A stretch of DNA of 64,000 bases from Zingiber officinale (taxonomy: Eukaryota > Streptophyta > Magnoliopsida > Zingiberales > Zingiberaceae), in contig NC_056004.1 of NCBI RefSeq assembly GCF_018446385.1, positions 29,084,492 through 29,148,491 on the forward strand, read 5' to 3'. Numbering within the stretch: the stretch's first letter is position 1; each line of letters opens with the position of its first letter. The position numbers and the translations under genes are program-made. Shown here one piece after another: positions 1 to 64,000 of the stretch. Below the pieces are notes generated by a model that was given only the letters and a program-made list of their open reading frames with translations, did not search any database and was not told the origin of the DNA.

Positions 1-717
1 CCCGTTCGGGTTTAGCGATTTTCACCGGTCACAGTCCAGCTTATCAGAGCATTCATCTCCCCCGTTCGGATTCGAGCTATCTCCAATGATCTCGGACAGG
101 AGTATCTCCACTGATCTTGGACCATCGAATTGCCACTGGTCTAGGGTTGATGTATCTTCACTGGTCTCAAACCAGGGCATCCTACTGGTTCCATGCCCTT
201 CGGCCGCATGAGCCTCGTACCCACTCGAGACACTGACGTCGTGCTTTTCGCTCTCCCATTCGGCATCATCCCACTCAGTATTCGATTGTCAGGCCAGCAT
301 TTTACGATCACCCGGTTGGCATTCTCTAGGCCGCTCGTTCAGCACTCTTGTAGTCGTCCAACCGGTATCGTTCAGCCATCTGTTCGACCACACACTTGAA
401 CTAGGTCGAACGCTTGACATTCTCTAGATAGTCTGGTCAGTATTTTACGATCGATGGGGTGACACTTTCTCGGTCGCCCACTCGGCATTGCCCGCTTGTT
501 CGCACAGTTAGCATTTTACGATCACCTGGTTGACATTATTGGGTCGTCCGATCACATTTTATGACCATTCGACCGACATTTTTTGGTGGCCAGGTCAGCA
601 TTCTCTTGATCCCTCGGTTAGTATTTTCGCAATCGCATGCTCTGCCCCGCTTACCTAGCATCTCTCTGCCTGATTGGCATTCTTCCGACTACCCCAGTCG
701 ACACTTTTTCACTCGGT
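1..717. repeat. GC-rich degenerate tandem repeats, left flank
   Basis: The first 190 bases repeat a loose unit of roughly 30-40 bases around 'ATCTCCACTGGTCT'. From about 230 to 715 a second loose unit recurs around 'CATTTTACGATCACCCGGTTG'. The same style of sequence resumes at 5736, so it is the DNA into which the CACTA element went. No coding frame is convincing. It may be old LTR sequence, but no end was found. Confidence 0.5.
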
Positions 718-945
718 CACTACAAGAAAAAAGCTAATAGACAACGCTTTTAAAGCGTTGTCTTTGTACCTGAAAAAGCGTTGTTAAAGGCACTGTTGTT
801 AAAAATATGCTCAACGACAACGCTTTTAAAGCGTTGTCGTTTGTAGAGAAGACAACGCTTTTGCAACGCTTTAAAAGCGTTGTCGATTTATGCAAAGACA
901 ACGCTTTTTGCAACGATTTAAAAGCGTTGTCGTTTTAAAGAAAAA
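718..945. repeat. Left TIR and subterminal repeats of CACTA 1
   Basis: Several copies of GACAACGCTTTT and its reverse complement lie head to head, some forming hairpins. In En/Spm elements such subterminal arrays are binding sites for the TNPA-type protein; that role here is by analogy. Confidence 0.85.
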
Positions 946-3395
946 AAATATTTAAAAATCATTATTTTTATATTTATGAAACTATTATTTTTCTTTTACC
1001 ATGTCTAGATTCGAATTTTACATATAATCAACTCAACTAATGATTTAAACTCATATCAAAATAATAGAATTCTGACATTGAAGTAATATTAGTATTTAAT
1101 TACATGAGAAGCTAGTAAATATCAAAATTAACACTAATTCTGTTTCAAAGTAGATAGTAATATTCACAAATAAAACAAAAGAGCACAAAATAACTAGCCC
1201 ACCTCGAAGCCAACAATATGTTTACTTCTACTAGCTACACTCAAAAATTATTATCGGCTTGAGAACGGGACAAAACAGTACAGTAATTACTACCATAATA
1301 CTGAAGAAGTAGCTTGTTTTTCTCAATCTATTACAGGAATAAGCAATTGGATTTTGTCTAGGATCTTTGTGAGCTTTGAACAGATTGAACAGTTGGCCTG
1401 AAATATAAACAAAAAATTACAGTCAATAGTTTGAACCAAAAAATTACTTCTACTAGCTATTTTCTATAAATGAACCAAAACTCACTACTCAGAAATGAAA
1501 TGCTTGCAGAAAGAAAGAAAGAAAGAAAGCTTGCAGAAATGCAACGTTTCTTCAAACTGCAGAAAGAAAGCTTGCAGAAATGAAATGCTTTCTTCTCTGC
1601 AAACACTTTCTTGTAAAAAGCACTGTTGTTGCAGAAATGCAACGTTTCTTCAAACTGCAGAAATAAAGCTTGCAGAAAGAAAGCTTGGCTTGCAGAAAGG
1701 CAACGTTTCTTCAAACTGCATTCTAAAATGCATGCAGTTTCTAATATGCATTCTAAAATGCATGCAGTTTCTAAACTGCATTCTTCAAACTGTGCAGTTT
1801 CTAATATGCAGAGAAAGCTTACAATTTCTCCATTCTAAAATGCATATAGTATTTCTCCATTCTAAAATGCATATAGTATTTGTAGAAAGAAAGCTAAAAT
1901 GAAACGTTTAGAATATGAGTTTAACCAATAGTGGAAAATTGCCAACTTCCTAAAGAAAGCTTGTAGAATTTTTAGTTTAATATGCTTGATACACTTAAAG
2001 CTTGCCAAAATCTTGCATAAAGCTTGCAAAAATCTTACAGAAAGCTTGCAGAATAAACTTAATATTATGCCATTCATCACATGTCGATGACCGAACCCAT
2101 AATGGCTTAGCATGAATTAAGGGCAACAAACTGAAGACAAGAAAGTACTCCAATGTATCTGAGCTACAGCTTAATTGTTGCCCTTATAATTTTTTAACTA
2201 CTGCTGATGTGGCTTGAGCCAAGTAGGAAAAAAATGATCTAGAGTTTAAGTACTGGAGCATCTCCACCTAAGTGACTAATCACCAATGATAATTAGATTG
2301 TGTACAAAATAGAACTTATCCATTTTAGAGTGTCATTGTGTTGATTAGAACTGGAGCTTCTACATCCAAGCGACTAGCCACTAGGATTGATAAGAAGCCA
2401 CTAATAAGCAACAGTGAAAATTAATAAGCTAGAGAAACTATTGTTCACAAATCAAATATATTTTACTAGGAAGTCAAAATGATACAACTAACTGGAGCAT
2501 TTTATAGAAAAAGTAATATTGAAGACTCTCACTGCAAGATAAAGAAAAAGTAATTATAAACTATGTCCAGCGAAGTGTAGTAGGGGTTTAGACAAATAAA
2601 AGTATTCCTAAATGAACTTTCACCAATAGGTTTTAGTCCAACGAGGTGTATAACAGCATCAAACCTACAGAAACAAACAAAATGATGTCATGCAACGTTA
2701 AAAAGGATATCCAAACAAAATCGGAAGCAGACAGTTAAATGACAGCAAAATAATAAGCAACAAAGGTCTAAATCACAGTGTATTAGGCTTGGCAGCCTCA
2801 GCATGCAACTCCAAACAAACATCAACATGTAACGCCAAACAAAGGTCTAAATCACAGTGTATTAAAGAACCATAAATAACTATTCAAACAAATAATAAGA
2901 ACCTTTAGCATGCAACGCCAAACAAACATCCACACAGTTAGCAGGATTTGGTCACTCGCATTAACTAAACCATTTAATTTCTTGAAGCAATATCTAGTGT
3001 TCTAGTATAATTTAATATTTTATTTACTGGCAATTACATCTCATGGGAGCACATCTCTTTTAAAAAACAGTTGAACATTATACTAATACTAGAAATAAAG
3101 ATATATACTAAATTAACACCTTTTGCAATTTTGAGCTGGAAGATGAATCTGAGGTATGTAACCCCTATGGTCAGTTTATATAATTCAGTTAATGAATTAT
3201 AAGAAATGTATTGATTGACCAAGAAGACTCTTTATCACAGATTAAACTGAGAATAACAAACAAGGGTAGATTGCATCTCATAGCTGAAAATGGATTCTAA
3301 AGAAGCAAAAAGTTGCTTCTTGCTAAAGATAATGAACTTAATTACATAAACCTTAGCTAAAACAAGGTAATGAACTTACATAAACTTGAACGCAC
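946..3395. other. Non-coding interior of CACTA 1
   Basis: AT-rich sequence with no convincing gene. It contains the tandem-repeat block at about 1490-2055. Parts may be introns or flanks of the minus-strand Ulp1-like gene. Short open frames here follow from the repeats. Confidence 0.5.
1490..2055. repeat. Tandem repeats, AAGCTTGCAGAAA and TTCTAAAATGCATG types
   Basis: Two interleaved short units recur. One is built on GAAAGCTTGCAGAAATGCA with 'CGTTTCTTCAAACTGCA' (1495-1735 and again near 1950-2055). The other is 'CATTCTAAAATGCATGCAG' (1730-1870). Degenerate spacing suggests slippage and decay. Confidence 0.7.
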
Positions 3396-3686
3396 CTACT
3401 CATAAATATGATCTTGTATACATTCTGCCAACTCCGATCGCACCTCATCAATTTCTTCTCGAGAATACTCTGCTTGTGTGAACTGTGAACATTAATGAGA
3501 AAAAAAAATCAACATTGACTTTACATATTTTAAATAGTTTATTTCAAATAATTTGAGACATAAGCAACTAAACATTACTATAGATCGTAGTGAATCTCTT
3601 TCGATAATTTCAAGTTCTTCAACAATTTGTCTCATAAATCGTATCACATAGTAACCATATTGTTTGGCATCTTGTTGTCGAGGAAC
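3396..3686 (-). pseudogene. Ulp1-like (C48) cysteine protease, last two exons, degenerate
   Basis: Reading on the minus strand, an exon at 3579-3686 (36 codons) is bounded by an AG acceptor and GT donor and encodes VPRQQDAKQYGYYVIRFMRQ and on. The last exon at 3396-3482 (28 codons, then TAG) starts FTQAEYSREEIDEVRSE. The GYYV-RFM stretch is the conserved block after the catalytic cysteine of Ulp1/SENP-type proteases, a domain often carried by plant CACTA and MULE elements. Here the residue before GYYV is tyrosine where the family has the catalytic cysteine, so activity would be lost. Upstream exons were not resolved. Both exons keep phase and splice sites, so decay is moderate. Confidence 0.7.
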
Positions 3687-4099
3687 CTATAAATTAGAGG
3701 CAAATTATTAATGATAAACATATACATTAAAATATATGTTATATGTAATTACACATACATGTACTATTATCCACATAGCCTTTTTTCTACATTTCCTTCC
3801 CTTGTTTGAATTAAAACAATAAATCAAATTTATTTATGAATACTTCTATTACATAATTTATACCCCAATGGCTTTGGTTTTTTCATTCCCCGACTCCAAT
3901 TACAAAAATCAAAACACCTATTTAAGACATGTGAAGCATAATTAACACTCTGCTTTTTCTGCATAGAGAGCATAGAAGATTAGAAGCAAGGTAAGAAAAT
4001 GATACTATGGACTTATGGATATTAAGACGTATTCATCAAGGGCCACTAAGAAATAAATAATTTGAAGGTAAAAATAAAGAAATCCATGGTAAATCGTAC

Positions 4100-4730
4100 C
4101 CGACGTCTGAAGCGTTGTGGTGGCTCTCGGTTTCTCCTATCTGTGCGAGACCTCACCCTGACAACCTTTGAGTGGATTGCGTAGGACACACAGTACTGCA
4201 CTTTGATATACAACTTCGGAAGTGTGTATCAAGTTGTTTAAAACCTTTAGCCACCAACAATGACAGGTATTGAACCAAATAATCCAAAAAAATAAAATAA
4301 AAAAATAAAGAAATAATACCATCGTAGGCACAAGCCTCTTGCACATCCCTCACGGCAGCTTGCTCCACTATATTCCTCACGAGGAACCTCTTGATAGCCT
4401 TGTCCTTCGTTGTACAGTAGCAGTCGAGGATGAATCAAAATCGCGAACAGAACAAAAAATAGCACTAAAAATTCAAACTTCTTGGAGGGGAAATTTTGTC
4501 TTGCGAGTAAACATCAATGTTGATTAATTCAGAGAAAAGATGGAAATCTAGGATACCTTAGGACAGCACTTGCCGCAGTTAGAGCAGCGGATGAAGTTGA
4601 CGTGACCCCCACCATGCTTGTTGTGTCCGCCGTTTCTGCGCCATGAAAGTCTGCAAAACAATCGAACAGAAATCGTTCAGATCGTGCAAGGGGAGGACGA
4701 GGACAGGTTGGTTTTCAATCGGCTCACCAT
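4100..4730 (-). pseudogene. RPS26: Captured copy of ribosomal protein eS26 gene, introns retained
   Basis: eS26 is a zinc-binding protein of the cytosolic 40S subunit. The minus strand shows four exons in order: an ATG-only exon (4728-4730) with donor GTGAGCC; 4557-4650, ending [14 protein letters not shown] with the CXXC zinc ligands; 4320-4404, encoding [20 protein letters not shown] and on; and 4100-4228, encoding [31 protein letters not shown] and on. Introns survive, so it was copied as genomic DNA, not through mRNA. Breaks: one extra base near the start of the second exon (ATGG where AAG is expected) shifts the frame, the acceptor before the last exon is poor, a conserved Cys after YCVS is Tyr, and the C-terminal tail is missing. 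It lies inside CACTA 1, so it is transposon cargo. Confidence 0.88.
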
Positions 4731-5015
4731 TTTCGCCGCTCAACTCCGGTATCAAACTCGACGTTTCTAATTAGGGTTACGAATGTGCAAAGGCATATCT
4801 CTCAGATCAATGTATACCATTCGGACACTGAAGGCTAAAGGCATGGGTCGAATCAATCACAACCGCTTTTTGTCTGGCCGAAAAGGCTGATCTGAGATGC
4901 CATAAGGAAGCTTCCGAAAGCACACTGCCTCAACGTCATTGGAGTTACAGTAGCATACCAGATGAAATCACTCTCACAAGGAGTTTCAAGACTTTGAGGA
5001 ACAACTTAAAAGGTA

Positions 5016-5435
5016 CTAGGACAAGGAATCATTAGGGTTACAGTAGCATATCAGAAGACAATGGGAACTACTGTGGTTACGTTGCCTCAACGTCGGGGGC
5101 GAAGGAGGCGAAAAGATGGGTCGATCTGTCGTGGTCGATCGCCTCAGCACTGGGATCTGCCGCTTGACGAAGGTGTGGTCAAAGAGATTGGGCAGTGTAA
5201 GGAAGCGTGAATGAGGCGACGGAGGCGAAGAGATTAATCCCGCCGTCTTGACGGAGAGGAGTTTGGAGGAGTGGTTCGCAAAGAGGGGTTCGCCAGAGAG
5301 GGGCTTGCCGGAGAGGAGTTGGATGGAGAAGGTCGCGTGAGATGAGGAGTTGGGAGAAGGGTTCGGGATCAAAAACGATCGGAAGATAGGAGTTGGGAGA
5401 AGGGTTCGGGTTTTCTTCTCCTTACTTAGATCCAA
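5016..5435 (-). CDS. Hypothetical ORF near right end of CACTA 1
   Basis: A 139-codon open frame, Ser/Pro/Leu-rich with no domain I recognise, lies upstream of the eS26 copy on the same strand and just inside the right subterminal repeats. It may be the 5' region of an acquired gene or chance coding in C/T-rich leader sequence. Function unknown. Confidence 0.2.
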   Translation of the reverse strand: MDLSKEKKTRTLLPTPIFRSFLIPNPSPNSSSHATFSIQLLSGKPLSGEPLFANHSSKLLSVKTAGLISSPPSPHSRFLTLPNLFDHTFVKRQIPVLRRSTTTDRPIFSPPSPPTLRQRNHSSSHCLLICYCNPNDSLS

Positions 5436-5471
5436 CGGTTTGTATTAATCAAGATTTAGATGAGAACTTAA

Positions 5472-5732
5472 CAATAGACAACACTTTTTAAAAAACGTTG
5501 TTGTAGACACTAAAAAAAAGGCTAATAGACAACGCTTTTTATAAAACGTTGTCTTTGACCCGTAAAAATTACTAATAGACAACGATTTTTAGAAAAAACA
5601 TTGTCTATTAATAAGAAAATAATGAAATAGACAACGTTTTTCACTAAAAACGTTGTTAAAAAAAAATAGACAACGCTTTTTATAAAAAACGTTGTCGTTT
5701 AAGTGTTGTAGAATCCCAATTTTCTTGTAGTG
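5472..5732. repeat. Right TIR and subterminal repeats of CACTA 1
   Basis: At least five copies of TAGACAACG(C/T)TTTT and its complement AAAACGTTGTC sit between 5472 and 5700, then the terminal TTTTCTTGTAGTG. This block is duplicated at 14096-14361. Confidence 0.85.
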
Positions 5733-5735
5733 GGT

Positions 5736-7361
5736 CTGCTTGGCATCCCGCGTGTCACTCGGTTGATTATCATTTTATTCGTCGCTCACTTGACGTTTTT
5801 CCGTTCGCTCTGCATTGATCCGGTTGTTGACTCAGTATTATTTCTCGTGGTTAACTCGGCATCGCTACCATCTCTCGTACGACACCATTACTATAGTGAC
5901 CGCTTGTGAGGCATTATACAAGGGATTTAGAAATTTGACCCTGATATCAAGAGCGATACAACTTTTGCGACAGACTATCTAGTCAGTTGGACTTGCGTCT
6001 CCTTCAACTAGACTTGAAGGGAAGACTTGTAATGCGGATGCATCACAGGGGGCCATGGTAATTAGGGAGAGGGGTGAGGGCATTTTGGTCACTCCACTAG
6101 TTAGGGCTTTAAGTGAGGAGGAGGGCTTCTTCGATGAGAGAAGCCGGGGGGGAATCTGCCGCCGCCACCATGGACCTAAGCGAAGGTTTCTTCTTGGTCC
6201 CTTGTCGTAGTTGCCGCCGCCACCATAGACCTAAGCAAAGGTTTCTTCTTGGTCCCTCGTCGTAGCCGCCGGAGAGATCTGCCAGCGACGACCGTCTCTG
6301 GGCCATCTCCTTTCTCCGCGCCGGCGCCACTATGCCATCTCCCTCGACACCTCTCTCCCTCATGTACGTCGCTGCCCTCCTCATACGGACCACTGCCCGT
6401 CGCCGCCTATGTCGCCTCGCTCTCGCGCATGTCATCTCCAATGTTGCTCGTTGTAGAGGCTTGTCGTCGCCAGGACAGGACCGCCCCTCTCCCCTCTTCC
6501 TCCCCAGCGGCTCTGTCGCATCCAGTGGCCTTTGCCGCCACCTCCGGCGGCCACTGCCGCCACCTCTAGCGGCTGCTGCCGCTATCCGATGCCACCTCCA
6601 GTGACAGCCACTAGCCGACCCACAGCCTTCGTTGAGGGCACGGCGCCATCATCACTGTTGGCACTCCTATCGGGCGATGAGCCGGTTCTCGAGCCACCGC
6701 TGATTTGGCTTTCGGGCCACTACTATTGCACTCTACCTTGGTGACCCGCGTTTTTCACTGTGTGCTATGTTTCGGCCACCGAGCCATTGTATTTTGTATT
6801 GCTATTATGATTGTTAGTTACTAGTATTATCCGGCCCGCGTGCCGTGTCTCGGCCTGCAAGCCGCTGTGGTATTTCGGCATAGGAGCCGTCGTCAGATTT
6901 CGACCGACATGCCGCCTTTTGGATCCATGCTGCACCGGATTCCATGTCGTCGCTCCCAGATCTGGCTCCTCAGCTAACCCATATTCATCTACCCTTAAGG
7001 GTCGCGACGACTCGATCAGCATCGCGACCAGCTCACTGATCCATCCGAGAGTGCCCCCCAGGGTCAAGGTACGTCACTGTACTTATCTTGTACTTATTTA
7101 ATTGTTCTGCTATTATTCAGTTGCTTATACATTCGTGGGACCTGCCTCGAGCATCGGGGTACCAGGGACTAGGGCAACCCGGTCACTAGCTGCAGGTATT
7201 GTTAACTAGAGGATTTTTGATGACTTGGTCAACATAGAAGACAACTCACCATCCGGGTCATGGAGATGCGGTCAACCTTCCAACCACGTCATTCTGGCAG
7301 CCCCGTCTTCTCATATTCCCGACAGGAACAATGCTGCAAGCTCTGTTAACTTTGTTAGGAT
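5736..7361. other. GC-rich flank between CACTA 1 and gag-only element; possible exon
   Basis: The first part continues the degenerate repeat style of 1-717. A C/G-rich portion (6100-6740) has overlapping open frames of Pro/Ser/Arg composition that I do not trust, and a ~55-base local tandem duplication (about 6160-6262) missing from the second copy. At 7070 a strong donor-like CAAGGTACGT appears, and at 7186-7196 an acceptor-like GCTGCAG starts an open stretch ending at the element insertion (see 15781-15947). No function recognised. Confidence 0.45.
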
Positions 7362-8868
7362 TGTTAGGACCGAAAAGTAGCTAGAGGGGGGGGGGGGGGG
7401 GGGGGGAATAGCTCGTCGCTTGCTCGGTGCTTGGCGTTGATTGTTTCTTCAAGAATGTGCAGCGGAAAAAACAGAAACAAAAGCATACAACGCTAACACG
7501 GTTGGTTTACTTGGTATCCACCTCACAAGAGGTGACTAATCCAAGGATCCACACCTACTCACGCACCCTCCACTAATAAAACTCTCCTTTATGGTAACTA
7601 CCAAAGGCGGAGAAGCCCTACAAGACTCTCAATACAAGAAGAAAGGGAAAGGTAATGAAATACAAGCACAAGCTTACAATGAGTACAAAAACCCTAACCC
7701 TAGCTTTCTTCTTCTTTGCTTTTGATCCACCTCTTGACTTGGAAGACTCCAAGAACCTTCAAGAACTGGCGATCTGGAGCTTGGAGAGAGCTGTGGAGGA
7801 GCTAGTGAAGATCTAAGGTCTGTCGTGGAAGCAGTGTCGAAGGAAATGAACGCCTGCGGCTTAAATCGACGCTAACGGTCAAATCCCGATCGATTGGAAT
7901 GCTCCCAATCGATCGGGGAGGCTTTGGATCGATCCACGGATCGATCAAGAGCGCCTCTGTACTCTGGAAAAACGCCTGGATCGATCCACGGATCGATCCA
8001 GCGCTTATCGCGCGAAGCAGCAGCGTCCCAATTGATCCACTGCTCGATTGGGACCTCTGGATCTATCCACTGATCGATTGGGACCTCTGGATCGATCCAC
8101 TGATCGATCCAGAGGCTTTCTGTGCGCTGGGAAACTGCCTGAATCGATCCACTGATCGATCCACTGATCGATCCACTGATCAATCCAGCTCTTGGTTTTT
8201 ACCCAAAACCAAGTCCCAAGCCTCCCAAACCAACATTCGGTCAACCTTAACCTGTTGGTACGTCATGCCTAGCATCTAGTCACTTCCTTGACCTGCAAGG
8301 ACTCCCTCACCAAGTGTCCGGTCAATCCCTTTGACCCACTTGGACTTTTCTTTGTGCCAAGTATCCGGTCAATCCCTTTGACCTACTTGGACTTTTCTTT
8401 GTGCCAAGTATCCGGTCAATCCCTTTGACCTACTTGGACTTTTCTTTGTGCCAATTATCCGATCAATCCCTTTGACCTACTTGGACTTTTCTTCATCATG
8501 CCTGGCTTCACTTACCAGGACTTCCAATCTGCCTAGCTTCACTCACTAGGACTTCTCTTCTGCCTGGCTTCACTCACCAGGACTTTCACCTAACTTCACT
8601 CACTAGGATTTCTCTTCTGCCTAGTTTCACTTACCAGGACTTTCATTTCTGCCTGGCTTCACTCACCAGGACTTTCATTTCTGCCTGGCTTCACTCACCA
8701 GGACTTTAATTTCTGCCTGACTTCACTCACCAGGACTTTCCAGTCAAGTATCCGGTCAATCCTTGACCTACTTGACTCTTCTTCAATCAACCTTGTATTG
8801 TCAAACATCGAAACTCAAACCAAGACTCAAGCTTGGTCAACCTTGACCTGAGAGATGTTGCACCAACA
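7362..8868 (-). repeat. 3' LTR of gag-only copy A
   Basis: 1507 bases with TG...CA ends in element orientation. It contains a 21-G run (7386-7406), the GGATCGATCC inverted-repeat array (about 7885-8190), GGTCAA/TTGACC units (8320-8500) and a 'GCCTGGCTTCACTCACCAGG' tandem array (8500-8745). It matches LTR copies at 13280-14085 and 15948-17363. Confidence 0.9.
7885..8190. repeat. GGATCGATCC inverted-repeat array in LTR
   Basis: A run of imperfect palindromes such as TGGATCGATCCAC(T/G)GATCGATCCAG is separated by 10-40 bases. Because the unit is palindromic and roughly 24 bases, all six frames stay open over long distances and produce spurious Trp-Ile-Asp-Pro repeat peptides. Confidence 0.85.
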
Positions 8869-8884
8869 ATCTCCCCCTTTTTGA
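8869..8884 (-). promoter_or_regulatory. Polypurine tract of copy A
   Basis: On the minus strand AAAAAGGGGGAGAT abuts the 3' LTR start. It is the expected primer for plus-strand DNA synthesis and is identical in kind to that at 51608-51622. Confidence 0.8.
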
Positions 8885-11341
8885 TGTTTGACAATACCAC
8901 AATAACACTTACAATACCACATGTAAGTTAGGCTAATCCCATAGCCTAAACCTTTTTCATGCCACTAGGTAATGGAAGCATAAGTTAAGCTCTTCATTCT
9001 CCCCCTAAGAGGGCAAACTCCCTCTTAGATAATGAAAGCCTAACTTACCCCCTTTTATAAGTCCTTTCATTCTCTCCCTATTGGCACACATCAAACCATG
9101 CCCCATTTTTGGGCACACATCAACAAATCCATTGTTGAAAACTCTCCCCCTGAAGAGTTGCTTATCGTTGATCACAACTTCACTCGTTGTGATCAACACG
9201 ATAATGAAGGTCTTATTCCCTTCATTTTCACCAATGCTCGCTCTGGAGCATTAACAAGGTCTAATGACCCAAATGAAGGTCCCATACCCTTCATTTGTCC
9301 CTAATCCTACATTCTCCTTCAATGTAGTTAAATGCCCATTCTTGAGCATTATCCACTTGAACAACTTGAACAATGAGGATATCCACTCCCCATTAAAGTT
9401 CAAACGCTCAACCTTGAGAATGTTCAAAAAAAAAAGGTTAACCACCTTCCAAGGTTCATGAAAAATAATTTTCATGTCTTTAAAGAGTCCCTCCCCCTAA
9501 AGACATGATGGTAACTTCTGTCATTGCACCAACAATGACTTGGAATCCCTAAACCTTTAGGAAACCCAATTTTTGAAGTTTTGAGGTTCAAATATTCAAA
9601 ATTTGAAAGCAAACCTCAACCTAAACTTCAATTTAGTCTTCCTTAACCAATCCATCCTTGTTTTCAACATGAAAACACCCTTTTTTTTATGTATACAATT
9701 GTATTTTGAGGGGTTTGGAATGGTTACTTAGACTAAAATAGGTTCAAAATGCTGAAATCAGGCCTTCCCAGCCAAAATCAGCAACTCGGATCGATTGGAG
9801 TTGGGTTCCAATCGATTGAACCATTCTGAATCGATCTACTGATCGATTCAGGAGGGCTGGATCGATCGGTGAATCGATCCAGACGACTTCTGTTCACAGA
9901 AAGCCTGCTCTCAATCGATCGCCAGATCGGGTGATCGATTGAGGTCTGAGAGTTGCTGAAATTCAATTTTAGTCAACTTCAGAAACCCCTACAAAATTCT
10001 ACAAAATTCCAAAAATCGTGAAAATTTGTGTAGACATTGTTTAGGGCATATATTATCATGGAAAAATAGTTTTCTATGAAAATACTTCATGTTTTCAAAG
10101 ATTGACACAAACTTGAAAACTTGCAAAAACTTTAGTGTTTTCTTCAAGTTTGTGTCTAACTATTCAATGATGATTACTATCACAAGATAACCTTCACCAA
10201 GATTTTCCAAAAGTATTTTAAAATTATTTTGAAAACCAATATCCCACCATGTTCCTTGGGCATAATGCACATGACTTGTACATTAGCTTTTCCAATGATG
10301 GGAAAACACATAACTATGTGTTTTGATGAACTTAACACAAAAAAAATGCACTAAATCAACATCTTGAGTTTTGTTCATCATCCTAACATCTTACTTGTAT
10401 CTAATGTGCACTAAAACACATACAAGTCATCTTATAGGTCTTTGTGAGATGTAAATTTTAGTTTTGCCCTAATCTAGGGATCATGCATATCTATCTAGGC
10501 ATTTTGAGTGGTGAACATCCACCAAGGATGTTACTTGTTGATTCCACTTGTGTATAAATACCACTTGTTGGTATACCACTTGTTGATATACCACTTGTTG
10601 GTATAACTTGTATATAAATGCCATTTGTTTATACCACTTGTTGGTAAAAACATTTGTCCTTAATTTTAAGGAAATCAACATAATGCATGATAATGTTATG
10701 GCATACATCAAAATAAAATAGCTTTCAAAAGAAAGATTCCTATAACTACATGATGTATGTATGACATGACATGATATTTTTGTATTTTTCATAATAAAGG
10801 AATGAATGTAAAATACAAAACTAAATATGATTTCATGACATATAATGGGCAAACAATCATGGCAAGATTTAGCATAAATAAAATGCCTAGATTACCTATC
10901 TAGGTGTCCTTAAACTTAGCTAACTTAAAATTAAACTTTAGATTGCCCATAAGTGCTTCAAGAAAATGCCAAAACCTAAATTGGCATTTCTAATTCCCTT
11001 GATTAATTTATGCCAATTGAAATTAAGCATATTTCTCAAATGTTGCCATATTTCTTTTTCCACAAGAGTATCACTTTTAAATTAAGACTTAAAATGCCTT
11101 TAATTTCCTAAGAACATACCAAAATCCCAACTTGGTAGTTCTTATGAATTTCCCAATATGTGCCATTTAAGATTAAAATCAATATCTTCAATTTTGGCAC
11201 ATTTTACTCTTCCAAAGAGTAACTCATAATCCTTTTCATTCTCAAAGGTTAATAATAACCTTGAAAATGCTCCTTGAGTGTCAATTTCTTTAAAGTTGGG
11301 TTAACTACCATTCTTCTTAGAGTTGACACTCTCTAACCCAT
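8885..11341 (-). other. Non-coding interior 3' of gag, copy A
   Basis: About 2.4 kb between gag and the polypurine tract with no pol. It holds inverted-repeat units of the ATCGAT type at 9784-9950 and fragments matching 49273-51607 in the sister element. Only short frames occur. Confidence 0.7.
9784..9950. repeat. Internal ATCGAT hairpin cluster, copy A
   Basis: Arms pair as CTGAATCGATC (9826-9836) with GATCGATTCAG (9841-9851), and CTGGATCGAT (9857-9866) with ATCGATCCAG (9873-9882). Base changes in one arm are matched in the other. Confidence 0.8.
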
Positions 11342-13147
11342 CTATGGGGTAGAGAAGATGCTCCTAGGAACCCAACACCTATTGGTGCTCCTTGGATGCT
11401 CTAGGTATTCACTAGGGATGACTTCCCTAGATACCTTCCTAGTGACCTTGTTTGGCTTCTTGGAGGCCTTGGTCACTTTTTCTAGGTCAACTCTAGGGAT
11501 AGCCTCCCTTGTGACCTTGTTTGTGACTTTCTTAGACTTCTTAGAAGCCTTAGTCACATTTATTGCAAAAATACTCTTAGGGATGACTTCCCTAGTATTC
11601 TTGACTTGACTACTAGACCTAGGGTTAGTTCCATAACTATATGGAACCCTATGGTACGAAATTTTATCCTTCTTAGCTTTAGGTTTGTATCCCAAACCTC
11701 TATGGCCATTGGATGACTTTGATACTCCTAGACCTAGATTTTGCTCATTTTTCCCTTTAAGGATATTTTCCATCCTTTTTAGGGTCTTTTCTAGTTTGTC
11801 AAGTCTTGACCTCAAGACTTGATTTTCCATCACTAAGTCCTTAGATTTTGATTTTTCATTACGTCCATGAGCATTTTGGTTTCTAGGCTTGTAACTATTG
11901 TCCTTAGGGTTATTGCCTAGATTTTTGTCTACCTTCCTAAACCTAGGTGTGGTAGTCTTAGCATGATAAGCTACATGTTTTTCCTTAACGCTATCATGCT
12001 TCCTATTCTCATGGTAAATAACATTAAAATGATATAAGTTAGAACTATCATGCTTTTTACCATAATTTAAAGGGGTAGGCTCAATGAAAGTTACCTTTCT
12101 TTTTACCTTGGAGGCTCCCCCTTGACTTGAGCTTCCTCCATGAGCCTTGACCACCTTCTTCCCCTTAGGGCATTGACTTCGGTAATGCCCCTTTTGGTTG
12201 CAAGAAAAGCACACAATGTGCTCCTTGCTCTTCTTTGTTCCGGGGATCGTCTCCTTGGGCTTCTCCTTGCCCTTTTTTATCACTTGGCCTTTCTTCTTGG
12301 CCAAGTTGGGACACTTGCTCTTGTAGTGCCCATTCTTCCTACACTCAAAACATATAATATGATTTTTATTATTAATTGAACTATTTATACCTTCTTGTGT
12401 AGGGATGACACTTTTTCCTTTGGATCCGGAGGTAGAGGCTTCCTCTTGATCCGCAAATGATTTTCCTCCTATATATTTAGCTTGACTTGTGGAGGTGGAA
12501 GCTTCTTCCTCCACTTCTTCTCTTGACCCGGATGTAGAGGCTTCTCCTTCTTCTTGATCCGGTGTCACCAAGGATTACTCCCCCTCAATCCTAGATGTGG
12601 AGACTTCACCTTCTTCTTCATCCTCTTGTACATGAAACAAGGAATATACTCCTTCCTTGCTCTTTTGATTGCACTCCTTTGAGGATGAAGCTTCTTGGAC
12701 TTCCTCTTCTTCGGAAGTTGAGCATCTCTCAACTTCGGAGTCTTCCTCCTCTTGGTCTTGATCCAATGAGTCACCCTCTTTGGATTCTTCTTGATCTTGT
12801 ATAGTGGAGGGGATCTCATGAATCTTTGCCAATTTGCTCCATAGCTCTTTGGCATCTTCAAATTCTCCTATTTTCTCCAAGATGTTGCTCGGCAATAAAT
12901 TGACCAAAAGCTTGGTCACTTTGTCATTGGCCTCACATCTTTGGATTTGGTCTTGGCTCCACTTGCTCCTCTTGAGTACTTTGCCCTTGGAATTTGTGGG
13001 AGCTTCAAAACCTTCCATGAGAGCAAACCATTGCTCTGTCTCCACCATTAAGAAGTTTTCGATCCTTGATTTCCAAAGATCGAAGCTTGTAGATGAATCT
13101 GGTGGAGTCACCCTTGTGTCAAATCCAAGTCCATCTTGGAATTGCAT
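11342..13147 (-). pseudogene. gag: gag polyprotein of gag-only element, one nonsense mutation
   Basis: Gag forms the retrotransposon's virus-like particle and binds its RNA. The frame starts at the ATG at 13145-13147 (MQFQDGLGFD), matching the start of the intact sister at 47488. The N-terminal third resembles the UBN2-type gag domain of Ty1/copia elements. Then come acidic Ser/Glu repeats, two CCHC zinc knuckles (CFECRKNGHYKSKCP and CFSCNQKGHYRSQCP), a basic region with a short coiled coil, and an end in CWVPRSIFSTP. A single in-frame TAA at 12572-12574 replaces the CAA (Gln) present in the sister; otherwise the frame is open. The copia assignment rests on gag alone. Confidence 0.85.
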
Positions 13148-13265
13148 CTTGAAGTTGAGCTTGATAAAATCTTGAACTTGAAGAATTTGCTCCAACTTCT
13201 TCACCCTCTAGCTTGGCTTGTTTTGTTTGCCCCTTCCGGCGATGACTCCGGTGAAGAGCAACCTA

Positions 13266-13279
13266 GCTCTAATACCACT
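13266..13279 (-). promoter_or_regulatory. Primer binding site of copy A
   Basis: On the minus strand, next to the LTR end CCTAACA, stands AGTGGTATTAGAGC. It is the initiator-tRNA-Met type site TGGTATCAGAGC with one C-to-T change. Confidence 0.8.
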
Positions 13280-14085
13280 TGTTAGGACCGAAAAGTAGCT
13301 AGAGGGGGGGTGAATAGCTCGTCGCGTGCTCGGTGCTTGGCGTTGATTGTTTCTTCAAGAATGTGCAGCGGAAAATACAGAAACAAAAGCATACAACGCT
13401 AACACGGTTGGTTTACTTGGTATTCACCTCACAAGAGGTGACTAATCTAAGGATCCACACCTACTCACGCACCCTCCACTAATAAAACTCTCCTTTATGG
13501 TAACTACCAAAGGCGGAGAAGCCCTACAAGACTCTCAATACAAGAAGAAAGGGAAAGGTAATGAAATACAAGCACAAGCTTACAATGAGTACAAAAACCC
13601 TAACCCTAGCTTTCTTCTTCTTTGCTTTTGATCCACCTCTTGACTTGGAAGACTCCAAGAACCTTCAAGAACTGGCGATCTAGAGCTTGGAGAGAGCTGT
13701 GGAGGAGCTGGTGAAGATCTAAGGTCTGTCGTGGAAGCAATGTCGAAGGAAATGAACGCATGCGGCTTAAATCGACGCTAACGGTCGAATCCCGATCGAT
13801 TGGAATGCTCCCAATCGATCGGGGAGGCTTTGGATCGATCCACGGATCGATCCAGAGCGCCTCTGTGCTCTGGAAAAATGCCTGGATCGATCCACGGATC
13901 GATCCAGCGCTTATCACGCGAAACAGCAGCGTCCCAATTGATCCACTGATCGATTGGGACCTATGGATCGATCCACTGATCGATTGGGACCTCTGGATCG
14001 ATCCACCGATCGATCCAGAGGCTTTCTGTGCGCTGGGAAATTGCCTGGATCGATCCACTGATCAATCCACTGATCGATCCACTGA
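13280..14085 (-). repeat. 5' LTR of copy A, truncated at the junction
   Basis: It starts (plus strand) TGTTAGGACC and follows the other LTRs through the palindrome array until ...GATCCACTGA, where the sequence switches to CACTA 1 right-end sequence. Only 806 of about 1500 bases remain. The shared bases at the switch are TGA (14083-14085). Confidence 0.9.
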
Positions 14086-15947
14086 GAACTTAACAATAGA
14101 CAACACTTTTTAAAAAACGTTATCGTAGACACTAAAAAAAAGGCTAATAGACAACGCTTTTTATAAAACGTTGTCTTTGACCAGTAAAAATTACTAATAG
14201 ACAACGATTTTTAGAAAAACATTGTCTATTAATAAGAAAATAATGAAATAGACAACGTTTTTCACTAAAAACGTTGTTAAAAAAAAATAGACAACGCTTT
14301 TTATAAAAAACGTTGTCGTTTAAGTGTTGTAGAATCCCAATTTTCTTGTAGTGGGTCTGCTTGGCATCCCGCGTGTCACTCGGTTGATTATCATTTTATT
14401 CGTCACTCACTTGACGTTTTTCCGTTCGCTCTGCATTGGTCGGGTTGTTGACTCAGTATTATTTCTCGTGGCTCACTCGGCATCGCTACCATCTCTCGTA
14501 CGACACCATTACTATAGTGACCGCTTGTGAGGCATTATACAAGGGATTTAGAAATTTGACTCTGATATCAAGAGCGATACAACTTTTGCGACAGACTATC
14601 TAGTCAGTTGGACTTGCGCCTCCTTCAACTAGACTTGAAGGGAAGACTTGTAATGCGGATGCATCACAGGGGGCCATGGTAATTAGGGAGAGGGGTGAGG
14701 GCATTTTGGTCACTCCACTAGTTAGGGCTTTAAGTGAGGAGGAGGGCTTCTTCGATGAGAGAAGCCGGGGGGGTGGGATTCCCCCGCCGCCACCATGGAC
14801 CTAAGCAAAGGTTTCTTCTTGGTCCCTCGCCGTAGCCGCCGGAGAGATCTGCCAGCGACGACCGTCTCTGGGCCATCTCCTTTCTCCGCGCCGGCGCCAC
14901 TATGCCATCTCCCTCGACACCTCTCTCCCTCATGTATGTCGATGCCCTCCTCATACGGACCACTGCCCGTCGCCGCCTATGTCGCCTCGCTCTCGCGCAT
15001 GTCATCTCCAATGTTGCTCATTGTAGAGGCCTGTCGTCGCCAGGACAGGACCGCCCCTCTCCCCTCTTCCTCCCCAGCGGCTCTATCGCATCCAGTGGCC
15101 TTTGCCGCCACCTCCGGCGGCCACCGCCGAGTCCAGCGGCCACTGCCGCCACCTCTAGCGGCTGCTGCCGCTATCCGATGCCACCTCCAGTGACAGCCAC
15201 TAGCCGACCCACAGCCTTCGTTGAGGGCACGGCGCCATCGTCACTGTTGGCACTCCTATCGGGCGATGAGCCAGCTCTCGAGCCACCGCTGATTTGGCTT
15301 TCGGGCCACTGCTATTGCACTCTACCTTGGTGACCCGCGTTTTGCACTGTGTGCTATGTTTCGGCCACCGAGCCATTGTATTTTGTATTGCTATTATGAT
15401 TGTTAGTTACTAGTATTATCCGGCCCGCGTGCCGTGTCTCGGCCTGCAAGCCGCTGTGGTATTTCGGCTTAGGAGCCGTCGTCAGATTTCGACCGACATG
15501 CCGCCTTTTAGATCCATGCTGCACCGGATTCCATGTCGTCGCTCCCAGATTTGGCTCCTCAGCTAACCCATATTCATCTACCCTTAAGGGTCGCGACGAC
15601 TCGATCAGCATCGCGACCAGCCCACTGATCCATCCAGGGTGCCCCCAGGGTCAAGGTACGTCACTGTACTTATCTTGTATTTATTTAATTGTTCTGCTAT
15701 TATTCAGTTGCTTATACATTCGTGGGACCTGCCTCGAGCATCGGGGTACCAGGGACAGGGCAACCCGGTCACTAGCTGCAGGTATTGTTAACCAGAGGAT
15801 TTTTGATGACTTGGTCAACATAGAAGACAACTCACCATCCGGGTCATGGAGATGCGGTCAACCTTCCAACCACGTCATTCTGGCAGCCCCGTCTTCTCAT
15901 ATTCCCGACAGGAACAATGCTGCAAGCTCTATTAACTTTGTTAGGAT
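14083..15947. repeat. Second copy of 5461-7361 (CACTA right end plus flank)
   Basis: From TGAGAACTTAACAATAGACA onward the sequence repeats 5461-7361 with scattered single-base differences and small indels. One is absence of the ~55-base duplication found at 6160-6262. It includes the CACTA right end (ending at about 14361) and the GC-rich flank up to AGGAT (15943-15947). Confidence 0.92.
15781..15947 (+). other. Exon-like open stretch, unknown protein
   Basis: After an acceptor-like CTAGCTGCAG, the frame GIVNQRIFDDLVNIEDNSPS and on runs open for about 56 codons to the retroelement insertion, with ordinary protein-like composition. If the insertion and one AGGAT are removed, the frame continues into 17369 and meets a stop after about 15 codons; another frame is open a little longer (to about 17462). 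The same stretch occurs at 7196-7361 with a stop (AAC TAG) near its start. I do not recognise the product. A captured or decayed host exon is possible. Confidence 0.3.
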
Positions 15948-17363
15948 TGTTAGGACCGAAAAGTAGCTAGAGGGGGGGTGAATAGCTCGTCGCATGCTCG
16001 GTGCTTGGCGTTGATTGTTTCTTCAAGAATGTGCAGCGGAAAAAACAGAAACAAAAGCATACAACGCTAACACGGTTGGTTTACTTGGTATCCACCTCAC
16101 AAGAGGTGACTAATCCAAGGATCCACACCTACTCACGCACCCTCCACTAATAAAACTCTCCTTTATGGTAACTACCAAAGGCGGAGAAGCCCTACAAGAC
16201 TCTCAATACAAGAAGAAAGGGAAAGGTAATGAAATACAAGCACAAGCTTACAATGAGTACAAAAACCCTAACCCTAGCTTTCTTCTTCTTTGCTTTTGAT
16301 CCGCCTCTTGACTTGGAAGACTCCAAGAACCTTCAAGAACTGGCGATCTGGAGCTTGGAGAGAGCTGTGGAGGAGCTGGTGAAGATCTAAGGCTGTCGTG
16401 GAAGCAGTGTCAAAGGAAATGAACGCCTGCGGCTTAAATCGACGCTAACGGTCGAATCCCGATCGATTGGAATGCTCCCAATCGATCGGGGAGGCTTTGG
16501 ATCGATCCACGGATCCATCCAGAGCACCTCTGTGCTCTGGAAAAACGCCTGGATCGATCCACGGATCGATCCAGCGCTTATCGCGCGAAGCAGCAGCATC
16601 CCAATTGATTCACTGATCGATTGGGACCTCTGGATCGATCCACTGATCGATTGGGACCTCTGGATCGATCCACTGATCGATCCAGAGGCTTTCTGTGCGC
16701 TGGGAAACTGCCTGGATCGATCCACTGATCGATCCACTGTTCAATCCACTGATCGATCCACTGATCAATCCACTGATCAATCCAGCTCTTGGTTTTTACC
16801 CAAAACCAAGTCCCAAGCCTCCCAAACCAACATTCGGTCAACCTTAACCTGTTGGTACGTCATGCCTAGCATCTAGTCACTTCCTTGACCTGCTAGGACT
16901 CCCTCACCAAGTGTCCGGTCAATCCCTTTGACCCACTTGGACTTTTCTTTGTGCCAAGTATCCGGTCAATCCCTTTGACCTACTTGGACTTTTCTTTGTG
17001 CCAATTATCCAATCAATCCCTTTGACCTACTTGGACTTTTCTTTATCATGCCTGGCTTCACTCACCAAGACTTCCAATCTGCCTAGCTTCACTCACTAGG
17101 ACTTCTCTTCTGCCTAGCTTCACTCACCAGGACTTTCACCTAGCTTCACTCACTAGGATTTCTCTTCTGCCTGGCTTCACTCACCAGGACTTTCATTTCT
17201 GCCTGACTTCACTCACCAGGACTTTCCAGTCAAGTATCCGGTCAATCCTTGACCTACTTGACTCTTCTTCAATCAACCTTGTATTGTCAAACATCGAAAC
17301 CCAAACCAAGACTCAAGCTTGGTCAACCAGGTCAACCTTGACCTGAGAGATGTTGCACCAACA
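15948..17363 (-). mobile_element. Solo LTR of the gag-only family
   Basis: A complete LTR of 1416 bases with TG...CA ends, flanked by AGGAT on both sides (15943-15947 and 17364-17368) and with no interior. It sits at the same target site as copy A in the repeated segment, so it looks like the solo-LTR form of the same insertion. Its palindrome array is at about 16455-16790. Confidence 0.88.
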
Positions 17364-17368
17364 AGGAT

Positions 17369-17539
17369 TGTATATAGCAAGCTCCTTGTATTCAAGCATT
17401 CGAGTTGATGCCCCTGATGAGGTTTCAAGAGCAAAAAACGAGAGAATGCCAATGGTTCTATAATTCTTGAAGGGTGGATCTCTGGGGAAAACACACTGCA
17501 CCTTTAGCTAATGGCTCCTAAGATACTCCTGCCTTTGTC
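17369..17539. other. Short flank between solo LTR and CACTA 2
   Basis: 171 bases that would follow directly on 7361/15947 without the retroelement. Short open frames cross it, but nothing is recognised. Confidence 0.4.
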
Positions 17540-17617
17540 CACTACAAGGAAAAACAGTAATACTAACAAAATTAACGATGGATGACGGAAAACAAATTCC
17601 ACATGTACAATTATAGA

Positions 17618-17745
17618 TTACCGACTGAATAATTTTTCCGTCGGTAAATACCGACGGATTTTTTTCCCGTCAGTAAACACCGACGGAATTAGTTTTCCGT
17701 CGGTAATCAATTTACCGACAGAATTAATATTCCATTGGTAAACCC
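17618..17745. repeat. Subterminal repeats of CACTA 2
   Basis: Head-to-head copies of TTCCGTCGGTAA and TACCGACGGA, about six in 130 bases, distinct from the GACAACG repeats of CACTA 1 and 3. It is therefore a different CACTA family. Confidence 0.8.
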
Positions 17746-17949
17746 ATTTTTTAGGGCACTCGATACCCTTTTTCCTTTCACGCGCACTCGCTGCCTCTCC
17801 TCCTATCCTGATCTCTCTGGGCCTCTCCTCCGATCCAGATCTCTCCAATGATTTGGTACGTTCCCCTCTTTCTCCCTCTTTCCTGCTCCTCCCAATGCCG
17901 ACAGTGACTAGCAGGTGTAGCAGGTGGCACAGCACTAGCCTAGCAGCAG

Positions 17950-18135
17950 TGCCGGCCGCCAGCATGCAGCTGCGGCGGCTGCCAGCACGTGACTGCAGAG
18001 GCCACCAGCATGCGACTGCGGTTGCGGCGACTGCCAGCACACGACTACGGCTGCAACGGCCGCCAGCATGTGACTGCGGCAACCGCCAGCACGCGACTAC
18101 GATTGCGGCGACCGCCAGCATGCGGCTGGCAGGTG
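17950..18135. repeat. GC-rich tandem repeat
   Basis: A loose unit around GCCAGCA(T/C)G(C/T)GACT(A/G)CGG recurs about every 27-36 bases. Open frames on both strands here (Arg/Ala/Cys-rich) come from the repeat. Confidence 0.6.
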
Positions 18136-18637
18136 TTATGGCGCCAATAGTGGCTAACAGCACGTGGTTGGCTTCTTTGTCGGCTGTCGGTGCGTATGTT
18201 AGGCGGTCATCGGCTTGTTCCTTTTGAATTTATCTTAGCATGTCATATTTTTTTATTAATTTTCTCTAAATTTTATTACTTTTGTAATATACTACATTTG
18301 CTGCTCTTCTCTAGTTGAACTACATATATTCAGGTATAATTTATATGGTTGAATTTAGATATAGGTTAAGTTAGTATTTTGATATATAACATGATATAGT
18401 CATGTATATGGTGATTTTAATGTTGGTAGATATTACATGTTTAATATATGGAAAAACAATCTAGGTTTGTTTTGATTCACTAAGTTGAATGTTCAATAGA
18501 AAGTGAACGTTATGTGTGATCTAACCTATTATGTTGTTAAATGGAAACTACTCACATTATATTATGTTTGATTACTTTATTTAATGTTAAATTAAACTGT
18601 ACAAGTTTAATAGTATTTTAAATTGTATTGCCATTAG

Positions 18638-21600
18638 GTGATAATGTCTATGAACAAAGTATGGATGTATAATCGATTAGAACAAGGATTTATTAGAGAT
18701 GATTTTATTGTTGAAGTAGAACAATTTATGAACTTTCCTAAGAGACATCCAGAATGTATGAATGGTGTCGAGTTACGATGTCCATGCAATCATAAAAAAT
18801 GTCAAAATAGAGCTTTCTGTGATGAAGATACCGTGAAAGTACATATATGTAGAAATAGTTTTGTGCCAAATTACTTTAATTGGTACTGTCACGAAGAGCC
18901 TTATTTGAATGAATCTAACCTATTATGTTGTTCAATTGGGCCTTCTGGTACAATTGGGCCTTCATCTGGTACAACTTTTACTGCGCCTGAATCATCAACT
19001 TATGATATTGGAATGCAATCAATAGTTCACGATGCAATGAATGCTGCAGGTGATTATTTCAACATCAATGAAATACCAACACCTGAATATTAGCAACTAT
19101 ATGAAATGTTAAAGGCTAGTAATAGAGAAGTGTGGGAAGGCATTCCCTCTAGTCATTCGCAATTATCAACTACTACAAGGTTATTGAATATGAAAACAGA
19201 ACATCATTTTTCAGAAAGATGTTACGATGACATATGTCAATTAATGTCAGAGTTGCTCCCTGCTGACAACATAATGACAGATAGTTTTTACAGTACAAAG
19301 AAATTGGTTAGAGGTTTAGGTTTGCCTGTAGAGAAGATTGATTGTTGTATAAACAACTGCATGATCTTTTGGAATGAAGACAGCGAACTGAGTGAATGTA
19401 AAATCTGTACTTGCCCTCGTTATAAGCATCGTACTCGCATACCAGGGAAGAAGAAGAAAAATATTGCTTGGAAAGTGTTGTATTACTTTCCTTTAACTGC
19501 TAGACTTCAACGCTTATATCCATCTGGCGCTACAGCTTATCACATGACATGACATCATGAACATGAGCATGAAGGAGGAATTATGTGTCTTCCTTGTGAT
19601 TCTCCTGCATGGAAACATCTTGATACTGTATTTCCCTCCTTTGTAATGGAACCACGTAATATGAGATTGAGACTTTCTACAGATGGATTTTAGTCATTTG
19701 GTCAGTCGATACAGCAATATTCATCTTGGTCAATTATATTAACACCATATAATTTACCACCATAAATGTACATGAATGATGAATTTATATTTCTTACTGT
19801 GCTTATTCCTGGTCCAACCAATCCCAAAGAGAAGATAGATGTTTTTTTGCAACCTCTAATTGCTGAATTAAATGACTTGTGGAATGTAGGGTCAATGACT
19901 TATGATGTTGCAAGTAAAACTAATTTTAGATTGCATGCTGTATTATTATGGACGATTAGTGATTTTCCAGTATACTCAATGTTGTCAAGATGTAGCACGG
20001 CTGATAAATTAGCTTGTCCACACTGCATGACAAATTCTGATGCATTTCATTACCTTGCAGTGGGAAAGTATCTTGGTTTGATAATCATAGTAAATTTTTA
20101 CCTGTTGATCACCCTTTCAGGCAAAATAAAAAAATTCCTAAAGAATGTGATAGTCAGAAAACCTCCCCCAATAATCCATACTTTAGGTGAAGAAATTATT
20201 GAACAAATAGATAATTATGGATTTCTACCAGTATCTCAAGCTAGTTTCGATGAGTTAAATAAATACATTGTTAGGATGTGCAAGTGTGGTTGGAAAAAAA
20301 TGAGTATTTTTTGGGAGTTGCCATATTGGAAGTATCTACTTATTCGACATAATTTAGATGTCATGCATGTTAAGAAAAATTTCTTTGATAATATCTTCAA
20401 CACTGTAATGAATGCGCCTGAAAGAACTAAAGACACTGCAAAATCACGTAAGGAATTAAAAGAACTAGTCAATAGATCGGTGTTACATCAGGATGAAACA
20501 AGCAATAAATTTCCAAGGGCTTGTTATACATTAGACAAAGATGGTAAACAGACTTTATGTAGTTGGTTGAAAGAAATAAAATTCTTAGATGGGTATGCCT
20601 CAAATATGGCTCGATGCGTGGATATAAACAGATTAAAGATGTTTGGAATGAAAAGTCATGACCGTCATGTATTCATGCAAAGACTTATTCCAGTAGCTTT
20701 CCATGATTTACTTCCTCATAATGTTTGGCAAACACTCATAGAATTGAGTCTATTTTTTAGAGATTTGACAGCGAGGTGTATTATGATGGATGATATGCTT
20801 CGGCTAGAAATAGACATTCTTCTCATACTATATAAGCTGGAGCGTATATTTCCACCCAGTTTTTTTGATTCAATGGAACATCTTCCAGTACATTTACCAT
20901 ACGAGGCACAAATAGCTGATTCTGTGCAATACATATGTATGTATCCTTTCAAACGGTTTTTAAGGAAATTAAAGAATAATGTTCGTAACAAAGTAAGAGT
21001 TGAGGGTTCAATATGTAATGCTTATCTGGTTGAAGAAGCATCTTCTTTTTGCTCCTATTATTTGCTGATAATGTGAAGATTAGACATCGCAAGTGTCCTA
21101 AAAATTCTGATGATGCTCAAACAATAGACCATTCGATGCTTTCTATTTTCAAGTTTCCTAGCAAGCCAATTGGTACATCTGTTTCTAGATTCTTAACTTC
21201 AGAAGAATATTATACTCCAAGAACATATATACTCTTAAAATGTGATGAAGTCAAACCATACATAAAGTAAGTTGACTTCTCCAATAAATTTATCACATGT
21301 TTAATTTTATTGTTTGATATCTCAATTATCTTAAAATTACCTTCTTTCCCAGCTTGTATGAACAACAACTATATCTATAAAATCCATCAATCGATGTAGG
21401 TGGGGTAGTTGAAAAGTTAGTGGCCGAATTTGCATTATAATTTGAATATATGTAAGTTGGAGATTTTATCAAATCTTTAAGTTGGTATTTGTGTTAAATG
21501 ATCTATGGACAACAATAACACTCAGTTTAATTACTATGGTAGACTTGAGGAAATCATAGAGGTTGAATATCCTGCATTACCTATAAAAAGGTGTGTATTA

Positions 21601-22041
21601 TTCAAATGTTTATGGTACAATCCTACCCCAAGAACAGGTACCAGAATACATCCATATTATAATTTAGTTGAGGTTAATGCAAACAAAAGGTTCAATAAGT
21701 TTGAACCTTTTATTTTCAGAGTACAAGCGAGTCAGGTTTTCTACCTTGAATATCCTACGAAGAGAAGAAGACCTAGTGAATGGTTATCTGTTTGCCAAAC
21801 GAAGCCTCGCTCGACAATAGAAATGTCAAACACCATCACTACTCAGAACCATGATGCATTTCAAAATGACAAAGTGATGAGACATTCAGTTGATGCACAA
21901 CTCCAATCTACATCTCAATTACTTGTAGATGTTAATATTACTTACGAAGAGATAGATGATGGAGAGATGTCTAACAGTGAGGATGAAGTTGTACTAATAG
22001 AGTATAGTGATGAGGACTTAGAAACTGTTATTGTTGATTAG
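18638..22041 (+). pseudogene. TNP2-like CACTA transposase, several stops and frameshifts
   Basis: This would cut and paste the CACTA element. Segment 18638-19093 carries the Cys-rich Transposase-associated domain (RCPCNHKKCQNRAFC; FNWYCHEE). 19106-21076 holds the TNP2/Transposase_21 core with HHEHEHEG, LIPGPTNPKEK, KLACPHCM and HNLDVMH, then the DUF4218-type part (KSHDRHVFMQRLIP; FFDSMEHLPVHLPYEA). 21505-22041 matches DUF4216 (YYGRLEEIIEVEYP; VLFKCLWY). In-frame stops lie at 19091-19093 (TAG), 19550-19552 (TGA where Trp is expected), near 19693 (TAG) and at 19763-19765 (TAA where Trp is expected). A pair of compensating shifts affects about 20076-20150 (FDNHSKFLPVDHPFRQ is in the other frame), and another break lies near 21050-21076. 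Non-functional. Confidence 0.85.
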
Positions 22042-22189
22042 TCAGATGTTAAAAATGATAAAATATTAGCATTATTATTCATCAATTAAGTTATGCTTGC
22101 ATATTGTTTTGTATTGATGTCATGCATGTTTGTAAACTTTAGTATATATATATATGTTGTGTTGTAATATTATTTTACAGATATTATTA

Positions 22190-22913
22190 TGGCTGAGTGG
22201 CAAGCAGTAGCACCCCGTGGCTATAAGGTTATTAGAATTGTTAGAGACACGTAAGTATTTTTGTTATTAGTATTGATGTCATGCATATTTTTTTCTTGCA
22301 GATTTATTCCTAATAGCAACCGAATTTCATCTCACATCATCGAAAAATTTAAAGAAAGAGTATGCACTTTTAGTACTTCATGGAGGCATGTAGACCAGGA
22401 CATGAAGACGTTTTACTATAATGAATTTGTAGTAAGTAATTTAATATATTTAGTATTCCATGTTATATTTGTCATTTCATATACTAAATGTTCAACTTAT
22501 AATTGCAGAAAAGGTATACATGGGAAGAAGGCCAACAAGAACAATTTATGACCACATAGAATAGCTATTGTGCCAAACTGTACAGAGACATGATGTACTA
22601 TATCAAAAAGAAGGGCACAAGACCGATGTATATTTCTGAGATGCTATGGAGTCCATGGACACCCACTTGGGCTATAGAGAGGTGGCAAGAAAATGCAGAA
22701 AAGGCTAGAACAAACAAAAATACAGTGCTAAGTGTCCCGAGCACCGGAACTGCTCGGCATACGTCAGGATCCAGATCCATTATTGGCATGTCATGGATCT
22801 GATGAGTTTAATTTAAAGTTAAATAAACTAATTTTGTATTTATTATTAAATTTATATAATTTTGTCCCAAATTATTTGTGTATACAGGAACATGAACTAG
22901 CCCGCCAGCCTCT
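22190..22913 (+). pseudogene. Second CACTA gene, Transposase_24-like, truncated
   Basis: Exons can be traced: MAEWQAVAPRGYKVIRIVRD (22190-22251), RFIPNSNRISSHIIEKFKER and on (22301-22432), then KRYTWEEGQQEQF to TGTARHTSGSRSI (22508-22780), and after an intron EHELARQPL (about 22889-22915). The pattern W...F, Asn-rich stretch, then TSGS is that of the plant Transposase_24 (Ptta/En/Spm) family. A stop interrupts after QFMTT and the gene is cut off after ARQPL, where the sequence becomes the AT-rich retroelement interior. Confidence 0.7.
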
Positions 22914-23215
22914 AAGAAAAATTCAACTAATAATATTAAAAATATTACTTTACATAAAAATTTAAATAAATTAACAAATTCAGAAAAGTTAAATATTAAA
23001 AATTCAAATTTAAACTTAAATAAATCTGAAAATTCAAATGATAATGATGACAAGGTCAATATTGATCTAGATAAAATTAATAAATTTCTTAATAAATTAT
23101 TTAATAACCTAGACAATATCAATCCAGAAAATCCTATCCAACCCAAGATAATTTAATTAACAAAAAATTAAATTTTAAAGATAAGACTAATCTAATAAAG
23201 TCAACTATTCATATC
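22914..23215 (+). other. AT-rich retroelement interior, segment 1
   Basis: Starts abruptly after the CACTA 2 gene. One frame is open for about 80 codons, almost entirely Asn, Lys, Leu, Ile and Asp. It continues after the solo LTR at 26102. I take it as interior of the LTR element whose 3' LTR starts at 37727; this is inferred from composition and continuity across insertions. Confidence 0.5.
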
Positions 23216-26096
23216 TGTAACAATCCAAATTTCCTCATTTCGAGTTTTAATAGTATTTAAAAATATGTAGAAATGCTATAGAAATATTCTAGAGATTTTT
23301 AGAAATTTTTAGAGTATTTTTATGCAATTTTTGGAGGTCGTTTAGTAAAAATACTAAACGAAAGAAGTTTCGACAAAAATAATATCCAAGCCGAGATTCG
23401 AACCCATGACCTCCGGCCGAACCAAGTCTTAAGCGAGTCCAGCTGACCAAGTGCCCAAGCGGGCGTTGCTGATTAAGGAAGGAGCGACTTTTATTTAAGC
23501 AATGATTTGTAACAGAATACTTGAGTTATAAAGAGAGGAACTTAGGATTTCTTCCCGTGACCTAATTTCTTCCTCTCCCCTCTCTCATGCGGCGTTTTCT
23601 CCCTGGCCGAAAGCAACGAAGAAACTAGGGTTCTTCTCCGGCGACCGGCCAAGGCTTGATTCCGAGGAACTTCCGCGGATTCGTGAGCACCTTGTCAAGG
23701 AGGACGTGCGGACACGAGGGGAACGCCGAAATCGCGAGCTTCTCCGAAACCCTAGGAGCCTTCTCGTTCGGCTGTGAGTCTAAGAATCAAGGTAAGTTGC
23801 TACTCACCTGCAGTAGGATAGCTCCGAATTTCTTTGATTCCTCACTTTGCTTCCAAAGCACACATGAACCCTAGAATTTGTTTCTTCACTGCACAGCAAG
23901 CTTTTCTTCCACCGTGAACCCTAGTTTTCAGTTGGTATGCACATTAAGGTGCTTTAGTGCTTAAAACTTAGTATTAGGAAGTTGTGGTGATGAATGCAGA
24001 ATTTTTATAAGTAAAATAACTTGATATTTTCATTTTCACTTCTTACTATTCATCTATGAGCATCAGTTGGATTTCTATTCTTTTATGGTCACTGATGACG
24101 AACTTGCACTGGAATCTATTAGCTATTGCTCTGGTATTCCAAAATACCTTAGTCTATTTGAATATCATGTGTTTTAGCTTTCTATGTACCAAGTAGTTTT
24201 TTTTTACTTATTAAAATTGTTTCTTGGCTTCAGCCTGTAACTTATGTGATTCTTTGCTTATCAGAAAATAAGATCTAAATGTTGGATTCTTTAATAAACT
24301 TTCTATCAAACGAAATAGACTTTATATAAGTTTCAATTCAGCAAGTTTGATTCCTTAAGTTTCAATTCAGCAAGATTGATTCCTTTTGTTACAAATTTAG
24401 CAGGTTAGAAAATTTAGTTTTCTTTCAACAAGTTAGCTAATTTCAGTTATAGTTTTCTGTGCTATCCGATATGCACGAACAGCATACATAGTGTATTCTG
24501 TAGCTTAGTTTTCCTTACTAAAATTGGGCACGAATAGCCATACATAGTGTATTTTGTAGGTTAGTTTTCCTTGTTAATTCCATGAACATGATTAGCTTTA
24601 AGTTTAGTATTTTAACCTTGGATTTCCATGAGTTCCAAACAGGAACAACCTCGGTTTCTTTTAGCATGCAGTTTGTACTTTACTTGCTAACTCCATGAAC
24701 ATGATTAGCTTTAAGTTTGGTATTTTTTAGCCTCTGTTATTTAAGCATGCAGCCATGTATTTTAATGGAATGATTATGTGTTCTATTAAACTGTTTAGGG
24801 GATTATGAGTAGCTATAAGTAAGAAAAGACCAAGGTCTTGATAGGATTCCTAAATTTTAAGAATTGGGATCAGCAGCACACCAAGTGCTCAAAGAAATGT
24901 CAAGGCATTTTATTATAAGAATATTACAAGTTAACAAGTATTTTATTTTAAAGAGGCTAGTACCCGACTTCCAAGGTTGTCGTTAAACAAATCCAGGAGA
25001 CCAATTCCAAGGTCTTGGCCCTGGTAAGACCAAGGTCTTTGCCCTCATAGGACTGATGACTAGCTACCACAGTCCCTATTAGGGAGCGCGCATTGGTACT
25101 AAGCCTGGGCCCAAGAGAAGTTGATTATTATTTTGAAGTATTAAAGTATAAGTTTTTGGAACAAATGAAACAAGCTTCACTTATGTTTAGAGTCAGTAAG
25201 TTTAGTTTCTTTTAATTCGAAGCATGCAGTATTAGTTTCATTTGTTTCCTGATTAGTTTATTGAGCATGACTAGCCTTATCTTTCAGCATGCAGTTTTAT
25301 CCTTGTATATCATGAGTATGCAAATTTTAGTGTTTGCTATTGAATATGCATGAGCAGATTTATTTCCTAGTTTCAGTACTTTTAACATGAGCAGTATTGA
25401 ATCTTATTTCCATTTCTTTGCTATGGATTTGAGCATGAGCAGTATTGAATTATAATGTTATTTATTTGCTATTAGATTAACATGAGCAGCTATATATATG
25501 CTTTATTTTTAGAGCATTCAGTTTCTAGTTTCTTCTCGTATACATGCACATTCGAGTTTTTGTGAGTTAGACAGCGCTTACTAAGCATTCGCTTATAGTT
25601 TGCATTTCCCCTTACTGCAGATAAAGGAAAGGAAAAGACATAGCAAAGGAAGGCGACAAGGAGGTGTTCGATGATGTGTGATGCCAGGACTATGGAAGTC
25701 TTGGAGCTAGAAAGGAGTTCTTTTAGTTTTCTTTCCTTATTGCTATGTTAGAGGTATTTGGGATTGTGTATGTTGTCTTGCTGTTATTAGGACATGTTAG
25801 ATGGATTGTGATCTCGTGTGATGTCACTAGTATAGTTCTCTTCTATTTTTGGGTTATTTTTTATGTGAGTGGTGTTTGACACTTATTTAACTGCGTGGGT
25901 GTTTGATATATGTTCCAGCCACCTGTGGCTGATGTATACTATATATATATCTCAGTTTATGGTCACCGGTACAGGAGAGGTGCTACCGAAATTTTTCGGT
26001 AGGGACTCCTCGTGGTTTCGATCATACCGGTTAAGTAGAGTTAGTTGTTAAGTATCGTCCACCTCTAGAGAGTAGTAGAGAGGTTGGGTCGCTACA
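23216..26096 (+). mobile_element. Solo LTR, Ty3/gypsy-like, TSD ATATC
   Basis: 2881 bases starting TGTAACAATCC and ending GGGTCGCTACA, flanked by ATATC at 23211-23215 and 26097-26101. There is no interior, primer site or polypurine tract, so it is a solo LTR left by LTR-LTR recombination. The 3' part (GGTCACCGGTACAGGAGAGG region, near 25960) resembles the ends of the LTRs at 26708-33052 and 38827-42539, so the three belong to related families. A C/T-rich leader near 23560-23620 and a donor-like CAAGGTAAGT near 23790 suggest a spliced leader transcript. Confidence 0.88.
23385..23465 (-). ncRNA. tRNA-like relic with A and B boxes inside the solo LTR
   Basis: Reading minus, TGGTCAGCTGG (23439-23449) fits the Pol III A box and GGTTCGAATCT (23394-23404) the B box, 34 bases apart as in tRNA genes. 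No full cloverleaf was worked out. It could be a tRNA-derived SINE fragment or a feature of the LTR family. Confidence 0.45.
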
Positions 26097-26101
26097 ATAT
26101 C

Positions 26102-26707
26102 AACTTAAAAGGCAAAGAAAATATAAGGATAAAATCAAAACTAAATTTAACAAACTTAAAATTAAATGTTAAAGATAACATGTTAAATAAAGATAATCTA
26201 GAAAATTCAAAATTAACAATTAATAAACAGATAAAAGATAAACCTTTAAAAAGATATAATTCAAACAAATTAATTAATTCAAATTTAAAAATTAATAAAC
26301 ACTTAAACATTAAATACACTCCAGGACAATTTGACCAATTTAATTAATTCAAAATTAAATTAAAACTTAAAACTTAAATTAACTTAAAACTTAAATTTAA
26401 ATTAAAAATTAAACATTAAATCTTAACTAAAACTAATCTTAATTATACAAAAATCTTAAAAGAAAATTCAATAATTTAGGGGAGGCTCCAAACTAGTTTG
26501 CACCTTCAAAAATAATCTACCAGGGTAACTAAAAATAAACTACCCGGTAAGGTAATTAGGACTAGTTAAAAAGGGACAAAAGTTTAACTTGAATTGCGGT
26601 ACTAATGAAGTTTTGGATGATAGTACGTTAGGGAAACTCTGTCTATGCATGTCTAGGAAGATATGGCTTCGACCTGGTGCATTTGACTTAGTGGAACTAA
26701 CCGAAGC
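26102..26707 (+). other. AT-rich retroelement interior, segment 2
   Basis: It continues segment 1 after one ATATC copy. An Asn/Lys-rich frame runs open to 26347, ending near YTPGQFDQFN. The sequence then becomes less AT-rich (26480-26700) and resumes at 33058 after the next solo LTR. No domain recognised. Confidence 0.45.
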
Positions 26708-29534
26708 TGTAAAATATCGAAAAATGGTGAATAGTGATAAGGGGATTTTCTGGAATTTTTAAAAAAATTTCCGGAATTTTTCGGAGCTCATATGGATGAG
26801 TTTACGGGGATAAAAGCGGGGCTCCGGGAAAGCATGTTTAGACTACCCTGTTTTAGCGAGGAAAAAGTTTTATTTTTCTTTTTCTATTTTTCTTTTTCTT
26901 TCTTTTTTCTTCTGTTACTGTGCCGGTTCCTTCTTCTCTTTCCCCGCGAGCCCGTGCCCTACTTCACGCGATACCCTTTGCTTCCTCATCTTCCCAACTG
27001 GCGCCGCCACCACACCTCTGCACAGCACTTAGCCGCCAGCCACCGAGCGCCCTCCGATTACCACCACCGTGCCCTAGCCATTCCCGACAGCGCCTTCTTC
27101 CTCTCTTCAGTCATCGCCGAAAGGAAAGATCATCACCAGCCCCGTGTCTCTGCCCTTTAGCGTCGTCGCCTCCTCTCTTCTTTTTTCGGATCCGAAGGGT
27201 TTCCTTCGTGCCGGCACAGAGCCACCACAGCGAACCTTGGGCCGATTGTTACAGCCAACGCCCTCCACTTCTCTGGATTTTCTCCGATTTGTGCCTAGCA
27301 CAGTCGCCGATTTCATTTCTTTTCCTCTGGTTGCCAGCGATTTGGGAGGTAGGTGTGCTACCTTTGTTGATTCGGCGATTTATTAGTTTTCTTGTGGTGA
27401 TCTTTTTCCAGTTCTGGTTTGGGAAATGAATCGGATCTTGGAGTTCCTTGCTGTTGATTGGGGTTACGGGATTGAAGAGAAGGAGGTAAGATGAGTAGAT
27501 TGTTTCTTAGACTTAATTGGTGATAGATTGTGTGTTGAGTTTTGATCTCTTTTGATCCGATTAATTCCAGGGAGAGGTTGGATCCAATTGCTTGCTGTTC
27601 TGTGAAGGTGATCTTGAATTCCAGTAGCAGTGGACACATCGGTGATTTCCAGCGGTGGGTTACACTCTGATCACGAGGCATCAGCAATTATCATCAGATT
27701 TGGTGAGTTTTAAGGTTGAAGTTATTGCTAGGTTTAAAATGGCGGATTGTTGTTTAGAGGATTGATTAAGTTATTGGAGGAATTATGTGAATTGGATTCA
27801 TGATATGTTAAAAATTAAGTAAGTGATTGATTCTTATGAGGTAATTGATTTATGAGGGAAATCTTATTGATTGGTTGAGGTAGAAGGTCACATGATCATT
27901 TATAGGATTATGGGATTAGTATCATGATTTGTTATGATGGATTGTTAATTAAATTGACATTGTGATTAATAGAAGAGTTTATGAACGATATAATCATTGG
28001 ATTGATTATAAAATGTGGAGTGTCTTGGAAAGATTAAAGGATTCATGGATGATTTGATTAGGGTTTTCCCTAATTAGGTTGAGTTGAGATTTAGCTAATT
28101 GTTGCATATGTAATTAGCTAAATTATAATCATGTGATTTGCAGGACGTTGATTCGGGACGAGCACTTCGACATAGAGGTTGATTAGCTCGATCTACATTG
28201 GAGGCGGGTACCTCTTGACTTATCTTTTATGATATTGTCAATTGGATATGCATAGTATTTTATAGCTACAAGCAATGATCATGTTTGCCTTTGGTATGCC
28301 ACTGTTTGTTACCCATAGTATGTTCTGTTGGGCGTTTGTTATGTATCCATGTTACATTTCGTGATTATTGCCATGAGTACCTTAGTTCCTAGAGTAAGTG
28401 ATATACCATACCTTACTGAGGTTAGGACTAGGTTCTGGATTTTATTTTCTGGCATGTGTATCTAGATTATCTGATACCTAGGTTTTTATACCATACCTGA
28501 CTTGTGTACCTTAGATCCTTGGATCTGACCATCGATACTGTGGTACCAATTTTATATATATATGGATATTGCTATGTGGTTTCGGATATTGCTATGCTTA
28601 GTGTCATGCATCATTCGCATGATTGCATGCTGCGCGATAGTCTGCTCCATTATTGTTGAGCACATCGCCAGTTTCATCAATGTCGGTGCTCCGTTGGTCC
28701 GCTCATGGGTAGCGTGACTCAGCATGGTAGCACCTCAGTTTTTACTCTGTTCGGTGCTCCGTTGGTCCGCTCATGGGTAGTGTGATGCAGCGTGGTAGCA
28801 CGTCAGGGATCCCTCCCCGTCATGGTGTACCGGGAGATGAGAGCATTGCGCTCCCCCATTTATGATTTGGGGTAGGAGTATGTGTGTACTCCGACAGCAT
28901 CCCATCCACTCGGTCACTCATCAGGAGTAGTGACGTCAGAGTGCACAGTTGTCACAGCCCTACCCACTCGGTCTCACCATTGTGTGTGAGATGGCTGACT
29001 GCCGTCAGGGGTGACCATGTCATTGGCAGCATACGCATTGATGCATTTATTTGCTGCATTTGGTTGGATGCATATGTTTGACATGCATACAGGATTTGTG
29101 ATACTCTCGGTTTGACGACCCTTTTGTTCTGGATAGGAGTCCCTAGTGAGTACAGCTTCCTCAGTTACCTTTCAGTTTTGCATTTTTCCTATATATGATT
29201 AGGAAGCTGTATTCCATGTTTATTACTGTTAGATATATCTTACTAGGCATGTCTATTGGTATTCGCTGAGTTGTTGAACTCACCCCCGTGGACACTATCT
29301 TTTTTAGGTACCAGGTTGTTTATGGAGTCGCTTGGAGCATCCTACCTGCCGGACCCCACGTCACATCAGAAGACATGTCTCCGTTTTTGTTTATTTGTAT
29401 TTTGGTAGATGAATGTGTGTATTTGGCTTTGTGTTCTGGTTTTATTTCCGAAGTGTTATGTTGTTGTGTGGTGTAAGCCTAGCCGGCTAGTAGTGTTTTG
29501 TTTTGTTTTCACTACAAGAAATTTTGGATTTAAC

Positions 29535-29770
29535 CACACCTAATAGACAACAGTTTTTCAAGAAATTGTTGTCTTTTTTCCATTTAACAACAGTTTTATT
29601 GAAAACTGTTGTTGTTCACCATAATGTTTTTTAAATAACAATAGTTTTTCAAAAAACTGTTTTCTAATGTGTGTCAAAGACAACGGTTTTAAAAAAACTA
29701 TTGTCTTTTAGTGTTGCTTATGTGATAATATACAACAGTTTTATTAAACTGTTGTCTATTGAATGTTGTT
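29535..29770. repeat. Left subterminal repeats of CACTA 3
   Basis: Repeated AACAACAGTTTT and AAAACTGTTGT units, alternating in orientation, followed by the unique cargo from about 29780. Confidence 0.8.
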
Positions 29771-29966
29771 GAATCCTAAAGGTGGGAGTTTATTTATTTA
29801 ATAACCTACACATATAAATCTAAACAATCTCATGTTTTTTCTCCATTCCTCCTCTTCTCCTGCCGATCTCACCTCACCGCGATCTCCTCTTCATTTGAGT
29901 AAGTCTTCTCCGTAGAGATCTCTCTCTTGCATTTCCGCAAACACTGCATTTGCACGACGTTTGCAG

Positions 29967-30786
29967 GTTTCCTCCCCGCTCTCGACAAGCTCGGCCGGAT
30001 CTGCCATGTCTACCTCACACCCGACCACGCCATGTTCCTCCACAACCTCCTCGGCGGCGGTGGAGTCCAGTCCGTCGCCCAGTTCGACAAGGACGTCCTC
30101 TTCCGCCACTATCGCATCTCCAGCTAGAACGCCGGCCGGATCGCCTTCGCAGTGGACGCCTCCCTCCTCCACCGCGCCCTCCGCAGCGCCCTCACCATCC
30201 AGGAGCAGGCCCGCGACGAGACCGCCGCCATCCAGATCAAGCTCGTCAAGAAGCTCCCCACCAGCTCCCGCAACCCTGCCCCCTTTCTCACCTTTGAGAC
30301 CAAAGGGAGGGTTTCCGCCATTGTGCAGGGCGTGCCCATCTCCAAGCCCCTTTCCCGGTCCGACGTGCTTCATATCCAGTCGGCCTTGGATGCTTCTCAA
30401 GATCTGCCTCAGGTATCAGTCAAATTCCAATCTTTTAATCCAAATTATGCTACATGTACTTTGCAAATAGATCTTTTGGTGATAATTGCGTCCTGTAAAT
30501 TGATTCAATTGGATTGAAGTGATATACTGGGATGATGTTCTGTAGTATTTTCTTGGGCTTTAATTGAATGGTTGTGTAGTAGCTTAGCTGCTATGCTTGT
30601 TCTTGTAGACTTTGGTTCAGGCCCCTGATCTCGCTCAGCTCCAAAGCTTGGTGGACCGTCTCAAGTATGTCGGTGATGTTCTCACTGTCTCAATCGCACA
30701 GTATGGAGATCTTCACCTGCAGGTTTCTACTTCCCTTGTCACAGTTGGGTCTGAATTAAGGAAACTGAGAGTCCTAGGTGTTCGAG
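29967..30786 (+). pseudogene. HUS1: Captured HUS1 checkpoint clamp gene fragment
   Basis: HUS1 is one subunit of the 9-1-1 (RAD9-RAD1-HUS1) DNA-damage clamp in the nucleus. Exon 29967-30412 follows a TTTGCAG acceptor and encodes FLPALDKLGRICHVYLTPDH, MFLHNLL, SVAQFDKDVLF, RISS, then IAFAVDASLLHRALRS, LQ-type strands including IQIKLVKKLP, PFLTFETKG, VPISKPLSR and SALDASQDLPQ, ending at CAG|GTATCA. Exon 30609-30786 begins TLVQAPDLAQLQSLVDRLKY and includes GDLHLQVSTSLVTVG. Together they give about 207 codons, roughly two thirds of the family length; the first exon's start and the C-terminal part are missing. A TAG at 30125-30127 (after RISS) stands where Gln is expected. It lies within CACTA 3, so it is cargo. 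Confidence 0.85.
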
Positions 30787-31560
30787 GTACTCGCTCAAAT
30801 GTCTTCCTTCTTCATCCATCTTTTGTTGATTAGGGCACATAGACAATTAATTATCCCATTTTGTTTTAGGCTGCGAAAAGTTTGATCGTTATAGCTCATG
30901 ATTTTACAGTTTCAAGCTTTTGATTTTTGGAGAATGACTACAAGTGAGCCGTTCTCACAACTTTTCCATTGTCTTTATGCTTATCCTTTAACTATTAGCT
31001 TAGGTCGTAAAAGAAATTTGTTCGTAAGGATATAAATGCGAAAGGATGACACTGACATCCAAAAGTGCCATTAAAGGTTTGTGTTAATGAGAAGTGGTTA
31101 GTGTGAACGTATGCTTGCTTTTGGAGGAAGAATGTTTGTTCTTTCTACTATTGAGAGTTAATTGTTAGTTATTTTACTTATCTTTCCTTTGCACCAATTA
31201 GAATGTTGGTACTGATAGAATCATCAACCTCACTTTTAGCTCTTTTAGTAGCAGATATAAAATTATGTGGTTCTTCCTTCTAAAGTTAATTCTGATCCAA
31301 TAGAAAACTTCCTTTAGTATTTAATGCAACATGTTGGAGATTTAGTTTTTCTATAATTCTTTCTATACCAATTGCCATGTATGCTAGTTTTATTGTTGGA
31401 GTTTAGTTCTTTTATAGAAGAAATTCTTTCAGTACCAATTGTCATGTTAAGTTAGCTTTATTATTGGAGTTTAGTTCTTTTTACAGATAAACTATCTGTA
31501 AAAAGTGATTGTTTGAACAATTTTATAGCATGCATCTTGACAATTAATATAATTTTGCAG
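30787..31560. other. Non-coding stretch between captured fragments
   Basis: AT-rich sequence that may be intron from one or both donor genes. Near-repeated sentences such as GGAGTTTAGTTCTTTTA occur at about 31400 and 31455. No gene seen. Confidence 0.5.
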
Positions 31561-31648
31561 ATCACTATCAAGGAAGAATGTTCAAAGGAAAGTAAAGGCT
31601 AAGGAGAAGAAACCATATACTCCATTCCCTCCTCAGCCACCAAGCAAG
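31561..31648 (+). pseudogene. KRR1: Captured KRR1 exon
   Basis: KRR1 is a KH-domain component of the small-subunit processome that acts in the nucleolus in 18S rRNA maturation. This 88-base exon has an acceptor (TTTTGCAG) and a donor (AAG|GTGAAG). It encodes SLSRKNVQRKVKAKEKKPYT followed by PFPPQPPSK, matching the conserved KKPYTPFPP block after the KH region. Only this exon is sure. Possible further exons at 31950-32030 and 32188-32300 (each with an acceptor-like AG) are open but not recognised. Confidence 0.65.
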
Positions 31649-32507
31649 GTGAAGTTATTGTTGCAATCTGTGAACATTAAATTGCAATTACTTTATCATT
31701 TCTTAGTTTTTTTTTCTAACTTACATTTGCAATATTTGCATCTCGATTCATTCGATTATGTTCACTTTGTATTCAACATGAAGCTAAAAGGTGTTTTGTA
31801 CATATTAAAGACTCTTTGGTGGTTTTTTTAGTTTCAATCTACTGTTCTGCTATAATGTTCTTCTTTAAGATTATGTTGCATTGATTTCTAAAAGTTGCAT
31901 GACGTCTCTCTACTCTGCCTTCAAAACTAACGATTTATGTTGTTTCAGGTAATTACTGCAGCCATTCCTACTATAGTTGGTGAAACCCTTAACATGTTCA
32001 TGACTTTAAGAGCCACCATATTGTTTCAAGAGGTTACGATTTATATTACATAGATAACGCTTTTTGCACTTCTGTTAGATGACTAGATCAAATGGTTTTT
32101 ATTGTTATGTAACATTTATGCAGTGCAATTAGAATCACGCGTACAGTTTAGTTTCTAATTTGTAATTTATATCTTTATTCGAATAGGTGTCCTCAAGAGT
32201 ACTAGGAAGAATGCCGACAAGCAAAAAAAATGGAGAGACTTTAACAAATTAAGGAGCACTAGGAGCTGCAGTCCCTCCTCTTCACCGACATCTAAGTAGA
32301 AAATCTCGTGTTATATTGTTCTACCTTTGTTTTAATAGTGTTATCATTTTGTTGGTTGCTTATGAAATTTCTTCAGAATGTTATAGATATTATTTTTGAA
32401 TGTTAGAAAATTGTATATTAAATTTTATTTTGAAATTTAATATTTTGAATGATTTATAACATTAGAAAATTGTGTATTAATTTTTTATATTTTTTATCTA
32501 AAAAAGA

Positions 32508-32787
32508 CAATGGTTTTTCACCGTTGTCGTAGATAGTTTAAAACTGTTGTTGAAGACCCTGTTGTTAAAGGTAGACGCTCAAAGACAACGGTGAAAAACT
32601 GTTGTCTTTGAAGGAAAAGACAACAGTTTTTCACCGTTGTAAAAATGTTGTCTTTGCCTTCAAAGACAACGGTTAAAAACTGTTGTCTTTGGGTACCCCT
32701 TTTAACAACACGGCCTTTAACAACAGTTCAAAATGGGCTACGACAACGGTGAAAAACCGTTGTTGTTAGGCTTTTTTCTTGTAGTGT
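32508..32787. repeat. Right TIR and subterminal repeats of CACTA 3
   Basis: At least eight GACAACGGT/ACCGTTGTC and ACAGTTTTTCACCGTTGT units in both orientations, several forming hairpins, then TTTTTTCTTGTAGTG. Confidence 0.85.
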
Positions 32788-33339
32788 TTGTATTGACTTG
32801 TCTTTATGTTTTTCCGCTGTGTTGGTTTTGATTACAACCGAGTGGGCTGATAGAAATATATATAACTGTGTGATTGTTGTTATATTTGTCCAGCCGTGTA
32901 GGCTGAGATTATTAACTACGTGGTTGTGTATATATGTTTCAGCCGTATGTGGCTGATGTATATTATACCTGTAGAAATGTTTCAGATTGTCACTCATACA
33001 GGGGAGGTGCTGCCAAAATTTCTTCGGACAGGGACTCCCCCGGGGCGTGACAGAAGCTACCCTTACTAATTTTCACTAGTTAGACCAAGGTTTTGTACTA
33101 AGTTCAGTGAATAAGACTATTTAGAAAACCTCAAAGATATGGTTACTCTAATAATGTCCAAGTGACTCACCATAGCCCAGAAGTTTATTGAGAGAATGTT
33201 TATTTGTTGAGCCTAAAGCTAAACCTAAATCTAACACAAAGTTAAATCAAACCCTAAAATTGAACTTAACTTCATCTCACAAAAATTATAGGTTTTTCTG
33301 ATTGAAAATATAGATCGGGTAAGATGACTAAGGACTTCG

Positions 33340-36300
33340 AATCGAACCAAATCGAATCGAATCGAACCAAATCGAACTACAGTAAATCTAATTAAAATTA
33401 AAATTAAATTAAATCTAATTAAAATTAACTTAAATTTAATTAAATTAAATCTAATTAAAATTAAATCAAACGAAAATTAAATTAAATTTGAATTAAAACT
33501 AAAATTAAATTTAAACTAAAATTAAATTAAATTAAATTTGAATTAAAACTAAAATTATATTAAATTAAAACTAAAATTAAATCTAAATTAAATTAAAATT
33601 ATATTAAATTAAAACAAAATTAGATTAAATTAAAATTAAATTAAAATAAACTAAATTAAATTTAAATTAAATTAGATTAAATTAAAATTAAATTAAACTT
33701 AAATTAAATTAAGATTATATTAAATAAAAATTAAATTACATTTAAATTAAATCAAAATTAAATGAAATTAAATTAAATTGAAAATTCGATTTTAAAATTA
33801 TTTTAAGTTTTTTTAAAAAATAATTATCTAAAAAATATTTTAAAATTAAATTAAAAACTTTTTTAACCAAAAAAATTATTTTAACTTAAAAATTATTTTA
33901 ATTAAAATATATTTTTTAAAATTATTTTAACATAAAGAATTGATTTAAAATTTATATTAAAAATTATTATAACTTAAAAATTAATTTAAAAATTATTTAA
34001 ATTTAAAAAAAAAATAAAAAATTATTCAACAAAATATTTAACTTAAAAATTAATTTAAATAAAAAATTAATTTAAAATTTATTTTAATTTTACAATTTAT
34101 TTTGAAATAAAAATTGTTTTAACTTTAAAATTATTTTAATTTAAAAAATTATTTTAAAAATTACATTAATTTAAAAAATTGTTTTGACTTTAAAAAATTT
34201 TTAACATAAAAATTAGTTTAAAAATTATTTTAACATATTATAAAAAATTACTTAAACGTAAAAGTTATTTTAAAAAAATAATATCTTTATTTTAAAAAAT
34301 TAAACTTTAAAATTATTCTAAAAATTTATTTACCTAAAAAATTAATTTAACTTAAAAATTATTTTGAAAAAATATTTTAACTTAACAATTATTTAAAAAA
34401 ATTAATCTAACTTAAAAATTCTTTTTATAAAAAAATTATTTTAACTTAGAAATTATTTTAAAAATTAATTTAACTTAAAAATCATTTTAACATATTTTAA
34501 AGACTTACTTTAACTTAAAAAGTTTTAAATTTAATTAAATTTAAATTAAAACTAAAATTAAATCTAAATTAAAATTAAACTAAAATAATATTAAATTAAA
34601 ATAAAATTAATCTATATTAAATTAAAATTAAATTAGATTAAATTAAAATTAAATTAAAAATAAATTAAACTTAAATTAAATTAAAATTAAATTAAATTAA
34701 ATTAAAATTAAATTAAATTAAATTAAAATTAAAATAAAATTAAATTAAATCAAAATTAAATTAAATAAATTTAAAATTAAATTAAATTAAATTGAAAATT
34801 CGATTTTAAAATTGTTTTAAGTGTTTTTATTAAATAATTATCTTAAAATTTATTTAAAAATTTATTTTAACCAAAAAATTATTTTAACTTAAAATTTATT
34901 TTCAAAATTATTTTAAATTAAAAAATTATTTTAACTTAAAAATTAATTTAATTTAAAGCATTATTTTGAAAATTATTTTAATTTTAAAATTAATTTAAAA
35001 ATTATTTTAATTTAAAATATTATTTTAAAATTTATTTTAACTTAAAAATTATTTTTATTTTAAAATTAATTTAAAATTTTTATTAATTTTAAAAATTATT
35101 TTGACATTAAAATTATTTTAACTTTAAAATTGTTTGAATTGAAAAAATTATTTTAAAAAGTATTCGACCTTGAAAATTAATTTAAAAATTATTTTAATTC
35201 AAAATTTTATTTTATAATTATTTTTAAAAAAATTTTAACTTAAAAATAATTTAAAAATTATTTTTAACATATTTTAAAAAATTACTTTAACGTAAAAATT
35301 ATTTTAAAAAAATATTATATTATAAATTATTTTAAAAAATTAATTTAAAAATTAATTTATCTTAAAAATTAATTTAACTTCAAAATTAATTTGAAAAAAT
35401 AGTTTAACTTAACAATTATTTTAAAAAATTAATTTAACTTAAAAATTATTTTTTAAAAAAATTATTTTAACTTAGAAATTATTTTAAAAATTAATTTAAC
35501 TTAAGAATTATTTTAAAAATAATTTTAACATATTTTAAAAACTTACTTTTTCTTAAAAAATATTGTAAAAATTATTTTATCTTAAAAGTTATTTGAAAAA
35601 TTAATATAACTTAAAAAATTACTTTAAAAATTAGTTTAAAAATTATTTTACCTTAAAAAATTATTTAAAAAATTTAATTTAACTTAAAAATTATTTTAAA
35701 AAAAATTATATTAACTTAAAAATTTTCTTAAAAAATATTTTAACTTAAATTTTTTTTAAAAAAATATCTTAAAAAATTATTAAAAATTAATTTAACTCAA
35801 AACTTTATGAAAAATTATTTTAACTTAAATATTCTTTTAAAAATTATTTTAACTTAAAGTTTATTTTAAAAAATTAACTTAAAAATTATTTTAAAAATTA
35901 TTTTGAAAATTAACTTTAAAAACTATTTTAAAAACTTTTCCAAAAATTAACTTTAAATCTATTTTAATAATTATTTTAAAATTAACTTTAAAATATATTT
36001 TTAAAATCATTTTAATATTAACTTTAAAATCTATTTTAAAATATTTTTAAATTTAACTTAAAATCTACCTTAACAATTATTTTAAACTAAAACTAAAATT
36101 AAAAATCAAATTTAAAATTAACTTAACTAAAAATAAATTTTAATTAAATTAAACTAGTTAAATTAAATTAAATCAAATTAAACTAATTAAATTATGTTTA
36201 GGTTAAATATTAAGCTTTAAACTTAAAATTTAAACTTTAAACCTTAACTTAAATTTCAACGTAATTTAACAACTTGAAATTAAAAACTTATTTAATTTAC
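33340..36300. repeat. ~3 kb G-depleted A/T repeat tract
   Basis: Two textures alternate: short AAATTAAATT runs (33360-33780 and 34520-34800), and longer loose units of about 20 bases around ACTTAAAAATTATTTTA (33800-34500 and 34810-36060). G is very rare on the plus strand while C persists. Expansion by slippage is likely. Confidence 0.8.
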
Positions 36301-37048
36301 TTAATTCCTAATCTTTCTTATAAAATTTAACCTAACCTACTTATCTCCTAACTTATTAACAAATTAATTAATCTATTAAAAAGTTATTTTAAAAATCATT
36401 TTAAATCTTTTAAATGTTACTTTAAAATCCTTGAAAAATTATTTTTAAAAATCATTTTAAAAAATGGTTTTAAAAGATACATTCAAAATCATTTTTAAAC
36501 TTAGACACTTAACTTAAAATTTAAATCATACTTTATCTCAATTAAAGATTGACTCAAATTAAAGAACCTTAAAATTACTTAACTTGGTTTAATAACTTTA
36601 ATAAATTTATCTCCGAATTAATACTTTAAATTTAGTTAATCTAAGGAAAATGTACATAAACAAAATAAATTATAACTAAGACTTTCATCAATTAACTCAA
36701 TCAATTACTACAAAATTTAAATTATTCAAATAAGTATTAAATTATTGAATTAAGTAAAAGTTAATCAATAAACTATTGATAATGATTAATTATTATTGAA
36801 TTAGTAACAAATTATGTTAGTTTACCTTAAAATAAAGTTTGAACTTAATACACCTAAATCTAAAGTTAATTATTTTTAGAATAATTGATTAATGATTAAT
36901 CAAACTTAAATTATACCAAGTATATAGAGATAATTATGTAAATAATAAACTTTGTAAATATAAGTGTTACTAACCCTAAATCCCCTACAACACTTAGGTA
37001 GAAAAATATGTCAAGGCTTTGAAATTTAACCCTATTGTTAACTTAAAG

Positions 37049-37130
37049 GGAAGTGTTGACTTCAGGGGGAGTGTTGACTTCTGGGGGAGTGCTGACTTCA
37101 GGGGGAGTGTTAACGTCAGGGGAGATGTTT
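37049..37130 (+). repeat. Four copies of a GGGGGAGTG(T/C)TGACTTC unit
   Basis: A unit of about 21 bases (TCAGGGGGAGTGTTGACT) repeats about four times. Each contains a purine run like a polypurine tract, well upstream of the real one at 37712-37726. Confidence 0.75.
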
Positions 37131-37726
37131 TTGAGAAATATGTTTGCAAAATCTTTTGAAAATTTATTTTATAAAAATATTTGAAAAATCTATAAATATG
37201 AAAATATTTTGAAAAACCTTCTCACACTTTATTTGAAAAATATTCTTAAAATATTTTCAAAACTTTTTTACTCATTTTGAAAACTATTTTACAAATTTTT
37301 GTGAAAACACCTTGAAAATATTTTGAAAATGCACTATCAAAAATTTACTTAAACTTTCAAAAGTTATTAATTGTGAAAACTCATGTTTATCACTTAGAAA
37401 ATTTGTTTAAAATTACTTTTAGATTCTCTTCAATAGTTTTATAAAGTTCAAAAAAAGGTTTTTCTTAAGTTTTCTTTTATGCTTACTTAGAAAGATGTTT
37501 TTGCAAACACTTTGCAAAGTTTTTCGCACATTGTTGGTGCAAAACCTAATAGAACCTTAAGTTTATATCCTTTTAATGTGTGCCAAAGGAGGAGAGTGAT
37601 GTCTTAAGTTAGAAAAAATTATCTAAAACCTCTCAAACTTTTTCGAATTTCTCAACTCTTGAGAATCAACCCTTAAAGACCCAAGCCTAACTTAAGAAAA
37701 TTGTCAAACATCAAAAAAAGGGAGAT

Positions 37727-38826
37727 TGTTGGTGCAATCGACCTCTAAAGTTTCGATATTTGACAATATACCTTAGTTTGGTTAATTTGACCAAGGGTTG
37801 ACCCAAACAGAACTTGATGTTTGGGAGAGAGAAGTCTAGTCAGGGCTAGATGACTAGCAAAGGTAAGTCCTAACCAAAGGCTAGGCAAAGTGGAAGTCCT
37901 GGTGAGTGAAGCTAGGTAGTGGAAGTCCTGGTGAGTGAAGTTAGGCGCTAGTGAGTGAAGCTAGGTGGAGGAAGTCTTGGTGAGTGAAGTCAGACCCTAG
38001 TGAGTGAAGCTAGGTGGAGGAAGTCCTGGTGAGTGAAGCCAGACAATGAAAATCCTAGTGAGTGAAGCCAGACAATAGAAGTCCTAGTGAGTAAAGCTAG
38101 GCAACCCTAGGGAGGTAACCCTAGGTTTACTATACTATGTTTATCTATTGTGCTAACTCAGTGTTGCTAGGTCGACGGGCTGACCAGGTAGCTGGCACGA
38201 AGTCCAAACGGGTCGACGGGTTGACCGGATGTCTGGCAGGTAAGTTAAGGTAAGTCACTGGAGGAGAGTGACTGTGAGGGCGCGTTCCCGAGAAGGGAAC
38301 TTAGGTGCCGATCCAACTTAGAAGCATTTCGGAACTCTAAGTTGAGATCTTGATTAGATTTCGGTCTCGGTGAGATAGAATCTAATTACTACTCTTCTTC
38401 TATTGTGCTAACTTCTATTTTCCAGGGTAGTTTAAACTATTATTTTTACCTCGGACTAACTCTTTCTTGCAGGAGAAGGATATTCTGGAGAAAGGTGATC
38501 CGGGAGCCCGGAAGGGATCCGGGCACCCGAAGTTTGTCCAGCCGCCCGAAAGGGATCGAGCGCCCGGAGTTGCTTCGGGCGCCCGGAAGGAAAATCTCAT
38601 CCTGACGTAGTCGTCGTACATGGAGCTCACTGGTTGGTTGGGTTATGTCACAGTCCAAGCGCACGGAAGGGATCCACGTGCCCGGATACTCCTATATAAG
38701 GAGGGTGAGTCCTGAAGTAAAAAAACAACAACAACATTTGCTCTACTGCGCTGTGCTCCTGCGATGCTGCTCCTCCGACAAACTGCGGCTCAAGTTATGT
38801 TTATTGTTGTCGTTATTGTTCATCTT
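37727..38826 (+). repeat. 3' LTR of AT-rich element, first part
   Basis: Starts TGTTGGTGCAATCGACC, the same terminus as the gag-only family, directly after a polypurine tract. It contains CCTGGTGAGTGAAGC(C/T)AGG units (37890-38100) and CCGGGCGCCCGG-type palindromes (38490-38600). It is interrupted at 38826 by the gypsy element and resumes at 57315. Total LTR length is about 1330 bases. Confidence 0.8.
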
Positions 38827-41800
38827 TGTCACGCCCCCAAAGAAGTTCCTGTCAGACAAAAATCCGGCAGAACCTCCCCTGTACCGGTGACAATCTGAAG
38901 CATCACTACAAGCAAAATACATCAGCCACATGCGGCTGGAATATTTATATACACAACCACGCAGTTATAATAACAGCCCACACGGCTGGAATGAAACAAT
39001 CACAACCACGCAGTTATATATAAAACAGCCCACACGGCTGTACTAAAAACCATCACAGCGGAAAAACGAAAACGGAAAGCCCAATACAACACAATCAACA
39101 CACTGCTAGCCGGCTAGGCTTATACAACAAATACAACACCAAAACCATAAGATAGTCACACGGCTATACACAAATACAATGTCAAAAATAAGAAAAGAAT
39201 ATACAAAAGAAAACAATCACGATCTTCGGATGTGATGTAGGACCCGGCAGACAGGATACTCCGAGCGACACCCCAACCATCTACCTGAAAACATAAATGT
39301 ATACATGCGGTGGTGAGTATAGGTAACTCAGCGGGTAATAGAAAAGATAGTGCATGGTCTATACATAAAACATGGAGATCACAAGTATACAGTCTCAGTA
39401 GGGAATAAGAACATGATCATACTATCATAATCAATGCATCTGAACATACCTGACATAATAACCTGACATAAACTGTACAAACCACAACTAACATAATGAC
39501 AGATACATACCCAATCTGAAATCGACGCAAGGTACAAAAATCAGTAAACTCACTGGATCTGCAACAGATATACCCGTGACACCTGTGCAATATAAGTACG
39601 ACTGCATATACATGTAAAATAAATGACATGTATGCAGCATGGCAACCAAATGCAACAATCATATCGCAAACAAATGCAACATACCACAAACACATGCAAC
39701 TAGTATCTAGTAGGCATGTATGCAAATATAACCCCCAGATGCACCGTGCATCATATGCAAAAGTGCATGCATGCTCCATGGTCACCCCCGCCACCTCTCC
39801 GAACACCACGACCCCTGTATGGCCGAGAGGCTTGGGTCTGTGACGACTGTACTACCCTCCAGCCCACTATATAGTGGTCGAGGCGGACAGTCCGCTAGTA
39901 GCTGTCTAACTACATAGCATCAGGGTCCCTGACTGCTCACAACGCCGGATCTCACTAAACCTCGTGACCGGGTGGCACGACAGGACTAGCAGCAACTGCT
40001 CCAACTACCACTACCCATGAGTGGCCGAGTGGGCGGTGCTAAACCAAACCAACTGATGACTCTCTCACCACAAGGGAGATAATGGTCATCAGATGCAATG
40101 AATGATGAACATGATATATATATATAATCATCATCCATGCAACAACCCCAAACCTCATAAATACCTCCAACATGAGTATAATCGTCATGATACCTCCACG
40201 TATCCCACCAAACATATGTACCCGCTACATATGTATAATCGACCGAAAATCTCCAACAATCCCACCAGACACATGTACACAAAAATATAAGTACAATCAA
40301 CATGTATCCTCCAATACAAACACCTCAGACCCGTGTATAAACCATAAACACACAATCAACACAACTCCTCCAAAAGTACATAACCAAACACGTGTGTACA
40401 TACAACATGCAAATGTAGGGTCAACCTGATGACTCCCAAAACACATACCAAGCTATATACAATCCACATTATGTACCCAATCAGCATGGTAATACTAACC
40501 GCCCGACAATCCCTACAAGACATACTCTACACGTGTAATCACAACAGAGTAGATATCAAGAGTGGAGACTGTATATGAATTAAATAGATCGTTCATAAGG
40601 GTCAAGCATAAGTATCATGCAGGAAAAACAGCAACCGATCAGGATATAAGATAAAGCAGCCTAATTCATCCAATAATAACCATGCACTAAGTACAAGAAA
40701 AACTACATAGAGGCAAAGGAAGAAATACCCGCCTTTATCTGTCGATCGTGATCTGGAAATCCCACGTCGAGACACTCGTCTCAAACCAAAGTCCTGCAAT
40801 CATATAATGTATTTAGCTAGTTACATATGAAGTAAATAACTAAACAACTTCCCCCACCTAATTAGAATAACCCTAATCAAACATGATTAAGGATTAATCC
40901 CTAAATAATCCTTAATCACACTCCTTCTAGATCCCAACATAATCCACAATCCATTAATAAATCCAATGATCCTAAGAATGATCACATAACAATCTACATC
41001 AACCATGATCAATCACAAACTCCAACATGATTCACCTTTAAATTCTCATCCATATTCATAATTTCCAATCCCAAATCCCTAATCTAATATCAACATGGAT
41101 TCAACAATACTTGCTAATATATCTAAGCAAGAAGAAAACCCTACAACCCATAAAAACCTAATTGTGTAACATGCTACTAAGAATAAAAAGGGCATCACTG
41201 AAATACACTCACCTTGAGATAGAGCAGCCCAATCCAGTATCTCACCGCCTTACACCCACTATCCAGAAGCTACAAAAGTGCACAAACACCTATGCTTCCA
41301 AGAAACAATCCAAAACATACCCATGATGATCATGTATCCATCTACATAAGTCATTCACTAAATAACCATTACAAATCAATCCCAAAGCTTACCCAACCTG
41401 GACTTCTCCTTAGTCGATTCTCTGCTAGAAATTGGTAGCTAGGGTAAGGTGGGGTTGCTGCACTCCCAAACCAATATCCTAAATACAACCAACATCTCAA
41501 TATATAGCATTAGATTCAAATCTCAATCCACCAACCGAAACCAACCAACTTATCTAATACAAGAGAAAAAACCAACAGTATATCAATTCAATTCTCATCA
41601 TAGCTTACCTCCAATTTGATCCCTGTTTTCCAACAAGAACAGTGATGTGTAATCGGCTGTGTTGTCTGGGAGATTCAAAGCAAATGCCTCATGCTGAATC
41701 CAAGCAACAAGGCTAGTACAACTCCAAGGATCAGGAACAGAATCCCTCTACAAGGAAAGGATCGAGAATACAAGCAATGCTCAAAGCAAAGATCGGCTGG

Positions 41801-42539
41801 ATAAAGAGAAAACTAGAATCAACGACATAACCTACCTTCCTGTGGCTGGAAGTATCGCGACTAATCCAATAAGTGGGCGCGGTGGGAAAACAGGAGCTAG
41901 GGCTCCGATCCTTGCTCATGTCCAAGATCAAATCGTGCCAAGGCGAGGTCTTGGATCAAGAAGAAGGTTGCGGACCCGAAGCTAGGGCTCAGGAAGCGGT
42001 GGCCAGCATCGGCTGCTCCTGGATGCCCGGCGACCAACGAATCGGAGCAGCACAGGGTTGGCATCGCGATTTTGGGGAGGAATCGCGAGGGAGAGGGAGG
42101 AGAGGATCGAGCCACCTGGTAGCCAAGAGAGGTTGGCGTTGGTGAGGCACGCGGAGGAAAGGTCGCTGCCGGCGGTGAACTCGCGATGGCCGGCGATCGG
42201 GCGAGGAGGAATCGCCGGAAGAACTCGGGAGGAAGGAAGCCGCGTGCGAAGGGGAAAAAGGATGGGATCGGGGGAAGAAATGAGGAAAAAAAACAATTAG
42301 GGATTTAAAGTTAATTTAATACTTAGAGTTAACTTAATCAAACTCTAAGTTTATTCCTCAATCAACTCCCACTTAATTTGAGTATTCCAAACAGGCCTCC
42401 ACTGTACCCCGAATCCATCCCACCAAAACGGGTCATACGGACTCCGTTTAAATCCCGAAAAATTTCTAAAAATTTCTGAAAAATCCCATAAGATTTTTCA
42501 TCCAATAATATTTATTATTTAATTTTACGGTATTTTACA
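38827..42539 (-). repeat. 3' LTR of gypsy element
   Basis: 3713 bases. By eye it differs from the other LTR at about ten sites, nearly all transitions plus one or two indels. The GC-rich block at 41870-42290 and open frames such as 39417-39809 recur in both LTRs and are not genes. Confidence 0.92.
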
Positions 42540-42562
42540 TTCTCCCCCACTAATAAAAATTT
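42540..42562 (-). promoter_or_regulatory. Polypurine tract of gypsy element
   Basis: On the minus strand AGTGGGGGAGAA stands directly before the LTR start TGTAAAATACC. Confidence 0.75.
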
Positions 42563-42599
42563 GGTCCCCAAATTTACTGGTCAACTCAGGGATCCACAC

Positions 42600-43800
42600 T
42601 CAAGGGTATCATCCAAGTATAACAACTAAACCACATACTCACCCACTACTCCGTCATAACATCATAAACATATTTCCAACTATGACAATCCAACTCCAAG
42701 TGAATAGTGATGACTCTGTAAGCTATGAGCTCACTCTGCTCCTACTACTCCCACTCTGCAATCTAGCCAACTGTGGATAAATCAAACACCTCTGAAATCC
42801 CAACATCCACTATCATCAAATCCTCCAACATCTGTAAAAAGTGCTCAAACTATCCATCAGTCTGTGAGTAAAAATCTATACTAAAGTGAAGCTCCTAATC
42901 TAAAGTCTACTATAGCCTCAGCCAAAACTATGAGGTGAAATCGCTTATCTCCATCCAATATAACACTCAGAGATATACCATGAGGTCCGGTAATCTCTCT
43001 AGAGTATAATCCTACTACTCAATCCAAAAGAATCCATCCTACAAATCAATAACTAGGAAGCAAGTCATCACCCAACCATGATTACCCAAACCAAAATATC
43101 CTCTCATGTCCTGGATAATCCCACCACAAAAATCCGTCAAACACGCTCCCAACTCCACTCTAGTACCTGAGTCAACAGCAACAATCCTGCTAGTCTCTGA
43201 CATTCAGCCTCCACGTGTCAACACACTAGACATCAAACTACAAAATCCGCGATATGTCTTTCTTCATGTCGTTCCACCAAAGAGAATGCTCCAAGTCTCC
43301 ATACATCAGGTATCAACCGAATGTATCACAAATCTCGATCAATGTGTTTCCTGCAGTAACTCCTCCCAGATAAGAAGTGACTCGAAAACACACATAATCT
43401 CCGCTAATATCTAGACAGATCAAGGAAACTGCGAGTCTCCTGTATAGACTACGACTACTTCCAACTGATAACAGCCTCTATCTCTTGTGGATCCACCGAT
43501 ATCTCTCTACTAAAAACAATGCGTCCCAGAAACTCGTAAAAGACAATCACAATACGTACTACTAACTTCACATATAGATGTTCCCGTCGAAACATCTCTA
43601 GAACTATGCGAAGCTAGTGTACATGATCCACCTTGGATCGAAAATAGATCACAACATCGCCAATAAAGACAATGTAAACTAATCTAAACACCCTAATGAT
43701 ACCAAATACATCAAGTCTATGAAAACATCTAAGCACGGTATGCCTAAATGGTAACACCAAAGACTCATAATGTACATACAATAGGCGCACTCAACCGTAG
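42600..43800 (-). pseudogene. pol: Degenerate gypsy pol: reverse transcriptase and integrase
   Basis: On the minus strand at about 43555-43790 the frame shows a decayed reverse transcriptase palm: LPF near its start, then VYIVFIGDVVIYFRSK and EMFRREHLYVK. The catalytic FIDD-type box reads FIGD, so a metal-binding Asp is lost. At about 42780-42960 an integrase core/C-terminal stretch reads HFSIDFYSQTDG and MLEDLM, with several stop codons. RNase H should lie between but was not clearly read. The many stops make it non-functional. Confidence 0.75.
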
Positions 43801-45761
43801 GATCCTCAACAACAAGCCTATGATCAAATCACCAACTACAAATCACCAAATCCATAAATATCACACAAGTGCTACTACTCATGTTACTATCAACATCAAT
43901 TACCAACTAATAGATCATCAAACCGAATATCCACCAAGAGATCATCAACAGATAACATATCATCACACCTGATCTCCTAATATCTATCAATCAAAATCAT
44001 CCTCAACATCAATCAATCATACCGGATAGTCTCCTACACAAAGATAGAGAAATACGAAAGCATACAACCCTCAACACCTACTGCCAACAAACTAAATGTA
44101 TCCATAAAGTCTGTCAAATCTCATCATCTCATCCTTTCTGATAATCAAATATCCATAGTAAAAGAATATCAATCCAAAGTCAAAGGGTCACACAATCTCC
44201 TGACCAAAAATCTACCCATCAAGCAAGTATCTCCGCAACCCTCATCTATAAATGTCCCTCGACAAATACCGATAAAAGTTCAACCCCTCTAATATGAGAT
44301 ATAGACTACAAGATCTGGTAAAATGATCACGTGGTCAAGGTCTTGAGCCACTAGATAGAGACAATGTTAGTTGAGTCGTCTAATCATTGTCTTGTACCCC
44401 CATCATACTGTGATTGCTCCATCTGAGGTTCAGTAACCTCCAGTATCAAGCAATGAACACAAGGATAGAGGAACGCTACAACTCAACAACTGATCAAAAT
44501 ATCTGTCAATCGACGCTCTACCCCTCGAAGATCATCATCTGAAATTATACCTAGTTACGGTCTGACCTCCTAGGTATTACTCAACTACATCACTTCCTCC
44601 GCACCATTGCGGGGTATATATCACTAAGTACATCATGGATATCTAATCATACCCAATAGTTCCATGAGTCAGGATCTCCCATGGAACAGCGTTAGGCGAG
44701 TCTACTAGTCATCTCCTTAAAATCCATCGTGCTGACGAAAGAAGTAGAGAACTACTCCCTCTCCAAACACCCAAGGAAATCACTAAGTGATGACCTGATC
44801 TCCAAAAACATTTCCTGCTTCTTCCTTCACGTGGTACCGGGTCACGTAAAGGTTAAGTAGCTAACTTCAACTCTCTCATGTCAGCACAAATCATATATCC
44901 AAATGTACTCTCCAACTCATACACCCTAGTAATGGATCCATCTCATAAGTGTTAAGCAGGTAGCTTTACGCTTTTCCACATCAGTGGAGGTATCCTATCC
45001 GAATGTACCTTCTAAGTCATCCTATCAGGTACAAATAGTCCATGGTCAAAGTCCCCATGGAATAGGATATGACAACCCTCTACACTGACTAAGCCGATAA
45101 TGGTATACGACTAATTCAGACTTCTCTACAGTGGTACAAGTCATGCACTCAAATGTGTCTGCCAAATATCTAACCAAGTATGAAACATCCCAAAGATAGG
45201 AATCTCTAAAAATAGAGTAAGTCAGTCCCCTACTGGTCGGACCAACAGAATAAATCGATCAACACTATCTGACCCAACAAGAATAAATCAATCATCCACT
45301 GATGAAACAAACTAAGGTAAAATCGATCCACCACTACCCAAGTCAAGGAAGGTAATCTACTAACCTAACCAACAGGAGTAAATCAATACTCTACTAATCA
45401 AAACAACAGGCGTACAAAACCCACTAAGATAAATCAAACCCTAACTGTCCAAGTCAACAAGGGTAATAAGTCAAACCATAACTACACAAGTCGACCAAGT
45501 AAATCAATCTTCAACAGGAGTAAACCGGTACTCTACTAGCTGAGTCAACATGGGTATACAGATATCATTCACTACACAACTAATGATAACCGAGACTGGT
45601 ATACGACTCTACCTCTCAACCAACTAGTAGTAATAGACACTAAACTACTGGTAGTATGATATGATGAATCCCCTGAGACTGTAATCCTTGATCTCCATTA
45701 GGTCAACCGTGATCAGTGATTGACCCAACACATGAAATGCATAATATAATCAACTAGGCAA
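43801..45761 (-). other. Gypsy element interior, gag/protease region not recognisable
   Basis: About 2 kb where gag and protease would be expected. Only short frames are present and I recognise no zinc knuckle or protease motif. Heavy decay is likely. Confidence 0.5.
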
Positions 45762-45766
45762 GTACT

Positions 45767-47353
45767 TGTTGGTGCAATATCCCTCAGGTCAAGGGTGACC
45801 TGGTTAATCAAGCTGAGTCTTGGTTAGGGTTTAGATGTTTGACAATAAGATATTGATTGAAGAAGAGTCAAGTAGGTCAAGGTTGACTGGATACTTGACT
45901 GGGAAGTCCTAACTGGCAAGCTAGGCAGAAGGAAATCCTGGTGAGTGAAGCCAGGTGAAAGTCCTAGTGAGTGAAGCTAGGCAGAAGGAAATCCTGGTGA
46001 GTGAAGCCAGGTGAAAGTCCTAGTGAGTGAAGCTAGGCAGATGGAAAGTCCTGGTGAGTGAAGCCAGGTGAAAGTCCTAGTGAGTGAAGCTAGGCAGAAG
46101 GAAAACCCTAGTGAGTGAAGCTAGGTGAAAGTCCTGGTGAGTGAAGCCAGGCAGATGGAAAACCCTAGTGAGTGAAGCTAGGTGAAAGTCCTGGTGAGTG
46201 AAGCCAGGCAAGGAAGGAAATCCAGATGGATCAAGGATGATCGGACATCTGGTGTTGGGAAGTCCAAGTAGGTCAAAGGATTGACTGGATACTTGGCAAG
46301 GAAGGAAGTCCAGATGGGTCAAGGTTGACCAGACATCTGGTGGAAGTCCAAGTAGGTCAATAGAGTGACCGGATACTTGGCACGACGAGTAAAAGTCCAA
46401 GTGGGTCAAAGGGATTGACCGGACACTTGGTGGGGAGTCCTGGCAGGTCAAGGGAGTGACCAGATGCGAGGCATGATGTACCAACAGGTCAAGGTTGACC
46501 GGATGTTGGTTAGGGAGGTTTGGGACTTGGTTTTGGGCAAAAACCAAGTGCTGGATCGATCCGTGGATCGATCCAGGATGTGGATCGATCAGTGGATCGA
46601 TCCAGATTCTTCCCAGCGAACAGAAAGCTTCTGGATCGATCCGTGGATCGATCCAGAGGTCCCGATCGATCAGCCGATCGATCGGGACGATGCTGCTTCG
46701 CGCGATAAGCACTGGATCGATCCGTGGATCGATCCAGGCGCGTTTCCTGAGCACAGAGGCGCTCTGAATCGATCCGTGGATCGATCCAAAGCCTCCCCGA
46801 TCGATTGGGAACATTCGAATCGATCGGGATCCGACCGTTGCGTCGTGTTTAAAGCCGCAGGCGAGCGTGGTCTTCGGCATCTCTTCACGAGCTCTTCTCA
46901 GATTCACTCCAGCTCCTCCACAGCTCTCAACAAGCACGTGATCGCCAGTTCTTGAAGGTTCTTGGAGGCTTTCCAAGTCAAGAGACGGATCTATTGCAAG
47001 AGGAAGAAGTTAGGGTTAGGGTTTTTACTGCATATCTTGTAAGCTTTTGCTTAACTTGTATTTCCCTTTCTTCTTCTTGTATTGAGTGTTGTAGGACTTC
47101 TCCGCCTTTGGTAGTTACCATAAAGGAGTGTTATTCATAGTGGAGGGTGTGTGCGTTGGTGTGGATCCTTGGATTAGTCACCTCTTGTGAGGTGGATACC
47201 AAGTAAAATCCTAGCGTTAGCGTTTTGTATTTGTTTCTGTATTTTCCGCTGCACATTCAAGAAGAAACAAGCAACGCCAAGCAACGAAGCGCACCGAGCG
47301 AACGCGACGAGCTATTCACCCCCCCCCCCCTCTAGCTACTTTTGGTCCTAACA
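45767..47353 (+). repeat. 5' LTR of copy B
   Basis: 1587 bases. Regions in order: head with CAATATC/GATATTG arms (45775-45781 and 45849-45855); CCTGG...CCAGG and CCTAG...CTAGG array (45900-46210); GGTCAA...TTGACC inverted pairs (46215-46505); GATCGATC palindrome array (46550-46830); C-run and CTCTAGCTACTTTTGGTCCTAACA end. A spliced or translated role for its open frames is unlikely. Confidence 0.92.
46550..46830. repeat. Palindrome array with matched arms
   Basis: Examples: CTGGATCGATCC-GT-GGATCGATCCAG; GTCCCGATCGAT-CAGCCG-ATCGATCGGGAC; CCCGATCGATT paired with AATCGATCGGG across 11 bases. Arms differ between units but stay complementary within each unit. The same array lies at 52496-52776. 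Confidence 0.88.
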
Positions 47354-47370
47354 AGTGGTATCAGAGCGAG
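47354..47370 (+). promoter_or_regulatory. Primer binding site of copy B
   Basis: AGTGGTATCAGAGCGAG begins directly after the LTR. TGGTATCAGAGC is complementary to the 3' end of initiator tRNA-Met. Confidence 0.88.
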
Positions 47371-47487
47371 GCCGCTCTTCACCGGAATCATCGCCGGAAG
47401 GGTCAAGCATAACAAGAAGAGCTAGAGGGTGAAGAAGTTGAAGCAAAATCATCAAAAGTCAAAGATTTCAAGAAGCTTAACTTCAAG

Positions 47488-49272
47488 ATGCAATTCCAAG
47501 ATGGACTTGGATTTGACACAAGGGTGGCTCCACCATACACTTCCACGAGTTTCGATTCTTGGAAATCAAGAATCGAAAATTTCCTTATGATGGAGATAGA
47601 GCAATGGTTTGCTCTCATGGAAGGATTTGAAGCTCCAACAAACTCCAAGGGCAAGCCTCTCAAGAAAAGCAAATGGGGTCAAGAGCAAGTTCAAAGGAGC
47701 AAGGCAAACGATAAAGTGACCAAGCTTTTGGTCAACTTATTGCCAAGCAATATTTTGGCTCAAGTTGGAGAATTCAAGGATGCCAAGGAGCTTTGGAGCA
47801 AGTTGGCATTAATCCATGAGATCCCCTCCACTGTACCGAATCAAGAGGAATCCAAAGAGGGCGACTCAATGGATCAAGATCAAGAGGAGGACTCCGAAGT
47901 TGAGAGATGCTCAACTTCCGAAGAAGAAGTCCAAGAGGAAGCTTCATCCTCAAAGGAGTGCAATCAAAAGAGCAAGGAAGTAGTATATTCCTTGTTTCAT
48001 GTACAAGAGGATGAAGAAGAAGGAGAAGCCTCCACCTCTAGGATTGAGGGGGAGCAATCTTCATTGACACCGGATCAAGAAGAAGGAGAATCCTCCACAT
48101 CCGGGTCAAGAGAAGAAGAGGATGAAGAAGCGTCCACCTCCGCAAGTCAAGCAAAATCAAATGGAGGAGTATCAAGTTTGGATCAAGAGGAAGCTTCTAC
48201 CTCCGGATCCAAAGGAAAAGATGCCACCCCTACAAGCAAAGGTATAAATATTTTAATTAATAATAAAAATCATATTATATGCTTTGAATGTAGGAAACAT
48301 GGGCACTACAAGAGCAAGTGCCCTAAATTGGCCAAGAAGAAGGGTCAAGTGGCACAAAAGGGCAAGGTGAAGCCCAAGGAGATCATCCCCAACACAAAGA
48401 AGAGCAAGGAGCATATTATATGCTTCTCTTGCAATCAAAAGGGGCATTACCGAAGTCAATGCCCCAAGGGGAAGAAGATGGTCAAGGCTCAAGGAGGCAC
48501 TAGTCAAGGGGGAGCCTCCAAGGTAAAGAAGAAGGTATCTTTTATTGAGTCTATTCCCTTGCAAAATGGTAAAAAGCATGCGAGGTCAAATTTTTATCAT
48601 TTTAATGCAATTTATCATAAGAATAGAAAGCATGAGGGCTTTAAGGAAAAGCATGTGGCCCTACATGCCAAAACTACACCTAAGGTTAGGAATGTAGGTA
48701 AAAATCTAGGCAATAACTCTAAGGATTTTAGATACAAGCCTAGAAACAAAAATGCTCATGAACCAAACACTAAGGATTTAATGATAGAAAATCAAGTCTT
48801 GAGGTCAAGACTTGATAAAATGGAAAAGACCCTAAAAAGGATGGAAAATATCCTAAAAGGGCAAAATGAGCAATACCTAGGGCTAGGAAAATCAAAGCCA
48901 TCCAATGGTCATAGAGGTTTGGGATACAAACCAAAGGCTAAGAAGGATATGCCCTCTTACCATAGGGTTCCATATAGTTATGGAACAAACCCTAGGTTTA
49001 GTGGTCAAGTCAAGAATACTAGGGAAGTCATCCCTAAGAGTATTTTTGCAACCAAAGTGACTAAGACTTCTAAGAAGTCTAAGAAAGTCACTAACAAGGT
49101 CACAAGGGAGGCTATCCCTAGGGTTGACCTAGAAAATGTGACCAAGGCTTCTAAGAAACCCAACAAGGTCACTAGGAAGGTATCTAGGGAAGTTATCCCT
49201 AGTGAGTACCTAGAGCATCCAAGGAGCACCAATAGGTGTTGGGTTCCTAGGAGCATCTTCTCTACCCCATAA
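47488..49272 (+). CDS. gag: Gag polyprotein, full-length open frame
   Basis: 594 codons from ATG (47488), with no upstream in-frame ATG, to TAA. Residues about 18-112 look like the UBN2-type gag core (FDSWKSRIENFLM; LLVNLLPSNI; AKELWSKL). Residues 118-245 are acidic Ser/Glu/Gln repeats. CCHC zinc knuckles fall at C265-C268-H273-C278 and C312-C315-H320-C325, both perfect CX2CX4HX4C. A short coiled coil lies around 430-465 (ENQVLRSRLDKMEKTLKRME), and the C-terminus is Lys-rich and ends WVPRSIFSTP. It should assemble particles and bind element RNA. There is no protease after it, so processing would need help in trans. The long acidic part and coiled coil recall SIRE/Maximus-type copia gags, a tentative link. 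Confidence 0.9.
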   Translation: MQFQDGLGFDTRVAPPYTSTSFDSWKSRIENFLMMEIEQWFALMEGFEAPTNSKGKPLKKSKWGQEQVQRSKANDKVTKLLVNLLPSNILAQVGEFKDAKELWSKLALIHEIPSTVPNQEESKEGDSMDQDQEEDSEVERCSTSEEEVQEEASSSKECNQKSKEVVYSLFHVQEDEEEGEASTSRIEGEQSSLTPDQEEGESSTSGSREEEDEEASTSASQAKSNGGVSSLDQEEASTSGSKGKDATPTSKGINILINNKNHIICFECRKHGHYKSKCPKLAKKKGQVAQKGKVKPKEIIPNTKKSKEHIICFSCNQKGHYRSQCPKGKKMVKAQGGTSQGGASKVKKKVSFIESIPLQNGKKHARSNFYHFNAIYHKNRKHEGFKEKHVALHAKTTPKVRNVGKNLGNNSKDFRYKPRNKNAHEPNTKDLMIENQVLRSRLDKMEKTLKRMENILKGQNEQYLGLGKSKPSNGHRGLGYKPKAKKDMPSYHRVPYSYGTNPRFSGQVKNTREVIPKSIFATKVTKTSKKSKKVTNKVTREAIPRVDLENVTKASKKPNKVTRKVSREVIPSEYLEHPRSTNRCWVPRSIFSTP

Positions 49273-51607
49273 ATGGGTTAGAGAGTGTCAACTCCAATTA
49301 GAAGGGTAGTTAACCCAACTTTGAGGAAATTGACACTCAAGGAGCATTTTCAAGGTTTTTGTTAACCTTTGAAAATGAAATGGAACTATTATTTACTCCT
49401 TGAAAGAGTAAAATGTGCCTAGTGGTGAAAATTTGATTTTAATCTTAAAAGGCACACATTGGGAAATTCATAAGAGCTACCAAGTTGGGATTTTGGTATG
49501 TTCTTAGGAAATTTAAGGCAATCCGGGCCTTAACCTTAAAGTGCTACTCTTGTGGAAAAATGAAATATGCCAACATTTGAGGAATATGCTTAATTTCAAT
49601 TGGCATAAATTAATCAAGGGAATTAGAAATGCCAATTTAGGTTTTGGCGTTTTCTTGACGCACTTAAGGGCAATCTAGGTTTAAGTTGTAAGTTTAGCTA
49701 AGGTTTTAAGGATACTTAGATAGTTAATCTAGGTATATTTTATTTATGCTAAATCTTGCCATGATTGTTTGCCCATCATATGCCATGACATCATGTCTAC
49801 TTTTGCATTCATGACTTATTATGAAAAATACAAAAATACCATGTCATGACATTCATACATCATGTAGTTATAGGATATTTTCTTTTGAAAATTATTTCCT
49901 TTTGATGTATGCCATAACATTATCATGCATTAGTTTAATTTCTTGAAATTAAGGATAAATGGCATTTAACAACACTTATTAACAAGTGACATCCTAGGTG
50001 GATGTCTAATATCTTTGAAATGCCTAGATAGATATGCATGATCCCTAGAATAGGGCAAAACCAAAATCTTACATCTCACAAGGACTATAAGATGACTTGT
50101 ATGTGTTTTAGTGCACATTAGATACAAGTGAGATGTTAGGAAGATGAACAAAACTCAAAATGTTGATTTAGTGCATTCTTTTGAGTTTTAGGTTCATCAA
50201 AACACATAGTTATGTGTTTTCCCATCATTGGGAAAGCTAATGTACAAGTCATGTGCATTATGTCCAAGGAACATGATGGGATATTGGTTTTGAAAATGTT
50301 TTTAAAATGTTTTTGGAAAACCTTGGTGAAGGCTATCTTTTGATAGTAATCACCATTGAATAGTTAGACACAAACTTGAAGAAAACACTAAAGTTTTTGC
50401 AAGTTTTCAAGTTTGTGTCAATCTTTGAAAATATGATGTATTTTCATAGAAAACTATTTTTCCTTGATAATATATGCCCTAAACAATGTCTACACGAAAT
50501 TTCATAATTTTTGGATTTTTGTAGAATTTTCTAGGGGTTTCTGAAGTTGACTGAAATGGAATTTCAGCAACTATCAGAGCTCCGATCGATCCATGGATCG
50601 ATTGGAGTGCCTGAATCGATCCATGGATCGATTCAGAAGGTAACTCCGCGATCGATCAGCCGATCGCTCCGAGTAGTCTGAATCGATCAGTGGATCGATT
50701 CAGAAAGGTTCAATCGATTGGAACCCAACTCCAATCGATCCAAGTTGCTGATTTTGGCTGGGAAAGCCTGATTTCAGCACTTTGAACCTATTTTAGTCTA
50801 GGTAACCATTCCAAACCCTTTAAAATACATTTGTATACATAAAAAGGGTGTTTTCGTGTTGAAAACAAGGATGGAATGGTAAAGAAAGACTTCATTGAAG
50901 TTTAGGTTGAGGTTTGTTTCAAATTTTGAACATTTGAACCTCAAAACTTCTAAATCTGGGTTTCCTAAAGGTTTAGGGATTCCAAGTCATTGTTGGTGCA
51001 ATGACAGAAGTTACCACCATGTCTTTAGGGGGAGGGACTCTTTAAAGACATGAAAATTATTTTTCATGAACCTTGGAAGGTGGTTAACCTTCTGTTGTGA
51101 ACTTGCTCAAGGTTGAGCATTTAAACTTGAAATGGGGATAAATGGGGAGTGGATATCCTCATCATTTCAAGTGGCAACTCAAGTGGTTGAAAATGCTCAA
51201 GGTTGGGTATTTGTCAACAAAGAGGAAGAAGTTAAAGATAATGAAGGGTATGGGACCTTCAATATTGAGTTGATCACAATGAGTGAAATTATAATCACGA
51301 TGAACAACTCTTCAGGGGGAGAGTCTTCAACAAATGGAGTTGTTGAAGTGTGCCCAAAATTGGAGCATAGGTTGATGTGTGTCCAAAGACGGGTTGATGT
51401 TTTTGTAGGGGATTGATGTGTGCCAATAGGGGGAGAATGAAAGGAAGTAAGTTAGGTTTTCATTACCTAGAGGGAGTTTGCCCTCTAAGGGGGAGAATGG
51501 AAAGCTTAATTTATGGGTTCATTACCTAGTGGCATGAAGAAGGAGGCTATAGGATTAGCCTAACTTACATGTGGGATTGTAAGTGTTTTTGTGGTATTGT
51601 CAAACAT
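49273..51607 (+). other. Non-coding interior of copy B
   Basis: 2.3 kb between gag and the polypurine tract. No pol motif in any frame. Long stretches match copy A (8885-11341), so the lack of pol is a family trait, not a fresh deletion. The hairpin cluster at 50580-50745 lies within. Confidence 0.8.
50580..50745. repeat. Internal ATCGAT hairpin cluster, copy B
   Basis: Perfect palindrome CTGAATCGATCC-AT-GGATCGATTCAG (50611-50636), with neighbours whose arms are CTCCGATCGATCC/GGATCGATTGGAG and CTGAATCGATC/GATCGATTCAG. It corresponds to 9784-9950. Confidence 0.85.
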
Positions 51608-51622
51608 CAAAAAGGGGGAGAT
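51608..51622 (+). promoter_or_regulatory. Polypurine tract of copy B
   Basis: AAAAAGGGGGAGAT immediately before the 3' LTR, identical to that of copy A. Confidence 0.88.
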
Positions 51623-53307
51623 TGTTGGTGCAATATCCCTCAGGTCAAGGGTGACCTGGTTAATCAAGCTGAGTCTTGGTTAGGGTTTAGATGTTTGACA
51701 ATAAGATATTGATTGAAGAAGAGTCAAGTAGGTCAAGGTTGTTGGATACTTGATAAGTCTGGAAAGCCAAGCTGGGTAAGAAATCCTGTGAGTGAAGCCA
51801 GTGAAAGTCCTAGTGAGTGAAGCTAGGCGAAGGAAATCTGGTGAGTGAAGCCGGTGAAAGTCCTAGTGAGTGAAGCTAGGCGAAGGAAATGGTGAGTGAA
51901 GCCGGTGAAAGTCCTAGTGAGTGAAGCTAGGCGAAGGAAACTGGTGAGTGAAGCCGGTGAAAGTCCTAGTGAGTGAAGCTAGGCGGATGGAAAGTCCCGG
52001 TGAGTGAAGCCAGGTGAAAGTCCTAGTGAGTGAAGCTAGGCAGAAGGAAAACCCTAGTGAGTGAAGCTAGGTGAAAGTCCTGGTGAGTGAAGCCAGGCAG
52101 ATGGAAAACCCTAGTGAGTGAAGCTAGGTGAAAGTCCTGGTGAGTGAAGCCAGGCAAGGAAGGAAATCCAGATGGATCAAGGATGATCGGACATCTGGTG
52201 TTGGGAAGTCCAAGTAGGTCAAAGGATTGACTGGATACTTGGCAAGGAAGGAAGTCCAGATGGGTCAAGGTTGACCAGACATCTGGTGGAAGTCCAAGTA
52301 GGTCAATAGAGTGACCGGATACTTGGCACGACGAGTAAAAGTCCAAGTGGGTCAAAGGGATTGACCGGACACTTGGTGGGGAGTCCTGGCAGGTCAAGGG
52401 AGTGACCAGATGCGAGGCATGATGTACCAACAGGTCAAGGTTGACCGGATGTTGGTTAGGGAGGTTTGGGACTTGGTTTTGGGCAAAAACCAAGTGCTGG
52501 ATCGATCCGTGGATCGATCCAGGCTGTGGATCGATCAGTGGATCGATCCAGATTCTTCCCAGCGAACAGAAAGCTTCTGGATCGATCCGTGGATCGATCC
52601 AGAGGTCCCGATCGATCAGCCGATCGATCGGGACGATGCTGCTTCGCGCGATAAGCGCTGGATCGATCCGTGGATCGATCCAGGCGCGTTTCCTGAGCAC
52701 AGAGGCGCTCTGAATCGATCCGTGGATCGATCCAAAGCCTCCCCGATCGATTGGGAACATTCGAATCGATCGGGATCCGACCGTTGCGTCGTGTTTAAAG
52801 CCGCAGGCGAGCATGGTCTTCGGCATCTCTTCACGAGCTCTTCTCAGATTCACTCCAGCTCCTCCACAGCTCTCAACAAGCACGTGATCGCCAGTTCTTG
52901 AAGGTTCTTGGAGGCTTTCCAAGTCAAGAGGCGGATCTATTGCAAGAGGAAGAAGTTAGGGTTAGGGTTTTTACTGCATATCTTGTAAGCTTTTGCTTAA
53001 CTTGTATTTCCCTTTCTTCTTCTTGTATTGAGTGTTGTAGGGCTTCTCCGCCTTTGGTAGTTACCATAAAGGAGTGTTATTCATAGTGGAGGGTGTGTGC
53101 GTTGGTGTGGATCCTTGGATTAGTCACCTCTTGTGAGGTGGATACCAAGTAAAATCCTAGCGTTAGCGTTTTGTATTTGTTTCTGTATTTTCCGCTGCAC
53201 ATTCAAGAAGAAACAAGCAACGCCAAGCAACGAAGCGCACCGAGCGAACGCGACGAGCTATTCCCCCCCCCCCCCCCCCCCCCCTCTAGCTACTTTTGGT
53301 CCTAACA
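51623..53307 (+). repeat. 3' LTR of copy B
   Basis: 1685 bases. Beyond about 51965 it is nearly identical to the 5' LTR, with about five single-base differences seen by eye. Segment 51735-51960 differs by many 1-3 base deletions. The C-run at 53263-53284 is about 22 long against about 12 in the 5' LTR. Confidence 0.9.
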
Positions 53308-53509
53308 GTACTAACCAGAGAGTACCAACACATGTCATAACTATATGAGCAACAATACATACACCAACAGAAATGCATGATAACAATATGCAAACATACC
53401 TCCTATGGCCTGGAGATGTCCTGCTGCTGCCTGGTCCAAAAACCCGAAAAGTCACATCAAGAAAACCGAATCACGAAATCCAAAACACGAACAATAAGCA
53501 TCGTACCTA

Positions 53510-53591
53510 CTCTGATACCAAAAATTGGTATCAGATAAATCTCGAAAATCCAAAACACATAGCAAGTATCGTAAACCTTGCTCTGATACCA
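53510..53591 (-). promoter_or_regulatory. Primer binding site of gypsy element, duplicated
   Basis: On the minus strand TGGTATCAGAGC (53580-53591) lies 6 bases from the LTR. A second TGGTATCAGA copy lies at 53511-53520 within a degenerate ~70-base tandem repeat of the region (both units contain AAATCCAAAACAC). A TGGTATCAGA also occurs on the plus strand at 53526-53535, making a short inverted repeat. Confidence 0.75.
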
Positions 53592-53597
53592 CTAAAT

Positions 53598-56500
53598 TGT
53601 CACGCCCCCAAAGAAGTTCCTGTCAGACAAAAATCCGGCAGAACCTCCCCTGTACCGGTGACAATCTGAAGCATCACTACAAGCAAAATACATCAGTCAC
53701 ATGCGGCTGGAATATTTATATACACAACCACGCAGTTATAATAACAGCCCACACGGCTGGAATGAAACAATCACAACCACGCAGTTATATATAAAACAGC
53801 CCACACGGCTGTACTAAAAACCATCACAGCGGAAAAACGAAAACGGAAAGCCCAATACAACACAATCAACACACTGCTAGCCGGCTAGGCTTATACAACA
53901 AATACAACACCAAAACCATAAGATAGCCACACGGCTATACACAAATACAATGCCAAAAATAAGAAAAGAATATACAAAAGAAAACAATCACGATCTTCGG
54001 ATGTGACGTAGGACCCGGCAGACAGGATACTCCGAGCGACACCCCAACCATCTACCTGAAAACATAAATGTATACATGCGGTGGTGAGTATAGGTAACTC
54101 AGCGGGTAATAGAAAAGATAGTGCATGGTCTATACATAAAACATGGAGATCACAAGTATACAGTCTCAGTAGGGAATAAGAACATGATCATACTATCATA
54201 ATCAATGCATCTGAACATACCTGACATAATAACCTGACATAAACTGTACAAACCACAACTAACATAATGACAGATACATACCCAATCTGAAATCGACGCA
54301 AGGTACAAAAATCAGTAAACTCACTGGATCTGCAATAGATATACCCGTGACACCTGTGCAATATAAGTACGACTGCATATACATGTAAAATAAATGACAT
54401 GTATGCAGCATGGCAACCAAATGCAACAATCATATCGCAAACAAATGCAACATACCACAAACACATGCAACTAGTATCTAGTAGGCATGTATGCAAATAT
54501 AACCCCCAGATGCACCGTGCATCATATGCAAAAGTGCATGCATGCTCCATGGTCACCCCCGCCACCTCTCCGAACACCACGACCCCTGTATGGCCGAGAG
54601 GCTTGGGTCTGTGACGACTGTACTACCCTCCAGCCCACTATATAGTGGTCGAGGCGGACAGTCCGCTAGTAGCTGTCTAACTACATAGCATCAGGGTCCC
54701 TGACTGCTCACAACGCCGGATCTCACTAAACCTCGTGACCGGGTGGCACGACAGGACTAGCAGCAACTGCTCCAACTACCACTACCCATGAGTGGCCGAG
54801 TGGGCGGTGCTAAACCAAACCAACTGATGACTCTCTCACCACAAGGGAGATAATGGTCATCAGATGCAATGAATGATGAACATGATATATATATATAATC
54901 ATCATCCATGCAACAACCCCAAACCTCATAAATACCTCCAACATGAGTATAATCGTCATGATACCTCCACGTATCCCACCAAACATATGTACCCGCTACA
55001 TATGTATAATCGACCGAAAATCTCCAACAATCCCACCAGACACATGTACACAAAAATATAAGTACAATCAACATGTATCCTCCAATACAAACACCTCAGA
55101 CCCGTGTATAAACCATAAACACACAATCAACACAACTCCTCCAAAAGTACATAACCAAACACGTGTGTACATACAACATGCAAATGTAGGGTCAACCTGA
55201 TGACTCCCAAAACACATACCAAGCTATATACAATCCACATTATGTACCCAATCAGCATGGTAATACTAACCGCCCGACAATCCCTACAAGACATACTCTA
55301 CACGTGTAATCACAACAGAGTAGATATCAAGAGTGGAGACTGTATATGAATTAAATAGATCGTTCATAAGGGTCAAGCATAAGTATCATGCAGGAAAAAC
55401 AGCAACCGATCAGGATATAAGATAAAGCAGCCTAATTCATCCAATAATAACCATGCACTAAGTACAAGAAAAACTACATAGAGGCAAAGGAAGAAATACC
55501 CGCCTTTATCTGTCGATCGTGATCTGGAAATCCCACGTCGAGACACTCGTCTCAAACCAAAGTCCTGCAATCATATAATGTATTTAGCTAGTTACATATG
55601 AAGTAAATAACTAAACAACTTCCCCCACCTAATTAGAATAACCCTAATCAAACATGATTAAGGATTAATCCCTAAATAATCCTTAATCACACTCCTTCTA
55701 GATCCCAACATAATCCACAATCCATTAATAAATCCAATGATCCTAAGAATGATCACATAACAATCTACATCAACCATGATCAATCACAAACTCCAACATG
55801 ATTCACCTTTAAATTCTCATCCATATTCATAATTTCCAATCCCAAATCCCTAATCTAATATCAACATGGATTCAACAATACTTGCTAATATATCTAAGCA
55901 AGAAGAAAACCCTACAACCCATAAAAACCTAATTGTGTAACATGCTACTAAGAATAAAAAGGGCATCACTGAAATACACTCACCTTGAGATAGAGCAGCC
56001 CAATCCAGTATCTCACCGCCTTACACCCACTATCCAGAAGCTACAAAAGTGCACAAACACCTATGCTTCCAAGAAACAATCCAAAACATACCCATGATGA
56101 TCATGTATCCATCTACATAAGTCATTCACTAAATAACCATTACAAATCAATCCCAAAGCTTACCCAACCTGGACTTCTCCTTAGTCGATTCTCTGCTAGA
56201 AATTGGTAGCTAGGGTAAGGTGGGGTTGCTGCACTCCCAAACCAATATCCTAAATACAACCAACATCTCAATATATAGCATTAGATTCAAATCTCAATCC
56301 ACCAACCGAAACCAACCAACTTATCTAATACAAGAAAAAACCAACAGTATATCAATTCAATTCTCATCATAGCTTACCTCCAATTTGATCCCTGTTTTCC
56401 AACAAGAACAGTGATGTGTAATCGGCTGTGTTGTCTGGGAGATTCAAAGCAAATGCCTCATGCTGAATCCAAGCAACAAGGCTAGTACAACTCCAAGGAT

Positions 56501-57309
56501 CAGGAACAGAATCCCTCTACAAGGAAAGGATCGAGAATACAAGCAATGCTCAAAGCAAAGATCGGCTGGATAAAGAGAAAACTAGAATCAACGACATAAC
56601 CTACCTTCCTGTGGCTGGAAGTATCGCGACTAATCCAATAAGTGGGCGCGGTGGGAAAACAGGAGCTAGGGCTTCGATCCTTGCTCATGTCCAAGATCAA
56701 ATCGTGCCAAGGCGAGGTCTTGGATCAAGAAGAAGGTTGCGGACCCGAAGCTAGGGCTCAGGAAGCGGTGGCCAGCATCGGCTGCTCCTGGATGCCCGGC
56801 GACCAACGAATCGGAGCAGCACAGGGTCGGCATCGCGATTTTGGGGAGGAATCGCGAGGGAGAGGGAGGAGAGGATCGAGCCGCCTGGTAGCCAAGAGAG
56901 GTTGGCGTTGGTGAGGCACGCGGAGGAAAGGTCGCTGCCGGCGGTGAACTCGCGATGGCCGGCGATCGGGCGAGGAGGAATCGCCGGAAGAACTCGGGAG
57001 GAAGGAAGCCGCGTGCGAAGGGGAAAAAGGATGGGATCGGGGGAAGAAATGAGGAAAAAAAAACAATTAGGGATTTAAAGTTAATTTAATACTTAGAGTT
57101 AACTTAATCAAACTCTAAGTTTATTCCTCAATCAACTCCCACTTAATTTGAGTATTCCAAACAGGCCTCCACTGTACCCCGAATCCATCCCACCAAAACG
57201 GGTCATACGGACTCCGTTTAAATCCCGAAAAATTTCTAAAAATTTCTGAAAAATCCCATAAGATTTTTCATCCAATAATATTTATTATTTAATTTTACGG
57301 TATTTTACA
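53598..57309 (-). repeat. 5' LTR of gypsy element
   Basis: 3712 bases, near-identical to 38827-42539. In element orientation it starts TGTAAAATACC and ends GGGGCGTGACA. Confidence 0.92.
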
Positions 57310-57314
57310 ATCTT

Positions 57315-57544
57315 TTTGTAGTTCCTGTACTCAAATTTGTAAACCTTTTTATGAACTATTAGTGATTATCCAACGAAAGCACTCGACGAGTGTGGGCCTT
57401 GGAGTAAGAGTCGATCAAGACTTCGAACCAAGTAAATTGGTTCTTGATAGCATTGCTCTATTTCTTTTCGGCTGCATACTCACTACGATAATATTTCGAT
57501 CGATATTCACCCCACCCCCCTCTATCAACTTTCACCATCCAACA
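57315..57544 (+). repeat. 3' LTR of AT-rich element, last part
   Basis: Resumes the LTR begun at 37727 after one ATCTT copy. It ends with a C-rich run and CTATCAACTTTCACCATCCAACA, then gives way at once to hAT coding sequence. Confidence 0.75.
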
Positions 57545-59989
57545 CTAATGAAGATTTTGTTGAAAACAAGAATGATGAAAATGAAGAATTTGTGAGAAAT
57601 GAAAGTGATGAGAATGAGAAAGTTATAGAAAATGAGAACGAAGAGAATACAGATTTTAATGATTTGGATGAAATTGAAATTGACAAAACTAATGATATTG
57701 ATAAGTGTTGTGATGATGAGCATGCAAACAAATATCAATGTTCAACACCTAAATATGATTTGAACATATTTGATCCAAGAGTTTGGGATACTCTTGATAC
57801 AAAAATGAGGGATTTACTTGTGGAAAGAGGTCATAAAAGAGAATATATTCTCAAGTTTTCTTTAGATAAAGAATCTCGACACTTTTCTCATACTTATTAT
57901 GTTCTAATGTTACCAAATGGTGAGACTCGTGATCGAAAATGGTTAGTGTACTCAAAGGAGTTGGACAAAGTATTTTTCATTTATTGTAAGTTGTTTAAAG
58001 TAATACACACCAAAAGTAATTTAGCAAGAGAAGAAGTTAATGATTGGAAACATTTATCTGACAAACTTAAACAACATGAAAATAGTGTTGAACACCTCAC
58101 TAATCTAAGAGTTTTTGTTGAACTACAAATGAGATTAAAGAAAACATTGACAATTGATAAGGAATAAAAGAACAAATTAAAAAGGACACAAAACATTGGA
58201 AACACGTTATGCTAAGAATAGTTGTTGTTGTCAAATGTCTTGCTATACATAATTTGGCATTTCATGGTACACATGACAAAATTTATAAAGATGGTAATGG
58301 TAATTTTTTGGGTTTACTTGAAATGATTGCAGATTTTGATCCAATAATGCAAGAACATTTTCGACGCATTCAAGATAAAAAGATTCATTATCATTATCTT
58401 AGTCATAAAATTCAAAACGAGTTAATATCTATTCTAGCCTCCAAAGTCAAGAATGCAATAATTAAAAAAAGAAAAAGAGACAAAATATTTTTCAATAATT
58501 TTTGATTGTACACCGGATGCAAGTCACAAAGAACAAATGACTCTCATATTAAGATGTGTAGATGTTTTAGAGACTCCAATTAAAATAGAAGAGTACTTCT
58601 TAGAATTTATAAATGTAGAAGATACAACTAATTTAGATCTTTTCAATGAACTGAAATTTGTTTTACAATCTTTAGAACTTGATATTGATAATGTGAGAGG
58701 GCAAGATTATGATAATGGATCTAATATGAAAGGCAAAAATCAAGGTGTGCAAAGAAGATTGCTTGACATTAATCCTAGAGCATTTTACATACCATATGAT
58801 TCTCATTCTCATAACCTAGTTGTTTGTGACATGACAAATTCTTGTGCTAAAGCAAAATTATTTTTTGGAGCATGTCAATATATGTACATCGTGTTCTCTA
58901 ATTCAACAAAAAGATGGAATGTTTTACTTGAATAAATTGATGGATTAACTTTAAGATCATTGTCAACTACAAGATGGGAAAGTCATATTGAAATAGTTAA
59001 AGCAATACTATCTCAAGCTTCCCAAATTAGAGAAGCTTTGTTCAAATTAGCATAAATAAGTGAAGATAGAAAATTAAGTAGAGATGTTGAAACGTTAGCA
59101 TCTGGTGAACTTTCAAGTTTTGAATTTATATTAAGCCTTGTTATTTGACATGATATTTTGCATAAAATTAACTTAGTTAGTAAAAAATTATAGTTAGAGG
59201 ATATGCGTCTTGATGTTGCTGTAAAACAATTTTCTAGTCTTGTTTCTTTTTTTGAAAAATATAGAGAAAATAGTTTTTCTTCTGCTATGGTTAATGCAAA
59301 AAAAATAGCATCTGATATGGAAATTGAGCCTGTATTTCCTACAAAACGTAATATTAGTAGAAAGAGGTATTTTGATGAGATTGCTAATACTGAAAGGAAA
59401 AATCAATCACTAAAAGAGTCTTTTCGAATAGATTATTTTATCTTAGTGGTCAATATTGCTCTTGGGCAATTGAAAAGTCAGTTTGAATAGTTGCATTATT
59501 TTGAATCTATATTTGGGTTATTGTATGATGTTGCTAAATTAGTTTCGATGGATGATGATGAATTGATGAGTTCTTGTGTTAATCTTGAAAATACTTTAAA
59601 AATTAGCGACACTTCTGATATTGATACAAAATATATGTTTTCAGAATTACAAGTTTTGAAAGTAATGTTACCCAGTGAATCTTATGAAACAAGTAAAAAA
59701 ATGGTCTTCCATTCAAATATTAGAGTTTTTAAAAATAATAGATATGTTTCCAAATATGATGATTGCTTATAGGATATTATTGAGAATACCCATAACAGTG
59801 GCATCTGCCTAATGAAGTTTTTCAAAATTAAAATTAATAAAATCTTATTTACGGACCACAATGACTCAAGATAGGCTAAATGAATTAGCAATTTTATGCA
59901 TTGAAAATAATATTTTGGAAAATATTGAATATGGTGATATTATTGATGATTTTGCTTTTAAAAATGCATCACGAGGACACTTTAAATGA
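57545..59989 (+). pseudogene. hAT-family transposase, ZMYM1/TTF-type, broken
   Basis: Fragments in order: an acidic start (NEDFVENKNDENEEFV) fused directly to the LTR; a zf-TTF-like stretch (FDPRVWDTLDTKMRDLLVER, SRHFSHTYY, DRKWLVYSKELDKVFFIYCKLF); DUF4371-like sequence (WKHLSDKLKQHE; NLAFHGTHDKIY, NFLGLLEMIADFDPIMQEH); and hAT C-terminal dimerisation (RLNELAILCIEN). In-frame stops or shifts lie at about 58167, 58505, 58935, 59055, 59145, 59490, 59772 and 59870. The true N-terminus is missing, cut by the LTR. It could be a transposon or a domesticated relative that decayed. Confidence 0.8.
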
Positions 59990-63313
<3,324 letters not shown>

Positions 63314-64000
63314 CTATCTCGGCCCAGACACCTCCTGCGACGACAAGTAGGAGAGCAGCGGCGGCGTCGCCGATGACCTCCCACTCGTGGTGCTTGTTGC
63401 CGATCCTCCTTGCCTCAAGTCCAATTCCCGTGACCAGTGTCCGTACAGTCTCAAATATTTTAGCGAGTTCGGCCGCGGCTCACCTACCGGTACCGTCCCC
63501 TCCAGCATCGCCACCACCGCCGTCATGCTCGGCCGACTTCCCGGCTCCTCGTGCAGGCAGCACAGGGCCACCCTGACGATCCTCTCCAGCTCCGCCCAGT
63601 TCACGTTCCCCTCCAGCCTCGGGTCAGCCAATTCCTCGTACCTACCCTGCTCGTGCATCTCCAAAGCCAACATCGGGAAGTACGGAGACGGGGAGCCGGT
63701 CAACTCTGAGTCGCTCCCGTCGGCGCGATTTTTTCGCCCCCGTAATATCTCCAGCAGCACCATCCCGAAGCTGTACACGTCTGTCTTATCGGAGATGGCG
63801 GCGTTGGTGAGCCATTCCGGCGCTAGGTAGCCGCGCGTCCCCCTCATGGTGGTGAAGAGCCCAGACTGCTCCGGGTTCATCAGCTTGGCCAACCCGAAGT
63901 CCGCAATCTTGACCTGGTTGTGATCGTGGAGCAGGATGTTCTCCGGCTTCACGTCGCAGTGGATGATCCTGTGCTCGCATCCAGCGTGGAGGTAGGCGAG
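63314..64000 (-). CDS. G-type lectin S-receptor-like Ser/Thr kinase, C-terminal part
   Basis: A plasma-membrane receptor kinase; this part is the cytoplasmic kinase C-lobe and tail. The frame is open from the window edge (LAYLHAGCEHRIIHCDVKPE) for 228 codons to TAG at 63314-63316. Visible: catalytic loop HCDVKPEN (residues 14-21 of the piece), so a non-RD kinase; DFGLAK (34-39); activation segment TTMRGTRGYLAPEW (50-63); then DVYSFGMVLLEI, HEQGRYEELADPRLEG, ALCCLHEEPGSRPSM and the tail ending SSQEVSGPR. That tail and domain order resemble the Arabidopsis At5g35370 type. No breaks, high GC as in monocot genes, probably functional. The lectin, PAN and transmembrane parts lie beyond the window. 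Confidence 0.92.
   Translation of the reverse strand, partial: LAYLHAGCEHRIIHCDVKPENILLHDHNQVKIADFGLAKLMNPEQSGLFTTMRGTRGYLAPEWLTNAAISDKTDVYSFGMVLLEILRGRKNRADGSDSELTGSPSPYFPMLALEMHEQGRYEELADPRLEGNVNWAELERIVRVALCCLHEEPGSRPSMTAVVAMLEGTVPVGEPRPNSLKYLRLYGHWSRELDLRQGGSATSTTSGRSSATPPLLSYLSSQEVSGPR

Follow-up and report, generated by a model that had tools for sequence, protein, structure and literature searches.

The retrotransposon at this locus carries many short inverted repeats whose arms differ from unit to unit and are matched by their partners, which raises the question of whether pairing itself is kept by selection on RNA structure. The window is a stretch of 64,000 nucleotides of Zingiber officinale DNA, and all positions refer to it. 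The element occupies 45767..53307 on the plus strand, exactly the interval given by the first-pass annotation; it has TGTTGG at 45767 and CA at 53307 and is flanked by the 5-bp target duplication GTACT (Table 1). In the best alignment, positions 45918-47353 of the 5′ LTR agree with the 3′ LTR at 98.3% over 1444 columns. The sole sense-strand ORF of at least 100 aa between the LTRs is gag, and pol is absent. Two CCHC motifs were recognized by eye in Gag; the zinc knuckle at residues 311-327 scores above the cut-off, and the N-terminal part gives a weak copia-gag match (22.3 bits, below the cut-off of 27). The family is very large, a first look at one genome giving 91,750 gag candidates.

Table 1. 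Features of the element and their positions in the window.
Feature	Position	Strand	Remarks
5′ LTR	45767..47353	+	1587 bp; target duplication GTACT at 45762-45766 and 53308-53312
GGTCAA hairpin unit, outer arms AGTCAAGTA/TACTTGACT	45866..45900	+	
Tandem array of ten TGAGTGAAG hairpins	45934..46212	+	arms CCTGG/CCAGG or CCTAG/CTAGG
Seven hairpin units of the GGTCAA...TTGACC type	46222..46510	+	first unit GATCA/TGATC
U3 cluster of palindromic boxes	46551..46828	+	14 ATCGAT copies; directly 5′ of TTTAAAG (46848-46854)
Poly-C run near LTR 3′ end	47319..47331	+	position of the Sirevirus integrase signal (PMC2829016)
LTR/PBS junction, AGTGG + TATCAGAGC	47354..47367	+	9-nt initiator-Met tRNA primer site
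gag ORF	47488..49272	+	594 aa; strongly hairpin-rich at the synonymous level
Non-coding linker	49273..51622	+	no listed ORF of at least 100 aa; hairpin-rich along full length
Linker cluster of ATCGAT boxes	50581..50745	+	9 ATCGAT in 50575-50765; same motif as in U3
Upstream copy of polypurine tract AGGGGGAG	51027..51034	+	other linker copies at 51314, 51428, 51488
Left arm TATTGTCAAACATC of inverted repeat around PPT/3′ LTR junction	51595..51608	+	right arm 51690-51703
Terminal polypurine tract AGGGGGAG	51613..51620	+	followed by AT; starts 10 bp before 3′ LTR
3′ LTR	51623..53307	+	1685 bp

The most fitting reading of the element is a gag-only, non-autonomous Sirevirus (Ty1/copia). This assignment is made by hallmarks, the element having no pol ORF for a reverse-transcriptase phylogeny. 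Most published Sirevirus hallmarks are present. In this group, the LTR end CA is followed by ATTGG or AGTGG and then by TATCAGAGC (PMC2829016); here, CA (47352-47353), AGTGG (47354-47358) and TATCAGAGC (47359-47367) follow each other directly. The polypurine tract AGGGGGAG is repeated as in Sireviruses, with five copies in the linker and two inside gag, and the last copy, at 51613, is followed by AT and then by the TG at 51623. The inverted repeat around this junction has perfect 14-bp arms with 4 nt between arm and PPT, and its right arm lies 67 bp inside the LTR, compared to a published mean of 28 (PMC2829016). The poly-C-rich signal at the LTR 3′ end is present as well, with a longer run in the 3′ LTR. 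Sireviruses having a palindromic repeated motif in U3 carry at least eight copies of it, and the ATCGAT counts of both clusters (Table 1) lie above this number. The CGG-CCG core shared by 12 of the 13 elements listed in Table 3 of PMC2829016 is missing from the repeated motif here, the box core being ATCGAT as in ACAATCGATTGT of Tnd-1, the exception; since the core is not universal, its lack does not exclude membership. TTTAAAG, about 20 bp past the last box, is no clean match to the conserved Sirevirus TATA motif shortly behind the boxes, and Tnd-1 has none either. Sirevirus gag is large and encodes CCHC followed by a coiled coil; of this, the 594-aa Gag here shows the size and the zinc knuckle. 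With LTRs and gag and without pol, the element also has the composition of a TR-GAG element. A 16-kb gap separating a pair of LTR matches was searched for an autonomous partner; none turned up in the 8 kb read, which contained the same linker, then other DNA, and one long ORF without Pfam match. The Sirevirus hallmarks had been missed in the first-pass annotation.

The hairpins are real, and every arm pair quoted initially is present in the DNA: CTGGATCGATC/GATCGATCCAG at 46551-46576 and 46712-46737, TCTGAATCGATC/GATCGATTCAGA at 50677-50704, CCCGATCGATT/AATCGATCGGG at 46796-46828, CCAAGTG/CACTTGG at 46397-46430, CCAAGTA/TACTTGG at 46264-46296 and 46348-46380, and ACCAACA/TGTTGGT at 46480-46510. 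The pairing of the CTCC...GGAG box (about 50581-50608) includes one G.T, and TGAGTGAAG is flanked by CCTAG/CTAGG or CCTGG/CCAGG ten times in the 5′ LTR. Coverage by perfect arms of at least 7 nt with loops of 3-30 nt was compared with shuffled sequences. It reached 31% in the GGTCAA part at 46215-46550 (shuffles 2%, maximum 9%), 55% in the U3 boxes at 46550-46840 (12%, maximum 30%) and 58% in the linker boxes at 50575-50760 (6%, maximum 22%). Two further regions overlooked at first are also enriched, namely the gag ORF (15% vs 3% in shuffles) and the linker outside the boxes (23-24% vs 3-5%). No arm of 7 was found in the TGAGTGAAG array, where arms are 5 nt long, and in the 3′ third of the LTR coverage stays at the chance level (3% vs 2%). 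The left-flank control at 40000-45700 likewise exceeds its own shuffles (6% vs 1%), and raw hairpin density alone is ordinary, with 10.1 per kb in gag and 9.75 in the control at 28-36 kb. Sense-strand loops abound in G and T, not in A. A search against Rfam gave 12 matches up to E = 1, of which eleven hit miRNA-precursor models and the remaining one a lncRNA exon. None came near its cut-off, and they were rejected as chance matches to palindromes.

The repeated hairpins fall into classes with different histories. Each GGTCAA unit at 46222..46510 is interrupted by a bulge of 3 nt, either GGA or AGA, and has a 7-nt outer arm, the arms being CCAGATG, CCAAGTA, CCAAGTG, an imperfect CCTGGCA and ACCAACA. 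In 64 LTR sequences, 387 units were well paired, and 287 of them belong to six GGTCAA arm types, which are copied whole. The TGAGTGAAG units comprise two types that are one paired change apart and are also copied whole. A common new paired type was found neither among the GGTCAA hairpins of these 64 LTR sequences nor among the TGAGTGAAG hairpins of 44. In the ATCGAT boxes, the arms match across the hairpin and not inside the half-site (71 of 71 units in the linker, 68 of 78 in the LTR), which contradicts the idea that the half-sites are self-palindromes paired as a result of direct repetition. The proposal of matched changes across unit types holds for the boxes and is weakly suggested for linker hairpins between family members; for the GGTCAA and TGAGTGAAG classes, the counter-case named along with it, whole copying of types, largely applies.

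The coding region was examined by folding against synonymous shuffles. Gag folds at -908.5 kcal/mol compared to -705.3 +/- 22.2 kcal/mol for the shuffles, none of 60 being as low, so that the native coding RNA is more stable than its synonymous variants, as in ordered RNA structure. Across two elements and both strands, z ranged from -8.2 to -9.7. In the comparison with three control ORFs, the two gags gave -8.4 to -9.7 and the controls +1.3 to -2.8, two of the latter being mildly low (-2.2 to -2.8). The minus strand folds about as strongly as the plus strand. Selection on RNA pairing is the leading, still unproved, explanation of this folding excess. Of inverted repeats with 3-10 nt spacers, 11 were observed vs 2.1 expected in gag of element A, 6 vs 1.5 in the gag fragment of element B, 16 vs 2.0 in linker A without boxes and 24 vs 2.5 in linker B with boxes. 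Direct repeats at this spacing were at expectation in gag A (2 vs 2.3) and also excessive in gag B (5 vs 1.5) and in both linkers (6 vs about 2). Among the controls, 54-60 kb had 11 inverted repeats vs 3.9 expected, and 36-44 kb had 29 vs 4.3, together with 34 direct repeats vs 5.7.

Covariation was analyzed between family members in a cross-clade version, which replaced first counts by sliding partners that were biased because the pairs had been chosen as paired. Double changes in the linker kept pairing in 18 of 25 cases at helix pairs vs 574 of 1318 (p 0.007), and in the reverse test in 9 of 11 vs 95 of 220 (p 0.025). Recounting per distinct column pair weakened this result to 13/20 vs 523/1179 (p 0.07) and 5/6 vs 78/194 (p 0.08), which is only suggestive; excluding box columns, p was 0.09 and 0.31, and single-seed versions reached p < 0.05 in two of five cases. 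On internal branches, 239 single-sided breaks stand against 14 matched changes. G.U exceeded A.C by 74:44 on internal branches vs 183:182 on terminal ones (p 0.02), and single-mismatch linker helices weakly favored G.U (29 vs 20 column pairs). The internal G.U share did not differ significantly from the mutation spectrum of unpaired sites (p 0.065), the bias was absent in two of five seeds (L033, 23:22; L051, 28:37), and a static G.U excess at stem ends was not significant. The helix-column ratio was 0.60 on post-insertion and 0.54 on deep branches. Per-seed ratios were favorable to constraint on deep branches, but the pooled, box-free test of helix against other columns was null (odds ratio 0.91, 0.59-1.42) and this claim was dropped. 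Since helix columns are equally slow on both branch classes, constraint during replication is not shown, and the initial statement that selection keeps the pairing is not proved.

The reading we prefer, to which we give nearly even chances, combines a gag-only Sirevirus bearing box arrays with old copied palindromes and diffuse selection for local RNA folding. The ATCGAT boxes in U3 and linker are palindromic repeated motifs of the kind known from Sireviruses and probably act at the DNA level as an enhancer array ahead of the promoter. In the usual LTR layout, U3 is absent from the RNA 5′ end, and the U3 boxes would therefore be transcribed only once, at the RNA 3′ end. The GGTCAA and TGAGTGAAG hairpins may form an older palindromic set, in which matched-arm divergence preceded the spread of the family and whole copying has prevailed since. 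The entire element, including synonymous positions of gag, is enriched in local short-loop stem-loops, most likely because local folding of the genomic RNA is under weak, diffuse selection that tolerates loss of single stems; the RNA could thereby be compacted and packaged by Gag, or be protected. The stricter form, in which the entire genomic RNA, synonymous gag sites included, is selected as a string of short stem-loops whose pairing is kept while the arms drift, is possible but rather doubtful.

A copying mechanism that makes or repairs palindromes, by hairpin template switching in reverse transcription or DNA replication and with no selection on structure, is somewhat unlikely. It would fit the Watson-Crick stems, the near-equal folding of both strands, an inverted-repeat excess that is strongest at short spacers, the similar effect on coding and non-coding DNA and the matched double changes, and PMC8794818 describes such a mechanism for RNA genes. 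Its arm-copying footprint was, however, not found in the tree among 259 single-branch clusters of at least three substitutions, of which 84 gained complementarity, 102 lost it and 73 were tied, gap events being unscored. We consider it unlikely that everything happens at the DNA level, with boxes as dyad sites for dimeric regulators, palindromes copied whole and the rest being conserved sequence with incidental inverted repeats. The few GGTCAA arm types, the slowness of helix columns on every branch class and the discussion of Sirevirus boxes as cis-regulatory in the literature agree with it, as does the resemblance of TTGACC to a W-box; it leaves unexplained the hairpins at synonymous gag sites and the fact that box arms match between the two half-sites and not inside either one. 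An origin by chance, composition or low complexity is highly improbable. The ordinary raw hairpin density, the mildly low control ORFs and direct repeats above expectation at longer spacing in gag speak for it, but neither dinucleotide nor synonymous shuffles reproduce the effect size, which largely contradicts it.

The preferred reading, a Sirevirus under diffuse selection for folding, can be placed beside several known systems. TR-GAG elements are non-autonomous LTR elements with LTRs, PBS, PPT and a gag ORF only; the layout is the same here, with a nameable, Sirevirus-like lineage and an additional hairpin load. In RNA viruses with genome-scale ordered RNA structure, coding RNA is more stably folded than its codon-shuffled counterparts, as is gag here, whereas in this element the strands are about equal, the excess lies in short perfect stems and the structure is predicted. 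The stricter form, if true, would be RNA-virus-like ordered RNA structure in a very-high-copy plant Sirevirus. The huge family offers an experiment of nature on the evolution of RNA pairing, in which post-insertion copies serve as a near-neutral control. Sireviruses, the SIRE/Maximus lineage of Ty1/copia with Opie-2, PREM-2, Tnd-1 and others (PMC2829016), share with the element the CA/AGTGG/TATCAGAGC junction, repeated AGGGGGAG with AT before the 3′ LTR, the junction inverted repeat, poly-C near the LTR end, apparently the large CCHC-type gag, and palindromic boxes both in U3 and in the linker; ATCGAT also occurs in the box of Tnd-1. In contrast to them, it has neither pol nor an env-like ORF, its boxes lack the CGG-CCG core and are present in the linker despite the absent env, and it adds the bulged GGTCAA and the TGAGTGAAG hairpin classes. 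The view that such hairpins were undescribed is only partly right, as palindromic boxes in LTR and linker whose arms differ between elements have been published for Sireviruses (PMC2829016, Table 3), and PMC10760457 reports small RNAs linked to hairpins of maize Sireviruses. According to the latter paper, miRNA-like hairpins of maize Copia elements likewise belong to palindrome-rich LTRs, in which they concentrate, and are tied to small RNAs and methylation, whereas here gag and linker are also enriched relative to synonymous or dinucleotide shuffles. As plant hairpins can feed small-RNA silencing (PMC10760457), an element shaped into hairpins in coding and non-coding parts would pay a known price for whatever gain they bring. 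The palindromic repeat boxes of Sireviruses, described in 2010, are already known and can lie within a wider hairpin landscape; unusual are the short hairpins over the whole body, coding part included, which may mean that pairing is kept.

The interval that the first-pass annotation had singled out corresponds to exactly one LTR retrotransposon (element A), as both termini and a GTACT target duplication at either side fit. Its LTRs measure 1587 and 1685 bp and are 98.3% identical over 1444 columns in the best alignment; the interior carries gag as an ORF of 594 aa, followed by a 2.3-kb linker, the non-coding stretch up to the 3′ LTR, for which the ORF listing holds no ORF of at least 100 aa. 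With Pfam, a zinc knuckle was found above cut-off in gag, and the copia gag model fell short of its own. Within the TGAGTGAAG tandem array, the 3′ LTR exceeds the 5′ LTR by about 100 bp, and its arms there carry several small deletions; the array thus changes fast despite the high LTR identity. A genome search with the C-terminal part of gag yielded 91,750 first-look candidates. Among the best 120 scored, which form the top of a capped list, 115 were stop-free across the match, many of them in open frames of ~616 aa. Open gag frames in such number suggest a use for gag, either in cis or as a shared product.

Features and control stretches in the window
Feature	Position	Strand	Observation
Element A, gag-only	45767..53307	+	TGTTGG at 45767, CA at 53307
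Compared stretch in the TGAGTGAAG array region, 5′ LTR of A	45920-46090	+	
Compared stretch in the TGAGTGAAG array region, 3′ LTR of A	51770-52010	+	
Linker stretch of A, boxes included	50060-50780	+	folding z −17.9
Element B, gag-only	~7376-14094	minus	87% to A in gag and linker; gag split into two ORFs; one LTR cut short
Further LTR of A's family	~15955-17366	minus	without own interior
Stretch holding this LTR	14083-17328		repeats 5461-8842 in pieces 96-99% alike
ACAACG/CGTTGT-type repeat	14083-14330; 5461-5597		separate hairpin-rich repeat
Hairpin-dense stretch	28000-36000		9.75 perfect short hairpins per kb
Control stretch	36-44 kb		inverted and direct repeats both strongly in excess
Control stretch	54-60 kb		mild inverted excess, 11 vs 3.9
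Control stretch	22.1-26 kb		little inverted excess, 5 vs 2.9

The related element B shows a hairpin excess as in element A, and the ACAACG/CGTTGT-type repeat sits where its short LTR ends. Given their repeat pieces 96-99% alike, the LTR regions at 14083-17328 and 5461-8842 appear to belong to a segmental duplication.

The unexpected part is a hairpin excess at synonymous gag positions and across the linker. RNA folding z-scores (against shuffled sequence) were low throughout element A and about equal on both strands, with part means of −2.4 to −3.1, compared with −0.2 and −0.1 in the right flank and −0.8 and −0.9 in the left flank, which holds element B. When codons were shuffled with protein and codon counts held, gag gave z-scores of −9.2 (plus strand) and −8.2 (minus strand), and of −6.7/−6.0 in a stricter version also holding the junction bases. 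A repeat with controls gave −9.7/−8.4 (plus/minus) for gag A and −9.2/−9.2 for the gag B fragment. Among control ORFs, a tnp2-like transposase scored +1.3/−0.3 and two others −2.2/−2.4 and −2.4/−2.8, so that the baseline is not exactly zero. The inverted-repeat excess was strongest at short spacers: at 3-10 nt, 11 were observed vs 2.1 expected in gag A, 6 vs 1.5 in gag B, 16 vs 2.0 in linker A and 24 vs 2.5 in linker B (boxes included), compared with 1 vs 1.3 in the transposase ORF. Direct repeats at the same spacing were at expectation in gag A (2 vs 2.3) and in excess in gag B (5 vs 1.5) and the linkers (6 vs ~2). Hairpin density taken alone calls for caution, since the stretch at 28000-36000 is about as dense as gag in raw terms and its folding z is near zero over most of its length. 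No codon-level test of a plant retrotransposon gag was announced in the titles or opening abstract lines surveyed in the open-access literature, which is weak evidence of absence.

All hairpins quoted in the first-pass annotation are present in element A and are real. Coverage by arms of at least 7 nt is 31% in the GGTCAA part (2% in dinucleotide shuffles), 55% among the U3 boxes (12%) and 58% among the linker boxes (6%). The further claim that arms covary across unit types stood for the ATCGAT boxes and is suggestive for the linker; the TGAGTGAAG and GGTCAA classes of the LTR mostly reflect copying. In ATCGAT boxes with A before the first half-site, the cross-hairpin partner is T in 68/78 LTR and 71/71 linker units, and a T at the position that would pair inside the half-site itself occurs in 8 and 3 of these, respectively. 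Conversely, a far-side T has A opposite in 68/97 LTR and 71/88 linker units, the remainder being mostly G. At the three positions outward, matched pairs exceed the independent expectation, and do so among distinct units as well; the combinations CTGG/CCAG, CTGA/TCAG, CTCA/TGAG, CCCA/TGGG and CCCG/CGGG occur, as do unmatched ones.

The varying pair of the 391 TGAGTGAAG units in 44 LTR sequences is A-T in 181, G-C in 153, G.T in 12 and A.C in 9, with some different combination in 36, a distribution that reads as a single paired change, copied afterwards. GGTCAA units share a variable 7-bp outer arm, then an inner GGTCAA/TTGACC arm, with a 3-nt bulge (GGA or AGA) at the 3′ side. A survey of 64 LTR sequences (for some elements both LTRs) gave 607 loose core matches, 387 of them with at least 6/7 outer pairs, and six arm types account perfectly for 287 of these 387. 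Fifteen LTRs, in sets of 8 and 7, were read for the order of arm types; the seven of the second set, diverged by 21-25% from the window LTR (best alignment), keep it apart from a few single-base changes. Element B is without the CCAGATG type, the first unit is broken in the 3′ LTR of element A, and novel fully paired types, such as ATCAACA/TGTTGAT, occurred in the 64 sequences as single units only.

Whether selection or a DNA-level process lies behind the hairpins was approached with 42 aligned linkers, i.e. 40 fetched sequences (79-98% to A in the best BLAST piece) plus elements A and B, with changes counted by parsimony. To keep the choice of pairs independent of the scored branches, the helices were defined on A-clade copies and double changes were scored elsewhere, dropping columns with at least 30% gaps. 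Pairing was kept in 18/25 double changes vs 574/1318 at isolated complementary pairs (p 0.007), and in 9/11 vs 95/220 in the reverse test (p 0.025); single-seed versions gave p < 0.05 in 2/5. Some pairs change repeatedly; counting each distinct pair once weakens the signal to 13/20 vs 523/1179 (p 0.07) and, in reverse, 5/6 vs 78/194 (p 0.08), or to p 0.09 and 0.31 without box columns. Covariation in the linker is thus suggestive. Pair changes to G.U vs A.C numbered 74:44 on internal and 183:182 on terminal branches (p 0.02), and the internal G.U share did not differ significantly from that at unpaired sites (p 0.065).

Against selection, helix columns were slow in all branch classes (rate ratio 0.54 on deep branches, 0.60 on A-clade terminal branches, 0.81 and 0.78 in the other two; 2001/2801 columns retained after removal of gappy and box columns), with no difference in slowness between deep and A-clade terminal branches (odds ratio 0.91, 0.59-1.42). 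Among pairs present in at least 5 copies, internal branches carried 239 single-sided breaks vs 14 matched changes. The strand symmetry of folding speaks for a DNA-level process; mean excess folding energy of the 42 linkers was slightly larger for sense (−175 kcal/mol) than for antisense (−160 kcal/mol), at about equal z (−14.9, −15.5). No template-switch footprint emerged from 259 clustered multi-base changes, complementarity rising in 84 and falling in 102. Loop composition is not fully strand-symmetric (sense-strand loops: G 0.30 vs 0.22 overall, C 0.08 vs 0.16), and these G-rich, C-poor loops are unlike the A-rich pattern expected of RNA loops.

Element A is filed as a gag-only Sirevirus, a class assigned without pol to place it on a tree. 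Of the hallmarks set out in PMC2829016, it has the LTR/PBS junction and the poly-C signal; its TATA motif is doubtful. Five AGGGGGAG tracts lie in the linker, the last beginning 10 bp before the 3′ LTR, and an inverted repeat surrounds this junction. Linker boxes accompany an env gene in that paper, and those of element A may therefore be left over from an ancestor with env. For Sireviruses and Copia, palindromes in LTRs and small RNAs linked to hairpins are already described, and the LTR boxes of element A are a known kind of feature. The Sirevirus boxes published in PMC2829016 are palindromic and differ from element to element; the CGG-CCG core is absent in element A, whose palindromic boxes (14 ATCGAT in U3, 9 in the linker) share ATCGAT with the Tnd-1 box given there.
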